A stretch of DNA of 64,000 nucleotides from Devosia subaequoris (GTDB lineage Bacteria > Pseudomonadota > Alphaproteobacteria > Rhizobiales > Devosiaceae), in assembly GCF_014197055.1 (NCBI RefSeq), contig NZ_JACIEW010000003.1, positions 310,001 to 374,000 on the forward strand. The letters are read 5' to 3'. Below are positions 1 to 64,000 of this stretch, piece after piece. The number at the start of each line of letters is the position of its first letter. Position 1 is the first letter of the stretch. The notes under the pieces were generated by a model, which did no database searches, had not been told where the DNA came from, and saw nothing but the letters and a program-made list of their open reading frames with translations. The position numbers were made by a program, and so were the translations under genes.

Positions 1-48
1 GGTGGCGCCGGCCGAACCCGAGCCGATGATGACGAAATCTGCTTGCAT
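1..48 (-). CDS. betA: Choline dehydrogenase, N-terminal fragment (cut by window edge)
   Basis: Only the first 16 codons are inside the window. They read MQADFVIIGSGSAGAT, the FAD-binding GxGxxG start of GMC-family oxidoreductases. AGGGAT lies just upstream of the ATG. The gene follows betB on the same strand as the last member of betICBA, so choline dehydrogenase (choline to betaine aldehyde, membrane-associated flavoenzyme) is the natural reading. The assignment rests on context plus this short motif. Confidence 0.8.
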   Translation of the reverse strand, partial: MQADFVIIGSGSAGAT

Positions 49-90
49 TGAACTATCCCTGCCACGGCACGCATGCCGCAGCCTTCCAAC

Positions 91-1563
91 TTAGAAAGGC
101 GCCTCGACGTCGCCCATGGCGACATAGACTGACTTGAGCTGCGAATAATGCTCGATGGCAGCGCGCGAGTTTTCGCGGCCCACACCCGACAACTTGACGC
201 CGCCGAAAGGCGCCTCGACCGGTGTGAGGTTGTAGGTATTGATCCAGCAGGTGCCCGCTTCCAGTTGAGCCACGACCCGATGGGCACGTTTGATGTCCTT
301 GGTGAACACGCCGGCCGCGAGGCCGAACTCGGTCGCATTGGCCCGCGCGATAACCTCCGCCTCGTTCCCGAATTCCAGCACCGACAGCACCGGCCCAAAA
401 ATTTCCTCACGGGCAATAGTCATCTCGTCGGTCACGCCATCGAAAACGGTCGGCTCGATATAGTTGCCCTGCGCATAGTGCTCGCCCTCCGGCACACCGC
501 CGCCCAGCACCAATTGCGCACCCTCGGCCTTGCCGGTCTCGATATAGGAGAGCACCTTTTCGCGCTGTGCTGCCGTCACCATCGGCCCGATCTGCGTTTC
601 GGGATCCAGCGGATCGCCAATCACCGCCTGTCGGCTGCGCGCAACCAGCCGCGCAACGAACTTTTCCCGGATATCGCGATGCACAAACACCCGCGTGCCA
701 TTGGAACAGATCTGCCCGGTTGAATAGAAATTGGCATTGATCGCCGCGCTCACCGCATTTTCGATGTCCGCGTCTTCAAAGATGATCAGCGGTGACTTGC
801 CACCCAGCTCCATGGTCACATGCCGTATTCCCTCGGCTGCGGCAGCATAAACTTTGCGACCCGTCGGCACCGAACCGGTCAACGACACCTTGTCCGCTCG
901 CTGGTCAGCAATCAGATTTGCCCCGACATCACCATAGCCCTGCACCACGTTGAACAACCCGGCGGGTGCACCCGCCTCGATCAGGATTTCCGCCAACTTC
1001 AGCGCACCGAGCGGGGTCATCTCGCTGGGCTTGAATACCATTCCATTGCCACAGGCCAGGGCCGGCGCCGCCTTCCAGCAGGCAATCTGGGTGGGATAAT
1101 TCCATGCGCCGATCCCCACGCACACGCCTAGCGGCTCGCGCATGGTATAAACGAAATCCTCACCCAGCGGCACGGTCTCGCCAGTGATGCCCGCGGCGAT
1201 GCCACCAAAATACTCCAGCGCCTCGGCGCCCGAAAGCGCATCGGCCACCAGTGTTTCCTGGATCGGCTTGCCGGTGTCCAGCGTCTCAAGCTCGGACAAT
1301 TCCTGATTGCGGGCGCGGATAATATCCGCCGCCTTGCGCAACACCCGTCCGCGCTCAACAGGCCGCAGCGCCGCCCATTCCTTTTGTGCGCGCATTGCCG
1401 CGCTCAATGCCTTGTCGATGATAGCCGGCGTGGCCGAATGCAGCACGGCAATGGTCTCGCCGGTCGCAGCATAGAGGCAATTGATCTCGGCGCCGGACGC
1501 GTCTTCGACATATTGGCCATCGATGAAATGGCTCGCCTGGGGCTGGGCGTTACGCATGCTCAT
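91..1563 (-). CDS. betB: Betaine aldehyde dehydrogenase
   Basis: A 490-residue NAD(P)-dependent aldehyde dehydrogenase that oxidises betaine aldehyde to glycine betaine in the cytoplasm. Family landmarks are in place: Asn155 in AWNYP, general base Glu252 in MELGGKSP and nucleophile Cys286 in GQICSNGTR, followed by the C-terminal [16 protein letters not shown] block. Length matches BetB (about 487-490). The start codon overlaps the stop of betC by 4 nt (ATGA), so translation is probably coupled. It acts between choline dehydrogenase (next gene) and the osmoprotectant pool. The family call is very safe; the substrate call rests on the bet operon context. Confidence 0.95.
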
Positions 1564-3077
1564 TCGCCTCGCGGATAGCGTTGATTGTGTTCAAGGACAT
1601 TGAGGTCCATGTGATTGCGCATGAAGCGCTCGGAGGCCCGCTGCAGCGGCTGGAAATCCCAGGGAAAATACGCGCCATTGCGCAACGCCTCATAGACAAT
1701 GAGCCGACGGGCCTGGCTTTCACGCACCGCCGCGTCGAATCCAGAAAGGTCCCATTTCTCACGCACCATGGCCGCAAACCGACCCGCCTCGGCCGCATAA
1801 TCGGCGTCTTGCGCCAGGTTCCGCAGCTCATGTGGGTCGGCATGGAGGTCGAACAGTTGCGGCGGGTCGAGTTCGCAATGGATATACTTCCATTGCCCCT
1901 GGCGGATGGCCACCAGCGGCGCCTCGGATCCTTCCGCGGCATATTCCATCAGCACCGGCGTGGACCGGGCTTCGCCCCGGGCCAGCGGCACCAGCGTCTC
2001 CCCATCGGTCCAGGGGAGGATTTCACCCAGGTCAATTCCCGCCAGATCGGCCAGCGTCGGATTGACGTCCATGGTGCTGACCGGCGTTTCGATCCGTCCG
2101 GCAGGCAAGTCGGGCGCGGCAATCATCAGCGGAACCCGCGCCGAGCCCTCGAGAAAGCTCATCTTGAACCACAGGCCACGCGCGCCCAGCATGTCGCCAT
2201 GGTCGGAAACAAACACGATGATCGTGTTGTCAACCTGCCCCGTGGCCTCAAGCGCTCCCATCACCTCCCCGATCTTTTCGTCGACATAGGAGATATTGGC
2301 GAAATAGGCCCGGCGAGAACGTCGGATATTGTCCTGGGTGATGTCGAACGACCCTGCATCGCTCGCCTCGAGCAGGCGGCGCGAATGCGGGTCCTGATCA
2401 GCCAGATCGAAGGCCGGCACCTCTGGATCAAGATGCACGCAATCCTCATAGAGGTCCCAATATTTCTGTCGCGCAACGTACGGATCGTGCGGATGGCTGA
2501 AGCTCACCGTCAGCATCCAGGGACGCTCGTCCTGCCGCCGCCCCAGATCATAAACCTTGCGCGTGGCGTGATAGGCCACCTCGTCGTCATATTCGAGCTG
2601 ATTGGAAATCTCGCCGATCCCCGCGCCGGTGACTGAGGCGAGATTGTGATACCACCAGTCCACCCGCTCGCCCGGCTTGCGATAATCCGGGGTCCAGCCG
2701 AAATCGGCCGGATAGATATCGGTGGTCAGCCGCTCTTCGAACCCATGCATCTGGTCCGGACCGACAAAATGCATCTTGCCCGATAGCGCGGTGGAATAGC
2801 CCGCACGACGCAGATGATGCGCATAGGTCGGGATATCCGACGCAAACTCAGCCGCATTGTCATAGACCCGCGTGCGATGCGGCAACTGGCCGGACATGTA
2901 GCTTGCCCGCCCCGGCGCACAGAGCGGGGACCCTGTATAGGCATTGGAAAAGCGCACTGAGCGGGCGGCCAGCGCCTTCAAATTGGGCGCGTGCAACCAG
3001 TCGACCGGCCCGTCGGGAAATAGCGTCCCATTGAGTTGGTCGGCCATAAGTACGAGAATATTGGGCTTGTCAGCCAA
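1560..3077 (-). CDS. betC: Choline-sulfatase (TTG start)
   Basis: A 505-residue type I sulfatase that hydrolyses choline-O-sulfate to choline and sulfate, feeding BetA and BetB. The N-terminus has the metal-binding NILVLMADQ motif. The sulfatase signature LCAPGRAS places the formylglycine-precursor cysteine at residue 53, as expected for choline-sulfatases. The C-terminal part carries [17 protein letters not shown] typical of the family. An upstream reading to 3167 is open, but only the TTG at 3077 is preceded by a well spaced AGGA, and it gives the family's normal length and N-terminus. It overlaps the end of betI by 8 nt. Presence of betC inside the bet operon is characteristic of Rhizobiales. 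Confidence 0.9.
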
Positions 3078-3663
3078 GTCGATTTTTCCTTTCGAGCCAC
3101 AGTTCGAGATAGTCCTGAACCAGGGCTCTGGTCTCATCCTGGTCGGGGACCAGATCCTGCAAGGCATGGCGGATGTAGAAGCCGTCGATCAGCGACGCCA
3201 ATCCCTGCGCGATCTTCCGGGCCGTCGCCTCGTCGAACAATTGGCGCAAGTTGAACCGGAGGTTGGATTGCAACCGTCCGGCATAGACATTGAGCAGCCG
3301 TCGGGCTTCACCCGACTGCAGCGCTCGGACGTAAAAGGCCAGCCAGGCCGCCACCACTTCGCGCTCGAGCTGGCTCGCCTCGAAGCTCGCATCGATGATC
3401 CCGACAATGCGCTCATACGGGTCAGACACTCCATCCAACCGGTTTTTGACGGCCTGCCTATACAGCTCGAGAACATGCCGCATCGTCGCAAAAAAGATCT
3501 TATCCTTGGTTCCGAAGTAATGCATGGCCAGGGCCGGAGACATTCCAGCCCGTTTTGCAATCTGACTGACAGTAACGTCGAGCGACCCAGCCGCAGCGAT
3601 CTCGGAAATTGTCGCGCGGATCATCGCTTGTCGACGCAAAGGTTGCATTCCGATTTTCGGCAT
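3070..3663 (-). CDS. betI: TetR-family choline-responsive repressor BetI
   Basis: A 197-residue TetR regulator with an N-terminal helix-turn-helix (about residues 10-55, including TVSQIAKRAGMSPALAMHYF). The N-terminus MPKIGMQPLRRQ is the classic BetI start, so I chose the ATG at 3663; ATGs at 3702 and 3705 would add a non-conserved leader. BetI normally represses the bet genes and is relieved by choline. It is first in betICBA and faces choXWV across a roughly 100-bp spacer containing a perfect palindrome (3713-3732), so it likely controls both directions including itself. Confidence 0.92.
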   Translation of the reverse strand: MPKIGMQPLRRQAMIRATISEIAAAGSLDVTVSQIAKRAGMSPALAMHYFGTKDKIFFATMRHVLELYRQAVKNRLDGVSDPYERIVGIIDASFEASQLEREVVAAWLAFYVRALQSGEARRLLNVYAGRLQSNLRFNLRQLFDEATARKIAQGLASLIDGFYIRHALQDLVPDQDETRALVQDYLELWLERKNRLG

Positions 3664-3712
3664 CTGGGCAGTTTTCCCGCTTCTGGGCTTTACATTGCCC
3701 ATCATGTAGGTT

Positions 3713-3732
3713 TTGATTGAACAGTCAATCAA
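3713..3732. promoter_or_regulatory. Probable BetI operator
   Basis: Perfect inverted repeat of TTGATTGA and TCAATCAA separated by ACAG, between divergent betI and choX. It resembles BetI operators described in other proteobacteria and lies where it could control both transcripts. Confidence 0.75.
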
Positions 3733-3764
3733 CAAAATTCCAACCCGCACTCTGGAGCAAATCC

Positions 3765-4694
3765 ATGATCAAACCTATCCTCACGCTGACGGGCGCTTTG
3801 GCCGTGTCGCTGATGTCGACTTCCGCCTTCGCCGCCGGTCAGTGCGAATCGGTCTCTTTCTCCGATGTCGGCTGGACTGACATCACCACCACCACCGCCA
3901 CCGCGCGGCAGGTGCTCGAGGCCCTCGGCTACGATGTGGACGTCAAGGTCCTTTCCGTGCCGGTCACCTTCGCATCGCTCGAAAGCGACGACGTCGATAT
4001 CTTCCTGGGCAACTGGATGCCCGCCCAGACCGGTGCCATTACGCCCTATCTGGAAAGCGGCGAGATCGAGGTGATCACCACCAATCTCGAAGGCACCAAT
4101 TACACCCTGGCCGTGCCCGAATACACTTTTGACAAGGGCCTGACCTCCTACAGCAAGATCGCCGATTTCCGTGAAGAACTGGACGGCAAGATCTACGGCA
4201 TCGAGCCGGGAAATGAGGGCAATGCCTATCTCGTCGAACTGATCGAAAACAACACCCACGGCCTGGAAGGTTTTGATGTTGTCGAGAGCTCGGAACAGGG
4301 CATGCTGGCCCAGGTCAACCGCCTGGTTGATGATGGCGAGGATGTCGTGTTCCTCGGCTGGGCCCCGCATCCGATGAACTCGGCTTTCCCCATCAAGTAC
4401 CTGCCCGGTGGTGAAGACTTCTTCGGCGGCGAAGGCATCGTTCAGACCGTCACCCGCAAGGGTTTCGCCGAGGAATGCCCCAATGTGGGCAAGCTGCTCG
4501 AGAACATGAAGTTCTCCTTGCCCATGGAAAATGAAATCATGGGCGCCATCCTCAATGACGGCGAAGACGCCGGCGACGCCTCGCTGGCCTGGATGCAAGC
4601 CAACCCCGACGCCGTGCTGGCCTGGGTCGAGGGCGTAACCACGCTGGACGGTGGCGACGGCGCTGCTGCGGTCAAGGCCGAACTCGGCCTCTAA
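3765..4694 (+). CDS. choX: Choline ABC transporter substrate-binding protein
   Basis: A 309-residue periplasmic binding protein of the OpuAC/ProX type. Residues 1-23 form a Sec signal peptide (MIKPILTLTG then a hydrophobic core ending STSAFA). The mature part has the aromatic choline-binding elements, for instance SDVGWTD and LGNWMPAQTG. GGAG lies 8 nt before the chosen ATG; an upstream in-frame ATG at 3717 would break the signal peptide and overlap the operator. It is the first gene of choXWV, divergent from betI, and delivers choline (perhaps also acetylcholine or betaine) to ChoW/ChoV. Confidence 0.93.
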   Translation: MIKPILTLTGALAVSLMSTSAFAAGQCESVSFSDVGWTDITTTTATARQVLEALGYDVDVKVLSVPVTFASLESDDVDIFLGNWMPAQTGAITPYLESGEIEVITTNLEGTNYTLAVPEYTFDKGLTSYSKIADFREELDGKIYGIEPGNEGNAYLVELIENNTHGLEGFDVVESSEQGMLAQVNRLVDDGEDVVFLGWAPHPMNSAFPIKYLPGGEDFFGGEGIVQTVTRKGFAEECPNVGKLLENMKFSLPMENEIMGAILNDGEDAGDASLAWMQANPDAVLAWVEGVTTLDGGDGAAAVKAELGL

Positions 4695-4737
4695 GACCGC
4701 CGCGTCTTCGACACGCGACATATCTCTGAACCAGAGG

Positions 4738-4762
4738 GACCCCGGCACACGATGCTGGGGTC
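4738..4762 (+). terminator. Intercistronic hairpin after choX
   Basis: Ten-pair stem GACCCCGGCA / TGCTGGGGTC (one G-U pair) with loop CACGA, not followed by a T tract. Probably an mRNA-stabilising or attenuating hairpin that keeps choX expressed above choWV. Confidence 0.6.
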
Positions 4763-4818
4763 GCTCTCCCGGCTAGCCGGCTATCTGCCTGGGCTGGCCG
4801 CTTTGAGGGAGTTCGGCT

Positions 4819-5658
4819 GTGGACTGGCTGACTGACAACAAAATTCCGATCGGCAAATGGGCCAGTAATTTTTTCGACTGGCTACGCGACAATTTTTCCG
4901 GCGTATTTGACGCCATGGCCGACGGCGCCGAGGCTCTGATCGAGGGCCTGCTGTGGCTGCTGCAGACCCCACACCCACTCATCATCATCGGCCTGTTTGT
5001 GGGCCTGACCTGGATCCTGCAGCGTAACTGGAAGACTTGCCTGCTGGTGCTGGTCGGTTTCCTCTTCATTCTCAACCAGGAATATTGGGAAGCCACCACC
5101 GAAAGTCTCACCCTGGTGATGAGCGCTTGTCTGGTCTGCATGTCCATCGGCGTCCCCATCGGCATCTTTGTCGCCCACCGTCCCAAGCTCTATCGCTACC
5201 TGCAGCCGGTCTTGGACTTGATGCAGACCCTGCCCACCTTCGTCTATCTTATCCCGGCCATTGTCTTCTTCGGCATCGGCATGGTGCCGGGCCTGATCGC
5301 CACGGTCATCTTTGTACTGCCCGCCCCGATCCGGCTGACTTATCTGGGTATTTCCAGCACGCCCACGCCGCTGCTAGAAGCGGTCGATGCCTTTGGCGGC
5401 ACCGGCACACAAAAGCTGCTCAAGGTCGAACTGCCTTTCGCCCTGCCCCAGATCATGGCGGGTCTCAATCAGACCATTATGCTTTCCCTGTCCATGGTCG
5501 TGGTGGCCGCTCTCGTGGGTGCAGACGGCCTTGGCGTTCCCGTGGTACGCGCGCTCAACTCGGTCAACACGGCCCTGGGCTTTGAAAGCGGCTTCGTCAT
5601 CGTCGTGGTGGCCATCATCCTTGACCGCATGTTGCGCATCGGGAGTGAACAGAAATGA
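4819..5658 (+). CDS. choW: Choline ABC transporter permease (GTG start)
   Basis: A 279-residue inner-membrane permease of the ProW/OpuAB type with about six hydrophobic segments and a BPD_transp_1 region around residues 90-270 (EAA-loop-like stretch near GGTGTQKLLKVELP). The GTG start is preceded by TTGAGGGA at good spacing. The stop overlaps the start of choV by 4 nt (ATGA). It forms the membrane channel of the choline importer. Confidence 0.93.
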   Translation: MDWLTDNKIPIGKWASNFFDWLRDNFSGVFDAMADGAEALIEGLLWLLQTPHPLIIIGLFVGLTWILQRNWKTCLLVLVGFLFILNQEYWEATTESLTLVMSACLVCMSIGVPIGIFVAHRPKLYRYLQPVLDLMQTLPTFVYLIPAIVFFGIGMVPGLIATVIFVLPAPIRLTYLGISSTPTPLLEAVDAFGGTGTQKLLKVELPFALPQIMAGLNQTIMLSLSMVVVAALVGADGLGVPVVRALNSVNTALGFESGFVIVVVAIILDRMLRIGSEQK

Positions 5659-6713
5659 GTGACGCTGTCGTCTTCGACAATGTGAGCATCGTTTTCGGTG
5701 ACAAGCCCGAAACCGCCCTCCCCTTGATGGATGCCGGTCAGGATCGCACCGAGATCCAGCAGGAAACCGGTCAGGTACTGGGCGTGCATGATTGCTCTCT
5801 GTCCGTCAAAGAGGGCGAAATTCTCGTCCTGATGGGGCTGTCCGGCTCCGGCAAATCCACCTTGCTGCGCGCCGTCAATGGGCTCAACCCGGTCGTGCGC
5901 GGCAATGTCCGCGTCAATGTCGATGGCTGGACCTGCGACCCAGAGAACTGCAGCAAGGAGGACCTGCTGCGCCTGCGCCGCGAATGCGTCGCCATGGTCT
6001 TTCAGCAATTCGGCCTCTTGCCCTGGCGCAATGTCACCGACAATGTCGCCCTCGGTCTCGAACTGGGCGGCATGAGCCGCGCCAAGCGCGAGGCCAAGGT
6101 CAAGGAACAACTCGAACTGGTCGGCTTGTCAGACTGGGCCGACAGCAAGGTCAGCGAACTGTCAGGCGGCATGCAGCAGCGTGTCGGCTTGGCACGTGCC
6201 TTCGCCACCGAGGCGCCGATCCTGCTCATGGACGAACCCTTCTCGGCGCTCGACCCCCTGATCCGCACCCGCCTGCAGGATGAGTTGCTCGAACTTCAGG
6301 CCAAGCTCAAGCGGACCATCATCTTCGTCAGCCACGATCTCGACGAGGCTTTCAAGCTGGGCAATCGCATCGCCATTATGGATGGCGGACGCATCACCCA
6401 GGCCGGCACACCCCAGGAAATTACCGCCAACCCGGCCAATGCCTATGTCGAGGATTTCGTCACTCATATGAACCCGCTGCGGGTTCTGCAGGCCTCCGAC
6501 GTCATGCTGGCCAGCGCTGATGCATCTTCGGCCAACCCGGACAGCGACGTTCAGGTCGTTTCCGACGCTCCCGTTGCCGACGTGATCGACGCCCTGTCGG
6601 ACGGCGCAGATTCCATTGGTGTCACCGATGAGGACGGCAAGGAGATCGGTTCGATCTCCAATCAGCAGGTGGTGGACGCCCTGCGCTCCCGGGCCACACG
6701 CGATCCCGAATAG
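5655..6713 (+). CDS. choV: Choline ABC transporter ATP-binding protein
   Basis: A 352-residue ATPase of the ProV/OpuAA family. It has Walker A (GLSGSGKST), ABC signature (LSGGMQQRVGLARA) and Walker B (ILLMDEPFSALDP), and a C-terminal extension of about 90 residues that resembles a degenerate CBS-type regulatory region (ADVIDALSDGADSIGVTDED), which in this family senses osmotic strength. Translation is coupled to choW. A strong terminator follows. Confidence 0.93.
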   Translation: MSDAVVFDNVSIVFGDKPETALPLMDAGQDRTEIQQETGQVLGVHDCSLSVKEGEILVLMGLSGSGKSTLLRAVNGLNPVVRGNVRVNVDGWTCDPENCSKEDLLRLRRECVAMVFQQFGLLPWRNVTDNVALGLELGGMSRAKREAKVKEQLELVGLSDWADSKVSELSGGMQQRVGLARAFATEAPILLMDEPFSALDPLIRTRLQDELLELQAKLKRTIIFVSHDLDEAFKLGNRIAIMDGGRITQAGTPQEITANPANAYVEDFVTHMNPLRVLQASDVMLASADASSANPDSDVQVVSDAPVADVIDALSDGADSIGVTDEDGKEIGSISNQQVVDALRSRATRDPE

Positions 6714-6741
6714 TTGGTCGGGTCGGCAGCCCCAAGGAAAG

Positions 6742-6772
6742 AACGGGAGCGGTCTGGCCGCTCCCGTTTTTC
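6742..6772 (+). terminator. Rho-independent terminator of choXWV
   Basis: Eleven-pair stem AACGGGAGCGG / CCGCTCCCGTT, 5-nt loop, then TTTTTCG. It also sits at the 3' end of the convergent gene at 6776 and may serve both. Confidence 0.85.
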
Positions 6773-6775
6773 GTA

Positions 6776-8698
6776 TTATTCTAATTCGGCGCCATCGGCC
6801 AACTGCCCCAGCTTGACCTGGGTGAGCAGGCTCATCTCATCATAGACCGTCCATTCATCGACGATCTTGCCATTCTTCCAGTGATAGTGGCTCATGCCCA
6901 TCACCTGCACCCGCTTGCCGGTCGGATCGCCCAGCGTCCCGAGAATCCCATAGCCGAGATGGTGGCCCTCCATGATCCAGCGCACGGCAACCTTGGTGCC
7001 ACCCTCATCGCACGGATTCGACGCCACGTGCTGGACTTCATAGGAAGCGTCGGGCAGCGAGCCAATCAGCCCAAGATGCTGATGGATGATCGCCGCATGA
7101 CCATAGAGCTCTTTCATCAGCGGCCCGTGATACTGCGCGTTCGGCGCATAGTCCTGCGTGATGCGGCCGAACATGCGCTTGACGAAAATCTCGTGCAGCA
7201 TTTCGATGGTCTGGGCTTCCACATCATTGTGGGCCAGTGATGTATCGGCCTTCTCCGCCGGCGGTGTTTGACCGACAAAGCGGCGGTTCTCGCCGATATC
7301 GAGCGAGAGCAGCCCCGCGTCGAACTTGGCTTTGGCCGTGCGCATGGCGAATGCATGCGGATCGAGGCCCAACTGCTGGATGATGGCCATGTTGTCGGCC
7401 ACCACCCATTCCCGGTAGATCTTGTTCTGGAAGATCATGCAGTCCGCAATGGTACGGCTGACAAACGGCTTTCCGGTCGGCGCGCCGAAATGGCCGTATT
7501 GGGTATGACGGCCTGAACCGGTCACCAGGTGACTGGTGAAGAAGCCTTCCTTGTCATTGCCATTCCAGATCACCTGGGTGCCCATGCCGCGCCGCTCGGG
7601 AAAGCTCACCAGCCGCTGGATGGTATCGCGCACGATGTCTTCGCGATTATAGATCGTGCCGGAGCTGCCATAGAGCACGCAGTTATGGGTATAGTGCGTG
7701 TAGATCAGCCCGATATCGCGCTCATCCCAGATCTTGTGGGTGCAGCGAATGATGTAGTCGACGATATCGGTATAGATGTCGTCGAACCCCTCCATCGACT
7801 GGCTGCGCGGCCGGTCGGTCGGTGCTAGGTCGACATAGTCATGGCGCTCGACCTGCAGCACCTCTTCCTTGCCGGTAGCGGGCATCGCCTTGCCCTTGCC
7901 GGTGCTGTCATTCGCGCTCATCTCAACTCCTTGGTCTGCTGCCTGCGCGGCATGGTGTGCATTTGTCTCAGCCAACCAGTCACGCATATGACGCGCCACG
8001 TCGGCAGGATTTTCAAGCGGGGCAAAGTGCCCGGCGTGTGGGATGGTGAAGAAACGGGCGTCAGCAATCCCGCCGGCGATCTCCTCATGGGCCGAAAGCG
8101 GGCAGATCTGTTCATCTTCACCCGCCAGGACCAGTGTCGGCACCTTGATCGCCTTCAGCCTGTCGCGGCTATCGGCACGGAAGATCGCCACTTCCGATTG
8201 CGCCGCCAACACATCGGCCCCCGCTTGCCGGGCCATATCGGCAATGACTTCCTTGAGCTTTTCGTCCCCGACATTGGCCGGAGACACCAGCTTTTCCCAA
8301 GCGTCCAGTATATAGCTGTCCATCCCGGTTTTCCGGGCTTTCTCTACCGAATTGCGACGCACTTTGGCGTTGGCTTCAGGGTCCGGACGCGGCGTCGTGT
8401 CGATTAACGCTAGCCTTTCGACCCGTTCAGGCGCCTGCGCCATCATCTCGAGCGCCACGATCCCGCCAAGCGAAAACCCCAGCAATGCGAACCGGCTAGG
8501 TGCCTTTGCCAGCAGCTTCCTTGCCAGTTCCGACGTCGTATCCGCGCCGGTCATGTCCATGACCCGCATGTCCGGATGATCGAGTTCCGCCATTAACGGC
8601 TCGAACAAACGCGCATCGCAGACCGTGCCCGGCAGCAGCAACAGCGGCAATGCCTGGCTCAACGACCGGTTCTCAACTCGGCTTGCAGGCGCGTTCAT
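6776..8698 (-). CDS. Alpha/beta-hydrolase fused to two NTF2/SnoaL-like domains
   Basis: A single 640-residue frame. Residues 1-259 are an alpha/beta-hydrolase: nucleophile elbow GFSLGG, acid region LAGEDEQICP and catalytic His in PHAGHFAPLENP. Residues about 285-430 and 475-635 are two tandem NTF2/SnoaL-like barrels (polyketide-cyclase/ketosteroid-isomerase fold). Exactly at the junction an in-frame ATG (7921) is preceded by AAGGAGTTGAG, a near-perfect ribosome-binding site, so the 381-residue NTF2 part may also be made alone; the fusion may have arisen by loss of a stop codon. Substrate unknown. It is divergent from hisD-like gene 8907 across a promoter containing a LacI-type operator, so it may belong to that regulon. 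Confidence 0.8.
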   Translation of the reverse strand: MNAPASRVENRSLSQALPLLLLPGTVCDARLFEPLMAELDHPDMRVMDMTGADTTSELARKLLAKAPSRFALLGFSLGGIVALEMMAQAPERVERLALIDTTPRPDPEANAKVRRNSVEKARKTGMDSYILDAWEKLVSPANVGDEKLKEVIADMARQAGADVLAAQSEVAIFRADSRDRLKAIKVPTLVLAGEDEQICPLSAHEEIAGGIADARFFTIPHAGHFAPLENPADVARHMRDWLAETNAHHAAQAADQGVEMSANDSTGKGKAMPATGKEEVLQVERHDYVDLAPTDRPRSQSMEGFDDIYTDIVDYIIRCTHKIWDERDIGLIYTHYTHNCVLYGSSGTIYNREDIVRDTIQRLVSFPERRGMGTQVIWNGNDKEGFFTSHLVTGSGRHTQYGHFGAPTGKPFVSRTIADCMIFQNKIYREWVVADNMAIIQQLGLDPHAFAMRTAKAKFDAGLLSLDIGENRRFVGQTPPAEKADTSLAHNDVEAQTIEMLHEIFVKRMFGRITQDYAPNAQYHGPLMKELYGHAAIIHQHLGLIGSLPDASYEVQHVASNPCDEGGTKVAVRWIMEGHHLGYGILGTLGDPTGKRVQVMGMSHYHWKNGKIVDEWTVYDEMSLLTQVKLGQLADGAELE

Positions 8699-8804
8699 GC
8701 GGCAAACTCAATGATCGCTTGCAAATGCGTTTTCATCTCACCGGCTTCACAATTCGGCCCCGACGAAAGATCGAGGTCGGCTTCGGAAAAAACTCTGGCA
8801 AATT

Positions 8805-8820
8805 TTGAATACGTATGCAA
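8805..8820. promoter_or_regulatory. LacI-family operator, copy 1
   Basis: TTGAATACGTATGCAA, a near-perfect 16-bp palindrome in the divergent promoter between 8698 and 8907. The same element occurs at 12537, 15780, 21837 and 21861, all before genes of this block. Confidence 0.75.
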
Positions 8821-8906
8821 GATCGAATTTCAGAGCTGTCCAGCAGGCGCTGCCAAGCAGAGCACCGCCAGCCTGGCGACAAAAATCATGGCCTTTGGAG
8901 TTTGCA

Positions 8907-10202
8907 ATGACCGCCCCCGCTTCCTCGCCCTTCCCCGGCGTCACCTATGTCAAGGCGCCCGAGCGTTCCTCTGCGAGCGACAATGCGCCCGTTGAAACTC
9001 TGGTCAGCGAAATCATCGCCAATGTCCGCGCCCATGGAGATGCTGCCGTCCGGGACTATTCGCTCAAGTTCGACAGGGCCGAGCTTGATGTGTTCGAAGT
9101 CACGGACGAGGAGCGAACCCAGGCGCTGGCCGAACTCGATCCGCAGACCCGCAAGGACACAGAGTTCGCCATCGACAATGTCCGCAAATTTGCCGAAGCG
9201 CAGCTTGCGACCATCCTGCCGCTTGAGGTCGAGACCTTGCCGGGCGTCCATATGGGTCACCGCGTCATCCCCATCGAGCGCGTCGGTTGCTATGTTCCCG
9301 GTGGGCGCTACCCCCTTCTGTCCGCACCGATCATGACAATCGTCCCAGCTAAGGTCGCCGGCGTCGACGAGATCGTGGCCTGCCTGCCACCCAATGCCCA
9401 CAAGGCCATGATTGCCGGTTGTCACCTGTCCGGTGCTGATCGCATCTTCAAGATCGGCGGCGCCCAGGCCATTGCCGCTATGGCCCATGGCACTGAGAGC
9501 GTTCCGGCCGTCAACAAGATCGTCGGTCCCGGCAATGCCTTCGTCAACGAAGCCAAGCGACAGGTGTTCGGTCCTGTCGGTATTGACCAGCTCGCCGGCC
9601 CCTCAGAGATCTTCGTGGTCGCAGACGCGACAGGCGACGCTGAGATGATCGCCACCGATCTGCTCGCCCAGGCCGAGCACGACATCCGGACCCGCGTCGG
9701 CCTGATTACCACCGACAAGGCCCTCGCCGCTGCCGTGCAGAAGGAGGTCGAGGCGCAGCTTGAGACCCTCTCGACGGCCAACACCGCACGCGAAGCGTGG
9801 ATCAACTATGGCGAGATCACCGTCTGCGATGACGAGGCTGCCATGATCGCCTATTCCGACCTGATCGCGGCCGAGCACCTGCAGGTACATACCGCCGACG
9901 CCAGGGATTTTGCCAAGAAACTGCGCAATTACGGCTCGCTGTTCATCGGCGAACTGGCCAGCGTCGTTTATTCCGACAAATGCTCGGGCACCAACCACAC
10001 GCTCCCTACCATGGGCGCGGGCCGCTATACCGGCGGCCTTTGGGTCGGCGCCTATGTCAAGATTGCCACCCATCAGTGGCTTGACGAACAGGGCGTAAAG
10101 CAGGTTGCCCCACCCGCCGCGCGCCAGTCGGCCAGCGAGGGCCTTGAAGGTCACCGCCGCGCCGCCCAATTGCGGCTCGACCGCATGCAGACGAAAGCCT
10201 GA
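8907..10202 (+). CDS. Histidinol-dehydrogenase-family NAD-dependent dehydrogenase (catabolic paralog 1)
   Basis: A 431-residue zinc-dependent HisD-fold enzyme. The zinc ligands of HisD are all recognisable: Gln and His in AQAEHD, Asp in YSDKCSGTNH, His in EGHRRAAQLR; the catalytic Glu-His pair is AAEHLQVH. The start at 8907 has GGAG 7 nt upstream; the longer reading from 8805 begins inside the operator and is unlikely. No his genes are nearby, and a second HisD-like gene lies at 14420, so a histidine role is improbable. Related proteins oxidise alcohols such as sulfopropanediol (HpsN). Here it probably oxidises a polyol or amino-alcohol intermediate under LacI control. Confidence 0.8.
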   Translation: MTAPASSPFPGVTYVKAPERSSASDNAPVETLVSEIIANVRAHGDAAVRDYSLKFDRAELDVFEVTDEERTQALAELDPQTRKDTEFAIDNVRKFAEAQLATILPLEVETLPGVHMGHRVIPIERVGCYVPGGRYPLLSAPIMTIVPAKVAGVDEIVACLPPNAHKAMIAGCHLSGADRIFKIGGAQAIAAMAHGTESVPAVNKIVGPGNAFVNEAKRQVFGPVGIDQLAGPSEIFVVADATGDAEMIATDLLAQAEHDIRTRVGLITTDKALAAAVQKEVEAQLETLSTANTAREAWINYGEITVCDDEAAMIAYSDLIAAEHLQVHTADARDFAKKLRNYGSLFIGELASVVYSDKCSGTNHTLPTMGAGRYTGGLWVGAYVKIATHQWLDEQGVKQVAPPAARQSASEGLEGHRRAAQLRLDRMQTKA

Positions 10203-10211
10203 TCAAACAAG

Positions 10212-10236
10212 AAAAGGGCCCCAAGCGGGCCCTTTT
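10212..10236. terminator. Bidirectional terminator
   Basis: AAAAGGGCCC / GGGCCCTTTT with loop CAAGC. A-rich on one side and T-rich on the other, so it can terminate both the rightward gene ending at 10202 and the leftward gene ending at 10259. Confidence 0.9.
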
Positions 10237-10258
10237 CAGTATCTAAGCGCTGTTTGCC

Positions 10259-10546
10259 TTACCGGGACTGGCGATTGCCTTTCCCCAGATCCCGCTTGGC
10301 GCGGACGTCTTTGTCCAGTTTCTCAAAGCTTTCAAGCAGGTCGTCGGTATCGCTTTTGGCCTCGGCCTGCGCCTGCCGCTGGTTGACGTGATCGTTCTGG
10401 TTGTCGCCATGGAGCTTATTCTTGCCCATGATGTCGCTGGCCAGATCGTGCTCGTCCAGATACTCGCCTGGCTCGGCCTTACCGGCACCTTTGGCGCCAT
10501 GCTGCGCGCCGGTGTGGTTGCCCATCTTGTGCGAAGCGTTTGCCAT
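10259..10546 (-). CDS. Small hydrophilic conserved-type protein, unknown function
   Basis: A 95-residue, highly charged protein with no hydrophobic segment and few aromatics. It is rich in Gly, Ala, Lys, Asp and His (MANASHKMGNHTGAQHG at the N-terminus; DLLESFEKLDKDVRAKRD near the C-terminus, potentially helical). Composition suggests a disordered or stress-associated protein. The start is well supported by AGGAGGACAATC before the ATG. It is monocistronic between convergent hisD-like 8907 and the RraA gene upstream, with its own terminator. I do not recognise the family. Confidence 0.7.
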   Translation of the reverse strand: MANASHKMGNHTGAQHGAKGAGKAEPGEYLDEHDLASDIMGKNKLHGDNQNDHVNQRQAQAEAKSDTDDLLESFEKLDKDVRAKRDLGKGNRQSR

Positions 10547-10641
10547 GATTGTCCTCCTTTTGCTCAAGGACTCAACGCAGGCGTTGGGGGCACGTTCCAG
10601 AAGAAGCACCAGTCATCATGGGGATGTGATGATGATATCCG

Positions 10642-11343
10642 TTAGCTGATCTTGTCCGCCTCGGCCCAAGCGGCCCGCAGTTTCTCGATGGTGAAACCGG
10701 GCGCCCTGGCCGCGCTCAGCACCGGCACTTCCTTGCGCAGCACGACATCAATAGCCCAGACCATGCGCTCGATATGTTCAGCCGGAATAACCACCGCGCC
10801 ATGCCGGTCCGCATGGATCAGGTCATTGGGCCGCACACTCATTCCGAACACCGTAACCGGACAATCCAGCTCGGTGACATGCACGAAAGCGTGGCTTGGC
10901 CCCACGGTCCCGGCTATCACCTGATAGCCCTCATCCAGCATGCCCAGATCGCGCAGCACCCCATTGGTCAGCGTACCGGCAACGCCCAGCCCCTTATGCT
11001 GAGCCACCTGCATTTCGCCCCAGAAACCGCCGATAACATGGGGCCAGTCGGTATCCTCGATGACCACCACATTGGGGCCTTCGCCTGCCGAGACATATTC
11101 GTAATACTGCATGCGCAGCGCCCGCACTTCCGCGGCCGGCTTTTGGGCCGGCGAGGAGGCGCGGATCTTCGCCGTGCGGGCAAAACCCACCACCGGCGGC
11201 AGAGCCGGATCGGCGCAAACTACGGGGTGCTTGGTAAAGCCCTCCGCCGTGCGCCCGCCCATGACATGCTCAAGAGCATTGCACACTGTCGGCGTATCGG
11301 CCTTGCGAAGGGTGGCAAGGGTTTCCGGGGAGATTGTGGACAT
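10642..11343 (-). CDS. RraA-family protein 1 (HMG/CHA aldolase type)
   Basis: A 233-residue member of the RraA / 4-hydroxy-4-methyl-2-oxoglutarate aldolase family, a metal-dependent fold that cleaves or decarboxylates 2-oxo acids. The conserved Arg-Asp is in LTNGVLRDLG and the C-terminal strand motif is HADRHGAVVIP. Downstream of the bicupin gene (127-bp gap with a hairpin) on the same strand, it probably handles a late oxo-acid of the LacI-controlled pathway. One of four RraA-family genes in the window. The RNase-E inhibitor function of E. coli RraA is not implied. Confidence 0.8.
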   Translation of the reverse strand: MSTISPETLATLRKADTPTVCNALEHVMGGRTAEGFTKHPVVCADPALPPVVGFARTAKIRASSPAQKPAAEVRALRMQYYEYVSAGEGPNVVVIEDTDWPHVIGGFWGEMQVAQHKGLGVAGTLTNGVLRDLGMLDEGYQVIAGTVGPSHAFVHVTELDCPVTVFGMSVRPNDLIHADRHGAVVIPAEHIERMVWAIDVVLRKEVPVLSAARAPGFTIEKLRAAWAEADKIS

Positions 11344-11381
11344 TGAGGTCTCCTCTGGGAGAAGTCGGCGTGTGGCGCGCA

Positions 11382-11401
11382 GTGCGGGACCTTCCCCGCA
11401 C
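11382..11401 (-). terminator. Hairpin between bicupin and RraA genes
   Basis: GTGCGGG / CCCGCAC with a 6-nt loop and no T tract; a possible attenuator or mRNA-processing element in the 127-bp gap. Confidence 0.4.
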
Positions 11402-11470
11402 AGGCATCAAGGAAAGCCCCCCGCCCCGAAGGGCGAAGCGAGCGGTGAGCGCTTGTGCTTATTCAGCCGC

Positions 11471-12502
11471 CTACGCAGCGGCAAATACTGGTGCCGCCGG
11501 GGCCGCCGCACCGCGGATTACGAAGGCAATCGCATCAGCCGAGGCCGGATTGCGAAAACCATGCATCAGACCGATTGGCACCGTCAGCGTGTCTCCCGCG
11601 CCCATGACCAGCGATCCGCTGTCCCAGGTAAATTCCAGCGTGCCCGACTGCACGAAGATCACTTCCTGCTCAGCCCGGGCATGGGCGGCAATGGTCGCGC
11701 CCGTTTCCAGCTTCAGGCGGCGCAAAGTGAAGTCGTGCTTCCAATGGCCGACAATCGGCCCGGCCTTGATGCCGTCCTGCCCATCGACATCGCCGATAAC
11801 ACCGGCTTCTTCGACACCTTCGCCAGCCAGCGGCGAGTTCGGGTCGCCTTTGATATCGCCCGCTTTGATGGCATATTTGGCAAGCTCTTCCAGCGGCGGC
11901 GTGGCGAGTTCCTTGAGCACTTCGGCACTTGGCGGCTGCTCCAGTTCGGCGCCTTCCGGCACGGTCTCACCCAGCGTGGTGTCGACCAGCTTGCCACCCT
12001 TCAAGAGCTTCAGCCCATAGTCTTCGGCCATCTTGAAGACACTCGGCGCCCAGACCACCTTGCCCGGATCGTCATGGCCCAGCACGACGAACAGGAACCC
12101 GGTGCCTTCATCGAGCTTCTCGAAACCGCGGAACATATGGGTTGGCACCGTGGCAACATCACCCGGCTCGACATCGATATAGCCCTCGTCCTTGTCCGGA
12201 CCAAAGACAAAACGCCACTTGCCGGTATGGACCACAAACGTCTCGGCCGTCAGATGGCTGTGCTGGGAATTGGTACAGCCAAAGGGTTGGCGCGCTGCGC
12301 CGACATTAAAGCCATGCGCTTCGGGGATATGCACCACCTGCGCCGGGTTTTCCGAAACGCCCGGTCCGATGATGGTGAAATTTTCCTTTCGATCCGATCC
12401 CGGCGTGCGGGCATCGATAAAGGCATTGCGCAACCCCTTGAGGTCGGCATAGCGCACCAGGCGCTTTTCCATCACGGCTTGGGTCCAGGTCTTCTGGGTC
12501 AT
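11471..12502 (-). CDS. Bicupin protein
   Basis: A 343-residue protein with two cupin barrels. The first (about residues 60-150) carries NSQHSHLTAETFVVHTGKW with candidate metal-binding His and Glu; the second (about 255-335) carries TIAAHARAEQEVIFVQSG and the closing PIGLMHGFRN. Bicupins include dioxygenases, isomerases and decarboxylases, so the reaction cannot be named. The start at 12502 follows AAAGGGGATCACACC; the open upstream extension runs into the LacI operator at 12537-12552. Immediately downstream of the LacI gene with its own operator, so part of the same regulon. Confidence 0.75.
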   Translation of the reverse strand: MTQKTWTQAVMEKRLVRYADLKGLRNAFIDARTPGSDRKENFTIIGPGVSENPAQVVHIPEAHGFNVGAARQPFGCTNSQHSHLTAETFVVHTGKWRFVFGPDKDEGYIDVEPGDVATVPTHMFRGFEKLDEGTGFLFVVLGHDDPGKVVWAPSVFKMAEDYGLKLLKGGKLVDTTLGETVPEGAELEQPPSAEVLKELATPPLEELAKYAIKAGDIKGDPNSPLAGEGVEEAGVIGDVDGQDGIKAGPIVGHWKHDFTLRRLKLETGATIAAHARAEQEVIFVQSGTLEFTWDSGSLVMGAGDTLTVPIGLMHGFRNPASADAIAFVIRGAAAPAAPVFAAA

Positions 12503-12536
12503 GGTGTGATCCCCTTTCGGTCGCAGGATAGCATTT

Positions 12537-12552
12537 TTGCATTCGTATGCAA
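12537..12552. promoter_or_regulatory. LacI-family operator, copy 2
   Basis: TTGCATTCGTATGCAA, 35 bp upstream of the bicupin start; six-base arms are perfectly inverted. Confidence 0.75.
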
Positions 12553-12598
12553 TATGTGTTTTTGGGTGTGGCAAAGCCATGTCCACACAGGCGATTCG

Positions 12599-13669
12599 TC
12601 AGCTTTTGCCGGGTTTGTAGATACGGCGGCCGTCGATTTCGACAACGCCGCTCTTGGGCACGCGCGCGGAAGTGCGCACCATCAGTTCGCCGCTCAAGAT
12701 GCGGTGCTCTGCCTCGATCTCGCCACTGGAAATCTGGCTCATCAGAATATTGACGGTGGCTTCGACCATACGCTTCAACGGCTGGCTCATCGAGGTGATA
12801 CCATAGGCTGTCCAGCGGGCGGCCCCTACATCGTCATAGCCCACGATCGAGAGATCCTCGGGTATCGACAAGCCAAACTCGTAGCGGGCGACATCCATCA
12901 CTGCGACAGCCATGTGGTCGTTGGCCACAAACAGGGCATCGGGACGGTCTGGCCGGGAAAGCATTTCTCTGGCGGCCGCCTCGGCTTCCGCCCGATCATA
13001 ATTGCCCACGCCGACCACAATGTCGTCGTGCCCGGCCTCGACCAGCGCCTCCCGGTAACCGACAAAGCGGTCCCGATTGGTGGAAGAGCTCTCAACCCCC
13101 GAAATATAGCCGAAGCGCTTATGGCCACCAGCGAGCAGGAATTCCGCTACACGTCGCCCACCTTCGCGGTTGCGGGTCGTCACGCTGGAAACCGCATCGC
13201 GCTCGGTCGTACGGTTGAACAGCACGACCGGAATGCCCGCGGTGGCGCATTCTTCGGACAGATGGGAGGACAACGTTGTGGAGGCCAGGATGATCCCGTC
13301 GACGCGGTATTGCATAAGCTGGTCGAACACCGGGTCGCTGTCCCGATCCATATGGCCGGTGAACAGCAGCAATCGGTAGTTTTCCTTGACCAGCAGACGC
13401 CCCAGCTCTTCGAGCACGTCGGGATAGAACAGGTTCTCCAGATACGCCATCACCACCGCAATGATGCGCGAACGATTGGTAATCAGGGAACGGGCAATGG
13501 CATTGGGCCGGTAGCCCAGTTCCTGGGCTGCAGCCATGACCTTTTCGCGGGTTTTAGGAGAGATCGAGGCGCCGGGCGTGAAAGTACGGGAGACAGCAGA
13601 CTGCGAGACGCCTGCGCGCCGTGCTACCTGCGAGGAAGTGACCCCCGGCTTTTTTACTCCGCTGTCCAT
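12599..13669 (-). CDS. LacI-family transcriptional regulator
   Basis: A 356-residue regulator. The N-terminal helix-turn-helix and hinge helix (about residues 9-65) read VTSSQVARRAGVSQSAVSRTF then GYRPNAIARSL; the rest is a periplasmic-binding-protein-like sugar sensor (residues 65-340). The gene starts inside the last 16 nt of the SDR gene, making it the third cistron after hisD-like 14420 and SDR 13654. The five 16-bp palindromes with a central CG at the promoters of this block are typical LacI-family operators and are its most likely targets. Effector unknown, probably a pathway intermediate. Confidence 0.9.
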   Translation of the reverse strand: MDSGVKKPGVTSSQVARRAGVSQSAVSRTFTPGASISPKTREKVMAAAQELGYRPNAIARSLITNRSRIIAVVMAYLENLFYPDVLEELGRLLVKENYRLLLFTGHMDRDSDPVFDQLMQYRVDGIILASTTLSSHLSEECATAGIPVVLFNRTTERDAVSSVTTRNREGGRRVAEFLLAGGHKRFGYISGVESSSTNRDRFVGYREALVEAGHDDIVVGVGNYDRAEAEAAAREMLSRPDRPDALFVANDHMAVAVMDVARYEFGLSIPEDLSIVGYDDVGAARWTAYGITSMSQPLKRMVEATVNILMSQISSGEIEAEHRILSGELMVRTSARVPKSGVVEIDGRRIYKPGKS

Positions 13670-14418
13670 CCGCCATCCACCAAGAGCGCCGTGCCGGTGA
13701 CTAGCGACGCCGCGTCAGAGGCCAGAAACACGATTGGCCCCATGATATCCTCCACCCGCCCGAGTCGTCCCAGCTTGATCTTAGACAGAACCCAGGAGCG
13801 GAAATCGGGATCGCTCAGGTTTTTCGCCGTCAACTCGGTTTCGATAAAGGTCGGGCAGACCGTATTGATCCGAATATTGCTGCCCCCGAGCTCAATGGCC
13901 AAGGCTTTTGTCAGACCTTCAACAGCATGTTTACTTGCCGCATAGACCGCTCGATTGGGTCCGCCGACATGTCCCATCTGCGAGGACACATTGATGATCG
14001 AGCCGGCCTGCCCCGCAGCCTGCAATTTTCCGGCCACCGCCTGGGTCACAAACAGCGTTGCGGCCAGGTTCACCTGCATGACGGCCTGGTAGTCTGCCGG
14101 TGTCACGCCGGCCAGATCGCTATGGCGCGCCGTTCCGGCAGAATTGACCAGCACGTCGAACGGAGCACTATCGGCGACAAAAACCTCGACAGCATCGAAA
14201 TCGGTTATGTCGAGTACCGCGCCCTCAACCGAATGCCCCGCAGCCGCCATCTCGTTGACAACTTGCGAGACGTCGGCAGCAGTGCGCGCCACCACGGTGA
14301 TATGCGCCCCCGCCTCGGCCAGCGCCACCGAGGCGCCCAGCCCAATGCCGCGTGTGCCCCCGGTGACCAGGGCACGCTTGCCATCGAGACGAAAGCTGGG
14401 GGTCGTGGGCAAAGGCAT
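13654..14418 (-). CDS. Short-chain dehydrogenase/reductase
   Basis: A 254-residue classical SDR: cofactor motif TGGTRGIG (near residue 18), NSAG, catalytic Ser in VSSQMG and YAASK. The C-terminal VTGTALLVDGGWTAE is typical of polyol or sugar SDRs. The ATG at 14418 is 1 nt after the stop of the HisD-like gene, and the end overlaps the LacI gene. Probably NAD-dependent oxidation of a hydroxyl group in the same pathway. An in-frame extension upstream to 14562 lies inside the previous gene and is not credible. Confidence 0.88.
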   Translation of the reverse strand: MPLPTTPSFRLDGKRALVTGGTRGIGLGASVALAEAGAHITVVARTAADVSQVVNEMAAAGHSVEGAVLDITDFDAVEVFVADSAPFDVLVNSAGTARHSDLAGVTPADYQAVMQVNLAATLFVTQAVAGKLQAAGQAGSIINVSSQMGHVGGPNRAVYAASKHAVEGLTKALAIELGGSNIRINTVCPTFIETELTAKNLSDPDFRSWVLSKIKLGRLGRVEDIMGPIVFLASDAASLVTGTALLVDGGWTAE

Positions 14419-14419
14419 G

Positions 14420-15748
14420 CTATTGGCCGGTCTTGCTGTTCGGGCTTGCAGCGGTACCATACGGCACATTGCGTCCGCCATAGCGGCGCACGCGAATATT
14501 GGCCTGTTCGGCATGGCCGACAAAGCCTTCCAGCATGGACAGGCGTGACCCATATTCCCCAATCATGGCCGAAGCGTCGTCCGTGCTGACAGTCTGCCAG
14601 GTGCAGGTCTTGAGGAACTTGCCGACCCACAGACCACCCGTATAGCGGGCCGCCTTCATCGTCGGCAGCGTGTGGTTGGTGCCGATCACCTTGTCACCAT
14701 AAGCCACATTGGTCCTTGGCCCCAAGAACAGCGCGCCATAATTGGTCATGTTGTCCCGGAACCACATGTCGCGATCGGTCATCACCTGCACATGCTCTGA
14801 AGCAATCCGATCTGCTTCAGCCAGCATCTCCTCATGGCTTTCGCACACGATCACCTCGCCATAATCGGTCCAGGATTTGCGCGCCATGTCGGCCGTGGGC
14901 AGGATTTCCAGCAGCCGCTCGATCTCCGCCATGGTGTCACGGGCAAGCTTTTCCGAATTGGTCAGCAGGATCGCCGGGCTGGTCGGACCGTGCTCGGCCT
15001 GACCCAACAGGTCCGTGGCACAGATTTCGCCGTCGACGGTTTCGTCGGCGATGACCAGCGTTTCAGTCGGACCAGCAAAAAGGTCGATACCCACCCGGCC
15101 ATAAAGCTGGCGCTTGGCCTCGGCGACAAAGGCATTGCCGGGTCCCACCAGCATATCGACTGGATCGATGCTCTCGGTTCCGATGGCCATGGCGCCGATC
15201 GCCTGGATGCCGCCCAGCACATAGATTTCATCAGCACCTGCCATCGCCTGCGCCGCGACAATTGCCGGAGCCGGCTCGCCATGAAACGGCGGAGCACAGG
15301 TAATGACGCGCGGACAGCCGGCAACCTTGGCCGTCAGCACCGACATATGCGCCGAGGCCAGCAGCGGATATTTGCCACCGGGCACATAGCAACCCACCGC
15401 ATTGATCGGCACATGCTTGTGGCCCAGGGTTACACCCGGCAATGTCTCGACAGCCAGGTCGAGCATGGTGTCTTTCTGCTTTTGCGCAAAGTTGCGGACC
15501 TGCGTCTGGGCGAACTCGATATCGCGCAGATCCTGATCGGTGAGTTGCGCCTTGCACGCCTCAATCTCTTTTTGACTCAGCCGAAAATCGGCCCGATCCC
15601 ACTTGTCGAACTTGAGCGAGAGCTCGCGGACAGCTTCATCGCCGCGCTTTTCGATATCGCCCAGGATGGTTTCGACCGTCGCTCGAACCTGCCGATCCGC
15701 CTCGGCCCGTTCCTCGACATCTTTTCCGCGCTTCAGCCAGACTGGCAT
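14420..15748 (-). CDS. HisD-family dehydrogenase, sulfopropanediol-dehydrogenase (HpsN)-like paralog 2
   Basis: A 442-residue HisD-fold enzyme. Zinc ligands are visible in [19 protein letters not shown] and FVGHAEQAN, and the catalytic pair in ASEHVQVMT. From memory of the family, the N-terminus (LKRG) and blocks such as [18 protein letters not shown] look closer to sulfopropanediol 3-dehydrogenase HpsN than to biosynthetic HisD. No sulfite- or sulfolactate-releasing genes are nearby, and the transporter is CUT1-type, so the true substrate may be another diol. AGAGAGGGGAGC precedes the ATG. First gene of the dehydrogenase-SDR-LacI operon; a perfect operator lies at 15780-15795. Confidence 0.75.
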
Positions 15749-15779
15749 GGGTGCTCCCCTCTCTAAGCAGTTTCGCAAT

Positions 15780-15795
15780 TTGAATACGTATTCAA
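15780..15795. promoter_or_regulatory. LacI-family operator, copy 3 (perfect palindrome)
   Basis: TTGAATACGTATTCAA, fully symmetric, 32 bp upstream of the HisD-like start and also just beyond the 3' end of the amidase gene. Confidence 0.8.
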
Positions 15796-15838
15796 TACGT
15801 TTAGTTTGTGGCGCGCGGAAGCACGACCTTCGCCCTAT

Positions 15839-17356
15839 TCACGGAGGCGGTGGCCGCTGCACGCTGAAATCGCTGGCCCGTTCGAAGGCTTGGCCGAACT
15901 GTACGATCCTGGCCTCATCATGGTGACGCCCGATGATCTGCATGCCAATCGGCAGACCTTTATGGAAACCGACCGGCACGGCCAATACGGGATGGCCCGA
16001 GACATTAAAGCCAATGGTACGCATCGGCGTCCAAACGGCTTCCTTCTCGAAGGGCGCGGCAGGCAGAGCCGTGGTCAGGGCACCGGCTGTAATCAGCACA
16101 TCACACTGATTCAGCAATTCGTCGATAGCGCGCCGGAACGACGCCCCAACGGCCCGCGCCTTTTCTACCTCGGCATCGGACAGCGACAGCCCAGCGGCAA
16201 GGCTCAGGAATGCGCGGCGACCATAGCTTTCGGGATGATCCCGCAGGGCCCGGGCGTGCAGTCTGAAACTCTCTGCGTGCAGGATTGCCGCCACTGCCAC
16301 TTCGATTGCCGCAGCGTCTGGCATTTCGACCTCGCTAACCACCGCCCCTTGAACAGACAGCACCGAGACGGCTGCATCCAGCGCCGTCGTCACTGCGGGC
16401 ATTGTCTGGCTGTCGTGAGCAAACCAGTTGCGCGCATAGCCAATGCGCAGGCCGGATACGGGCTCTTCCAGCCGGCTCGCTGCACGGCGCTCGCCACTGT
16501 GTCCGCTCAGCACATCCAGGGTCACCGCGGCGTCAGCCACGGTGGCGCTGATCGGCCCGACATGATCCAGGCTCGGCGCCAGATCGAGTACTCCCGAGGT
16601 CGGGACCAGGCCAAAGGTAGGCTTCAGCCCCACCGTTCCACAATAGAACGATGGCCCGCGCACCGAACCACCCGTGTCCGTCCCTATCGAGGTTCGGACC
16701 AGACCACCCGCCACCGCTGCGGCGCAGCCCGAGGAAGAGCCGCCGGTAATGTGATCCAACCGCCAGGGGTTTCTCGCAGGCGGGAACAGTCCCGATTTGT
16801 CCGGACCAACCGTAGCCCACTCATAAGTCGCCAGCTTGCCGATGATGATGGCGCCACCAGCGCGCAAGCGCCGAACCACCTCGGCATCCTGCGCAGCAAC
16901 GGCCTTTGCACGACCCGGAGCATTTGCGGTAGTCGGCACCCCGGCTACGTTGATGAGGTCTTTAATGCCCGCGGGAATGCCATGCAGTGGCCCCCGATCT
17001 AACCCCGCGGCTAGGTCTTGGTCGGCGCGGGCGGCATCGGCCAATGCGGTCTCTTCCAGCACAGCATAAAAGCTCATATAGGCCTGATCGCGAACCGCGA
17101 TCCTGTCCAGTGTCGCCCGGGTCAGTTCCACCGAAGTCAGCCGCCCGTCACGCAACCGCGCGCCAAGCTCGGCGATTGGCAGATCCAGGCAGTCGCTGCC
17201 GACTGGCGCGGGCGAATCCGGCGCGAGCCCGGACAGCCCATCATGCATCCAGGCCGCGAGTTGCGACAGGCCTGCGGCTTCCGCATCAGAAACAGTGAGT
17301 CCGTGACGCTCCAATGCGGCCTGGACCCGGCCCTTGGGAGCGCTGTCCCGCGTCAT
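15839..17356 (-). CDS. Amidase-signature hydrolase
   Basis: A 505-residue cytoplasmic amidase-signature enzyme. The Ser-cisSer-Lys triad is visible as Lys132 (AGIKDL), Ser207 (TGGSSSG) and nucleophile Ser231 (TDTGGSVRGP). It lies 3 nt after the ABC ATPase gene and is the last gene of the transporter operon, which suggests that the imported compound, or a derivative, contains an amide, carbamate or lactam bond. The N-terminal 55 residues precede the usual amidase start and have no identified motif. Confidence 0.85.
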   Translation of the reverse strand: MTRDSAPKGRVQAALERHGLTVSDAEAAGLSQLAAWMHDGLSGLAPDSPAPVGSDCLDLPIAELGARLRDGRLTSVELTRATLDRIAVRDQAYMSFYAVLEETALADAARADQDLAAGLDRGPLHGIPAGIKDLINVAGVPTTANAPGRAKAVAAQDAEVVRRLRAGGAIIIGKLATYEWATVGPDKSGLFPPARNPWRLDHITGGSSSGCAAAVAGGLVRTSIGTDTGGSVRGPSFYCGTVGLKPTFGLVPTSGVLDLAPSLDHVGPISATVADAAVTLDVLSGHSGERRAASRLEEPVSGLRIGYARNWFAHDSQTMPAVTTALDAAVSVLSVQGAVVSEVEMPDAAAIEVAVAAILHAESFRLHARALRDHPESYGRRAFLSLAAGLSLSDAEVEKARAVGASFRRAIDELLNQCDVLITAGALTTALPAAPFEKEAVWTPMRTIGFNVSGHPVLAVPVGFHKGLPIGMQIIGRHHDEARIVQFGQAFERASDFSVQRPPPP

Positions 17357-17359
17357 GGT

Positions 17360-18412
17360 TCAGGCCTCGATCCGTGCGCCGGTTGACTGGTCGAAGATGT
17401 GGCAGGCCGACGCCGGAATTGCGATCCGCGCCAACTCGCCGATTTCGGCGCGATAGTCCTTGCCGACCTTGATCGAAACCAGCTCTCCGGCCACCCGCAT
17501 CGAGAGCATGGTGGCCTCCCCGAGCAGTTCAACCGTATAGATTGGCGCCTCGATCTGGCCATTGGCCTCGGCCAGGTTGGCATCCTCCGCCCGGAAGCCC
17601 AGCGTGACCGCCCCGCTGGCGCGATGCGGGAGGCCCTCGATGCGGATACCGTCGCTGGTGAAAACGCCGTCCGCGATCATACCATTGACCAGGTTCATTG
17701 CCGGCGAACCGATAAAGCTTGCCACGAACGTATTGGCAGGCTGGTCGTAAATTTCCATCGGCGTACCGACCTGCTGCACTACGCCCTTGTTCATCACCAC
17801 TACACGGTCAGCCAGCGTCATGGCCTCGATCTGGTCGTGGGTCACGTAAACCGTGGTGCGCTTGAGCGTGTGGTGCAGGTTCTTGATCTGGGCGCGCGTC
17901 GAGACACGTAGCTTGGCATCGAGGTTGGAGAGCGGCTCATCCATCAGGAAGGCGTTGGGCTCGCGCACGATGGCACGGGCGAGCGCCACGCGCTGCCGCT
18001 GCCCGCCGGACAGCGCCGCCGGGCGACGCTCGAGGAAGTCGTCCAGTTCCACCATTTTGGACGCGGCCATGACGCGTTCATGGTGTTGCTCCTTGGGCAC
18101 TTTGCGCACCTTCAGGGGGAAGCGGATATTCTCGTAGACCGTCATGTTCGGATAGAGCCCATAGCTCTGGAACACCATCGAGATATCGCGATCCTTGGGC
18201 TCGAGCTTGTTGACCATTTGGTCCCCAATCCAGACTTCACCCTCAGTGATCTCCTCAAGTCCCGCGATCATCCGCATGGTCGTGGTCTTGCCACAGCCCG
18301 AAGGCCCCAGCAAAACCAGAAACTCCTGGTCAGCGATATCGAGATTGAAGTTGTCGACGCCGACGAACTTGCCCCAGCGCTTGGAAACGTTCTTGAGACG
18401 GATCTGGGCCAT
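17360..18412 (-). CDS. CUT1 sugar-type ABC transporter ATPase
   Basis: A 350-residue MalK/UgpC-type ATPase. Walker A is GPSGCGKTTTMR, the signature is LSGGQRQRVALARA, and Walker B is AFLMDEPLSNLD; a C-terminal TOBE/OB regulatory region spans about residues 235-345. Fourth gene of an operon (binding protein, two permeases, ATPase, amidase). The substrate is unknown and is presumably the inducer or precursor of the LacI-controlled pathway. Confidence 0.9.
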   Translation of the reverse strand: MAQIRLKNVSKRWGKFVGVDNFNLDIADQEFLVLLGPSGCGKTTTMRMIAGLEEITEGEVWIGDQMVNKLEPKDRDISMVFQSYGLYPNMTVYENIRFPLKVRKVPKEQHHERVMAASKMVELDDFLERRPAALSGGQRQRVALARAIVREPNAFLMDEPLSNLDAKLRVSTRAQIKNLHHTLKRTTVYVTHDQIEAMTLADRVVVMNKGVVQQVGTPMEIYDQPANTFVASFIGSPAMNLVNGMIADGVFTSDGIRIEGLPHRASGAVTLGFRAEDANLAEANGQIEAPIYTVELLGEATMLSMRVAGELVSIKVGKDYRAEIGELARIAIPASACHIFDQSTGARIEA

Positions 18413-18417
18413 GATTT

Positions 18418-19302
18418 TTATCCCTTGACGGCGCCGGCCGTGAGGCCCGAGACGATCTGGCGTTGGAAGAAGAGGACGAGAATAAACAGCGGCACGGTGG
18501 CCGACACAACGGCAGCAACTGCGAACATCACATTGCCGGTTTCCTGGATCGATCCCAGGAAGCTGGAGATTTTGGGCACCATGGTCTGGTTATCGGCGCT
18601 CAGCAGCATTGCGGTGACCGCAAAGTCATTATAGCCGAGCAGGAAGCTGAACAGCCCGGTCGTCACCACGCCCGGCCACATAACCGGCATGATAACGAGA
18701 CGGAAGGCCTGGAAGCGGGTGCATCCATCCACCATTGCACTTTCGTCCAGGTCTTTTGGGATCGAAAGGAAAAAGGAGTGCAGCATCCAGAGCGTGAAGG
18801 GCTGGTTGATAGCCACAAGCACGATAATCGAGGTGGGCAGCACGCCCCAGATATTGAGCTGGAAGAAGGGAAGCAGATAGCCCGAGACTAGGGTGATATG
18901 AGGCATGGCCCGGAAAACCAGAGCAGCGATCAGGATCCAGAACGCGTAGTTCCTGCCCGAGCGGGCCAGCGCATAACCGCCCAGCGTGCCAAGGGTGAGC
19001 GAAATCGTGGTCACACAGATCGTGACAATGATCGTGTTGAACGCCGCCTTCCAGAAATCCCGGGTGATCCAGGCCCCATAATAGCCGTCCCCCGTAAAGG
19101 CCGCACCGGTCTCCCGGATTGTCGCGGTGCCGAAAATGGCATTCCACCAGCTCTCGCGAGAGAAGAAGTCAGCCTCCACCTTGAACGAGCCCCAAACCGT
19201 CCACAAGAACGGCACGGCCGCCAGGATCAACCAGAGGATGATGAAGCCGTAGATGAAGGTATTGAGCAGAACCGGGCGCTTGTGGGCCATAGCTTCGGAC
19301 AT
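18418..19302 (-). CDS. CUT1 ABC transporter permease (MalG type)
   Basis: A 294-residue inner-membrane permease with about six hydrophobic segments and the EAA loop (DESAMVDGCTRFQAFRLVIMP). The stop codon of the partner permease is only 2 nt upstream; a GTG at 19308 overlapping that stop is an alternative start. Paired with the longer permease at 19305. Confidence 0.88.
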   Translation of the reverse strand: MSEAMAHKRPVLLNTFIYGFIILWLILAAVPFLWTVWGSFKVEADFFSRESWWNAIFGTATIRETGAAFTGDGYYGAWITRDFWKAAFNTIIVTICVTTISLTLGTLGGYALARSGRNYAFWILIAALVFRAMPHITLVSGYLLPFFQLNIWGVLPTSIIVLVAINQPFTLWMLHSFFLSIPKDLDESAMVDGCTRFQAFRLVIMPVMWPGVVTTGLFSFLLGYNDFAVTAMLLSADNQTMVPKISSFLGSIQETGNVMFAVAAVVSATVPLFILVLFFQRQIVSGLTAGAVKG

Positions 19303-19304
19303 GA

Positions 19305-20336
19305 TCACACCGCCTTGTGTTTGAACTCACGCCAGGTGCGCACCAGCACCGGCGAGAGCAGGATGACGACGCCCAGAATGGTCAGTACGGACGTTGCGCC
19401 AGCGGACCCGAATTGCTGAGAATCGCCCGTAAGGTCGTTGTAGATCAGCCAGCTCAACGAGGTCGCATTGGCCTCTGCCGAAAAACCGACAATCGGCTCG
19501 AAGACGCGGAAATTATCCATCAACTGCACCAGCGCCACGAAGGTCGCGAGCGGGGCTAGATGCGGAATGATGACATAGCGAATGCGCTCCCAGCGCGAGG
19601 CGCCGTCGATCATCGCCGATTCCAGCGTATCGCCGGGCACGGTCTGCAGGCCTGCGTAGAAAACCACGAATGAAAACGGCGCGTTGGTCCAGACCCCATA
19701 GGTCAGCAACGCTCCCCAGGTCAGCGCGGGAGAAGCCCGCAGCGACAGGGTCGGATCATTGAAGATGTGTTGGATGGTGGCGCCCAGAATGCCATTGGGA
19801 CTGAGCATCCAGTAAAGGATCAGCGAGCCGATCAGCGGCGTGATGATCATGGGCAGCAGCGAAAAGAAGATAATTGGGCCCTTGGTGACCTTGGGCAGGG
19901 CATTGACTGCCAGCGCAATGGTGAAGCCCAGGGCCATGGCGAGCGGCGTGACGAAGAAGCAATAGACCAGGGTAAAGATCAGCGCCTTGTAGAAAGGCAG
20001 ATTGAGGATCTGCCCCCATTTTTCGCCGAAGCTGCGTTCGCTGGAGAGGATGACACCCAGTTCGGTCGTCGCCAGGTGGGCGCGATTGACATAGGTGCCC
20101 AGGCCATTGAAGCGCCCCAACGGCTGCTCGTCTCGCAATGCCGCGGTTGCCGCCGAGTCCACCCGCAACTCGGTTGAACAGCCACCAAAGGGCTGGCAGT
20201 TCTCGACTTCGACCAGAATCTGCTCATGGCTCACATAGAGCGATTGCACCACCACCGACACGATGGGCAACGCGATAAATAGCACCATGGCGATCAACGA
20301 TGGCAGGATGAAAGCAAAGAATGTCTTGTTCGGCAT
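19305..20336 (-). CDS. CUT1 ABC transporter permease (MalF type)
   Basis: A 343-residue inner-membrane permease. A large non-membrane insertion (about residues 40-120) follows the first hydrophobic segment, and the EAA loop is ESAMIDGASRWERIRYVIIP. The ATG at 20336 follows AGGAGGCAGGCA. A 173-bp gap with a strong hairpin separates it from the binding-protein gene upstream. Confidence 0.88.
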   Translation of the reverse strand: MPNKTFFAFILPSLIAMVLFIALPIVSVVVQSLYVSHEQILVEVENCQPFGGCSTELRVDSAATAALRDEQPLGRFNGLGTYVNRAHLATTELGVILSSERSFGEKWGQILNLPFYKALIFTLVYCFFVTPLAMALGFTIALAVNALPKVTKGPIIFFSLLPMIITPLIGSLILYWMLSPNGILGATIQHIFNDPTLSLRASPALTWGALLTYGVWTNAPFSFVVFYAGLQTVPGDTLESAMIDGASRWERIRYVIIPHLAPLATFVALVQLMDNFRVFEPIVGFSAEANATSLSWLIYNDLTGDSQQFGSAGATSVLTILGVVILLSPVLVRTWREFKHKAV

Positions 20337-20458
20337 TGCCTGCCTCCTCAGAGCGCCCCGCCTGTCGGCAAAGAGAATGGATCGACCCCGCACGAGGCGC
20401 AAAGCCGAATTTTCGGTTCTGCGGATCTCACCGCCGCTCGGACGCTATCGACCCAGTT

Positions 20459-20488
20459 GCCTCCCCCCGCTCACGGGGGGGGGGAGGC
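20459..20488 (-). terminator. G/C hairpin after binding-protein gene
   Basis: Ten-pair perfect stem GCCTCCCCCC / GGGGGGAGGC with a loop that extends a run of ten G. No T tract. It lies between the binding-protein stop and the first permease start. Confidence 0.6.
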
Positions 20489-20509
20489 ACAGCTTATCCA
20501 GGGGAGGAC

Positions 20510-21748
20510 TTACTGGAGGAAACCGGCCTCACGGGCGGCGGTCTCATAGGCAGCCTTGACGTCGGCAAGGGCCTGATCGGCATCTTCCGAACCCGCCACG
20601 AACTCGGCCAGTTCGGTCGAGAGCGCGGTGTGCAGCAGACCCATATAGGGTTGCATCGGATAAGCGCGGGCACCAGCATTGGCATTGGCGATCACGCCGA
20701 CCGCCGCCGGGCCGGGCTCATAGCCAGCGATCAACCAGGTCGCGATATCCTTGTTGGCCTCCATCATGTCCGGGCTGATGCCATGCACCATGGCGCGGAA
20801 GGACGCTTCGGCATCTTCATCGGAAATGTTCTTGGCGATAGTGAAGCCATCCCACCACAGAGCCGCCGCCGGGATTGATCCGCCGCCGATTGTCGGAGCG
20901 GCGGCCAGCACCGTGTTCTCGACAACCCCGTCGACAGCACCTTCGTCATCGAGAATGGCGCCGCCCAGCGATCCCCATTCATTCATGATGGCGACGTTGC
21001 CCGCTTCGTATTCTTTCTGGATTTCGGTAGCGTCATAGGTGAGATAGTCCGGGTCCATGAACGCCGTCATCTCGCGCATGACGCGCAGCACTTCCAGACC
21101 ATTCTCATTGTCGATGGTCAGTTCCGCACTGCCTGGCGCAAAGAATTCACCACCCGTCCCAAGATAGGAATTGACGAATTCGGCAGCCAGGTCCCAGCCG
21201 GGCTTGACCGAGGCTGCAAGCGGATATTCCATCAGACCCGCTTCCTTGATGGCCGCGGCGGCAGCCAGCACTTCGTCATAGCTGGTCGGCGGTTCTACGC
21301 CGGCTTCCTCCAGAATATCCTTGCGATAGAACATGTGCTGACCATTGCCCATAAAGGCGATTGCCATGATCTTGCCGTCGATCTTGACCAACTGGCTGGG
21401 TTGCAGGTTCTGGCCATATTCGGCCACCAGATCGTCAAGGGGGCGGATCAGGCCTTCATTGAGCAGCGGCACGATGGAATTGTTGGCGACCACGGCCACC
21501 GAGTATTCGGCGGGATTGATCGTCAGCGCCGGCACCTGAATTTCCTTGTGCTCGGCAGTCGCATTAGCCGTCACGGTCACTGCATCGGACGCGCATTCCT
21601 GCGCCGTCGCATTGATGGTCCGCAGCGCTTCGAAATCATTGCTCAGAATGCGCACAGATCCGGCCTCAACACCGCAATCGGCGAAGGCACTGCCCGCTCC
21701 CAGGGCCAAGGCAGCCGCCGAGACGGCGAGCATAACAATGGGCTTCAT
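20510..21748 (-). CDS. CUT1 ABC transporter solute-binding protein
   Basis: A 412-residue extracellular family 1 binding protein. A signal peptide (MKPIVMLAVSAAALALGAGS, cleavage near AFA-DC) is followed by a two-lobed sugar-binding fold. The ATG at 21748 follows AGGAGAACTAAT. Two LacI-type operators lie 89-128 bp upstream, so this promoter is the most heavily operator-loaded in the block. Substrate class is probably a saccharide, polyol or glycoside; I cannot be more specific. Confidence 0.9.
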   Translation of the reverse strand: MKPIVMLAVSAAALALGAGSAFADCGVEAGSVRILSNDFEALRTINATAQECASDAVTVTANATAEHKEIQVPALTINPAEYSVAVVANNSIVPLLNEGLIRPLDDLVAEYGQNLQPSQLVKIDGKIMAIAFMGNGQHMFYRKDILEEAGVEPPTSYDEVLAAAAAIKEAGLMEYPLAASVKPGWDLAAEFVNSYLGTGGEFFAPGSAELTIDNENGLEVLRVMREMTAFMDPDYLTYDATEIQKEYEAGNVAIMNEWGSLGGAILDDEGAVDGVVENTVLAAAPTIGGGSIPAAALWWDGFTIAKNISDEDAEASFRAMVHGISPDMMEANKDIATWLIAGYEPGPAAVGVIANANAGARAYPMQPYMGLLHTALSTELAEFVAGSEDADQALADVKAAYETAAREAGFLQ

Positions 21749-21836
21749 ATTAGTTCTCCTGACTTTGGGCGCTTCCGCACCCACCCTCTGGGCAGCACCG
21801 CTGGCGGCACCACGCTCAATGTGACGTTCCAACCCT

Positions 21837-21852
21837 CCGCATACGTATGCAG
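21837..21852. promoter_or_regulatory. LacI-family operator, copy 4
   Basis: CCGCATACGTATGCAG; twelve central bases GCATACGTATGC are perfectly palindromic. Lies 24 bp from copy 5, centre to centre. Confidence 0.65.
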
Positions 21853-21860
21853 CTAATGTT

Positions 21861-21876
21861 TTGCATTCGTATGCAA
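21861..21876. promoter_or_regulatory. LacI-family operator, copy 5
   Basis: TTGCATTCGTATGCAA, identical to the copy before the bicupin gene. Confidence 0.75.
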
Positions 21877-22047
21877 AACACAACTAAGCACATCATTTCG
21901 ACCGACGCAACGGTTTCCGTGGCGCGCGATTTCTTCCTGCGGGTGACTTCGCCTTGGCCGCATGATGTCCATGATGCGGCGGAACAGGGGGATCAGAGCG
22001 GTGGCCAGCCCCTGGGTCGCCAGGACTCAGACGGATCGATAGGCTGT

Positions 22048-22662
22048 TCAACCTTCATGTTTTTCGAGGAACGCCTCGATGCCTAGATTGCGAAAATCCG
22101 GCAATGCCTGGCGCAGCCGTTCGTGATCCCAATCCCACCAGGCCAGCGCGTCGAGCCGGCTGGCGACATCATCACTGAAGCGCTGCCGAATGGTCCGCGC
22201 CGGCACCCCGACCGCGATGGCAAAATCGGCGACATCCTTGGTGACCACGGCATTGGCCCCGACAATGGCACCATTTCCAATTTTAACGCCCGGCATGATC
22301 ACCGCACCATGGCCGATCCAGGTATCGTGCCCGATATGGATGTCATTGCCCGAACGCCACTCAAAGAACGCGGCATCGTCGCTCTCACCTTCGAAATACT
22401 GGGCCGATCGATAGGTGAAATGGTGTAGCGAGGCGCGTTCCATGGGATGCATGGAGGCATAGATACGCACATGCGCCGCGATATTGGAAAATTTGCCAAT
22501 CGTGGAGTAGGCGATTTGGGTACCCCCGACGCAATAGGAATAGTCCCCCATGCTGGAATAGGCGACATGGCAATGCGCGCCAATTTCGGTGTATCTCCCC
22601 AAGGTCGACTGGTTCACCCTCGCCGTCTCATGAACAAGGGGCACTTCGCTCAGCCTTTTCAT
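22048..22662 (-). CDS. Phosphonate-cluster hexapeptide-repeat acetyltransferase
   Basis: A 204-residue left-handed beta-helix protein with hexapeptide repeats (IGHDTWIGHGAVIMPGVKIG, then GAIVGANAVVTKDV), resembling chloramphenicol-acetyltransferase-like enzymes found in phn clusters (phn_thr-fam type). The catalytic-type His is in the loop SMHPMERAS. It starts 11 nt after phnN with GAGGACACAGGAT upstream. It may acetylate aminoalkylphosphonates before breakdown or detoxify them; this role is inferred from gene neighbourhood. Last gene of the leftward phosphonate operon. Confidence 0.82.
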   Translation of the reverse strand: MKRLSEVPLVHETARVNQSTLGRYTEIGAHCHVAYSSMGDYSYCVGGTQIAYSTIGKFSNIAAHVRIYASMHPMERASLHHFTYRSAQYFEGESDDAAFFEWRSGNDIHIGHDTWIGHGAVIMPGVKIGNGAIVGANAVVTKDVADFAIAVGVPARTIRQRFSDDVASRLDALAWWDWDHERLRQALPDFRNLGIEAFLEKHEG

Positions 22663-22673
22663 ATCCTGTGTCC

Positions 22674-23225
22674 TCAGGCCGGCTGCCGGAGCAAATCACG
22701 TAACAGCGAAACGAAGCGCTCCCCCGCCTCGTCCAACACGCCGGAATTGTCGATCTGCACCGTACTGGGCGGCAGCGTGAAACCGGCGCCTCGCTCCATG
22801 CGGCGGCGGATTTCTTCGCTGTCCTCACGCCCGCGCCCCGCCAGACGTCGGGCGATGATGTCCGGTGCGGCCGTCACTTCAACAACCAGAGCCGTCGGGT
22901 AGCGCGCCAGCACGCGCGGCAAGGCCGCTCGCGAGAGATTGGCGATGACCACGCGGCCCGCGGTCAGGTCGTCATCAAGCGTTATCGGCAGCCCGTATCG
23001 CAGGCCATGCGCCTCCCAGCTCAACGCAAATTCGCCCCGCCGCTCGGCGGCCGCAAACGCATCGGGCGTCATGCTGTCGTGATCTTCGCTGCCATCATCG
23101 GCAGCACGTGTCACCACGCGGCGCACAACGGCCACCTGATCGGCCAGATAATCGCGGGCGAAATTGATCAGGCTATCCTTGCCGACGCCGCTTGCGCCGA
23201 CAACCGCAACGAAGACCCCGCTCAT
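22674..23225 (-). CDS. phnN: Ribose 1,5-bisphosphate phosphokinase
   Basis: A 183-residue kinase of the guanylate-kinase-like fold, matching E. coli PhnN in length. The P-loop is GASGVGKDS (residues 9-17). PhnN converts ribose 1,5-bisphosphate, formed after C-P lyase and PhnP, to PRPP. The ATG overlaps the stop of the truncated phnM by 4 nt (ATGA), which fixes the start. It appears intact and thus presumably still used, although no phnP is in the window. Confidence 0.9.
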   Translation of the reverse strand: MSGVFVAVVGASGVGKDSLINFARDYLADQVAVVRRVVTRAADDGSEDHDSMTPDAFAAAERRGEFALSWEAHGLRYGLPITLDDDLTAGRVVIANLSRAALPRVLARYPTALVVEVTAAPDIIARRLAGRGREDSEEIRRRMERGAGFTLPPSTVQIDNSGVLDEAGERFVSLLRDLLRQPA

Positions 23226-23602
23226 GACACCCGCCTGCCCTGACGCCACATCGTACGCACGATCGGCACGCCGTCGAGCCGATGCTGCATCAGGTCCACC
23301 CGCTTGCCCAGCGCAATTTCGCCGCGATCAGCAGGACCCACCGCCTCGGCCGGGCGCCGCGTCACAAGTCCTTTCGCATCAGGCACACTTTTACCCTCCA
23401 CTGTATCGACCAGACAGCATGCCGATTGCAGCATAGCGAACGGAATATAGTCGGACGAGACAATATCGAGCAGTCCTGCTGTGGCCAGCGCCCGCCGCGG
23501 TGATGACGCACCGGCCATCTCGACGCCCCCCTCCATCACCTGATCAGCCCGCACGATACGGGCATTGGTCAGAATGGTCTGGTCAAGTCTGATGGCAGGC
23601 AT
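23222..23602 (-). pseudogene. phnM: Internally deleted phnM remnant
   Basis: A 126-codon open frame whose first 20 or so residues (TNARIVRADQVMEGGV) match the N-terminus of PhnM and whose residues about 26-126 match its C-terminus (ASSPRRALATAGLLDIVSSD, then PAEAVGPADRGEIALGKRVD and TMWRQGRRVS). The central 250 or so residues with the metal-binding amidohydrolase barrel are gone, without breaking the frame. It keeps a good ribosome-binding site (AAGGAGACGACC), a PhnF-type operator upstream and coupling to phnN, so it may survive as a translated leader for phnN. It cannot be an active PhnM. The intact paralog is at 29046. Confidence 0.8.
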
Positions 23603-23664
23603 GGTCGTCTCCTTGGCTCTTCCCCTACTCAGGCTCTGTGACAGACAAACGACAACCGACAATG

Positions 23665-23676
23665 ACATTCGAATGT
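23665..23676. promoter_or_regulatory. PhnF-type operator, leftward promoter
   Basis: ACATTCGAATGT, perfect 12-bp palindrome upstream of the phnM-remnant/phnN/acetyltransferase operon. Confidence 0.75.
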
Positions 23677-23744
23677 GTCGACGTCGCACTGTCGCAGGAA
23701 AGCGCTATCGTCATTTCAATGTCACTTTCGCTCGCTAGACCCAT

Positions 23745-23758
23745 CTCATTCGAATGAG
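23745..23758. promoter_or_regulatory. PhnF-type operator, phnF promoter
   Basis: CTCATTCGAATGAG, perfect 14-bp palindrome ending 8 bp before the phnF start codon, so PhnF probably represses its own operon. Confidence 0.8.
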
Positions 23759-23766
23759 TTGGTGAT

Positions 23767-24522
23767 ATGCGCAGTCAAGGACATTCCTGGGAAGAGACTC
23801 GGGACAGGATCAGCCAAGAGATAACCACCGGGCGGCTGGCGGCAGATTCAAAGCTGCCTTCGGAACCGGAGCTTTGCGTGCTTTACGGCGTCCGCCGCCA
23901 TTCCCTACGCAAGGCCCTGGCGGCCCTGGTAGCGGAAGGCAAGCTGCGGGTCGAGCACGGCCGTGGCACCTTTGTCGAACGCGCACCCCTGCTCAACTAC
24001 GTCATCGGCACGCGCACCCGCTTCCGTGAAAATCTCATGGCGCAGGGTCTGACGGCCTCGGGCGAAACGCTGTCCGAGATGAAGATTCCGGCGAGCGAGC
24101 GAGTCGCCGGGGCGCTCGGAATCGACAAGGACGCACCGGTTTTTGCCCGCTCCTGGCGCGGCTTTGCCAATGATCTGCCGATCAGCATGGGCTGGGCTTA
24201 TCACGACGCGACACGCTTCCCCGACCTGCAGGAGCGTCGCCACCATACGCCTTCGATCACCGAGGTTTATCGCTCCTACGGCATCACCGACTATCACCGC
24301 CAGCGCACGACCGTCTTCACCCGCATCGCCACCGAGCACGAGGCCGGCATGCTCATGTTGCGTCCCGGCCAGTCCGTCCTGGTGGTGCAGAAAATCGACG
24401 CCGATCTCGACCGCAACCCCATCGGTTTCTCTGAAGCCGTGTGGGCCGGCGACCGCGTCCAGTTCACCTTCGAAACCAATCAACCAACCGTCATGTCCAC
24501 CGAGAACGATTCCCATGTTTAG
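23767..24522 (+). CDS. phnF: GntR/HutC-type regulator of phosphonate genes
   Basis: A 251-residue regulator with an N-terminal winged helix (about residues 8-72: ITTGRLAADSKLPSEPELC, then VRRHSLRKALAALVAEG) and a C-terminal UTRA ligand-binding domain (residues about 95-240). It heads phnFGHIJKLM and matches PhnF by domain order and position. Three palindromes centred on ATTCGAAT at the phosphonate promoters are its likely targets. The end overlaps phnG by 8 nt. Confidence 0.9.
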   Translation: MRSQGHSWEETRDRISQEITTGRLAADSKLPSEPELCVLYGVRRHSLRKALAALVAEGKLRVEHGRGTFVERAPLLNYVIGTRTRFRENLMAQGLTASGETLSEMKIPASERVAGALGIDKDAPVFARSWRGFANDLPISMGWAYHDATRFPDLQERRHHTPSITEVYRSYGITDYHRQRTTVFTRIATEHEAGMLMLRPGQSVLVVQKIDADLDRNPIGFSEAVWAGDRVQFTFETNQPTVMSTENDSHV

Positions 24523-24958
24523 CGAAACCCCGGCCGCTGGCCCCGGTCACGGCGAGATGCTCGACATTCTCGCCCGAGCCCGCCCCGATCGCCTCAAGCA
24601 GCACGCTGAAACCCTGCTGTCCGCGATGGGCGAGATCAGTGTCATCGCCAACCGCACCGGCCTGGTCATGGTGCCCATGCGCGACACGGTCAAGTACGTC
24701 GACTTCCACCTCGGCGAAGTGCTGGTGAGCGAAGCCCACATTGCCGACGCCGCCGGACATGTCGGCTATGGCATGGTCACCGGCCGCGACCTGGAGCGAG
24801 CCATGGCCATGGCGGTAATCGACCTCAGCGTCGCCGCACGCGGCCAGGACGATGCCACGACCAGCTTTCTCGAACAGGAACGATCTCATCTCGCCGCCGT
24901 CGACGAAGAACGCATGCGTCAGGTCGAGGCCACCCGCGTTGAAATGGAGACTTTCTGA
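24515..24958 (+). CDS. phnG: C-P lyase core complex subunit PhnG
   Basis: A 147-residue protein matching PhnG in length and in motifs (RTGLVMVPMRDTV, FHLGEVLVSEAHI, GYGMVTGRDLERA). PhnG forms the GHIJ core with PhnH, I and J and, with PhnI, L and M, transfers the phosphonate onto ribose from a nucleotide. The start is the ATG inside the end of phnF; the stop overlaps the phnH start by 1 nt (TGATG). Confidence 0.92.
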   Translation: MFSETPAAGPGHGEMLDILARARPDRLKQHAETLLSAMGEISVIANRTGLVMVPMRDTVKYVDFHLGEVLVSEAHIADAAGHVGYGMVTGRDLERAMAMAVIDLSVAARGQDDATTSFLEQERSHLAAVDEERMRQVEATRVEMETF

Positions 24959-25494
24959 TGCTGACTGTGGCCCTTCCCGATGCCGTGGAACTGCGCTCGA
25001 ACGCCACCTTTGAGGCGCTGATGTGGGCCCTGTCGCGCCCCGGCGATATCCGCACCTTGCCAGAGGCCGGCTTCGACGCCATTGCCGAAACCCTGGTCGA
25101 TCTCGAATGCAGCGCCTATGCCGATACGCCCGCCATGCGTGAGCGCATCGTGGCGAGCGGCGCGCTGCTGGTTGACCGGATCGGCGCCGCCGACCATGTG
25201 TTCCTCACCTCAATCGACAATGCCGGCCAGCAATTGGCCGAGATCAATTGCGGCACCGCGCTTTACCCCGATGACGGCGCGACCATGATCGTTGCCGCCG
25301 CTCACGGCGGGCCGCGCGTTCGCCTGACCGGCCCCGGCATCGAGGACACGACAGAGATTGCCCTAGGCGTGCCCCCCCGTTTCTGGGCCATGCGGGAGAT
25401 GCTCTGTCTTTATCCCGAAGGCTTCGACATTTTCTTCATCGATGGCGACAAGGTCATCGGCCTTCCGCGCTCGACTAAGGTGGAGGTGCTCTAG
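24958..25494 (+). CDS. phnH: C-P lyase core complex subunit PhnH
   Basis: A 178-residue PhnH (E. coli about 194). Recognisable blocks are FEALMWALSRPGDIRTLPE, GPRVRLTGPGIE and GFDIFFIDGDKVIGLPRSTK. PhnH is a structural subunit of the core complex. The stop codon is followed immediately by the phnI ATG. Confidence 0.92.
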   Translation: MLTVALPDAVELRSNATFEALMWALSRPGDIRTLPEAGFDAIAETLVDLECSAYADTPAMRERIVASGALLVDRIGAADHVFLTSIDNAGQQLAEINCGTALYPDDGATMIVAAAHGGPRVRLTGPGIEDTTEIALGVPPRFWAMREMLCLYPEGFDIFFIDGDKVIGLPRSTKVEVL

Positions 25495-26589
25495 ATGGCC
25501 TATGTTGCAACCCGCGGTGGCGAAAAGGCCATCGAACAGGCCGAACGGTTGTTCCGCCAAGACCTCGGCACGATCGATGCACAGCGCGTCGAAGCCATTC
25601 GCACCACCATGCCCTATCTGATCGACCGGGTGATGGGCGAAGCTTCGCTCTATGACGACCAACTCGCTGCCTTGGCTCTGGCCCAGACTGGTGGGGAACT
25701 TTCCGAAGCCGTGCTGGTGCTGCGGGCCTGGCGCACCACCCAGCCGCGCCTCGCCATCGCCCGCCCCGTCAGGCAGGACGAAGTCCTGACCCAGCGCCGC
25801 ATCTCGGCCGCCTTCAAGGACATTCCCGGTGGCCAGATCCTGGGACCGACGCTGGATTACTCCCACCGCGTGCTGGCAACCGACGTGCTCGAAGGCAAGC
25901 CGTTCACGCCGCCTGAAGTGGACAAAGCAGCGAGCCCCGCACCTGCCAGGCAGCCCTCACTGGCCGACTGGCAGCGCCAACAAGGGCTGGTCGCGCCGAC
26001 CGAGCCGTCAAATGTTACACCTGAAGACATTCCCGATCTGACGCGCGAACCCCTGCTCTTTCCAGCCTCGCGCGCCCATCGCCTGCAAAGCCTGGCCCGC
26101 GCCGAAACCGGCGGCGTCCTGGCCCTCGGCTATTCGGCCATGCGCGGCTATGGCAATGCCCACCCCACGGTCAACGAACTGCGCCTGGGTGAAGCCAATG
26201 TCGTGGTCCGCCATCCACGCGGCACCGAGTTCTCTGCCGGACGCGTGCGCGTCAGCCAGGCTGAAGTCACAGCAAAGGAGAAGGGCGGCTATCTCGAACT
26301 CGGCTTTGCCGCCACTTTCGGCTGGAACGAGGTCAAGGTCATCGCCGCGGCCACGCTCGATCTCAACTCCGATGACGCCCCCGTCGGCTCGCCGGTGCAT
26401 GAGGAATTCTACCTCTATCACACCGAAAGCGTGGAGGCCTCGGGCTTCTGTATTCACTTCAAACTTCCGCACTACGTCACGTTCCAGTCGATCCTGGACG
26501 CCATGCGAGACGCCAAAGTCAAAAGGGCCGCAGCAGAGGCAGCTGGCGAAGTCTATCTCGGCGAACCCGAAGAGGAGCCCGTCTTATGA
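25495..26589 (+). CDS. phnI: C-P lyase core complex subunit PhnI
   Basis: A 364-residue PhnI. Conserved blocks are RGGEKAIEQAERLF, KDIPGGQILGPTLDYSHR and, near the C-terminus, HFKLPHYVTFQ, in which both histidines corresponding to the zinc-binding His328/His333 pair of E. coli PhnI are kept. PhnI acts as nucleosidase and scaffold. A Pro/Ala-rich linker lies near residues 140-175. It overlaps phnJ by 4 nt. Nothing suggests decay, which matters for interpreting the unusual PhnJ. Confidence 0.92.
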   Translation: MAYVATRGGEKAIEQAERLFRQDLGTIDAQRVEAIRTTMPYLIDRVMGEASLYDDQLAALALAQTGGELSEAVLVLRAWRTTQPRLAIARPVRQDEVLTQRRISAAFKDIPGGQILGPTLDYSHRVLATDVLEGKPFTPPEVDKAASPAPARQPSLADWQRQQGLVAPTEPSNVTPEDIPDLTREPLLFPASRAHRLQSLARAETGGVLALGYSAMRGYGNAHPTVNELRLGEANVVVRHPRGTEFSAGRVRVSQAEVTAKEKGGYLELGFAATFGWNEVKVIAAATLDLNSDDAPVGSPVHEEFYLYHTESVEASGFCIHFKLPHYVTFQSILDAMRDAKVKRAAAEAAGEVYLGEPEEEPVL

Positions 26590-27500
26590 GCCTTGCAAGC
26601 CTGACCAAAGACTGGGCCGCCACTAGCTACGGCTTCCTCGACGCCTCGGCCAAGCGCGAACTGCGCCGCAAGATGCTCAAGGCCATCGCCGTGCCGGGTT
26701 GCCAGATGCCCTATGCCAGTCGAGAAGTGCCGATGGCCCGTGGTTGGGGCACGGGCGGCCTGCAGGTGACGCTGACCCTGGTCAATTCGGCCTCGGTCGT
26801 CAAAGTCATCGATCAGGGCGCAGATGACGGTGTCAACGCCGCCTCGATCCGCCGCTTCATTTCCCGCGTTTCCGGCGCGGCGGAAACTTGGGACACCTTG
26901 GACGCGACCATCGTGCAGTCCCGCCACCGCATCCCCGAAGAAATCATGCGCGAGGATCAGGTGCTGGTACTCCAGGTCCCCAACCCCGAACCGCTGCGCG
27001 GTGTGGAACCCAACATCTCCATCGCCCGGCAGATGCATGCCGATGCCGATTACGGCAAGCTGTGGCTGACGCTTTACGAGCAGATCGTGCGCAAGGGCCG
27101 CATCATGCAGGGCGCATCCTATCCCGCGATGGTCAATGGACGCCATGTGATGACGCCTTCGCCCATCCCCCGCTGGGACGTGCCCAAGCTCAATATGGCC
27201 AAACATCTGACCTTTCTTTCGGCCGGCCGCGAAAAGCGTCTGCATGCCGTGCCGCCCTATACACGCGTCGAACCACTCGTGTTTTCCGATCGTGCTTACC
27301 AGGTGGAAGACCATGCCGACCTGACCTGCCGCCGGTCTGGCGTTCAGGGCTTCTTCATGAACGAACTGCCCCAGGACGGCGGCGGCTCGGTGTTCGAAGT
27401 GTCCGATAGCAATCTGGGCATCAAGGCTATCGACAAGGCCGACGGCAATACGACCGAAATCGGCGAAACCTGGTATCGCAATGGGGAGTATTCGGCATGA
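26586..27500 (+). CDS. phnJ: PhnJ variant lacking iron-sulfur cysteines
   Basis: A 304-residue protein that follows classical PhnJ closely through residue 235 or so (KAIAVPG, YASREVPM, GWGTGGLQVT, KVIDQGADD, SRHRIPEE, SPIPRWD, GREKRLHAVPPYTRVE), including the radical-site glycine (Gly38, equivalent to E. coli Gly32). The radical-SAM region, however, is rewritten. The CxxC...C of E. coli (Cys241, Cys244, Cys266) reads CRRSG at 248-252 and FEVSD at 270-274, so only the first cysteine remains, and the Cys272 equivalent is Gly. There is also a C-terminal tail of about 26 residues. The frame is clean and coupled to phnI and phnK, so this looks like a selected variant rather than a pseudogene. A [4Fe-4S] cluster held as in classical PhnJ seems impossible; the chemistry may be different. 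Confidence 0.9.
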   Translation: MSLASLTKDWAATSYGFLDASAKRELRRKMLKAIAVPGCQMPYASREVPMARGWGTGGLQVTLTLVNSASVVKVIDQGADDGVNAASIRRFISRVSGAAETWDTLDATIVQSRHRIPEEIMREDQVLVLQVPNPEPLRGVEPNISIARQMHADADYGKLWLTLYEQIVRKGRIMQGASYPAMVNGRHVMTPSPIPRWDVPKLNMAKHLTFLSAGREKRLHAVPPYTRVEPLVFSDRAYQVEDHADLTCRRSGVQGFFMNELPQDGGGSVFEVSDSNLGIKAIDKADGNTTEIGETWYRNGEYSA

Positions 27501-28318
27501 GCCTCGACCTCGGCCTTCCGGCGCTGGAGCGCGCTGCACCCCGCTTGATGCGGACCGAACCGCTCTTGAACATGCGCGACATTTCCAAATCCTACGGCAA
27601 TGTGCGTGCCCTGCGCCATGTCGATGCGGCCGTCTATCCCGGCGAAGTCATGGGTATTGTCGGGGAAAGCGGCTCGGGCAAGTCGACGCTTCTGCGCATG
27701 ATGAACCTTGAGGATACCCCGGACAGCGGCGACTATACGCTGCGCCTGCCCGGCCGCGAGAACGAGAACCTGTTCGATCTCACCCGCTATGAACGCCGCA
27801 TGCTCTGCGCCCGCAATATCGGCATCGTCTATCAAAACCCCCATCTGGGATTGCTGATGAAGCACTCCTCCAGCGGCAATGTCGCCGAGCGACTGCTCAT
27901 CGCCGGCGAGCGTAGTTTTGAGGTGCTGCGCGACAAGGCGCGCGAAGCGCTCGACGCCTCCGAATTCCCGCTCGACCGCATGGATGCGCGGCCCATCGAG
28001 CTGTCCGGCGGCATGCAGCAACGCGTGCAACTGGCCAAGGCTATCGCCCTCGAACCTGCTCTTCTGCTGCTCGATGAACCGACCACCGGCCTTGATGTCT
28101 CCGTTCAGGCTCTGGTGCTCGACACGCTCAAACGCCTGCAGCGCGATCGCAACATTACCATGGTGCTGGTTAGCCACGATCTGGGTGTCATCCGCACCAT
28201 GGCCGACCGCGTCATGGTGATGCGCCACGGCGAAGTGGTGGAACAGGGCCTGGCCGACCAGGTCTTTCAGGACCCCCAGCACCCCTATACCCAGCAACTC
28301 GTTCACGCCAAGCTCTGA
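27497..28318 (+). CDS. phnK: C-P lyase-associated ATP-binding protein PhnK
   Basis: A 273-residue ABC-type ATPase of the oligopeptide-transporter subfamily: Walker A GESGSGKSTLLR, signature LSGGMQQRVQLAKA, Walker B LLLLDEPTTGLDVS. In E. coli PhnK docks on the PhnGHIJ core rather than on a membrane partner. The start overlaps the phnJ stop by 4 nt. The first 20 residues (LGLPALERAAPRLMRTEPL) are an extension compared with E. coli. Confidence 0.92.
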   Translation: MSLDLGLPALERAAPRLMRTEPLLNMRDISKSYGNVRALRHVDAAVYPGEVMGIVGESGSGKSTLLRMMNLEDTPDSGDYTLRLPGRENENLFDLTRYERRMLCARNIGIVYQNPHLGLLMKHSSSGNVAERLLIAGERSFEVLRDKAREALDASEFPLDRMDARPIELSGGMQQRVQLAKAIALEPALLLLDEPTTGLDVSVQALVLDTLKRLQRDRNITMVLVSHDLGVIRTMADRVMVMRHGEVVEQGLADQVFQDPQHPYTQQLVHAKL

Positions 28319-28327
28319 GGTGATCCC

Positions 28328-29059
28328 ATGACGACCACGCCCCTATTGCGCGTTCAGGGTCTCACCAAGACCTTCCGCATGTATCACCTCGACAGCATGC
28401 TGCATGCCTTCGAAGACATCAGCTTTGATCTGTATAAAGGTGAGTTTCTGCTGCTGCGCGGCCACAACGGCGCCGGCAAGTCAACGCTGCTACGCACCAT
28501 CTGGCGCAGCTACCTGCCGGTTGGCGGTCAGGTGCTCTATGCATTGAGCCATGGCGAGATTGATTTGGCCAATGCCGCCGATGTCGATATCGCCCTGCTG
28601 CGCCGCGAAGAAATCGGCTTCGTGACCCAGTTCCTCAACGCAAGACCGCGCGTGGCCGCCCAGGATATTGTCGCCGAACCACTGCGTCTGGCTGGTGCCA
28701 CCCAGGCCGAGGCGCTCGATCAGGCCCGTCACTGGCTCGACCAGTTCGGCGTGCGTCCCGAACTCTGGCGCGCTTATCCGAGCACCTTCTCGGGCGGTGA
28801 ACAGCAAAAGGTCAATCTGGCCCGCGCCCTGATCCTGCCACAGCGCCTGCTGTTGCTCGACGAGCCCACCGCTTCCCTCGATGTCGGCGCCCGCGCCGCG
28901 CTCGTGCGACGCCTGGCTGATCTCAAAGCCCACGGCGTCGCCATCATTGGCGTGTTCCACCATCCTGGTGACGTGGCCGAATTGATCGACCGCGAAATCA
29001 ACCTCAACACCAGGGTCCTTGCCGACCAAAACGCCGAGGAAGACCATGTGGCTGTCTGA
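28328..29059 (+). CDS. phnL: C-P lyase-associated ATP-binding protein PhnL
   Basis: A 243-residue ABC-type ATPase: Walker [13 protein letters not shown], signature FSGGEQQKVNLARA, Walker B LLLLDEPTASLD, switch His in VFHHPGD. PhnL binds the core complex with PhnK. GAGGTGATCCC precedes the ATG. The 3' end overlaps phnM by 14 nt. Confidence 0.92.
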   Translation: MTTTPLLRVQGLTKTFRMYHLDSMLHAFEDISFDLYKGEFLLLRGHNGAGKSTLLRTIWRSYLPVGGQVLYALSHGEIDLANAADVDIALLRREEIGFVTQFLNARPRVAAQDIVAEPLRLAGATQAEALDQARHWLDQFGVRPELWRAYPSTFSGGEQQKVNLARALILPQRLLLLDEPTASLDVGARAALVRRLADLKAHGVAIIGVFHHPGDVAELIDREINLNTRVLADQNAEEDHVAV

Positions 29060-30245
29060 CTTTCAAATTGTTCTTGCGGATCGTGTCATCGATCGCGGCG
29101 CCTTGCGCATCCAGGACGGGCTGATTGCCGAGATCAGCGAAACCCCAATTGCCGATGCCGATATCGAAGGCAACGGCCTGCTCTTGCTACCCGGCATGAT
29201 CGACATGCATGACGATATGATCGAGCGCGAAATCGAGCCGCGCCCGGGCGTGCGCATGCCCATCGATATGGGGCTGCGCGATCTCGACATGAAGCTGGCC
29301 ACCGCCGGCATCACCACCGCCTATGCCTCTCTCTCCTTTGCGCCCGGCTCCACCTATGGCCACATGCGCTCCTACGACTTCACCAGCGCCCTGATCCGCG
29401 CCGTCGTCGCGGCACGCCCCAATCTGCTGATCGACCATCGCGTGCATGCGCGCTTCGAGGTGACCTTTCCGGCGGCCCTTTCAGTGGTCAAGGAACTGGT
29501 CAGCGAAGGCGCGGTGGATCTGGTTTCCCTCTGCGACCACACTCCCGGCCAGGGTCAGTATCGCGACCTCGACCTGCAGGCGACCAATATGTCGAGGAAC
29601 AAGGGCATTTCGCTTGAAGCGGCCATGGAACAGCTTCAGCAGCGCATTCGCGACCGCAAGGAAACCGCCGGCGACATGACCGAAACGCTGCGCGCCATTA
29701 CCCAATATTGCACCATGCACGGCGTGCCCGTGGCCAGCCACGACGACGACACGGTCGAGAAGGTCACCCTGATGGACCAACTCGGCGCCAATATTTCCGA
29801 GTTTCCGGTGACCCTGGAAGCCGCCGAGGAAGCGCATCGCCGCGGCATGCTCAATGCCATGGGCGCACCCAATGCCCTGCGCGGTCAATCCTATTCGGGC
29901 AATCTCTCGGCCCGCAATGCGCACGCTGCCGGCGTGCTCGATTTGCTCGCTGCCGACTACCACCCCTCGGCCATGCTACCCGCACTGCTGGTATTGGCCG
30001 AAACCGATCCCGATGGTCTGGCTGGCGCCGCCCGCCTCACCTCGCTTAATCCCGCCCGCGCCCTGGGCCTCGAAGATCGCGGCGAAATCCGCATCGGACT
30101 CCGTGCTGATCTGGCTGTCGCGTCCCGCACCGGTGTGGGCCAGGTACACGCCACATTCTCGTGCGGCCGCGTCGTGCATGCCGATGGCACTCTCGACACC
30201 CATAGGACCAGCAGGCGTCACGAGCATGTCATTCGAATGAGTTAA
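29046..30245 (+). CDS. phnM: PhnM, alpha-D-ribose 1-methylphosphonate 5-triphosphate diphosphatase type
   Basis: A 399-residue amidohydrolase-superfamily protein. Metal-site blocks are MIDMHDDMIEREIEPRPGV, DHRVHARFEVT, SLCDHTPGQGQY, ASHDDDT and DYHPSAMLPA. PhnM normally removes pyrophosphate from the 5-triphosphate to give the substrate of PhnJ. The start at 29046 follows GAGGAAGACC and lies inside phnL; the open extension to 29019 has no ribosome-binding site. It differs clearly from the gutted paralog at 23222 (for example DYHPSAML against SSDYIPFAML), so the two are separate lineages. A PhnF-type operator is embedded in its last codons. Confidence 0.9.
   Translation: MWLSDFQIVLADRVIDRGALRIQDGLIAEISETPIADADIEGNGLLLLPGMIDMHDDMIEREIEPRPGVRMPIDMGLRDLDMKLATAGITTAYASLSFAPGSTYGHMRSYDFTSALIRAVVAARPNLLIDHRVHARFEVTFPAALSVVKELVSEGAVDLVSLCDHTPGQGQYRDLDLQATNMSRNKGISLEAAMEQLQQRIRDRKETAGDMTETLRAITQYCTMHGVPVASHDDDTVEKVTLMDQLGANISEFPVTLEAAEEAHRRGMLNAMGAPNALRGQSYSGNLSARNAHAAGVLDLLAADYHPSAMLPALLVLAETDPDGLAGAARLTSLNPARALGLEDRGEIRIGLRADLAVASRTGVGQVHATFSCGRVVHADGTLDTHRTSRRHEHVIRMS
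30229..30240. promoter_or_regulatory. PhnF-type operator, phnC promoter
   Basis: TCATTCGAATGA, perfect palindrome overlapping the 3' end of phnM and 59 bp upstream of the phnC start, so the transporter operon is probably co-regulated from its own promoter. Confidence 0.75.
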
Positions 30246-30299
30246 CGCTGTCATCTTGTTGACCTAGGGTCTCTTCATGGCAACGCCACGAGGTGGAAA

Positions 30300-31127
30300 A
30301 TGCTGGAACTGAGAAACGTCACCAAGCGCTTCGGTGACACGATTGCGGTCAACAATGTCTCGACCAATTTCGAACCCGGACAGATGGTCGGCGTCATTGG
30401 GCGCTCCGGTGCCGGCAAATCCACCTTGTTGCGATTGATCAATCGTCTGGCAACAGCCGATGAAGGTCGGATCACTTCCGGCGATATTGACGTCCGCAAC
30501 CTGAGCGGCACGCAATTGCGCGCCTGGCGCGCCCGCTGCGCCATGATTTTCCAGCAGTTCAATCTGGTTAATCGGCTCGATGTGCTGACCAATGTACTGA
30601 TCGGCCGGATCGGCAATGCCGGCACCATGCCCGTGCTGTTCAAGCATTTTTCGGCTGCCGACAGGGCCAATGCGGCCATGGCGCTTGACCGCCTCGACCT
30701 GCTCTCCCAGGCGTTGCAACGCGCCGACACGCTTTCGGGCGGCCAGCAGCAGCGTGTGGCCATCGCCCGCGCCCTGATGCAGAAGCCAAGCATTATTCTC
30801 GCCGACGAGCCGATCGCTTCGCTCGATCCGCGCAATGCGCGCCTCGTGATGGAGGCGCTGCGCACCATCAACCAGCAGGACAAAATTACCGTCATCACCA
30901 ATCTGCACACGCTGGATGCCGCGCGCGCCTATTGCGACCGCATCATCGGCATGGCCCATGGCCATGTCGTGTTCGACGGCACGCCCGATATGCTGACCAG
31001 CTCGATGATCCAGCAGATCTATGGTGATGAACACGAAACAGCCGTGGACGAGAGCCTGACCTCGACCATTGCTGCGACCGGTGCGGCAAGCCAAACCGGC
31101 AAACGACACCTGGAGGCGGCGCACTAG
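30300..31127 (+). CDS. phnC: Phosphonate ABC transporter ATPase
   Basis: A 275-residue ATPase: Walker [13 protein letters not shown], signature [14 protein letters not shown], Walker [24 protein letters not shown] precedes the ATG. It drives uptake through PhnE with PhnD as periplasmic receptor. The C-terminal 25 residues ([18 protein letters not shown]) are a low-complexity extension. Confidence 0.92.
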
Positions 31128-31160
31128 CTGCCCATCTTCCCCGAACTCGGAGCTACACAA

Positions 31161-32081
31161 ATGCTTACCCTGACGCGCCGTGGCCTTGTGGCCGCGCTGG
31201 TTTCGCTCGCCCTGGTTTCCCCTGCCTTCAGCCAGGACTGGCGCGAGGAATATCCCGAACTGACCATCGGCATCTCGTCGAGCGAGAACGAAACCGACGC
31301 CATCGCCCGCAATCAGCCCTATGCCGACTATCTCAGCCGCGAACTGGGCGTGCCGGTCAACATTGTGCGCGGCACCGACTATGCCGCCGTGATTGAAGCC
31401 ATGCGCTCGGGTCACGTGCAGGTCGCCTCGGTCGGCCCGGCCGCCTATGCCCTGGCGCGCAAGATCATGGGCGAGGACATCGCGCCTGTAGCCGTAACGC
31501 TCGATAACGAAGGCAACCTTGGCTACCACTCGATCCTGGCCGTGCGCGCCGACAGCGACTATCAGTCGATCGAAGACGTCAAAGGTGCCTCCTTCGCTTT
31601 CGCCGACCCCAATTCCACTTCGGGCTATGCCGTTCCCTCCTATTATCTCGCCACAGAGCTGAACACTTCGGCCAGTGACTACTTCAGCGAAGTCGCCTTC
31701 TCCGGCGGTCACCAGCAGAGCGTCATGGCCCTGGTCAACGGGACCTTCGATGTTGTCGCCACCCATTGGCGCAACGAAGAGGCCGGCAATATCCAGACCA
31801 TGGAAAATAACGGCCTGATCGAAAAGGGTTTGACCCGTATCATTTGGAAGTCCCCGGTCATTCCAAACACGCCCGTCATGATGCTCACCACCCTGCCCCA
31901 GGCGCTGCAGGACGAATTCAGGACCGTCCTCATGGCCTTCCCCGAAAAGGATCCCGAAGGTTTCGCCGAATACACCCGCGGCACCTCCAGCGGCTATGTC
32001 GCGGCAACGCATGACGACTATCTCGATGTTGTGGCGATCACCGAGTTCAACGCCGAACAGCGCCGCAAGAACGGCAACTGA
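31161..32081 (+). CDS. phnD: Phosphonate-binding periplasmic protein
   Basis: A 306-residue PhnD/phosphate-phosphite-phosphonate binding protein. A signal peptide spans residues 1-24 (SLALVSPAFS-QD). Typical blocks are YADYLSRELGVPV, GTDYAAVIEAMRSG, FADPNSTSGY and VAFSGGHQQSVMAL. GGAG lies 9 nt before the ATG. A strong hairpin follows the stop, as after the other binding-protein genes here. Confidence 0.92.
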   Translation: MLTLTRRGLVAALVSLALVSPAFSQDWREEYPELTIGISSSENETDAIARNQPYADYLSRELGVPVNIVRGTDYAAVIEAMRSGHVQVASVGPAAYALARKIMGEDIAPVAVTLDNEGNLGYHSILAVRADSDYQSIEDVKGASFAFADPNSTSGYAVPSYYLATELNTSASDYFSEVAFSGGHQQSVMALVNGTFDVVATHWRNEEAGNIQTMENNGLIEKGLTRIIWKSPVIPNTPVMMLTTLPQALQDEFRTVLMAFPEKDPEGFAEYTRGTSSGYVAATHDDYLDVVAITEFNAEQRRKNGN

Positions 32082-32090
32082 TCCCTTCCT

Positions 32091-32124
32091 GGCCGGTGCG
32101 CATCCCGCGCATCGGCCTCTTTTC
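32091..32124 (+). terminator. Intercistronic hairpin after phnD
   Basis: Eleven-pair stem GGCCGGTGCGC / GCGCATCGGCC (one G-U pair), loop ATCCC, followed by TCTTTTCT. Likely a partial terminator or stabiliser that lowers phnE relative to phnD. Confidence 0.7.
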
Positions 32125-32137
32125 TCGTGAGGCGCGC

Positions 32138-33049
32138 GTGTCCACACTCTCCCCAACCAATGGCCGGTTGACCTCGACGACGCGGGAAGAACGATTGCTC
32201 TCGTTTGACGAGCGCTATCGCCAGCAGCAATTCACTCGCCGCAACTGGACCCTGCTCTATGGGGCGTTGTTCCTGGCGGCGCTGGTCGGGTCGGTAACCG
32301 TCAGCGATTTTTCCATTCCGGGTCTCATCAAGGGCCTGCCCATGGCCTGGAACTACATCCTGGGCACATTCCCCACACTGACGCTGGAGAATTTCTGGGC
32401 CGACCTCGCCAACTGGTACTGGGGCCTGCGCTTCTGGCTGCGCCTGCTGGTCGAAACCATCCTTATGGGGTTTGTCGGCACCGTGATGGGTGGCGTCATT
32501 GCCCTTGCCCTGAGCTTTCCCGCATCGCGCAACCTGGTTGAGAATACCGGCACCTATTTTGCCGCGCGCCGCACACTCGAATTCTTCCGCACCGTGCCCG
32601 AACTGGTCTTTGCGCTGATCTTCGTCTTCGCCTTTGGGCTCGGTCCCTTTGCCGGCGTGCTGGCCATTGCGGTTCACACTGCGGGCGCACTTGGCAAGTT
32701 GTTCGCCGAGGTCAACGAGAACGTCGACCCACGCCCCATCGAGGGCGTCCGTGCGTCCGGCGGCAACTGGTCCATGATCATGCGCCTTGGCGTCGTGCCC
32801 CAGGCCCTGCCCAACTATGCCAGCTATTTGCTCCTGCGTTTCGAGATCAATGTGCGCGGGGCCTCGGCATTGGGCCTTGTCGGCGCAGGCGGCATTGGCC
32901 AGGACCTCTACGTCGCCATCCGCCAGTTCGAATACACCGACATCTCGGCAATCATGTTGCTGTTGATCCTCACGACCTCGGTCATCGACATCACCTGCGA
33001 AGCCATCCGCCATCGCCTGATTGGCCACACCCTGACACAGGTTGCCTGA
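32138..33049 (+). CDS. phnE: Phosphonate ABC transporter permease 1 (GTG start)
   Basis: A 303-residue inner-membrane permease. After a charged N-terminal 45 residues come about six hydrophobic segments and the PhnE/EAA block (FGLGPFAGVLAIAVHTAG, then ENVDPRPIEGVRASGG). The GTG at 32138 has GAGG 6 nt upstream; an earlier GTG at 32096 lies inside the hairpin and has no ribosome-binding site. Partner of the second permease, as usual in rhizobial phnE1/phnE2 pairs. Confidence 0.88.
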   Translation: MSTLSPTNGRLTSTTREERLLSFDERYRQQQFTRRNWTLLYGALFLAALVGSVTVSDFSIPGLIKGLPMAWNYILGTFPTLTLENFWADLANWYWGLRFWLRLLVETILMGFVGTVMGGVIALALSFPASRNLVENTGTYFAARRTLEFFRTVPELVFALIFVFAFGLGPFAGVLAIAVHTAGALGKLFAEVNENVDPRPIEGVRASGGNWSMIMRLGVVPQALPNYASYLLLRFEINVRGASALGLVGAGGIGQDLYVAIRQFEYTDISAIMLLLILTTSVIDITCEAIRHRLIGHTLTQVA

Positions 33050-33052
33050 CCC

Positions 33053-33883
33053 ATGAATGCCACGCTGACCGCCGACATCGCCCGCTTCAGGCGCACCAAT
33101 CCCCAGATCTTCACCCGCCCCCTGCATGAGCGCCTGCGCACATGGGGCCTGTGGCTAGCCTTTTTGGCTATTCTCGCCTTCGGCCTGTGGTGGATCGATG
33201 CCTCGCCGATGCGCATCGTCAATGGCCTCAACAAGCTCGGGCTGTTGGTCACCCTGATGATCCCACCTTGGCCGGGCGATGGTCTATGGGACTACACCTA
33301 TGCCATGTTCGAAACCCTCGCCATGGCGTTTCTGGGCACGTTGATCGCCTTTGTCGTGGCCCTGCCACTTGGATTTCTCGGCGCCAAGAACATCGCCCCC
33401 AACTGGCTGTTCCATTTCGGACTCCGTCGCTTCTTCGACGCCTTTAGGGGCATCGACGGTCTGGTCTGGGCGCTAATCTTCGTTTCCGCTGTTGGCCTCG
33501 GGCCCTTTGCCGGCGTGCTGGCAATTGCCGTGGGCGACGTCATGGTCTTCGGCAAGCTTTTCGCTGAAGCCATCGAAAACGTCGACAACAAGCCGGTGGA
33601 CGGCGTCCGGGCCTCCGGCGGCGACAACATCCATGTCGTTCGGCTCGGCGTCTTCCCTCAAGTGTTCCCGGTAATGATGAGCCACGTGCTCTATTTCTTC
33701 GAATCCAATGTCCGCTCGGCCACCATCCTGGGCATTGTCGGAGCCGGCGGAATTGGATTGCAATTGTCCGACCGCATCCGCATCAACAACTGGCAGGAAG
33801 CCGCCTTCATCATCCTGATGATCCTGGTGACTGTGGCGATTATCGACGCGATCTCCCGCCGCATTCGCGCCCGGCTGATTTAG
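33053..33883 (+). CDS. phnE: Phosphonate ABC transporter permease 2
   Basis: A 276-residue permease homologous to the preceding gene (VGLGPFAGVLAIAVGDV, then ENVDNKPVDGVRASGG), about six hydrophobic segments. Starts 3 nt after the phnE1 stop. The two permeases probably form a heterodimeric channel. Last gene of the rightward phosphonate region; convergent with the iron transporter. Confidence 0.9.
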   Translation: MNATLTADIARFRRTNPQIFTRPLHERLRTWGLWLAFLAILAFGLWWIDASPMRIVNGLNKLGLLVTLMIPPWPGDGLWDYTYAMFETLAMAFLGTLIAFVVALPLGFLGAKNIAPNWLFHFGLRRFFDAFRGIDGLVWALIFVSAVGLGPFAGVLAIAVGDVMVFGKLFAEAIENVDNKPVDGVRASGGDNIHVVRLGVFPQVFPVMMSHVLYFFESNVRSATILGIVGAGGIGLQLSDRIRINNWQEAAFIILMILVTVAIIDAISRRIRARLI

Positions 33884-33896
33884 CCTGCAACATCAA

Positions 33897-35564
33897 TCAC
33901 CGGATCCTGCTCGACGTGCGGGCGAGCAGGATCACCGGAAGGATGCCGATGGCCACGATGATCAGAGCGGCCAAAGCCGCATCTTCATAAGTGCCGCGCG
34001 CCGCTTCGCCGTAGAGCAGCGTGGCAAGGCTCTCGAAGTTCAGCGGCCGCAACAACAACGTCGCGGGAAGCTCTTTCATGCAATCAACGAAAACAAGCAG
34101 TCCCGCCGCCGTCAGTGCTGAGCGGGACAAGGGCAAGTGAACGCGCAACAGCGTCCCGCTCGACGACTGGCCCAGCGTGCGGGCCGCATGGTCGTAAGCA
34201 GGCGGAATCCGGCTCAATCCGGCTTCAATGCCCCCCGCCGAAATGGCCATGAAGCGGGCGGCATAGGCGTAGACCAGCGCGGCTCCCGATCCGAGCAGCA
34301 ACAGCCCCCCCGGCAATCCCGTCCAGGCCGTCCACCAGCCCCCCAACGCGCGATCGAACGCCGCGACTGGCACCAGAATGCCAATTGCCAACACAGTTCC
34401 CGGTACCGCATAGCCCAGGGAGGCTATGCGCATCGCCGCGCTGGCCCAGGTTGAAGCGTGCAGGCGTGAGGCATAGGCCAGCGCAAAGCCAATGGCCAGA
34501 ATGGTCAATGTCGCGATCGCCGAGACGCTAACCGTATTGGCGGTGGCGCGCAGCAATGATCCCGACAGACCGGCAAATTCCAGCCGCCGCGCGGCGGCCA
34601 CGACCAGGTAAATCGCCGGACCGGCAAACCCGATCAGGATCGGCGCCACACCCAGACCGAAGGCGATCGCGGCAGCAGGCCCCTTGAGCGCAAATCGCTG
34701 CATCTGCCGCGCATTCTGCGCCGTGGAGGCAAACCGTCGATTGCGCCGCGCCCATCGCTCGAGCATCAATACGGCCAGCACCAACACCAGCATGCCAATG
34801 GCGATCTGCGCTGCTCCTGCCAGATCCGTGCGCACGATCCAGGTCGTGTAGATGGTTGCAGTCAAGGTGCGCACGCCCAGAAATTGCGCCGCCCCCACAT
34901 CGTTGAGCACTTCCATCAGAACCAGCGACACCCCAACGACGATAGCCGGCCGCGCCAAGGGTAGCGCCACCCGCCAGAAAATGGCGGAGCGTGGCACGCC
35001 GAGCGTCCGCGCAACTTCGGTAACGTTGGCCGCCTGGGTCAGGAACATGGCCCGAGCCGTCAGGTAGACGTAGGGATAAAGGACGAACCCGAATACCAGG
35101 ATTGCGCCCCACATCGCCCGTAGATCGGGCAGGCGGAACTGGCGCGGACTGGAGTAGCCCAGCATCCAGCGCAGCACGCCCTGCACCGGCCCCAACGGGT
35201 TCAGGATATCGAGATAGGCATAAGCCATGATGTAGGTCGGCACCGCCAAAGGCAGCAATAGCGCCCATTCGAGCACGCCGCGCCCGCGGAAATCATAGGC
35301 GCTGACAATCCACGCCGCGCCGGTGCCGACCATGGTCGCGATCAGGCCAGAACCGGCCAGAAGCACCAGCGTATTCCAGGTCGACTGCGGCAGAACGAAT
35401 TGGAAGATGTGGCCCCACAGCCCCCCGGTATCGGCCACCGCCGTTGCCGCAATCGCCACAATGGGGACAAGCGCAAGAGCCGCCGCGACAAACGCCACGG
35501 CGGCCCAGGGGCTGATTGCGATATCAGGGCGGCTTCGTCGGCGCCCTCGAGTCATGTCGGCCAT
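33897..35564 (-). CDS. fbpB: Ferric-iron-type ABC transporter permease (fused double domain)
   Basis: A 555-residue inner-membrane protein of the FbpB/AfuB/ThiP class with about twelve hydrophobic segments and two transport-permease domains in one chain (EAA-type loops near EVARTLGVPRSAIFWRVALP and DHAARTLGQSSSGTLLRVHLP). Downstream of the binding protein with a hairpin in the 38-bp gap. The start is uncertain because no clear ribosome-binding site precedes either candidate ATG (35564 or 35555). Iron specificity is inferred from the binding protein. Confidence 0.85.
   Translation of the reverse strand: MADMTRGRRRSRPDIAISPWAAVAFVAAALALVPIVAIAATAVADTGGLWGHIFQFVLPQSTWNTLVLLAGSGLIATMVGTGAAWIVSAYDFRGRGVLEWALLLPLAVPTYIMAYAYLDILNPLGPVQGVLRWMLGYSSPRQFRLPDLRAMWGAILVFGFVLYPYVYLTARAMFLTQAANVTEVARTLGVPRSAIFWRVALPLARPAIVVGVSLVLMEVLNDVGAAQFLGVRTLTATIYTTWIVRTDLAGAAQIAIGMLVLVLAVLMLERWARRNRRFASTAQNARQMQRFALKGPAAAIAFGLGVAPILIGFAGPAIYLVVAAARRLEFAGLSGSLLRATANTVSVSAIATLTILAIGFALAYASRLHASTWASAAMRIASLGYAVPGTVLAIGILVPVAAFDRALGGWWTAWTGLPGGLLLLGSGAALVYAYAARFMAISAGGIEAGLSRIPPAYDHAARTLGQSSSGTLLRVHLPLSRSALTAAGLLVFVDCMKELPATLLLRPLNFESLATLLYGEAARGTYEDAALAALIIVAIGILPVILLARTSSRIR
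33903..33933. terminator. Hairpin at convergent phnE / fbpB ends
   Basis: Perfect eleven-pair stem GATCCTGCTCG / CGAGCAGGATC, 9-nt loop, no T tract. It overlaps the last fbpB codons and lies 20 bp after phnE2, so it may stop or stabilise the phn transcript. Confidence 0.5.
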
Positions 35565-35572
35565 AAGGAAGA

Positions 35573-35593
35573 GCGGCGTCCTTTGGACGCCGC
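35573..35593 (-). terminator. Intercistronic hairpin after fbpA
   Basis: Nine-pair perfect stem GCGGCGTCC / GGACGCCGC, 3-nt loop; on the minus strand followed by TCTTCCTT. Sits between binding protein and permease. Confidence 0.65.
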
Positions 35594-35602
35594 GCCAATG
35601 CT

Positions 35603-36631
35603 CTAATTGCTGAAAGTGTCGAAGTTGACTTCGTCGACCAGTTCGCTGGCCCGTTTGCGGTACGGCAGCACCTCGGTCAGCGACAGGCTGTCGGGTTCCA
35701 GCGTGCCAAATTCCGCAATGATCGGATGAACCTCGGCGGTCGTGGACACCGGGTATTCGAAATTGGCTTCGGCATAGAGCTTCTGCGCCGCGTCGGAGAC
35801 CAGATATTCGAGCAGTTGGACCGCTTCTTCACGATTGGGAGCATGCGCCGCCACAGCCGCACCGCTGACATTGACCAGCGTTCCGCCGCCCTCAAAGGTC
35901 GGGAGGATGACCTTGACCGCATCTGACCAGCCCTTTTGCTCGTCGCCGCTGGAGCCGCTGGCCATCAGACCGTAATAGTAGGAATTGGCCACGGAAATAT
36001 CGCAGACACCAGCCGCAATGTCGCGCGCACCATCACGGTCGCCACCAGCGGCGGGACGCGCCTGATTGGCCTTGATGCCTTCAAGCCAGCTGCGTGTGGC
36101 ATCCTCACCATACTTGGCCATATAGGCCGCGAACATCGCGGTATTGTAGGGGTGCTGGCCCGAACGGATACACAGCTTGCCGCGGAATTCTTCGTCGTCG
36201 AGCTGCTCATATGTGATGCTGTCGAGATCGAGTTCCTTGGCCGCATAGACAACGCGGGCACGACCCGACAGGGCAAACCAATTGCCTTCGGCGTCCCGCA
36301 GCGAGGCCGGAACGGCCGCTTCAAGGATTTCAGACTCGACCGGCTGGGTGACACCGGCATCGACCAGATCGATCAGGGCGCCGAAGTCAACGGCCATCAA
36401 CAAGTCGGCCGGCGAGCTCGCGCCCTCTGCCTGAACCCGCTCGATCAGGCCGCTCTCGAGAAAAACTGTGTTGACCGCAATGCCGGTCTCAACCGTGAAA
36501 GCATCGAGGATCGGCTGGATCAGGCCCGGCTCACGCGTGGTGTAGATATTGACTTCCTGACCCAGCGCCGGGACGGCCACCGCCATTGCCAGCACGCTGG
36601 CCACAGCAAAACTCTTGAAATGCTTGCGCAT
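35603..36631 (-). CDS. fbpA: Ferric-iron-type periplasmic binding protein
   Basis: A 342-residue FbpA/FutA-type binding protein. Signal peptide about residues 1-25 (VLAMAVAVPALG-QE), mature start EVNIYTTREPGLI. The adjacent tyrosines in NSYYYGLM are the usual Fe(III) ligands of the family, and the SGRARVVYA block is typical. The ATG at 36631 follows GGGAG. Related members bind other metals or thiamine, so iron is likely but not proven. Confidence 0.87.
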   Translation of the reverse strand: MRKHFKSFAVASVLAMAVAVPALGQEVNIYTTREPGLIQPILDAFTVETGIAVNTVFLESGLIERVQAEGASSPADLLMAVDFGALIDLVDAGVTQPVESEILEAAVPASLRDAEGNWFALSGRARVVYAAKELDLDSITYEQLDDEEFRGKLCIRSGQHPYNTAMFAAYMAKYGEDATRSWLEGIKANQARPAAGGDRDGARDIAAGVCDISVANSYYYGLMASGSSGDEQKGWSDAVKVILPTFEGGGTLVNVSGAAVAAHAPNREEAVQLLEYLVSDAAQKLYAEANFEYPVSTTAEVHPIIAEFGTLEPDSLSLTEVLPYRKRASELVDEVNFDTFSN

Positions 36632-36778
36632 AGTCGAACTCCCATTGCGACGACGTTGAGGTGCCCGGATCGGTCCGCCACACCCTGTTCGAGGCCGCAA
36701 AAGCCATATCGGATAGTAGAAGTCAAGTTTTTCTGAGGCACCTTAGAATCGATCTAAACTATTGATTGTGCTCAATAA

Positions 36779-37810
36779 TCAGACCGGTTCGTTTTCCGAT
36801 GGAAATATCAATACCTCATGCGCATTTACGGCGATTTTCACCGTATCGCCCGGGCGCACATCATGTCGTGACGTACCGCGCATCACCAGGGGCTCATCCA
36901 TCCCCTCGACGGCCAGCAGCAGTTCCTCGATTTCACCCAGAATGGTCCGGTCTAACACCTGCGCGGGAAGGCCGGCCTCGCTCAGGATGATCGACTGCGG
37001 CCGCAGCAGCACCTTTGGCACCCCCTCAAGACCCGGCGCAGGAAAGCGCCCAAGTGGCGTCTCCAGCACATTGGCCTTCAAACGCGCCGGAATTACATTC
37101 ATGATAGAAAAGAACGAGGCGGCGTAGGCAGTCCAGGGCGCATCATAAATGCGCTCGCCGGTCCCCATTTCAACCAGGCGGCCTTTTTGCATCAGCGCCA
37201 CCATGTCCCCAATGGCCAAGGCCTCTTCCGGATCATGGGTCACGACCACTGCCGTCATGCCCAGCTCCCGCACGATTGACAGGGTCTCGTGCCGCACACG
37301 ATCGCGCAGGCCGCGGTCCAGATTGGAAAATGGCTCATCCATCAGCAGCAGCCGGGGTTGCGGCGCCAGGGCTCGTGCCAGGGCCACTCGTTGCTGCTCG
37401 CCGCCGGACAGCATATGCGGGTAGCGATCCGCCAGGGCTGTGATGCCGATGCTGCTCAGAATTGAGTCTACACGGGCCCCACGCTCTGCGCGCGGCAGCC
37501 GGCCGAGCCCAAAGCCGATATTGTCGCGCACGCTCAAATGCGGAAACAGGGCATAGTCCTGGAACATGAAGCCGACCCGGCGATGCTCTGGCTCGACAAA
37601 CACGCCGGGCGCCGACATCGGCGTACCCTCAATGGTAACACTGCCGGCATCGAGCGTTTCTATGCCCGCGATCGTTCTGAGCAGCGTCGATTTCCCGCAG
37701 CCGGAATGCCCGACCAGGCACAACACCTGTCCGGCCCCGATCTCGAGTGAGACATCGTCAAGCGCCGCGACACGGCCGAAATGCCGCGTGACGCCGGACA
37801 GGACAAGCAT
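36779..37810 (-). CDS. fbpC: Ferric-iron-type ABC transporter ATPase
   Basis: A 343-residue ATPase with Walker A GHSGCGKSTLLR, signature LSGGEQQRVALARA, Walker B LLLMDEPFSNLD and a C-terminal TOBE-like domain, as in FbpC. The ATG at 37810 is preceded by AAAAAGGC at good spacing; 37828 is an alternative with poor spacing. It lies upstream of fbpA on the same strand with a 147-bp AT-rich gap that probably contains a separate fbpA promoter. A Fur- or RirA-type site is not obvious to me. Confidence 0.87.
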   Translation of the reverse strand: MLVLSGVTRHFGRVAALDDVSLEIGAGQVLCLVGHSGCGKSTLLRTIAGIETLDAGSVTIEGTPMSAPGVFVEPEHRRVGFMFQDYALFPHLSVRDNIGFGLGRLPRAERGARVDSILSSIGITALADRYPHMLSGGEQQRVALARALAPQPRLLLMDEPFSNLDRGLRDRVRHETLSIVRELGMTAVVVTHDPEEALAIGDMVALMQKGRLVEMGTGERIYDAPWTAYAASFFSIMNVIPARLKANVLETPLGRFPAPGLEGVPKVLLRPQSIILSEAGLPAQVLDRTILGEIEELLLAVEGMDEPLVMRGTSRHDVRPGDTVKIAVNAHEVLIFPSENEPV

Positions 37811-37960
37811 GGACTTTGCCTTTTTCATGCCTGCTAGTGGCGTTCGGCCCGCTCGATTGTCAAGTGATGCAGGCAAACCTGCCTGATCGGACTGTGTTCG
37901 AATTGTAGGTGAAGGAGAGGGGACTGGAGAAGACAACCATGTATCTCCAGCGTCTCGCGT

Positions 37961-40504
37961 TCATGTCACCGCCATCTCAGCCGTCAGGGCCTGCTTCAGT
38001 TTGAAGTAATTCGGCCAAGCTTCGTTCTTGCTGCGCTCAATAGCGGCTGCAAGCGAAAAGCCGTTGGCGGCACTGACCTTGGGCAGCTCGTCCCAACCCA
38101 CCGGGACGGCCACCGGGGCGCCTTCTCGCGACCGTACCGAAAAGGGGCAGATCGCAGTCGAGCCGCGTTCATTGCGCAGATAGTCAATGAAGACACGTCC
38201 CTTGCGCTGTGCCTTGGAAAGGCTCGCCGTGTAGCGCTGCGGCTCCTCATCCGCCAACGTCTGGGCAAGCCCCTTGCAAAAGGCTTTCGCCTCCGGCCAT
38301 TCAGCCTTTGGCCGCAAGGGCACGATGACGTGGATGCCTTTGCCACCCGAGACCATCGGGAAACTGACCAGTCCCAAATCCTTGAGCCGGTCGCGAATGT
38401 CGAAGGCAGCGCTGACAATGGCTGAGAAATCCAGGCCTTCGTCCGGATCGATATCAAACACCAGGCGGTCAGGCTTCTCGATATCGTCGAAATGTGAGCC
38501 CCAGACGTGCCATTCGAGCACGTTCATCTGAGTGCCCGCCACGAGCCCGGCCAGATCCTCGACATAAAAATAGTCTTGTTTCTCGCCGTCCTTTTCCACC
38601 ACGGACCCGGAGCGCAATTGCTCTGGAAAACCGCCCGTATCGTGCTTCTGGAAGAAACACTGCTTGGTTCTCCCCTGCGGGCACCGCACCAGGCTCAACG
38701 GCCGCCCTGTGATATGGGGCAGCATGGCCTCGGCCACGTCCTCGTAATAAGCGACGATTTGCGACTTGGTGATCCCTTGCCCAGGATAGACTATCCGGTC
38801 CGGGGAGGTCAGGCGAACACCCAGCTTTTCAGCGACGGCCTCGCCATCATCGTCAAGACTCTGGCTTTTTTCCATGCTTACCTCCTTGGCGGGCTTGTCG
38901 CCGCGCAGGCCGATAAAGCTGGGATGGCGCAGGATATCGTCGCCCGTCAGCTCGGTATAGGCGATCTCGGCGACCAAATCCGGGGTGACCCATTTGGAGC
39001 CGCGCGCGCGATCCTTAGGCACGGCAGCGAACGGGCTGGTCTTGCGCTGGCGCTTCTCTAGCGCCTGGCCCAACTCGGCCAGCATGTCCTGGCTGAAGCC
39101 GGTGCCCACGCGCCCACGGTAGAGCAGCCTGTCCCCTTCCCATGTCCCCAGCAGCAGCGAAGCAAACCCTTTGCGTTTGGACGAAGGCGACCAGCCACCG
39201 ATGACAAATTCCTGCCGTTTGAGGCACTTGATCTTGAGCCAGTCCTTGCTGCGCGCACCCCGATAGGACGCATTGGCACGCTTGGCGATCACACCTTCAT
39301 GCCCATCGCGGCACAGGGCATCGAGCACGCTCTGCCCATGCCCTTCCACATGCGATGAATACTGCACGGGATCGTTTTTGGCCGTTTTGGAGAGCAGCTT
39401 TTCAAGCCGCGCCTTGCGCTCGGTCAGCGGCAGCTTGGTCAAATCCTTGCCATCGGCCTCGAGCAGGTCGAATGCGAAATATTCGAGCCGCCCGCCATCA
39501 GAAAGCACCGCCTTGAGCGTCGAGAAGTCCGTGCGCCCCTTGTCATCGAAAGCGCAGATTTCTCCGTCGATCAGCGCTGAGCCGATCTTGAGCTTTTGCA
39601 ATGGCGCCACCAGGGCACCAAACTGCTCGGTCCAGTCCAGTCCATTGCGTGTGTAGAGACGCACATTGTCGCCGGCAACTGCAGCCAGGCAACGATAGCC
39701 GTCATATTTCATTTCAAACAGCCAGTTCTCGCCCGCCGGTACGCTGTCGACCAGCGTCGCCAATTGCAATGAGCGAAAGGCCGGCGTTTTGTCCGGCTTC
39801 GCCTTGGGGCGCTGCGGAGCCTTGTTGATCTCCTCCGCATTTTCCGGCTCGGAATGCCAGACCGCCTCCGCCGGTACTCTGGTTTTCTTCACTGGCTTGG
39901 TGCCGGAGGCAATCCCCTTGAGGTCCCGGCCAGTTTCGATTGATCGGGTGAAACGCGTGGTCAGCGTATTCTTGTCGCGCGCATAGGTGTCCCGATGCTT
40001 GATCAGAAGCCAGTTTTCCCGGTTCGGAGCATTCCGGCGCTTGGTGTCGCGTCCCTTCATGTGCACCAGCACATATTCGCCCTTCATGCGCTCACCGTAG
40101 AGCCTGAGCTTGAGGTCGCCGCTTTCGAGCCCCTCATGCGGATCACCGATCGGCTCCCAGGTGCCGCGGTCCCACAGCATCACGGTGCCGCCGCCATATT
40201 CGCCTTCGGGAATGGTGCCCTCGAAGCTGCCATAGTCCAGCGGGTGGTCCTCAACGCGCACGGCCAGGCGCTTGTCGGCAGGATTGTTGGACGGCCCCTT
40301 GGTGACCGCCCAGCTCTTGAGCACCCCATCGAGCTCGATGCGGAAGTCATAGTGCAGCCGGGTGGCGTCGTGCTTTTGCACCACAAAGCTGCCGCGTCCG
40401 GACTTGCTACCTTTGGGCGCATCACCAGCCGGCTCTTGCGTCTTGGCGAAGTTGCGCTTGGCCTTGTAGTCGCGGAGCAGATCCCCTGCCTTGTCTGCCG
40501 CCAT
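37961..40504 (-). CDS. ligD: Multidomain NHEJ DNA ligase D
   Basis: An 847-residue LigD with three domains: 3'-phosphoesterase (about residues 35-175, HDATRLHYDFRIELDG), ATP-dependent ligase (about 245-530; adenylated Lys266 in FEMKYDGYR) and primase-polymerase (about 560-835, with the DxD pair in LVFDIDPDEG). It ends-processes and seals double-strand breaks held by Ku. The ATG is 2 nt after the ku stop, so ku-ligD is an operon. Domain order PE-ligase-polymerase is the usual rhizobial one. Confidence 0.95.
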   Translation of the reverse strand: MAADKAGDLLRDYKAKRNFAKTQEPAGDAPKGSKSGRGSFVVQKHDATRLHYDFRIELDGVLKSWAVTKGPSNNPADKRLAVRVEDHPLDYGSFEGTIPEGEYGGGTVMLWDRGTWEPIGDPHEGLESGDLKLRLYGERMKGEYVLVHMKGRDTKRRNAPNRENWLLIKHRDTYARDKNTLTTRFTRSIETGRDLKGIASGTKPVKKTRVPAEAVWHSEPENAEEINKAPQRPKAKPDKTPAFRSLQLATLVDSVPAGENWLFEMKYDGYRCLAAVAGDNVRLYTRNGLDWTEQFGALVAPLQKLKIGSALIDGEICAFDDKGRTDFSTLKAVLSDGGRLEYFAFDLLEADGKDLTKLPLTERKARLEKLLSKTAKNDPVQYSSHVEGHGQSVLDALCRDGHEGVIAKRANASYRGARSKDWLKIKCLKRQEFVIGGWSPSSKRKGFASLLLGTWEGDRLLYRGRVGTGFSQDMLAELGQALEKRQRKTSPFAAVPKDRARGSKWVTPDLVAEIAYTELTGDDILRHPSFIGLRGDKPAKEVSMEKSQSLDDDGEAVAEKLGVRLTSPDRIVYPGQGITKSQIVAYYEDVAEAMLPHITGRPLSLVRCPQGRTKQCFFQKHDTGGFPEQLRSGSVVEKDGEKQDYFYVEDLAGLVAGTQMNVLEWHVWGSHFDDIEKPDRLVFDIDPDEGLDFSAIVSAAFDIRDRLKDLGLVSFPMVSGGKGIHVIVPLRPKAEWPEAKAFCKGLAQTLADEEPQRYTASLSKAQRKGRVFIDYLRNERGSTAICPFSVRSREGAPVAVPVGWDELPKVSAANGFSLAAAIERSKNEAWPNYFKLKQALTAEMAVT

Positions 40505-40506
40505 GC

Positions 40507-41367
40507 TCAGCTCGCTTTCTTGCGTTTAGGTTTGCTGGTTGCCGGCCGTTTGGTCGAAGCCTTCTTCTTCTCGCCGCCTTCCAGGCTCTCCTTGAGGGCC
40601 GCCATCAGATCGACCACATTCTCGCCGCTCGGACGCTCGGGCGCTTCATCTGCTGTCGCGGTGATCTTGCGCCCCTTGGACTTCAGCTTCCGCTTGATCA
40701 GGTCCCGCAGGGCGCCCTGGTAATGATCCTTGAAGGCGCCGGCATCAAAGGGAGCGGTCTTTTTTTCGATCAACGCGGTGGCGACCTCCAAGAGGTCCGC
40801 CTCGGCTTTCTTGCCGGAAATCTGCGAGAAAAAGGGATCGGTTTTGCGAATCTCTTCCTCATAGTGAAGTGTCTCCAGCATCAGCCCTGTGCCGGAAGGC
40901 TTGATGGCTGCCAGATATTCCTTGCCCCGCATGGAGAGCTGGCCCAGGCCGACCTTTTCGGTCTGGCGCAGGGCATCGCGAATGACCCGGAATGCGTCCT
41001 CAGCCAATTCGTCCGTGGGCACCACGAAATAGGATTTGTCGAAATAGATCGGGTCGATCTCGCAGGCCCCAACGAACTGGGTCAGTTCCAGCGTCTTACG
41101 GGTCTCGAGTTTGACCGCGTCGATTTCGTCGTTGGTGAGCAGAACGTAATCGCCCTTCTCATACTCAAAGCCCCGGATGATCTCGTCCTTGTCAACCGGC
41201 CCAACGCCCGCCACGACTTTCTCGTAGTGAATAGGTTTTCCGGTGGGTTCGTGTATCTGCCGGAAGCTTGGCCGGGCCCCGGATCGGGCGGCGCTGAACA
41301 ATTCCACGGGGATGGCGACCAGCGACAGACGAAGCTGGCCTTTCCAGATTGGACGCGAAGCAGGCAT
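40507..41367 (-). CDS. ku: Bacterial Ku end-binding protein
   Basis: A 286-residue bacterial Ku: core beta-barrel residues about 5-230 (IWKGQLRLSLVAIPVEL at the start, RQTEKVGLGQLSMRGKEYL in the bridge) and a Lys-rich C-terminal tail (KKKASTKRPATSKPKRKK) like those that help DNA binding or LigD recruitment. The ATG at 41367 matches the family N-terminus; an open extension to 41553 is not conserved. Divergent from topoisomerase IB with 124 bp between. Confidence 0.93.
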   Translation of the reverse strand: MPASRPIWKGQLRLSLVAIPVELFSAARSGARPSFRQIHEPTGKPIHYEKVVAGVGPVDKDEIIRGFEYEKGDYVLLTNDEIDAVKLETRKTLELTQFVGACEIDPIYFDKSYFVVPTDELAEDAFRVIRDALRQTEKVGLGQLSMRGKEYLAAIKPSGTGLMLETLHYEEEIRKTDPFFSQISGKKAEADLLEVATALIEKKTAPFDAGAFKDHYQGALRDLIKRKLKSKGRKITATADEAPERPSGENVVDLMAALKESLEGGEKKKASTKRPATSKPKRKKAS

Positions 41368-41491
41368 GGCGTTTCCAGATATTGGCTCGTTTCGCCAATT
41401 CAACGCCGGACACTCTTCCCCGTTCCGGGCGCTCCCCACTGGAACGTTTATCAGGCCCGAACATTTCCAGCGGGAAATGAGGTGATGGGTT

Positions 41492-42538
41492 ATGCAATCG
41501 GCGAGGATCGTTCTGGACCGGATGCGCGCTGACGAAGCCGGCCCCGAGTTCAAACTTGTCTATTCTTCCGATGAGATGCCGGGCTGGCGTCGGCAGAGAC
41601 GCGGGCGTGGCTTTTCTTATGTCGATGACAACGACAGGCACCCCCGAGCTTCAGAGCTGGTGCGTATCAGGGCTCTCGCCATACCCCCCGCCTGGAACGA
41701 TGTTTGGATATGCAAGGACGGCTGCGGGCATATCCAGGCCACTGGTCGCGACGAGAGGGGGCGCAAGCAATACCGCTATCACGTCGCGTGGACTGAGCAT
41801 CGCAATGCCAGCAAATTCGACACACTGGCGGCTTTTTCCAAGGTTTTGCCGGCCCTTCGCCAGCAGGTCCAATCCGATCTGCGCCGCCGCAGTTTTACCT
41901 ATGAGCGCGTGACGGCATCGGTGGTTTGGCTCCTCGACAACAGCTTGATCCGCGTGGGCAACCCGGCCTATGCCCGGGACAATCAGAGCTTCGGACTGAC
42001 GACACTCAGGCACCGGCATATCGACATCACCGGTTCGACACTGCATTTCCATTTCAAAGGTAAATCAGGAAAGCAGTGGCGTCTGCAACTTGCTGACCGG
42101 CGCATCGCCAATGTGGTTCGCTCGCTGCAGGATATGCCGGGCCAGCACCTGTTCCAGTATGAGGGCGAGGAGGGTCTTTGTGCCATCACCTCGCGCGATG
42201 TGAACGACTATATCGCGGCTTTTGCCGGACCCGACTTTACCTCCAAGCATTTTCGCACCTGGGCGGCCACCGTCAGGGCGTTCGGTCTGTTTTCGACGCT
42301 GGGCCTGCCGGAGACCAAATCCGCCACAGCACGAGCTATCAACAGTGTCATTGATCAGGTTGCCGATCGGCTGGGCAATACCCGTACTGTCTGCCGCCAA
42401 TGTTATGTGCATCCTGCCGTGCCGCAGGCCTGGCAGGATGGCGTCTTGCCCCTACCCGGCCGGCTCAAGCCCATCGAGGGGTTGGACGAAGACGAGGTGG
42501 GGACCAAAGCTTTCTTAGAAAACCTGAACGGCTCTTGA
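41492..42538 (+). CDS. Poxvirus-type DNA topoisomerase IB
   Basis: A 348-residue topoisomerase IB: N-terminal domain about residues 20-95 (GRGFSYVDDNDRHP) and catalytic domain about 105-320. The catalytic tyrosine is Tyr305 in RQCYVHPAV; the conserved arginine and histidine blocks (DNSLIRVGNPAYARDN, SKHFRTWAATV) are present. It relaxes supercoils by transient 3'-phosphotyrosyl linkage. GAGGTGATGGGTT precedes the ATG. It stands alone, next to the ku-ligD operon. Confidence 0.93.
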   Translation: MQSARIVLDRMRADEAGPEFKLVYSSDEMPGWRRQRRGRGFSYVDDNDRHPRASELVRIRALAIPPAWNDVWICKDGCGHIQATGRDERGRKQYRYHVAWTEHRNASKFDTLAAFSKVLPALRQQVQSDLRRRSFTYERVTASVVWLLDNSLIRVGNPAYARDNQSFGLTTLRHRHIDITGSTLHFHFKGKSGKQWRLQLADRRIANVVRSLQDMPGQHLFQYEGEEGLCAITSRDVNDYIAAFAGPDFTSKHFRTWAATVRAFGLFSTLGLPETKSATARAINSVIDQVADRLGNTRTVCRQCYVHPAVPQAWQDGVLPLPGRLKPIEGLDEDEVGTKAFLENLNGS

Positions 42539-42666
42539 TTGGGCCGGGATCGAGCCCTTTCATGACCAGCACACCCACTGCGATGGACGGTGGGTCTGGT
42601 TGAGGCTTGTTCGGTCATGTTTTGAAATGTCTCGATCAGCGCGTCCACGTCATCCCGGCAGTAAGA

Positions 42667-42688
42667 GCAGGCGCCCGAAGGCGCCTGC
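42667..42688 (-). terminator. Hairpin ending the second CUT1/RraA operon
   Basis: Nine-pair stem GCAGGCGCC / GGCGCCTGC with tetraloop CGAA, just after the RraA stop at 42698; only a weak T tract on the minus strand. Confidence 0.6.
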
Positions 42689-42697
42689 ATATCCGAA

Positions 42698-43423
42698 TTA
42701 CCAGGGGCGCTCTTCCAGTTCGACGGTCTTGTCGAAGGGCATGCCCAGCTTCTCGTAGAAGGCGCGACGCATGCGGCGATCCTTGTCCTGCACCATCCAC
42801 GCCCGCTTGGCGATCTCTTCGCCGTCTTCCTGCGGGATCACCACAATGCCGTCGTCGTCGGCAATCACCCCATCGCCGGGGCGCACATACACGCCACCGC
42901 AGGTGATCGGCTTGCCCATAGAGGAGAGTTCGAGCCGACCCGCCATGTGGCGCATGGAGCGAACTGAGCAGAACACCGGGTCCTGCTGCATGATGCATTC
43001 ACCCGAGTCTCGGCATGCACCATCAATGATGAAGCCGACCGACCCTTTGACGCGCGCATCAAGCAGGTTGTTCGAGCCCAGCAGGCCGCAGCGGGACTGC
43101 TTGGTGTCGACCACGTGCACTTCATCAGGGGCACCGAAACTATGGCCCGCCGGCCAGAGGGCGTCGGGATGGCTGCTGCGATCCGGATTGCGCTTATATT
43201 GACGATCATCGAACTCGTCGTAGCTCATCGCCGGGATGGTGCGGTTGATAATGTTGAATTCGGCGGTCGTCGCGATGCCGGCGAAAAAGATGCCGGGGAA
43301 CAACGGTCGCAGCCGCGGATCCATCTCATAGGTGTTCATGTAGCCCATGGAATCCAGGGCGTCGGTTACGTCTGAGGTACGTACCTTACGCAGGATCTCG
43401 AGTGTGCTGCTATTGATAGCCAT
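42698..43423 (-). CDS. RraA-family protein 2
   Basis: A 241-residue RraA/HMG-aldolase-family protein. Arg-Asp motif in IDGACRDSGE, C-terminal IADDDGIVVIP. AGAAGGAAAGTAAC precedes the ATG. Last gene of the CUT1 transporter operon, separated from the ATPase gene by 61 bp with a hairpin. Compared with copy 1 it has an inserted segment rich in charged and aromatic residues (about 70-95), as do copies 3 and 4, suggesting these three form a subgroup with a related substrate. Confidence 0.8.
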   Translation of the reverse strand: MAINSSTLEILRKVRTSDVTDALDSMGYMNTYEMDPRLRPLFPGIFFAGIATTAEFNIINRTIPAMSYDEFDDRQYKRNPDRSSHPDALWPAGHSFGAPDEVHVVDTKQSRCGLLGSNNLLDARVKGSVGFIIDGACRDSGECIMQQDPVFCSVRSMRHMAGRLELSSMGKPITCGGVYVRPGDGVIADDDGIVVIPQEDGEEIAKRAWMVQDKDRRMRRAFYEKLGMPFDKTVELEERPW

Positions 43424-43456
43424 GTTACTTTCCTTCTAGTGATTTCAGGTCTGACG

Positions 43457-43476
43457 GCGCCCGCACATGCGGGCGC
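43457..43476 (-). terminator. Hairpin between CUT1 ATPase and RraA gene
   Basis: Eight-pair stem GCGCCCGC / GCGGGCGC with a 4-nt loop; no T tract, so more likely a processing or stability element than a full terminator. Confidence 0.5.
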
Positions 43477-43484
43477 TGAGGAGC

Positions 43485-44663
43485 TCAGTTGAGGATCGAC
43501 AGGCCGGTCTCGCCGTCGAAGAAATGCATGCGGGTGGTGTCGAACCAGACAGTCACCGTGTCGCCCAGGCGCACCTGGCTTTTGGCGTTGAAGCGGGCGA
43601 TGCAGCGCGCCTTGCCGGCCTTGGACTTGATCTCGTCCAGGCTGTCCGAGCTGCGCACCTCGGCCGGCTTCGCGTCGATGCCGATATGGACGATCACATC
43701 CGAACCAAGGGCTTCGACCAGATCGACTTCAGCAGCGATGCAATCGGACGGATCGGCGTTGGCAATCGAGGATGCCTCGGCAAGATCCTCGGGCCGAATA
43801 CCTACGATCAGCTTGCGTCCGGCATATTGCGACAGGCTGGAGAATTGCTCGACAAGCGTTGCCGGAAGCTTCAACCGATTGTCGCCCAGCCGGAGGAAGA
43901 GCGTATCGCTCTCCTTTTCGAGTTCGGCCCAATACATGTTCATGGTGGGCGAGCCGATAAAGGCGGCGACAAAGGTGTTGCGCGGCTTGTTGTAGATGTT
44001 GGACGGGGTGTCGACCTGCTGCAGGACGCCATCCTTGAGCAGAGCCACGCGGTGCCCCATGGTCATGGCTTCCACCTGGTCGTGGGTCACATAGACGGTC
44101 GTGACACCCAGCCGGTGCTGGATCGACGCAATTTCGGCGCGCATCTGCACCCGGAGCTTGGCATCCAGATTGGACAGTGGTTCGTCCATCAGGAAGACCG
44201 AGGGCTTGCGAACAATCGCCCGGCCCATGGCCACGCGTTGGCGCTGGCCGCCGGATAGCTGGCCGGGACGCCGCTTCAGATAGGCTTCGAGTTCAAGCAC
44301 GCGCGCGGCTTCGTGCACCCGCTTGTCCACCTCCTCCTTGGGCATTTTGGCGATCTGGAGCGGGAAGGCGATGTTGTCGTAAACGCTCATATGGGGGTAG
44401 AGCGCATAGGACTGAAACACCATGGCGATGTCGCGATCCTTGGGATGCGTGTCGTTGACGAAGTCATCGCCGATCCACACGGCCCCGTCGGTAATCTCCT
44501 CAAGTCCAGCGATCATCCGCAAGGCGGTAGATTTGCCGCAGCCCGAGGGACCGACCAGGACGAGGAATTCCCCATCCTCGATCTCCAGGGAGACATCGTT
44601 GACGGCGCGAAGCTGTCCACCGGCATAGGTTTTGGTCAAATTCTGTAGAGTTACACTGGCCAT
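43485..44663 (-). CDS. CUT1 sugar-type ABC transporter ATPase, second system
   Basis: A 392-residue MalK/UgpC-type ATPase: Walker A GPSGCGKSTALR, signature LSGGQRQRVAMGRA, Walker B VFLMDEPLSNLD, and a long C-terminal TOBE region (about residues 235-390). Third position after two permeases in the operon 47998 to 42698. Confidence 0.9.
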   Translation of the reverse strand: MASVTLQNLTKTYAGGQLRAVNDVSLEIEDGEFLVLVGPSGCGKSTALRMIAGLEEITDGAVWIGDDFVNDTHPKDRDIAMVFQSYALYPHMSVYDNIAFPLQIAKMPKEEVDKRVHEAARVLELEAYLKRRPGQLSGGQRQRVAMGRAIVRKPSVFLMDEPLSNLDAKLRVQMRAEIASIQHRLGVTTVYVTHDQVEAMTMGHRVALLKDGVLQQVDTPSNIYNKPRNTFVAAFIGSPTMNMYWAELEKESDTLFLRLGDNRLKLPATLVEQFSSLSQYAGRKLIVGIRPEDLAEASSIANADPSDCIAAEVDLVEALGSDVIVHIGIDAKPAEVRSSDSLDEIKSKAGKARCIARFNAKSQVRLGDTVTVWFDTTRMHFFDGETGLSILN

Positions 44664-44681
44664 GGGTCTGCTCCGGGCGGA

Positions 44682-45578
44682 TCACTTGAAACCTTGCGTG
44701 GCGATGCCCTTGGTGAGCAGCCGCTGCGAGGCGAGGAAAAAGCCGAGCACTGGGCCAATGGAGACAAGCACCATGGCGAACAGTCCACCAAAGGAGGAGG
44801 AACCGCCGCTCGGATCGAGGAAAAGCCGCAGAGCTACCGGAACCGTCATGCGGTCCGTGTCGGTGAGGTAGATCAACTGGCTGAAGAAGTCGTTGTACGT
44901 ATTGATGAAGGTGAATACCGCTGTGGTGGCGAGCGCCGGCATCGACAGAGGCAGAATGATCCGCCAGTAGCGCTGCCAGTAGGATGCGCCGTCGACCACC
45001 GCCGCCTGTTCAAGCTCATGGGGCAATGAGCGCATGAACTGCACCATCAGGAAGATGAAGAAGGCATCGTGCGCCAGGAATTTCGGCACCACGAGGGGCA
45101 GGATGGTGTTCACCCAGCCGATATTGAGAAAGAAGATATATTGCGGGATCAGCTGCACGTGGATCGGCAGCATCATGGTGCCGAGCATGATGGCAAAGAG
45201 CCACCACTTGCCGCGGAATTCGAGCCGCGCGAAGGCGTACGCCGCCATTGAGCAGGCCAGAAGGTTGCCGACGATCGCCAGGGCACAGATGATGAACGAG
45301 TTCACATAGAACTGCGTGAACGTCAGATTCCCATAGAGCTGCCAGCCGCGAACGAAATTCTCCAGCGTCCAGTTGGTGGGGATGAACCCCATGTCGCCGA
45401 AGATCTCGGTCTCGGGACGCAGCGCGCTCAGCACCATCCAGATAACCGGGTAAAGCATGATGCCGAGTATGGCGATCAGCAAGGTATGCAGGCCCAGGCC
45501 CTTGAGCCGGCGGATATTTTCGCGCTTGCGCCGCTCGGAGCGCAGCAGCTCTGGATCGTATGTCTTAACGGTCGCCAT
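44682..45578 (-). CDS. CUT1 ABC transporter permease (MalG type), second system
   Basis: A 298-residue inner-membrane permease with about six hydrophobic segments and EAA loop QAAVVDGASYWQRYWRIILP. It starts within the last 14 nt of the other permease gene, so translation is coupled. Confidence 0.88.
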   Translation of the reverse strand: MATVKTYDPELLRSERRKRENIRRLKGLGLHTLLIAILGIMLYPVIWMVLSALRPETEIFGDMGFIPTNWTLENFVRGWQLYGNLTFTQFYVNSFIICALAIVGNLLACSMAAYAFARLEFRGKWWLFAIMLGTMMLPIHVQLIPQYIFFLNIGWVNTILPLVVPKFLAHDAFFIFLMVQFMRSLPHELEQAAVVDGASYWQRYWRIILPLSMPALATTAVFTFINTYNDFFSQLIYLTDTDRMTVPVALRLFLDPSGGSSSFGGLFAMVLVSIGPVLGFFLASQRLLTKGIATQGFK

Positions 45579-46542
45579 AGAACACCCAATAGCGTGAGGA
45601 CCAGAACATCAGCGCCGTGGCGAGGCCGATAGCGATCAGCAGGACCCAGGCCATGGCCGACGCGTAGCCCATCTGCAGCTGCTGGAACGCCTGCTGGTAG
45701 AGATAGAGAGAATAGAGCAGCGTCGAATCCACCGGCCCGCCCCGCCCATTGGAAACCACGAAGGCCTGGGTGAAGGACTGGAAGGAATTGATCAACAGCA
45801 GCACGGTGTTGAAGAAGATTACCGGCGTGATCAGCGGCAGGGTGATCCGACGGAAGCGCTGCCAGGCATTGGCTCCATCGATCGAGGCAGCCTCATAGTA
45901 GGATTCCGGGATCTGCCGCAGGGCGGCCAGAAAGATCACCATGGACGCACCGAAGGTCCAGACATTCAATGCGATAACGGAGGGCAAGGCAAAGGTTGGA
46001 TTGTTGATCCAGCCACGGCCAGCCACACCGAACAGCGCCAGGATGTCGTTGACGACGCCGCGCTCGCCGAAAACCTCTTTCCAGAGCAGACCGATGCCGA
46101 CACTGGCACCGATAAGCGAGGGCACATAGAAGAGCGAGCGGTAGATTGCCAGGCCCCGCAGGCCGCGATTGAGCGCCACCGCAACGGCCAGCGAGAACAG
46201 CAGCACCAGCGGAACCGAGAAGCCAACATATTTCAGCGTCACCCAGATCGAGGTGATGAAGCGTCGATCGGATGTGAACAGCCGCACATAATTGTCGAAC
46301 CCGACAAACGAGGGCAGGCCGATTACTGCATAATCGGTGAAGCTCAGATAGAGCGACGCCAGCATGGGCAGGGCCGTGATCAGAATGATGCCGGCAAACC
46401 AGGGCAAAAGGAACATGTAAGCCGCCCGGTTGTCGGCCTTCTTCAGGGCAGATCCTGTTCTGTTTCGGGGGATTTCCCGCACGGACCTTGCCGTTTCCGA
46501 CGCGGTCAGTACCGGACCATTTGCGGCATCAATCGAGCTCAT
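45565..46542 (-). CDS. CUT1 ABC transporter permease (MalF type), second system
   Basis: A 325-residue inner-membrane permease with a charged N-terminal 40 residues, about six hydrophobic segments and EAA loop EAASIDGANAWQRFRRITLP. GGGAGAGTGA precedes the ATG. Confidence 0.88.
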   Translation of the reverse strand: MSSIDAANGPVLTASETARSVREIPRNRTGSALKKADNRAAYMFLLPWFAGIILITALPMLASLYLSFTDYAVIGLPSFVGFDNYVRLFTSDRRFITSIWVTLKYVGFSVPLVLLFSLAVAVALNRGLRGLAIYRSLFYVPSLIGASVGIGLLWKEVFGERGVVNDILALFGVAGRGWINNPTFALPSVIALNVWTFGASMVIFLAALRQIPESYYEAASIDGANAWQRFRRITLPLITPVIFFNTVLLLINSFQSFTQAFVVSNGRGGPVDSTLLYSLYLYQQAFQQLQMGYASAMAWVLLIAIGLATALMFWSSRYWVFYGDR

Positions 46543-46613
46543 TCACTCTCCCTCTCCGCCTGCCACAGGGCCGGCCTTGGGTCTAAACAGCTTCAGCTAT
46601 GCGCCGAAGTGTT

Positions 46614-46642
46614 GGCGCGCGGGTGACGTCGGCCCGCGCGCC
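46614..46642 (-). terminator. Hairpin after second CUT1 binding-protein gene
   Basis: Perfect ten-pair stem GGCGCGCGGG / CCCGCGCGCC with a 9-nt loop, 10 bp after the binding-protein stop codon. Confidence 0.65.
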
Positions 46643-46651
46643 AGTTCTTGG

Positions 46652-47998
46652 TTAGCGGGCAGCCTGGGTCAGCTGCTGCTGCAGATCGGCGATGAGCTGG
46701 TCTGCGCCCTGCTCTGGGGACAGTTGACCAAATGCCACCGCGTCATAGGCGCGATTGAGCGTATCAGTCAGCGCCTGGTAGCCGCCGGCCGGCCAAAACA
46801 CCGGATTGGCGTCGTCGATCACGTCCTGATACAGCTTGATATGCTGTACTTGGGTGGGCTGCGTCTCAGGATCTTCAGCCTGAGCGGTTGCCAGAGCCGG
46901 AATGGACACCACGCCATTGTCCGATTCGTAGATCCCGGCAGCCTCTTCGTTCTGGGTCCAGAAGTTGATCCACTCGGCGGCAACAGGCACCAGTGCCTCA
47001 TCACAGCTCGCACCAATTGCAATGCCATTGGCGCCAATATCCATGCCGACCGTTCCATCCGGACCAACCGGATAGGGCATGATGCCGATCGTGGTACCCG
47101 GGCTCACGGTATCCACCGTAGTCTGCACCGAACCAAGCTGGTTGGGCGGACGGTTGGTCATAAAGCCGCGATTATTGGCGATGTTGGATTCTTCGATCAG
47201 TGCGCTATTGTCGCTGATCATCACCTCGGGAGGCTCGGTGACCCCGGCAGTGCGCAGGGCTTCCCAATATTCGAACCACTGGATGGCGACATCCTTGGTG
47301 AAGCCGACATTCGAACCGTCGAACACATCCTCGCCATGCGACTGCACCCAGGTCACGAAGGCATCCTGCTCGCGACCCATATTGTGCACCGAGGCCGCGC
47401 CTTCGGGCAGATGCGGAAGAATGGCGGTGAGATATTCGGCGAACTCGTCCCAGGTGTAGGGATATTCGAGCGGTGCAACGCCAGCATCCGCGGCAGCTTG
47501 CGCCATCTGCTCATTATACATCAGGGCGAAGTAGAATACGCCATGCGGGATCATGTAAAGATTGCCGTCGGCACCACGCGCTGAGTTCAGCACGGGCTCA
47601 GGAATACCCGAGACATCGAGGGTTCCGTTCTCGACCAGCTCGTCGAGCGGCATCAGGATGTCGGGACGGGCATAGGTTGCCAACCAACGCGTCTGCATGG
47701 TGATGGCACAGGGCTGGTTGTTGCCGGTCGACTGGATCGTCAGGCGCTCCCAGTACGGCGACCAGTCTGCGTTCTCGCGAACGATAGAAACGTTCGGGTG
47801 CTGACCTTCGAAGAGCTGGATGATCTGGTCTGTCTTGTCGTTGCGGACCTGACCACCCCACCAGCTAAACCGGATCTCACCCTGCAGGTCACTATCCTGC
47901 GCGGCAGCGCCACTGGGCAGAACGGCCATGGACAAAGCCAGGACCGAGGTCGCGAGTAATGATCCTGCCAACCCCTTCTTAAGACGGAATTCTTGCAT
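46652..47998 (-). CDS. CUT1 ABC transporter solute-binding protein, second system
   Basis: A 448-residue extracellular family 1 binding protein. Signal peptide about residues 1-33 (LATSVLALSMAVLPSGAAAQ). The mature start LQGEIRFSWWGGQVRNDKT resembles binding proteins for oligosaccharides or glycosides. The ATG at 47998 follows AAAGGGAGGAAACC. A GntR-type palindrome lies 123 bp upstream at 48121-48136, linking it to the regulator at 51463. Confidence 0.9.
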   Translation of the reverse strand: MQEFRLKKGLAGSLLATSVLALSMAVLPSGAAAQDSDLQGEIRFSWWGGQVRNDKTDQIIQLFEGQHPNVSIVRENADWSPYWERLTIQSTGNNQPCAITMQTRWLATYARPDILMPLDELVENGTLDVSGIPEPVLNSARGADGNLYMIPHGVFYFALMYNEQMAQAAADAGVAPLEYPYTWDEFAEYLTAILPHLPEGAASVHNMGREQDAFVTWVQSHGEDVFDGSNVGFTKDVAIQWFEYWEALRTAGVTEPPEVMISDNSALIEESNIANNRGFMTNRPPNQLGSVQTTVDTVSPGTTIGIMPYPVGPDGTVGMDIGANGIAIGASCDEALVPVAAEWINFWTQNEEAAGIYESDNGVVSIPALATAQAEDPETQPTQVQHIKLYQDVIDDANPVFWPAGGYQALTDTLNRAYDAVAFGQLSPEQGADQLIADLQQQLTQAAR

Positions 47999-48326
47999 GG
48001 TTTCCTCCCTTTGCAAATTCCCTCGCCTGCGCGCCTGACAACCAGATCGCAGACAATTTCTTTCTAGCGCGACACCCTGCTCACCCCTCCGCGAGAACTT
48101 GGCGCCTCGTTACTATCCCATTCTTGTATGCAAGAAACACCGCTGTCAACGATAATGAGTCACTAATTTGCGTACGCCGTCTTACAGCTCGCTTGCACCC
48201 GCAAAGCCCTGCGTGCCATAGCAATCAACGCCGAACGCATGATATCAATCCACCTGCAATGGACGCACTGGATCAGGTGATGGTTACGCCCGTCATCGGG
48301 ATCAAACGAGGCTCTGTTGTATGCAA
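47999..48326. other. Gene-free spacer of 328 bp
   Basis: Promoter region of the second CUT1 operon. Apart from the palindromes at 48121 and 48316 I see no conserved coding signal, RNA gene or terminator. Confidence 0.6.
48121..48136. promoter_or_regulatory. GntR-type operator before binding-protein operon
   Basis: TTCTTGTATGCAAGAA, inverted arms TTCTTG/CAAGAA. Matches sites at 51352 and 52241. A weaker copy GTTGTATGCAAC occurs at 48316-48327. Confidence 0.75.
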
Positions 48327-48623
48327 CTAAGAGATAAAATCGTCAGGTCGCTTCATGAACCAGTCCCATCGGGAGACCGTCAGGCTTTTGAATACGCCCT
48401 GGGTCCAGTAAGGGTCGGCAAAGGCAAACTTCTCGGCGGCCTCCTGCGACGCCGCACGCATCACGATCATGCTGCCGATCGGCTCTCCATCAGCATCAAG
48501 ATACGGGCCCGCCAGGATCAGATCTTCGTCCAGCCCGGCATAGTAGGCCCGGTGCTGCGGGCGATATTCCAGTCTTCCGGCCATACCGTTCGCCTTGTCG
48601 CGGCCACTGACGATGAACAGCAC
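48327..48623 (-). CDS. YciI-family protein (GTG start)
   Basis: A 98-residue YciI/DGPF-fold protein with the family's compact ferredoxin-like pattern: RPQHRAYYAGLDEDLILAGP carries the conserved His and the later FAFADPYWTQGVFKSL the conserved Asp-Pro. Such proteins act in degradation pathways as putative lyases or hydrolases. The GTG follows GGGGAGG. Last gene of the operon RraA-amidohydrolase-dehydrogenase-YciI. Confidence 0.8.
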   Translation of the reverse strand: MLFIVSGRDKANGMAGRLEYRPQHRAYYAGLDEDLILAGPYLDADGEPIGSMIVMRAASQEAAEKFAFADPYWTQGVFKSLTVSRWDWFMKRPDDFIS

Positions 48624-48637
48624 TGCATCCTCCCCGA

Positions 48638-49540
48638 CTAATCAGTGGTCTTCTGGTAGAGGCGCGACACCGAAGCGCCGTCTTCCATTTCGTTTCCGGC
48701 CTCAGCGTAAAGACGATATTGCCGCACGGCGACATCGAGGAGGGGCAATTCAAGCCCCAGATCGTGCACGAAGCGCTCTACCGATTTCAGGTCCTTGTTG
48801 ACCTGGCGCACATAGCTGCGCGGTGGATCGAAGTCTTCGGCGCTCATCTGCGTGTAGATGCGCTGGAGGATTGCGCTATCCGCTAGCCCTCCCTTAAGGC
48901 AGACAGGCAGGAGATCCGGGTCAATCCCTGCAGCGCGGCAGCTCGCAAGGATTTCTGCCATAAGAATGTAGTTCGCGCCCACAATGGCCTGATTCAGGAT
49001 TTTGGTTTTCTGACCCGAACCAAGCGGCCCCATCAGCGTGACATTCTGCGCAATATTGCCCAGCAACGGCTCTGCGTCTTCAAATGCCGAAGGATCGCCG
49101 CCGGCCATGATGGTGAGTTCGCCTTGGCGGGCTGGCGCGGGACCACCAGACATGGGCGCATCGATCCATTTTGCCCCCATCTCCTTTTCAAGACGGCTGG
49201 CCAGCTTCAGCGTCGCCTCCGGAGACGTGGTCGAAAGATCCACCAGCATGCGCGCGCCGCGCCCGGCCTCAGCAAAGCCGTTGGAACCGAAACAGACGCT
49301 TTCGATGGCCGCGTCGCCCAGAACGCAGACGAACACGACGTCTGAGTTCTTCCAGACTTCGGCCGGGCTCGAAGCCCATTTGGCGCCGCTGCCACGGATG
49401 GTGTCAAAGCGTTCCGGCTCCAGATTCCAGACCGTCAGATCATAGCCCTGCTCCCGCAACCGCTCAGCGATGGGCGCCCCCATGATGCCAAGGCCGACAA
49501 GGCCAAGGCGGGTGGAAGTGTCGAAGGCAAGCTTGGTCAT
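48638..49540 (-). CDS. 3-hydroxyisobutyrate-dehydrogenase-family oxidoreductase
   Basis: A 300-residue beta-hydroxyacid dehydrogenase. Rossmann motif GLVGLGIMGAPIAERL, substrate loop DAPMSGGPAPARQG, catalytic Lys in SGQKTKILNQAIVG. It oxidises or reduces a beta-hydroxy acid with NAD(P). The ATG overlaps the stop of the amidohydrolase gene by 4 nt. Likely substrates are sugar-acid derivatives (tartronate semialdehyde-like), judged from context only. Confidence 0.85.
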   Translation of the reverse strand: MTKLAFDTSTRLGLVGLGIMGAPIAERLREQGYDLTVWNLEPERFDTIRGSGAKWASSPAEVWKNSDVVFVCVLGDAAIESVCFGSNGFAEAGRGARMLVDLSTTSPEATLKLASRLEKEMGAKWIDAPMSGGPAPARQGELTIMAGGDPSAFEDAEPLLGNIAQNVTLMGPLGSGQKTKILNQAIVGANYILMAEILASCRAAGIDPDLLPVCLKGGLADSAILQRIYTQMSAEDFDPPRSYVRQVNKDLKSVERFVHDLGLELPLLDVAVRQYRLYAEAGNEMEDGASVSRLYQKTTD

Positions 49541-50448
49541 CGCTCCGCTCCTTCTTGAGTCTGAATACGGTAGATGCGGGCGGCATTGTCGTGAAACAGC
49601 GCCTGCTGGTCCCTTTCGGGCAGGTCACTCACGCAGGCCATGAACCCATTGAAGATAGTGTCGAAGTCAGCCACGAGGCCGTCGACCGGAAAATTGGATG
49701 CGAACATGCAGCGCGCCACACCGAAGATCTCAATGGTGTCGCGGATGATTTGGCCATTCGCCTCTACGGTCCAGGCACGATCCTTCTGCCCAAGACCCGA
49801 AATCTTGATGGCAATGTTGGGGCACTCGGCGGCCCGTTTCAGGGCTCCGCGCCAGGCATTGAGGCCCTCTGAACTGCGATCCGAAGGCAGGCCGGTGTGA
49901 TTGATGATGATCTGGGTGTCTGGAAACGCCGCAGCCAGATCGGCCGCTTCCGAGAGATGCCACCACGGCGTTTGCAGATCAAAGCTCAAGCCATTTAGCG
50001 CGAGCATGGCGAAACCACGCCGGAAAGCGGGATCCCCCATGCTGCCCGGTGCACCGCGAACAACCTCTTCGGGCCGCGCTGCCGCCTTTGGCTTGTGCCG
50101 GATGCCACGGACAAATCCGGTGTGGCCATGCGCCTCGAGCACGGACGCAGCGTCATCCCGGTCCAGCCAGGCCTGCGCCACCATCACGCTCGGCAGCCCT
50201 TCTTTCTTGCGAAGTGCCTCGACCCAGGCGACCTCACCCAGCGGGTCGACAGGATTCCATTCGGTTTCGATAAAGACGCTGCCAACAAGTTCAAATGCCG
50301 AGGCATCGCGCCGATAGTCGCCGGGCAGATAATTGCGCTTGAGCGCATCGTAATTGCCGTAGCGAAAGCTCACCGGCTTGTCGGCGAGCCAGGGCAGATA
50401 ATTTGCGTCCAGATCCCAGAAATGCTGGTGTGCATCGATAACCCGCAC
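49537..50448 (-). CDS. Amidohydrolase-2 family hydrolase, lactonase-like
   Basis: A 303-residue TIM-barrel metal hydrolase: HQHFWD at residues 7-12, then TEWNP, GIRHKP, NHTGLPSD and a C-terminal FASNFPVD. The pattern matches the group containing L-rhamnono-gamma-lactonase and L-fuconolactonase. It probably opens a sugar lactone (or a PDC-like lactone) in the cytoplasm, upstream of the dehydrogenase with which it is translationally coupled. Confidence 0.82.
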   Translation of the reverse strand: MRVIDAHQHFWDLDANYLPWLADKPVSFRYGNYDALKRNYLPGDYRRDASAFELVGSVFIETEWNPVDPLGEVAWVEALRKKEGLPSVMVAQAWLDRDDAASVLEAHGHTGFVRGIRHKPKAAARPEEVVRGAPGSMGDPAFRRGFAMLALNGLSFDLQTPWWHLSEAADLAAAFPDTQIIINHTGLPSDRSSEGLNAWRGALKRAAECPNIAIKISGLGQKDRAWTVEANGQIIRDTIEIFGVARCMFASNFPVDGLVADFDTIFNGFMACVSDLPERDQQALFHDNAARIYRIQTQEGAER

Positions 50449-50498
50449 ATTTCCCTCCCTTGCGGGAGCCGGAGGGCCGGCTCCCGAAATCGATATGG

Positions 50499-51272
50499 CT
50501 AGGCTTGAAGTTCGGCGTAGAAGCGATCGATAGCGTCGGTATCGACACTCTCGTCATGGGTTCGCCCAAGGGCATCGTAGCGCTTGCGCCGGGCATTCAT
50601 GTCGGCGACCAGCACCGCCTTGGCATGCAGAGCGACCTGCTTGGCGATCTCGATCGGCACAACGATCAAACCGTCGTCGTCGCAGCCCACAATGTCGCCA
50701 GGGCGCACCTGCGCACCCCCGATACCAATCGTGGTATTGAGTTCGACAACCTCGATGCGACCCGGAATGATGGTCCGGCCGCGCTCCCGACAAACCATCG
50801 GCGTCTTCTGCATGGTGACTTCGCCGGTATCGCGGCAATGACCATTGGTGACAATGCCAACTGCACCAGCAGCCTGCAGAGCAAGGACATTTTCAGACCC
50901 GAAGAAGCCGACCTCGCCCGAGCTGCCCACGTCGGTGACAACGACGCTGCCATCCTTGACGAGATCATTTAGACCCCGCCCGTTATGCCCGTGCTTGTTG
51001 AACCAGATGCCATGGGCCCCAACGATTTCTTCAGTTGTTTCGAGCGACCACATCGGCTTGTTGGCCGGGACGCAGCGTTGCGTGACAGCTGGCCCCCAGA
51101 ACTTCATACCCAGCCAGAGCGGGCGAATTTCCTGGGATACCAGGCCAATATTGAAATAGCCCAGGCCATCCATGGCGTCCGCAACATCAACGACGCGCAA
51201 AGGCTCAAAAAACTTTCGGATATGATAGGGATCCACGGCTTTGCCGTCGGCATCCTTGGGCTCGTAAGACAT
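50499..51272 (-). CDS. RraA-family protein 3
   Basis: A 257-residue RraA/HMG-aldolase-family protein. Arg-Asp motif in TNGHCRDTGE, C-terminal GCDDDGLIVVP. The ATG at 51272 has CAAGGATTCGTC upstream; the longer frame to 51344 has no support. First gene of the operon that also encodes the amidohydrolase, dehydrogenase and YciI protein. A GntR-type palindrome is 79 bp upstream. Confidence 0.8.
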   Translation of the reverse strand: MSYEPKDADGKAVDPYHIRKFFEPLRVVDVADAMDGLGYFNIGLVSQEIRPLWLGMKFWGPAVTQRCVPANKPMWSLETTEEIVGAHGIWFNKHGHNGRGLNDLVKDGSVVVTDVGSSGEVGFFGSENVLALQAAGAVGIVTNGHCRDTGEVTMQKTPMVCRERGRTIIPGRIEVVELNTTIGIGGAQVRPGDIVGCDDDGLIVVPIEIAKQVALHAKAVLVADMNARRKRYDALGRTHDESVDTDAIDRFYAELQA

Positions 51273-51351
51273 GACGAATCCTTGCTGGCGCACGCTTGGC
51301 GCCACCCTTGTATGAGTGATTAGGACGGGCTCCCCCCGATCCACGTCGTCA

Positions 51352-51367
51352 TTCTTGTATGCAAGGT
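51352..51367. promoter_or_regulatory. GntR-type operator before RraA 3 operon
   Basis: TTCTTGTATGCAAGGT; core CTTGTATGCAAG is inverted. A half-site CTTGTATG recurs at about 51307. Confidence 0.7.
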
Positions 51368-51462
51368 TTCAGGGTGTCAACGCTTTTTGGCGCATATTTT
51401 TGCCGAAGAAGGAACTCGACAGGACAGCGCGCCCGGATATTGGGGGACGTCAAGCCGCCGCG

Positions 51463-52167
51463 CTAGTCGTCATTCTCCAGGCGAGACTGCAGGAATGGCA
51501 GGCTGTTCAAGAAGTGCTCCCTGGTCAGTTTGGCGAGCAATTGACCGTCCCTTGACGCCAGTGCCGTGAACATCTTGGTGTGTTCAAACAGGGCGCCCGT
51601 CCAGCGGCCGGTGTCCAGATTTGCCAGGGCGCGCGCGCGCTCCACCCTTGGCACCAGCGACTGCCACACCGTGTGAAGCACTGGATTTGCGGCAATTTCC
51701 ACCGTTCTTTGGTGGATCTTCTGGTTAATTTGCATATAGGGCGCCCGCTCTTTGCGGGTGTGAAAGTCGATCATTTCCGCCAGCAAACGGCCGATCTCGC
51801 CAATCTCGGCTTCCGTGATTTTCTGGCAGGCCAACTCGGCAGCTATACCCTCGATTGCGCCAAACACGACGAACAGATGTTCAAGGTCCGGCGCATGCAG
51901 CTCGGACACCACAACACTGCGGTTAGGCAGCAGATCGACGAGCCCCTCTGCTGCAATCGTCCTCAACGCCTCGCGGACGGGTGTTCGCGACACGCCAAGC
52001 TGTTCGCACAATTGCACTTCTCGCAATCGCTCACCTGGCGGCAACTCTCCGGACAGGATCATGCTGCGCAGCTTGCCAGCGGCTTCTGCATGCAACTGCC
52101 CCTTTTTTCGCCCCAAGGAGTCGCCGGGTTCGTTGGCCAATGGCCCGTTTTCTGCGGTTTTGCCCAT
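51463..52167 (-). CDS. GntR/FCD-type transcriptional regulator
   Basis: A 234-residue FadR-subfamily regulator: winged helix about residues 25-90 (GELPPGERLREVQLCEQLG, SRTPVREALRTIAAEG), FCD ligand domain about residues 95-225 with metal-type residues (Asp in YMQINQKIHQ context, His in LFEHTKMF). Flanked on both sides by palindromes of the TTCTTGTATnCAAG type, which are typical FadR-family operators. It probably represses the RraA 3 operon, the CoA-transferase operon and the second CUT1 transporter. Confidence 0.88.
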   Translation of the reverse strand: MGKTAENGPLANEPGDSLGRKKGQLHAEAAGKLRSMILSGELPPGERLREVQLCEQLGVSRTPVREALRTIAAEGLVDLLPNRSVVVSELHAPDLEHLFVVFGAIEGIAAELACQKITEAEIGEIGRLLAEMIDFHTRKERAPYMQINQKIHQRTVEIAANPVLHTVWQSLVPRVERARALANLDTGRWTGALFEHTKMFTALASRDGQLLAKLTREHFLNSLPFLQSRLENDD

Positions 52168-52240
52168 ATCTGCTCGTATGCAGCTTTCACAAAAAAAGCA
52201 AGATGCCGAAATTCCGGCCTTGATTTTCAGCTAACACCAG

Positions 52241-52254
52241 TCTTGTATACAAGA
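52241..52254. promoter_or_regulatory. GntR-type operator before CoA-transferase operon (perfect)
   Basis: TCTTGTATACAAGA, perfect 14-bp palindrome in the divergent region between the GntR gene and the CoA-transferase gene. A weaker related sequence lies at about 52171-52184. Confidence 0.8.
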
Positions 52255-52307
52255 ATTGATTTCAGGAGGGGGCTCCGGCGCCGCCTTTCTGCACCTGGGA
52301 GGAGCCG

Positions 52308-53534
52308 ATGTCCGAACGCGCTGCCAATGCGAGCCACCATGAAGAACCTGACAGCTTGCCGCCATTGACCGGCTTGCGCGTGCTGGACTTGAGCCAGGTC
52401 ATGGCCGGCCCCTTCTGCTGCATGTTGCTTGGTGACATGGGGGCGGACGTGATCAAGGTGGAACCTCCTGAAACCGGCGATCAGACCAGAAAGTCAATGG
52501 GCTTCCGCATGAAGGGTGAGGATAGCCCGGGCTTTCTGGCGCTTAATCGCAATAAACGCAGCATTACGCTCAATCTCAAGACACCGGAGGGCCAGAATAT
52601 TCTGCATAAGCTGGTCGAGACGGCAGACATTCTGGTTGAAAACAGTCGACCGGGTGTCAGCAAGAAGCTCGGGGCCGACTATGAGACATTGTCCCGGATC
52701 AATCCACGACTGATCTACGCCAGCATATCCGGCTTCGGCCAAACCGGCCCGTGGTCCCAGCGTCCCGGTTTCGATCTGATCGCTCAGGCCATGGGCGGGA
52801 TCATCAGCGGCACCGGCATCCCGGGAGCAGAACCGGTCAAGTCGGGCATCCCGGTGGGCGATCTGGGTGCGGGTATGTTTGCCAGCTACGGCATCCTGTC
52901 CGCGGTGATCGGGCGCGAGCGCACCGGCAAGGGACAATATATCGATACCTCACTGCTCGACGCCGCCCTGGCGCTGTCTGTTTGGGAAAGCACAGAATAC
53001 TGGGCGACCGGCAAGTCGCCCGGACCGCTCGGTACAGCCAACCGGATGAGCGCACCCTATCAGGCCTTTGCCGGATCGGACGGCAATTTCGTTGTCGGCG
53101 CCGCCAATCAGAAACTCTGGCTGATCTTCTGCGATGTGATCGGGCGTCCCGAGCTGAAGGAAGACCCGCGCTACGCCAACAATATCGACCGGGTTCAGCG
53201 TCGAAGCGAACTGGCCGACGAACTGAAACCGACTTTCCTTGCCCGTCCTGCCGAAGAATGGGTTGAGAAGTTTCTCGAAGCCGGCGTTCCTGCCGGGCCG
53301 ATCAATGATTACAGCGTGGCGCTCGACAACGAGCACGTCCACCACCGCAAGGCCGTGATCGAAATTGAGCATCCTGTCGAGGGGAGCTTCAAGGCACTGG
53401 GCTTTCCAGCCAAACTCTCGCACACCCCAGCAGCGGTCCGTCGGCCGCCACCGCTACTGGGCCAGCACACTGACGAGATTCTGAGCGAACTTGGCCTGCT
53501 CGACGAGCAGAACCACAAAGCGATCCCGGTATGA
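52308..53534 (+). CDS. Class III (CaiB/BaiF) CoA-transferase
   Basis: A 408-residue CaiB/BaiF enzyme. N-terminal LRVLDLSQVMAGPFCCMLLG, catalytic Asp185 in PVGDLGAGMF, and the C-terminal PPLLGQHTDEIL ending. It moves CoA between carboxylic acids, here presumably activating an acid for the next enzyme. GGGAGGAGCCG precedes the ATG. It overlaps the crotonase gene by 4 nt. Confidence 0.9.
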   Translation: MSERAANASHHEEPDSLPPLTGLRVLDLSQVMAGPFCCMLLGDMGADVIKVEPPETGDQTRKSMGFRMKGEDSPGFLALNRNKRSITLNLKTPEGQNILHKLVETADILVENSRPGVSKKLGADYETLSRINPRLIYASISGFGQTGPWSQRPGFDLIAQAMGGIISGTGIPGAEPVKSGIPVGDLGAGMFASYGILSAVIGRERTGKGQYIDTSLLDAALALSVWESTEYWATGKSPGPLGTANRMSAPYQAFAGSDGNFVVGAANQKLWLIFCDVIGRPELKEDPRYANNIDRVQRRSELADELKPTFLARPAEEWVEKFLEAGVPAGPINDYSVALDNEHVHHRKAVIEIEHPVEGSFKALGFPAKLSHTPAAVRRPPPLLGQHTDEILSELGLLDEQNHKAIPV

Positions 53535-54319
53535 CGGAGCCAGTCGACCTCGGCCGTGTCCGTCTTGAGCGGGACGGTGCTGTCGCGCGGATCATCTTTG
53601 ATCGGCCCGACGCCCATAACGCCTTTACCTGGGCCATGTATGAAGAGCTAGATGCCATTCTCGCCTCGATCAGCGAGGATCCGGACCTGCGGGTCGTGAC
53701 GCTGCGCGGCGCTGGTGGAAAAGCCTTCGTCGCCGGGTCCGATATCTCCCAGTTCAGGGAATTTGACGGCGGCGCCGATGGCATCGCCTATGAAGCCAAG
53801 ATGAACCGCTATTTCCAGCGCATCCTGGCGGTACCGGTACCCACCGTGGCCATCGTGGATGGTTGGGCGGTTGGTGGCGGGCTCAACATTGCCGCCTGCT
53901 GCGATATTCGCGTCGCCAGCAGGCGAGCCAGGTTCGGCAGCCCGATCGCGCGCACCATCGGCAATTGCGTTTCCATGCAGACCTACGCCCGTGTTGTCGG
54001 TGGCTTCGGGGAAGCGCGGGCCAAACGCATGCTGATGCTGGCAGAATTCATCGAAGCGGATGAGGCGATGGCGGCAGGATTTCTTGCCCGTCTGGTAGAG
54101 CCTGACGAAATCGACCAGGCAGCGCAGGAGGTAGTCGAGCGTCTGCTTGAAAATGCCCCCATAACCTTGCGCGTCAGCAAGGCAGCCATAGGCCGCGTCC
54201 TGGCCCGCGATATAGACCCGGCGGACGACCTCATCGGCCTCACCTATGGCAGTGAGGATTTTCGGCGTGGCGTCGAGGCCTTCGTCAGCAAAACCAAACC
54301 GGAATGGCAGGGCCGCTGA
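53531..54319 (+). CDS. Crotonase-fold enzyme lacking hydratase glutamates
   Basis: A 262-residue enoyl-CoA hydratase/isomerase-superfamily protein. Oxyanion segments GGKAFVAGSDISQF and GWAVGGGLNIAACCDI are present, so it should bind an acyl-CoA. The two catalytic Glu positions of enoyl-CoA hydratase (GGGxEL and GxPE) read Asn and Ile (GGGLNI, GSPIAR). It is therefore unlikely to be an ordinary hydratase; isomerase, hydrolase, decarboxylase or retro-Claisen activity are open. Coupled to the CoA-transferase. Confidence 0.85.
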   Translation: MTEPVDLGRVRLERDGAVARIIFDRPDAHNAFTWAMYEELDAILASISEDPDLRVVTLRGAGGKAFVAGSDISQFREFDGGADGIAYEAKMNRYFQRILAVPVPTVAIVDGWAVGGGLNIAACCDIRVASRRARFGSPIARTIGNCVSMQTYARVVGGFGEARAKRMLMLAEFIEADEAMAAGFLARLVEPDEIDQAAQEVVERLLENAPITLRVSKAAIGRVLARDIDPADDLIGLTYGSEDFRRGVEAFVSKTKPEWQGR

Positions 54320-54337
54320 AGCGGCGGGAGGATTACT

Positions 54338-56095
54338 GTGAGCACGTCCAGCGACCGTATCAAGGTTTGGACCAGGGTCGATTTGATCTTCAAGGCCAGC
54401 ACCAGGTTCAACAATCCCTATGCCGACGCGCAGGTCTGGGTAGACCTTGAAGGCCCTAATTTCTCCAGGCGCGTATACGGATTCTGGAACGGCGGAGACG
54501 AGTGGGTCGTCCGCGTGCTTGCCAACGCCCCGGGCGAGTGGCACTGGACCAGTGGCAGCAGCCCCAATGATACCGGACTATCGGGGCAATCCGGCAGGTT
54601 TGTCGCCGAGAGCTGGACGCCCGCAGAACTGGATGCCAATCCAAACCGACGCGGCATGATTGGGGCGACCCCGAATGGTCGTGGGCTGCAATACGCCGAT
54701 GGCACCCCATTCTTTCTTCTGGGCGACACCTGGTGGTCTCTTCCCAGCTTCCGCTTTCCGCTTGCAGATGCAGCTACGACCACCGGCACGCTAGGGCCCC
54801 AGTCGACGCTCAATGACTATGTGGCCGTGCGCAAGGCTCAGGGGTTCAACTGCGTTGGCCTGATTGCGGCCCAGCCCGCCTGGGCCAATGACGGTAAGCC
54901 GAACAGCCTGCAAATGGACGATGGCACCTGGGTGCGGGCCGCCTGGAAACAGCCCGGCACCCAGTCTGCCAAGGACATGCACAATGAAGGCGGGCGTCCT
55001 TTCGAGTTTCCCGGCAAGGTGCCGGGCTTCGAGGACGTATTTCCCGACATGGACCGCATCAATCCGGACTATTTCAAGGTTCTGGATCGCAAGATCGATT
55101 ATCTCAACGATCAGGGCATGGTGCCGTTCATTGAGATTTCGCGCCGCGACAGCGGCCAATGCTGGCAGAAATTTTACGACTGGCCGGAATCTTACGCGCG
55201 CTATGTGCAGTACATGATCGCTCGCTATGGAGCGCATATCACGCTGCTGAGCCCCATCCATTACGACTACTATGAACAAACGATCCCGGCGGAGGACTAC
55301 AATGTCCCGATCGACCTGGCGATCAAGCGCTATGGCAAGCCGCCTTTCGGCACCATGCTGACGGCCAATCCCAATCCTTCGACGCTGGTCAATTTCGGGC
55401 CGGACAGTTGGATTGACCTGCACCAGTCGGGCAATGTGCGCGAGCACTATACCTATTGGTACCTGACCGAGATGTTTGAGGCCGAGCGCAAGCCGGCGAT
55501 CAATGGCGAGCCCTATTATGCCGGGCTGCACCAGCTCGGGGAGCCTTACCCATTACGGGTGCCACCTGACAGTGAAGATGATCGCATCTATGTCCGCTCC
55601 GGCCTTTACGGCAGCTTCCTGTCAGGTGGGTTGGCCGGGTTCATCTATGGGGCCGAGGGCATCTGGCAATCCGACATCGAACCCGAATCCCTGCACAAGA
55701 TGTGGGACAGCTTCGGTTGGAAATCGGGCAATCAGGTTCAGCACCTCAAGACTTTCGCGACTGTCGAGGGCCAGCGCTATCTTGAGCTGACCCCTTGCAC
55801 CGAAATGGTAGTCCCCAACAAGACGGGCCCGGGATACGCCTATAAGGGGTGGAGCTATTGCGCGGCCACGCAGGACCGATCCTTGATCATGCTCTATTTC
55901 GAGGCCGACGCGCCGATGGAAGCAAGGCTGCGTGGGGTTAAGCCGGGTGACCAGTTCCAGCCGCGCTTCTTTGATCCGCGCAACGGCGATTGGCGCGAAC
56001 CGGGCGAGGCCATTTCGGTGCCGCGCAATGGTGTGCTGCCCTTGCCACCCCGTCCCGATGCCGAGGACTGGGGCCTGATGCTACAGCGCCTCTGA
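54338..56095 (+). CDS. DUF5060 / apiosidase-like (DUF4038) glycoside hydrolase, GTG start
   Basis: A 585-residue protein with three parts: N-terminal beta domain like DUF5060 (residues 1-95), an apiosidase-like TIM barrel (about 110-480; DGTPFFLLGDTWWSLP, nucleophile candidate Glu391 in PAINGEPYYAG) and a C-terminal beta domain (about 495-585). No signal peptide is visible, so it acts on an imported glycoside. GGGAGGATTACT precedes the GTG, 19 nt after the crotonase stop. Specificity for apiosides or rhamnogalacturonan fragments is only suggested by the family. Confidence 0.82.
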   Translation: MSTSSDRIKVWTRVDLIFKASTRFNNPYADAQVWVDLEGPNFSRRVYGFWNGGDEWVVRVLANAPGEWHWTSGSSPNDTGLSGQSGRFVAESWTPAELDANPNRRGMIGATPNGRGLQYADGTPFFLLGDTWWSLPSFRFPLADAATTTGTLGPQSTLNDYVAVRKAQGFNCVGLIAAQPAWANDGKPNSLQMDDGTWVRAAWKQPGTQSAKDMHNEGGRPFEFPGKVPGFEDVFPDMDRINPDYFKVLDRKIDYLNDQGMVPFIEISRRDSGQCWQKFYDWPESYARYVQYMIARYGAHITLLSPIHYDYYEQTIPAEDYNVPIDLAIKRYGKPPFGTMLTANPNPSTLVNFGPDSWIDLHQSGNVREHYTYWYLTEMFEAERKPAINGEPYYAGLHQLGEPYPLRVPPDSEDDRIYVRSGLYGSFLSGGLAGFIYGAEGIWQSDIEPESLHKMWDSFGWKSGNQVQHLKTFATVEGQRYLELTPCTEMVVPNKTGPGYAYKGWSYCAATQDRSLIMLYFEADAPMEARLRGVKPGDQFQPRFFDPRNGDWREPGEAISVPRNGVLPLPPRPDAEDWGLMLQRL

Positions 56096-56121
56096 GCGCA
56101 AGACGTTCCTCCCAGGGAATG

Positions 56122-56152
56122 AAAGCGCCGTGCCCAGATGGGCCGGCGCTTT
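56122..56152 (+). terminator. Terminator of the CoA-transferase/glycosidase operon
   Basis: Stem AAAGCGCCG / CGGCGCTTT extended inside by GCCC/GGGC, short loop, then TTCGCTTT. Nearly symmetric, so it could work in both directions. Confidence 0.75.
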
Positions 56153-56171
56153 CGCTTTGGTGGGATGAAAA

Positions 56172-56193
56172 AGGGGCGCCTTTCAGCGCCCCT
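56172..56193 (-). terminator. Terminator of the RraA 4 / RpiB operon
   Basis: AGGGGCGC / GCGCCCCT with a 6-nt loop; on the minus strand followed by a T5 tract, 24 bp after the RraA stop. Confidence 0.8.
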
Positions 56194-56216
56194 CTGAACA
56201 TGGCTGTGATCCCCTG

Positions 56217-56993
56217 CTATTTCTTCCGCAGCCGCTTCATGAAGTCCTCGCGGTTCTTCCTGTAGGGGTGCGGCGGCATGTCGGGGAACATGGATTGGGT
56301 GGACTCATCGGGCGCAATGCCAAGCGCTTCGAACAGCATGCCCCGGTCGTAACGATCATTCTCGGATTCCTGCTTGGCATAATAGAGCACGTCATCAATC
56401 ACGTCCTGCGGCACCACGATGGCGCCATCGCCGTCCGCCACCACAAGATCGCCCGGACGGACTGTCGCGCCGCCAATCTCGACCGTTGAATTGGGCTCTC
56501 CGAATTCGACACGCCCCTGGTACATGGGCTGCACCACCCAGCGGTGCCAGCATGGCATGGCTTTCTGGTAGAGCTGCTCATCGGTGTCGCGTGCTCCGCC
56601 ATTGGTCAGAACACCCTTCACCCCGTTCGCGGCCCAGACCATGGAATCCATCGAGCCAATGGCGGGTGTCTTCTGGCCCATGGTGTCGATGACCAGAAAA
56701 TCGCCCTCCCCTACCTGCTCCTTGAAATCCCCCATGTTCCAGAGCTGACGGTACCAGTAGTCATAGGCCCATTTGGTATAGTCCTCGGGTGACAGTTCCG
56801 GTACTCGCTGCTGGGTCGGAATGTGCCGGTAGGTCTGGGCGAATCCGGCAGCCTTGGTGCGATAGAGCGGCCGGATTTCGGGATCAACCGTCCCGACGTG
56901 ATGCAGCCCAACCCAATCCATGCCATCGCGGACATCGGTCACCCTGAGCTTGGCGACCGTATCGAGAATTTCCTTGCGCTTCTTGGCGTCCAT
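56217..56993 (-). CDS. RraA-family protein 4
   Basis: A 258-residue RraA/HMG-aldolase-family protein. Arg-Asp in TNGGARDTDE, C-terminal VADGDGAIVVP. AAGGGAGGCATCA precedes the ATG. It follows the RpiB gene (24-nt gap) on the same strand. Like copies 2 and 3 it carries an inserted aromatic segment (WAYDYWYRQLWNMGD). Confidence 0.82.
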   Translation of the reverse strand: MDAKKRKEILDTVAKLRVTDVRDGMDWVGLHHVGTVDPEIRPLYRTKAAGFAQTYRHIPTQQRVPELSPEDYTKWAYDYWYRQLWNMGDFKEQVGEGDFLVIDTMGQKTPAIGSMDSMVWAANGVKGVLTNGGARDTDEQLYQKAMPCWHRWVVQPMYQGRVEFGEPNSTVEIGGATVRPGDLVVADGDGAIVVPQDVIDDVLYYAKQESENDRYDRGMLFEALGIAPDESTQSMFPDMPPHPYRKNREDFMKRLRKK

Positions 56994-57017
56994 TGATGCC
57001 TCCCTTGTTGATGATGT

Positions 57018-57518
57018 TCATTCGCCGCGCCGACGATCCATCTCGGCCAGCTTCTCCACGCGGCGGCGGAAATGCGGTTCGGTGCTGAATTCGGCGGCGA
57101 GGAATGCGCGCGTGACGTCGGCTGCGATCTGCGGCCCGATGATCCAGCCGCCAATGCAAAGCACATTGACATTGTCATGCTCGACACATTGCCGGGCGAC
57201 ATAGGTGTCATTGGCCACGGCGGCCCGAATGCCCGCAATCTTGTTGGCGGCAATGCAAGCTCCGGCGCCTGTGCCGCAGACGAGCACGACCCGATCCACC
57301 TTGCCTGCCTGGATCAAGCCAATGGCGGAGCGGGTGACATCGGGAAAATCCACCGGCTCTTCCGAAGTCGCGCCCATCTCGATCACATCATCGCAATGCT
57401 GGGCCAGGACGTCCCGGATGAACCGCTTCATCGGAAAGCCGGCATGGTCACAGGCCAGCCCGATGGCGGCTCGGCGCGGAATCTCCAATCCCCTCGCTGA
57501 CAGCGTCTCGTTCACCTC
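57018..57518 (-). CDS. RpiB/LacAB-family sugar-phosphate isomerase (GTG start)
   Basis: A 166-residue RpiB-fold protein: AIGLACDHAGFPMK near the N-terminus, VVLVCGTGAGACIAANKIAG with the catalytic Cys, and VEHDNVNVLCIGG. The family interconverts ribose/ribulose, allose/allulose or galactose/tagatose phosphates, and some members isomerise other pentoses. The GTG at 57518 is preceded by AGGAGG at good spacing, while the ATG at 57545 has none and abuts the operator. Divergent from a GntR regulator. Confidence 0.82.
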   Translation of the reverse strand, partial: EVNETLSARGLEIPRRAAIGLACDHAGFPMKRFIRDVLAQHCDDVIEMGATSEEPVDFPDVTRSAIGLIQAGKVDRVVLVCGTGAGACIAANKIAGIRAAVANDTYVARQCVEHDNVNVLCIGGWIIGPQIAADVTRAFLAAEFSTEPHFRRRVEKLAEMDRRRGE

Positions 57519-57548
57519 GATCCTCCTCGTTTCCACAGAGCTCATACC

Positions 57549-57561
57549 GTGGTATTACCAC
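57549..57561. promoter_or_regulatory. FCD-regulator operator
   Basis: GTGGTATTACCAC, perfect 13-bp palindrome of the TGGTnnnACCA type used by many FadR-family GntR proteins, between divergent rpiB-like and GntR genes. Confidence 0.75.
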
Positions 57562-57644
57562 TTTGACAAGGAGTGACGTTCATCGCGCGCTTGACAGGAC
57601 CGGGCCAAGCCAGCCAATTCGCGCGGTACAAGGGGAAAGACGGG

Positions 57645-58391
57645 ATGGGAGCAGGACTAACGCGAGAGCCAGCCGAAGAGGCAACCGGTTACGACCAGGT
57701 GTTTGCCTTTGTGCGCGAACAATTGCTCTCAGGACAGATGAAGGCCGGAGACCGTCTGCTACCTGAACGGGAACTGGCCACACGGCTCGGCGTCAGCCGC
57801 CCGGTGATCCGCGAAGTGCTGCGGGCACTGGCCGCCATCGGCGTGATCGAAATTCGCCATGGCTATGGCAGCGTGGTGCGGCGCCCCGATTTTGCCGAAT
57901 TGGGCGACCTGTTCACCATGATGCTCGCCCAGCAGGGCGAAGTGGTTGAGGATGTGATGGAGGCGCGCATTGCCATTGAGCGGCAGGCCATCAGACTGGC
58001 CTGCGCCCGCGCAACGTCAACTGATCTTGCTGCACTCGGCAAGGCATTGCGGCGGGTTGAAGAAACCGTGACAGATCCGCAAATCGGCGGCGATGCCGAC
58101 TTTGCCTTTCACGCTGCCCTGATCGCGGCTGCACATTCCCCGACCCTGGCGAGCTTGCACGCCGCCATCGCCGTCCTGCTCAAGCGCTCGCATCTGGAAC
58201 GACGCGAGCGTATTACCAGCCTGGACGGCATTGAGACCTATTTGGTCGAACACCATCGCGAATTGCTGGCGGCCGTGGCGGCCAGAGACGCTGACAGCGC
58301 CGATCGGCTGCTGATGCAGCACTTTGCAATCGGCACCGAATATCAGCGGCGCGCGGCGGCCGAGCGTGACCGGAGCTCGTCTACCAGCTGA
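57645..58391 (+). CDS. GntR/FCD-type transcriptional regulator
   Basis: A FadR-subfamily regulator of 248 residues from the ATG at 57645 (272 from a GTG at 57573, which has poor spacing; the start is uncertain). Winged helix about residues 18-80 (SGQMKAGDRLLPERELATRL, SRPVIREVLRALAAIG); FCD domain about residues 90-235 with metal-type residues (Asp in DADFAFHAAL, His in VEHHRELLAA). It likely controls the divergent RpiB/RraA operon through the palindrome at 57549. Confidence 0.85.
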   Translation: MGAGLTREPAEEATGYDQVFAFVREQLLSGQMKAGDRLLPERELATRLGVSRPVIREVLRALAAIGVIEIRHGYGSVVRRPDFAELGDLFTMMLAQQGEVVEDVMEARIAIERQAIRLACARATSTDLAALGKALRRVEETVTDPQIGGDADFAFHAALIAAAHSPTLASLHAAIAVLLKRSHLERRERITSLDGIETYLVEHHRELLAAVAARDADSADRLLMQHFAIGTEYQRRAAAERDRSSSTS

Positions 58392-58616
58392 CTGCGATAC
58401 CTCCCAAATTCGAGATTGCCGAGCTGAGTGCCCTCTCGCCCAGCCCGCTCAGCTTGGTGCCACCGACGGGCGCCGCGGGGCCGGATGCCAGGCCACGGTT
58501 AAGCCCGACAGTTTCCGACGCCCGGATCATGCAGCATCGCCCTTATAGGTGGTGATGATATTGATTACCCCATCGGGCACACCCGCTTCGCGATAGATTT
58601 CTGCCAGGCACAAGCG
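58381..58616 (-). pseudogene. Aldehyde dehydrogenase remnant
   Basis: Two pieces of an aldehyde dehydrogenase lie in different frames. One reads LAEIYREAGVPDGVINIITT, the conserved segment about residue 190 of such enzymes, then stops. The other, about 35 bp on, reads PVGGTKLSGLGERA, the C-terminal block near residue 440, and ends at 58381. The roughly 250 residues between, including the catalytic Cys, are missing. The remaining spacer to 58759 shows nothing recognisable. Confidence 0.65.
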
Positions 58617-58759
58617 GGACGCGCACCGGGTCGCGTTCTCGCCCGCTGGTCTGCCTGCCAGAGCCGACGCTCAAGGATGACAAGCCATTCAGTCTTAGCT
58701 GCCTCGTGATCTGGACCACGGCCCAAGCTTCGATCTTGGCCAATAACTATTGATTTAAG

Positions 58760-59197
58760 TTAGTCAGCCAAAGGCAGCGGTCGGATCAGCGCCTTGACGG
58801 CCACTTCATAGCCATAGGCCCCAAGGCCTGCGATCACTGCGTTGGCGCGCATGGAGACATAAGAGCGATGATAGATCGGCTCTCTCTTGTGAATGTTGGA
58901 GATATGCAACTCGATAACCGGGCCCTCCACCATTTTCAAAGCATCCAGCAGAGCCAGTGAAGTGAAGGTAAGGGCTGCTGGATTGATCACAATTCCGGAG
59001 CCCTCATCGATTGCCTCGTGAACCAAACCGATGAGTTTTTCTTCGCTGTTGGTCTGGTGAAAAATGACCCCACGCTCGCCGGCTGCAGCCCTGCACATCG
59101 CCTCCACCTCGGCCAGTGTCGTCGTGCCGTAAATATGCGGCTCGCGCTTTCCCAAGCGATTCAGATTAGGGCCGTTGAGGACGTAGATGGGCTTCAT
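58760..59197 (-). CDS. Type II dehydroquinase-like protein with altered active site
   Basis: A 145-residue type II 3-dehydroquinate dehydratase-fold protein. Lid residues Arg18 and Tyr23 (KREPHIYG), Asn72 and catalytic-type His98 (ELHISN) are kept. The substrate pocket differs from M. tuberculosis AroQ: Gly77-Gly78 become Ala74-Ala75, His81 becomes Phe78 and Arg112 becomes Tyr109. It therefore may not use dehydroquinate. It lies downstream of a TRAP transporter, 15 nt after the large subunit gene. A housekeeping biosynthetic AroQ is expected elsewhere in the genome. Confidence 0.82.
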   Translation of the reverse strand: MKPIYVLNGPNLNRLGKREPHIYGTTTLAEVEAMCRAAAGERGVIFHQTNSEEKLIGLVHEAIDEGSGIVINPAALTFTSLALLDALKMVEGPVIELHISNIHKREPIYHRSYVSMRANAVIAGLGAYGYEVAVKALIRPLPLAD

Positions 59198-59212
59198 TTG
59201 GTATCCTTCGGA

Positions 59213-60517
59213 TTAACCCTGGTAGCCAAACAGACGCGGCAACCACAGCACTGTTTCGGGCACGAAGGTGAACAGCATCAGCGCCGCCAGCAGCACAGCC
59301 AGGAACGGCAGCGTGTCGCTCACTATGTCCTTGAGTTTGGCGCCCGAGACCGTCTGCATCACGAAGAGCAGCATGCCATAGGGCGGGGTTATCAGGCCGA
59401 TCATTACATTGACGACCGCGACGACGCCGAAATGCACCAAGTCGATGCCAAGAGCTGCAGCCGAGGGCACCAGGACCGGGATGATGATCAGGATAATTGC
59501 CGTTCCTTCGAGGACGCAGCCGAGCAGCAGCAGAACAACATTGACGAAGATCAGGAACATCACCGCATCGAGGTTCCATTCCGTGAGCACTGCGCTCAAA
59601 GACGCTGGAATGTTTTCGACCGTGACCACGTAATTGAGCACCAATGCGCCGGCGATCAGCATACCGATCGACACGGTGGTTTTTGAGCTGACCACCAACG
59701 ACGAATAAAAGCTCCTCCAGCTGATCGAGCGATAAAGCACGATCGAGACGACGAGCGCATAGGCGGCAGCGACAGCAGCGGCTTCGGTGGGTGTGGTGAT
59801 ACCGCTGTAGATAAAGAATAGCAGCACAACAGGCATCATCAGGGCCGGTAGAGACTGCCAGGTGATTTTGGGCAGCTGCCGCAGCGGCACCGGGGCTTCC
59901 ACCGGAAAGTTGTGCTTCTTGGCCTTGTAAAAAATGATCAAGGCCAGCGAGAGACCCATGATCACACCGGGAATGATCCCACCCATAAACAAGTAGCCAA
60001 TCGACGCATCGGAAACCAGGGCATAGAGCACCATGGGTATGGAAGGCGGAATGATCGGCCCGATCACTGCCGACGAGGCCGTGAGCGCCGCAGCGAAGGA
60101 ATTGGGGTATTTCCCGTCGCGCGTCATCAGCGAGTGGACCATTTTGCCGGTCCCGGCCGCATCAGCAATTGCCGAGCCCGACATGCCCGCAAAAACGATT
60201 GACTGCAGCACATTGACCAGCGCCAGACCGCCCCGGAATCGGCCGACCACGGCGTTGCACCAGACCAGTAGCTTGTCCGAGAGGGAGCCGATATTCATGA
60301 ACTCGGCCGCCAGGATGAACAGCGGTACAGCCAGGATGATGTAGTTGGCGTACATGCGGTTGAGGAATTGCTCAGCCACGATCCCCATGTCTAAGCCGTT
60401 GAGGAGGAGATAGAGGATCGAGCCGCCGATCATCGACAAGCCAATCGGCAACCCTAGAACGGCCAGCACCAGAATTGCGGCAATACAGAGAAAGAAGGGG
60501 TCGGTGAGCAGTTCCAT
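59213..60517 (-). CDS. TRAP transporter large permease (DctM type)
   Basis: A 434-residue membrane protein with about twelve hydrophobic segments, the ion-coupled transport subunit of a tripartite TRAP system (GLPIGLSMIGGSILYLLLNG, IADAAGTGKMVHSLM, IIPPSIPMVLYA). The ATG overlaps the small-subunit stop by 1 nt. Confidence 0.92.
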   Translation of the reverse strand: MELLTDPFFLCIAAILVLAVLGLPIGLSMIGGSILYLLLNGLDMGIVAEQFLNRMYANYIILAVPLFILAAEFMNIGSLSDKLLVWCNAVVGRFRGGLALVNVLQSIVFAGMSGSAIADAAGTGKMVHSLMTRDGKYPNSFAAALTASSAVIGPIIPPSIPMVLYALVSDASIGYLFMGGIIPGVIMGLSLALIIFYKAKKHNFPVEAPVPLRQLPKITWQSLPALMMPVVLLFFIYSGITTPTEAAAVAAAYALVVSIVLYRSISWRSFYSSLVVSSKTTVSIGMLIAGALVLNYVVTVENIPASLSAVLTEWNLDAVMFLIFVNVVLLLLGCVLEGTAIILIIIPVLVPSAAALGIDLVHFGVVAVVNVMIGLITPPYGMLLFVMQTVSGAKLKDIVSDTLPFLAVLLAALMLFTFVPETVLWLPRLFGYQG

Positions 60518-61011
60518 TATTTGGTCTCTTCCTGCTCTTCACGTCCCCAAACCGCCACGCCAGCGCGCCAGATATACCGGATCACGGTCACGACGGCGAA
60601 GACGATAAAGATGGAATAGACGTAGTCGTAGCGGATCTTGAGATAGGCGGTCTTTTCGACCTTCATGAACAAGATGTAGTCGATAATGGCGGGAAGGGCT
60701 GTCGCCAAAAGGACGACGATCGCCAGAGCGGTGATCACCGTCATCACGCGGCGCGCCTTGTTGCCTACTGCCGAATAGACAACGTCAAGCCGGACGTCGT
60801 CGCGGTCACGCAATACAAAGGCGGCGCCAAACAGGACGATCCACACCCACAGGATAGCGCTGATCTCATGCGCCCAACCTGTCGGCAATTGCAGCACGTA
60901 GCGAAACACAATCTGGATGATAAAGGCGAAGAACATCGCGCCCAGCATCAGCGCCAGAATGTTTTCAGCTCTTTTGGACAACCAGCGTCCAAGCTGGATC
61001 AGGCCGGCCAT
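60517..61011 (-). CDS. TRAP transporter small permease (DctQ type)
   Basis: A 164-residue membrane protein with four hydrophobic segments and the typical FRYVLQLPTGWAHEISAIL block. Couples to the DctM-type subunit. A 103-bp gap with a terminator-like hairpin separates it from the binding-protein gene. Confidence 0.9.
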   Translation of the reverse strand: MAGLIQLGRWLSKRAENILALMLGAMFFAFIIQIVFRYVLQLPTGWAHEISAILWVWIVLFGAAFVLRDRDDVRLDVVYSAVGNKARRVMTVITALAIVVLLATALPAIIDYILFMKVEKTAYLKIRYDYVYSIFIVFAVVTVIRYIWRAGVAVWGREEQEETK

Positions 61012-61080
61012 ATCGTCCTCCCCGTCGATAGCAATGGGGGCACGCTATCGCCGTCGTCTCTGTATGAGAAATGCAAAAAT

Positions 61081-61104
61081 GGGTGCCGCTCAATGGCGGC
61101 ACCC
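61081..61104 (-). terminator. Terminator-like hairpin after TRAP binding-protein gene
   Basis: Perfect nine-pair stem GGGTGCCGC / GCGGCACCC, 6-nt loop, followed on the minus strand by ATTTTTGC. Likely a leaky terminator within the operon. Confidence 0.8.
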
Positions 61105-61114
61105 GAACGCGTAA

Positions 61115-62095
61115 TTACAGCGCGTTGATGGCGTCGAGCGCGCCTCCCGGCCAATCGTTGGCCAGATCGGACTCGAGATATTTCTGCTGCGCATAAGTGC
61201 GGAAGGCATCCTGATCGGGCTCATAGATATCCAGGCCCACGCTCTTGAAGCGGTCAACCAGTTCAGCCTCGCGCTTCAGGTGCTCTTCCTGGCTGAAGTC
61301 GATGGCAACCTTGGCAGCGGCCTGGAAGGCCTCCTGCTGTTCCGGGTTCATGGCGTCCCAGGCAGAGTTGCTGATCACCAGAAGGTCGAAACCAACCAGG
61401 TGTGAGGTCAGGACAATCTGGTCCATGACTTCGTAGAACTTCATGTTCTCAACGTTTGGCAGCGGGTTGTCCTGGCCGTCGATGGCACCGGTCTGAAGCC
61501 CTGTATAAACCTCGGCATAGGCCATTGGTGTTGGGTTGGCACCCAGCGACGTGCCCAGGAACTGCCAAGCATCGCCGCCCGGCATGCGCAGCTTGATACC
61601 GGCCATGTCCGCTGGGGTTGCGATCTTTTTGTCACCGCGCAAGCCAACCTGACGGGCACCGAAATAGGTCGGCCCGAGAATCTTGATGCCGAGCTGGTCT
61701 GACGCCATCTGCTTGAATTCAGCACCCACTTCGCTGTCAAAGAAAGCACGCAGGTGGGCAGCATCCCTAAACAGGTAGGCCGAGGTCAGCAGCGACCAGG
61801 CGGGAATCTGGTTGGAGATGTCCTGAGGAGCAATGTTGCCCAATTCCAGGTTGCCACGTTGCAGCGCTACCAGCTCGGTGCCCTGCGCAAACAGAGTTGC
61901 CCCGTAGTAGGGCTCAACAGTGGCAAAGTCCGCAACCTGCGATGAGAGCAGGTTGATCATTTCAGCGCGAATGTCCTGCTCCGAAAACACCGCAGAAAAG
62001 CGCAGCGTTGGATTATCCTGGGCAAGCGCCGGGAAGGCAGCTGCCAGCACCAGGCCACCCACCATAAGGGCGCGACGTGAAAGCGAAATATTCAT
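61115..62095 (-). CDS. TRAP transporter solute-binding protein (DctP type)
   Basis: A 326-residue DctP-family binding protein. Signal peptide about residues 1-25 (ALMVGGLVLAAAFPALA-QD). The carboxylate-clamping Arg is in GIKLRMPGGDAW, followed by AYAEVYTGLQTGAIDGQDNP. AGGGAGGAAGATTG precedes the ATG at 62095. The substrate is a carboxylic acid; the neighbouring dehydroquinase-like and shikimate-dehydrogenase-like enzymes suggest a cyclitol carboxylate, by inference. Confidence 0.9.
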   Translation of the reverse strand: MNISLSRRALMVGGLVLAAAFPALAQDNPTLRFSAVFSEQDIRAEMINLLSSQVADFATVEPYYGATLFAQGTELVALQRGNLELGNIAPQDISNQIPAWSLLTSAYLFRDAAHLRAFFDSEVGAEFKQMASDQLGIKILGPTYFGARQVGLRGDKKIATPADMAGIKLRMPGGDAWQFLGTSLGANPTPMAYAEVYTGLQTGAIDGQDNPLPNVENMKFYEVMDQIVLTSHLVGFDLLVISNSAWDAMNPEQQEAFQAAAKVAIDFSQEEHLKREAELVDRFKSVGLDIYEPDQDAFRTYAQQKYLESDLANDWPGGALDAINAL

Positions 62096-62367
62096 CAATC
62101 TTCCTCCCTGGAATGTCTCACATTCCACTTTTGTTACCTTCGTGAGCCGAACCCACTGCGGCCCGGCATGATCCGTTGCGGGTCTTCACTCCCATCGAAC
62201 GGATGTGCTCCGACACTGAAAACCTCCCGTCATCGGGCTGGATGCACTTTGTACGAAATGGTTCGTTCATGTCAATGGCGAGAATTTGACGCTGAAAGCC
62301 TACTTCCTATTTCTCAGCTAAACTGTTAACTATCAGACAATACTCACTTCGTCAGATAACTTTGATT

Positions 62368-63039
62368 ATGTCCAGATACGATCTTTCGCAATCTGTCGGC
62401 GCAGCCACCTATCAACGCATGCGACAGGACATCATTGCCTGCCGCCTTCGCCCCGGAGACAAACTGCGGCTGGAGGGGCTTCGCGAACGCTATGATGCAG
62501 GCGTTAGCACGCTACGAGAGATTCTGAGCCGACTGGTCAGCGAGTCACTTGTAGTCGCGGAGGGGCAGAAGGGGTTTGCGGTTGCGCCAGTCACGCTGCA
62601 GGACTTGCGTGAAATCGCCGACCTCAGATTATTGCTCGAAAGCCACGCCCTCGCTCTTTCCCTGGCAGCGGGCGACCTGGAATGGGAAGGCCGCGTCGTT
62701 GCGGCGCATCACATACTGGCTGCCACTGAAAAGAAGTTGTTGGCAGGGCAGGAACGCCAGACGGTCAACTGGGTGCGATACGACTTCGCCTTTCACAACG
62801 CTCTCATCTCGGCATGCGGGTCACAGGTGCTCCTTGACCTGCATGCTGCAACGTTTGATCGCTTTCTGCGCTATCACATGTGGGCAGCCAGCTTCCGCGG
62901 TGCCGGCGTAGTCGATGATCATCAGGTGCTGTTCGAAATGGCGATCGCCCGCGATGTCGATGGCGCACTGACCATGTTGGCCACCCACGTCAATAGTGGC
63001 GTGGAGCATGTGCTGTTGACTGGGAGGCTGGACAGTTAA
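62368..63039 (+). CDS. GntR/FCD-type regulator of the TRAP cluster
   Basis: A 223-residue FadR-subfamily regulator: winged helix about residues 12-72 (IACRLRPGDKLRLEGLRERY, GVSTLREILSRLVSES), FCD domain about residues 80-215 (DFAFHNALISACGS). The ATG at 62368 has no strong ribosome-binding site; a TTG 6 nt upstream is an alternative. Divergent from the TRAP operon; its stop overlaps that of the convergent dehydrogenase gene. The 272-bp promoter region shows imperfect repeats but no clean palindrome I would call. Confidence 0.85.
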   Translation: MSRYDLSQSVGAATYQRMRQDIIACRLRPGDKLRLEGLRERYDAGVSTLREILSRLVSESLVVAEGQKGFAVAPVTLQDLREIADLRLLLESHALALSLAAGDLEWEGRVVAAHHILAATEKKLLAGQERQTVNWVRYDFAFHNALISACGSQVLLDLHAATFDRFLRYHMWAASFRGAGVVDDHQVLFEMAIARDVDGALTMLATHVNSGVEHVLLTGRLDS

Positions 63040-63959
63040 GCATTTGCCGCAAACGTCTTGCTCATTTCCGCGCTGTCCGGATCAATATCGGTGAACAGAC
63101 GGAAGGCACGAGCCGCTTGGTAGATGGCCATTCCGCCGCCGGGCAATGTGCGGCATCCAAGCCTCGAGGCCTGGCGGATCAGTTCGGTTTCGCGAGGAAA
63201 GTAGATTATGTCGGCCAGCCATTGATGCCGACCAAGTATTGCCGGATCGAAGGGCATGCCCGGCAGCTTCTCCATCCCTACGGGTGTGGCATTCACCACG
63301 CCGGCCGCTTGGCCGATCGCTTCTCCTAATTGGTCGGGCATCAGGGCCCGGGTGCGAGCATTACTGGTTCGCGCAATATGAGTGGCCAGAATTTGCGCCC
63401 GTGCGGCGTCGGCATCGACGATGTCGAGTGAAGTGGCGCCAAGTTGGACCAAGGCATGAGCAATAGCCGCGCCGGCGCCCCCTGCCCCGACCTGCACGAC
63501 ATGGTCCATCTGTACCGCGCCAAGGCCGACGCGGACGCTTTGGGCAAAGCCCCAGCTATCGGTGTTGTGTCCCATGCAGCCGCCATGTCTCAACACCACC
63601 GTATTCACGGCGCCAATCAGATCGGCTTCCGGCGACAAATCATCGAGCAATGGCAGAATAGCTTGTTTGAAGGGATAGGTGATGTTCAGCCCTGAATAGC
63701 CACGCTCCTTGACTGCGGCTAGCATGGCCTCAAGGTCGTTGTCTTCGAGGCCAAGGCGGTCGAAGTCGATCAAGTCATAGCGGTAGTGGAGGCCGTGTCG
63801 TTCCCCTTCAGCTTCGTGCATGGCCGGTGTGAGCGACGAACCAATACCCCGCCCCAATAAGCCGACCCGCACGACCTTGTCTTGTCTACCAGCAAAACCG
63901 GAGCGCGCCGCATCAACGATCGCGAAGGCTTTTCGAACGCGATCACCTTGTTTAGTCAC
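63036..63959 (-). CDS. Shikimate/quinate-dehydrogenase-family enzyme
   Basis: A 307-residue AroE-fold dehydrogenase. Catalytic Lys in LNITYPFKQA, Asp in GHNTDSWGF, Rossmann loop QVGAGGAGAA. The N-terminal block GRGIGSSLTPAMHEAEG resembles the RifI/SdhL and quinate-dehydrogenase branch rather than biosynthetic AroE. With the TRAP importer and the dehydroquinase-like enzyme it probably belongs to a catabolic route for a shikimate-like compound. About 25 residues precede the usual start, so a later start is possible. Confidence 0.83.
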   Translation of the reverse strand: MTKQGDRVRKAFAIVDAARSGFAGRQDKVVRVGLLGRGIGSSLTPAMHEAEGERHGLHYRYDLIDFDRLGLEDNDLEAMLAAVKERGYSGLNITYPFKQAILPLLDDLSPEADLIGAVNTVVLRHGGCMGHNTDSWGFAQSVRVGLGAVQMDHVVQVGAGGAGAAIAHALVQLGATSLDIVDADAARAQILATHIARTSNARTRALMPDQLGEAIGQAAGVVNATPVGMEKLPGMPFDPAILGRHQWLADIIYFPRETELIRQASRLGCRTLPGGGMAIYQAARAFRLFTDIDPDSAEMSKTFAANA

Positions 63960-64000
63960 CGAGGAGCTCCCTGGCGGAAAACTCTCCGCCCTTGTTTTCA

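What the first reader, a model, noticed from the sequence alone, without database searches (positions are those of the whole stretch)
26586..27500. PhnJ without the iron-sulfur cysteines in an otherwise complete phn operon
Aligned by eye to my recollection of the E. coli sequence, the CxxC-x21-C motif becomes C248-R-R-S251 with Val272 in place of the third cysteine and Gly in place of Cys272, while the first 235 or so residues, Gly38 (radical-site glycine) and the PhnI zinc histidines are conserved. The frame is clean and translationally coupled, so selection seems to maintain it. This predicts a C-P-lyase-like complex that does not use classical radical-SAM chemistry, perhaps acting on activated phosphonates whose C-P bond can be broken without a radical. 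I have a vague memory of cysteine-poor PhnJ forms in other alphaproteobacteria but cannot verify it here.
Basis: partly seen in the sequence, partly recalled or inferred. Interest (0 to 1): 0.92.

Follow-up and report, generated by a model that had tools for sequence, protein, structure and literature searches.

The report
C-P lyase without its iron-sulfur cysteines
The only PhnJ in this Devosia-like bacterium belongs to a branch of the phosphonate-degrading C-P lyase, found from Thermus to Rhizobiales, that has lost at least three of the four cysteines holding the enzyme's iron-sulfur cluster, so it likely frees phosphorus without radical chemistry and would release no methane.

Summary
PhnJ (26586-27500 +) keeps one of four E. 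coli cluster cysteines (C248); the others are S251, V272, G278. It is the only PhnJ in a 99.98%-complete genome. This is not decay: none of 272 distinct relatives keeps more than one, while 61 of 61 classical PhnJ keep four. The variants form one side of a tree built without the cysteine region, lie with all of phnGHIJKLM in 23 of 28 reference loci (three of the other five are cut by contig ends), and are under purifying selection. They occur in Hyphomicrobiales, Rhodobacterales, Anaerolineae and, splitting off first, on Thermus thermophilus HB8 plasmid pVV8. Of 52 variant-bearing genomes, 36 also hold a classical PhnJ and 16 do not. Ribosyl-ligand and zinc residues are conserved, so the metal site is kept and the radical site lost. 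The main branch gained an invariant PhnI cysteine two residues before a zinc histidine (159 of 159; 0 of 61 classical), but Thermus has Ala there, so it is not essential everywhere. Best reading: a radical-SAM-free C-P lyase type that ribosylates its substrate and releases phosphorus by polar chemistry at the zinc site. Activity and substrate are untested.

The parts
26586..27500 (+). phnJ variant (304 aa), three of four Fe-S cysteines lost
   Evidence: PF06007 E=4.9e-113
27327..27338 (+). codons C248-R-R-S251, place of E. coli C241-x-x-C244
27399..27401 (+). codon V272, place of E. coli C266
27417..27419 (+). codon G278, place of E. coli C272 (radical-relay cysteine; role from a passage of PMC11978286)
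25495..26589 (+). phnI; zinc histidines H321 and H326, and H223, kept
26449..26457 (+). phnI codons C319-I320-H321: cysteine of the main variant branch two residues before a zinc ligand
24515..24958 (+). phnG; C-terminal tail ...VEMETF in place of classical ...VDFFTMVRGD
24958..25494 (+). phnH
   Evidence: TIGR03292 above cut-off
27497..28318 (+). phnK; Walker B, Q-loop and H-switch residues kept
28328..29059 (+). phnL; catalytic Glu kept, E. coli Arg82 is Val
29046..30245 (+). phnM of the variant operon (from the first ATG; a TTG at 29019 is also in frame)
23767..24522 (+). phnF regulator, first gene of the operon
30300..33883 (+). phnC, phnD, phnE, phnE importer
22674..23249 (-). phnN, divergent, ribose 1,5-bisphosphokinase
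   Evidence: TIGR02322 above cut-off
22048..22662 (-). hexapeptide acyltransferase of phosphonate loci
   Evidence: TIGR03308 above cut-off
23222..23689 (-). remnant of a classical-type phnM (155 codons, middle missing)

Best explanation
This is a separate branch of the C-P lyase complex without the iron-sulfur ligands of PhnJ, with every core subunit present and its zinc and ribosyl-phosphate residues conserved, which likely frees phosphorus by polar rather than radical chemistry. Inferred route: PhnI with PhnG, PhnH and PhnL couples the phosphonate to the ribose of ATP or GTP; PhnM trims the triphosphate; then, at the zinc site between PhnI (H321, H326) and PhnJ (R113, H114, Q130), the ribose 2'-OH attacks phosphorus and expels the organic group, giving the same 1,2-cyclic phosphate as the classical enzyme. 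A cyclic phosphodiesterase and PhnN would then lead to PRPP. The leaving group must be stabilised (an activated phosphonate, or P-O or P-N in place of P-C), so methylphosphonate should not give methane. The PhnJ C-terminal domain is probably kept as a scaffold. In the main branch PhnI Cys319 may tune the metal site.
Against: No activity, substrate or metal content is known. The C-P bond resists hydrolysis (stated in PMC9947105), so polar cleavage needs a substrate that nothing here names. Most variant loci show no phnN or phnP match beside the operon, and in Devosia DUF1045 and PhnN genes are present with or without PhnJ, so the cyclic product is weakly supported. PhnI Cys319 is Ala in both Thermus loci, so it is not tied to loss of the cluster. 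The PhnI model is under pLDDT 50 at 319-328, so the place of Cys319 relative to zinc is unproven. One cysteine and Gly38 remain in most variants. Two of 28 loci (L051, L052) show no phnM match though the DNA goes on.
Confidence: 0.48

Rival explanations
1. The variant complex only makes or binds the ribosyl phosphonate and does not cleave it; the C-P bond is broken by another enzyme (the classical complex where present, or an oxygenase or hydrolase elsewhere).
For: 36 of 52 variant-bearing genomes also hold a classical PhnJ (in one, G529, as two pieces on two contigs); two of six non-proteobacterial MAG loci carry phosphonatase phnX downstream.
Against: 16 of 52 show no classical PhnJ, 7 of them Devosiaceae at 94% completeness or more; in four variant-only Devosia (G024, G029, G042, G041) a classical-type phnM-phnN half stands divergent from the variant operon, as if the variant had replaced the classical core.
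Confidence: 0.22
2. Radical chemistry is retained: a cluster is held by one cysteine and non-cysteine ligands, or a separate protein supplies the radical to Gly38.
For: Gly38 conserved in 271 of 272 (one gap); one cysteine kept in 242 of 272; C-terminal domain fold kept.
Against: The kept cysteine is Asp or Ser in 30 of 272, and Cys272 is absent in 272 of 272; PhnH keeps a Gly at the matching place without the cysteine domain. No unassigned gene family recurs in more than 4 of 29 loci clustered (open frames filtered by base composition, most not identified, so a radical-SAM partner elsewhere is not excluded).
Confidence: 0.1
3. Oxidative cleavage: the remodelled PhnI site (Cys-His-His) binds iron and uses oxygen, as PhnZ does with a different fold.
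For: Cys319 invariant in 159 of 159 main-branch PhnI, and E311 in place of D318.
Against: Thermus has neither change; Anaerolineae MAGs may be anaerobes (recalled); the model does not resolve the site.
Confidence: 0.08
4. A decaying gene, frameshift or assembly error.
For: None found.
Against: dN/dS 0.02-0.11; 272 distinct sequences with the same loss.
Confidence: 0.01

Closest known systems
E. coli C-P lyase PhnGHIJKLM (PDB 4xb6, 7z15-7z19)
   Same: Core subunits, fold of PhnJ and PhnI, zinc histidines, ribosyl-ligand residues, ABC ATPase residues, conserved His/Asp of PhnM.
   Different: No 4-cysteine site in PhnJ; longer PhnJ C-terminus with new near-invariant residues; PhnG tail replaced; PhnL Arg82 to Val; PhnI Cys319 and Glu311 in the main branch.
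Classical operon in the same Devosiaceae genomes
   Same: Same core gene set; shares phnM-phnN-acyltransferase-phnCDE neighbours in part.
   Different: PhnJ 45-50% identical, in the 20 genomes with both; the classical PhnJ taken have all four cysteines; in variant-only relatives no second GHIJKL core was seen near.
phn cluster of Thermus thermophilus HB8 plasmid pVV8
   Same: PhnJ of the variant type, 63% identical over 261 residues, C-R-R-T, V and M at the cysteine places; variant-like PhnG tail.
   Different: PhnI keeps Asp318 and has Ala at the Cys319 place; splits off first from the other variants.

Membership tests
PF06007 PhnJ family (sequence family) | Score over curated cut-off | tested here: met
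   377 bits against 25
Radical-SAM C-P lyase PhnJ (EC 4.7.1.1, number recalled) | CxxC-x21-C ligands of the [4Fe-4S] cluster | tested here: not met
   C-x-x-S and V
Radical-SAM C-P lyase PhnJ (EC 4.7.1.1, number recalled) | Cys272 | tested here: not met
   Gly; 0 of 272 variants have Cys
Radical-SAM C-P lyase PhnJ (EC 4.7.1.1, number recalled) | Gly32 radical site | tested here: met
   Gly38; but a Gly is also conserved at the matching place of PhnH
Radical-SAM C-P lyase PhnJ (EC 4.7.1.1, number recalled) | SAM-dependent release of alkane from ribosyl phosphonate | not testable with these tools
   needs biochemistry
C-P lyase complex PhnGHIJKL | PhnI zinc histidines and PhnJ ligand residues | tested here: met
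C-P lyase complex PhnGHIJKL | PhnK and PhnL with catalytic ATPase residues | tested here: met
   PhnK D170/E171/H204 and PhnL E175 equivalents
NCBIfam equivalogs PhnK TIGR02323 and PhnL TIGR02324 | Score over curated cut-off | tested here: not met
   230.7 of 302.85 and 221.7 of 256.3 bits, though each is the protein's best hit
C-P lyase operon | phnGHIJKLM in one direction, phnM with its conserved His/Asp | tested here: met

The most novel reading that the evidence does not exclude
A second class of C-P lyase exists that breaks the phosphorus bond of ribosylated substrates at a zinc site with no iron-sulfur cluster, no SAM and no radical, spread over Deinococcota, Chloroflexota and Proteobacteria, oxygen-tolerant, making no methane, and counted today as methane-forming PhnJ.
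Probability: 0.42. Interest if true: 0.9.

Novelty: new variant of a known kind. Interest (0 to 1): 0.8.

Why it matters
In E. coli C-P lyase the cluster site lies about 30 A from the radical glycine, and that glycine 31 A from the zinc ion that holds the ribosyl ligand; the radical mechanism has not been reconciled with the structure (PMC9947105). Here nature has kept the zinc site and deleted the cluster site, so the job of the zinc site can be tested alone, and Thermus thermophilus HB8 offers heat-stable proteins. Surveys use phnJ as the marker of C-P lyase (passages of PMC6852614, PMC8316502, PMC9381506) and PhnJ as the key enzyme of methane from methylphosphonate (passage of PMC11978286). 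The variant scores as PhnJ and is named so in public records, so it could inflate such estimates. A check of four columns separates the two types.

Tried and rejected

Literature: the searches listed no title or abstract start on PhnJ without cluster cysteines, and the passages read in seven papers do not speak of it; of these only PMC9947105 was read at length (parts 1-3 of 7). Subscription journals and preprints are not held. A paper on pVV8 (recalled) is not held.

Full report
What is there. The frame at 26586-27500 encodes a 304-residue PhnJ, 48% identical to E. coli PhnJ, in the order phnF-G-H-I-J-K-L-M-C-D-E-E on the plus strand. phnN and a hexapeptide acyltransferase of the phosphonate-locus family lie divergent. 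PF06007 finds this one copy in the genome, which is 99.98% complete. Against the solved E. coli chains the cysteines C241, C244, C266 and C272 become C248, S251, V272 and G278.

It is a family. Variant PhnJ came from two protein searches, each listing its best 120 of more than 7600 scored relatives, from the 80 best loci of one scan of reference genomes and from Devosiaceae regions; rows were called variant or classical by identity, not by cysteines. After dropping proteins outside 270-360 residues and identical rows, 272 distinct variants were compared with 61 classical PhnJ, E. coli included. None of the 272 keeps two or more of the four cysteines: the first place is Cys in 242, Asp in 29, Ser in 1; the second Ser or Thr in 270; the third Val, Leu or Ile in 270; the fourth mostly Gly or Ala (237). 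All 61 classical keep four. On a tree of 128 rows with the C-terminal cysteine region left out, the variants are one side of a branch, SH-aLRT 97. With five more variants (two Thermus) and classical Haloarcula added, that branch has 88, and the variants without Thermus 96. These are quick trees without bootstrap, and unrooted: that Thermus split off first assumes a root among or beside the classical rows.

Distribution. In the window's family 79 of 136 genomes hold a PhnJ; 28 hold the variant (75% identity or more; two of these, G058 and G067, only as fragments at contig ends, and that of G067 stops before the cysteine region), 20 of these also a classical one (45-50%), 8 the variant alone; one of the eight, G058, is only 78% complete. 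In a spread sample of 385 genomes of the class, 65 hold a PhnJ and two, the window's own included, hold the variant; within that sample no identity lies between 51 and 79%. Among 24 genomes behind loci of the other groups, 16 hold both and 8 the variant alone, the latter including six MAGs outside the Proteobacteria by title or kinship of sequence (four titled Anaerolineae, one Bacteroidetes, one bacterium); completeness is not told there. Together 36 of 52 hold both. In plasmid records 215 have a PhnJ match; 13 are at 60% or more, and three further Thermus records are at 58%; I read the residues of five of these sixteen, all of variant type.

Thermus. Plasmid pVV8 of Thermus thermophilus HB8 and a plasmid of strain SNM1-1 carry phn operons. 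Their PhnJ reads C-R-R-T, then V or I, then M at the cysteine places; their PhnG tail is of variant type; but their PhnI has Ala at the place of Cys319 and keeps Asp318.

What is kept and what changed. PMC9947105 (parts 1-3 of 7 and passages read) gives the E. coli active-site residues. PhnJ Arg107, His108, Gln124 and the loop 47-50 are identical in 272 of 272 variants, and PhnI His219, His328 and His333 in 159 of 159 (120 proteins and 39 loci; L078 left out because its PhnI belongs to a neighbouring classical-like operon). PhnK and PhnL catalytic residues and conserved PhnM His/Asp are kept. Changed: the PhnJ C-terminal domain with new near-invariant residues such as E241, P262, E271, K280 and Y297 (of the columns 99% conserved in variants only P262 is never seen in the classical set); the PhnG tail, which in E. 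coli enters the zinc site in the open state, Met-Glu in 38 of 38 for Phe-Phe in 41 and 38 of 41 classical; PhnL Arg82, called fully conserved in the paper, Val in 38 of 39 variants and Arg in 46 of 57 classical here. In main-branch PhnI, 84 of 364 columns are invariant and five of these carry a residue never seen in 61 classical PhnI: L74, W159, W277, E311, C319. Two of the five fall within ten residues before the first zinc histidine.

History. In four variant-only relatives (G024, G029, G042, G041) and in G010 a classical-type phnM, phnN, acyltransferase and phnC-D stand divergent from the variant operon; in four of nine classical Devosiaceae loci taken (L127, L128, L129, L134) phnM-phnN lies next to a phnF-GHIJKL core. 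G078 shows phnN and the acyltransferase without that phnM, and G017 has phnN some 10 kb away; G058 was not taken. In the window that phnM is reduced to 155 codons. I infer that the variant operon took over from a classical one here.

Mechanism. Shown: the cluster site is lost and the zinc-ligand site kept, across a wide group, under selection. Inferred: the complex still ribosylates its substrate; release of phosphorus then happens at the zinc site by attack of the ribose 2'-OH, which needs a stabilised leaving group. Neighbours in some loci, DUF1045 with phnN, an SpdA-like protein, TIGR00282 phosphoesterases, fit a cyclic phosphate product, but those scored are below their models' cut-offs and most loci lack them. 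Phosphonatase and a TIGR03364 oxidoreductase beside two of the six MAG operons fit phosphonates as substrates. The rivals are a ribosylating but non-cleaving complex, hidden radical chemistry, and oxidative chemistry.

Known or not. The closest known thing is the classical C-P lyase complex; by sequence family this PhnJ belongs, by the defining radical-SAM features tested it does not. A 2025 paper (PMC11978286, passages) checks the four cysteines as conserved features of PhnJ. The searches listed under Tried and rejected found no report of this class, within an open-access library only.

Noticed in passing
23222-23689 (-): 155-codon remnant of a classical-type phnM, N and C ends with the middle missing; relatives G024, G029, G042, G041 show a full-length match there.
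   Followed up: yes
17360-21883 (-): A carbohydrate-type ABC transporter follows phnN and the acyltransferase, where several relatives carry a second phnC-D-E; its permease resembles UgpA weakly and its binding protein matches no NCBIfam model at 1e-10.
   Followed up: partly
L140 7010-12439: Thermus thermophilus HB8 pVV8 carries a variant phn operon, a ready laboratory system.
   Followed up: partly
L078 3-8761: A Rhodobacteraceae MAG has a variant PhnJ-K-L followed by a second, classical-like phn operon.
   Followed up: no
L053 12277-14247; L056 10201-12933: Two MAG variant operons (titled Anaerolineae and Bacteroidetes) are followed by phosphonatase (TIGR01422) and a TIGR03364 FAD oxidoreductase.
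   Followed up: partly
G000 C6 178045-180241: DUF1045 beside a second PhnN-like gene; DUF1045 is found in 74 of 75 genus genomes with or without PhnJ.
   Followed up: partly
26586-27500, residue 39: Cys39 next to Gly38 is Cys in 148 and Tyr in 122 of 272 variants, so not a fixed feature.
   Followed up: yes
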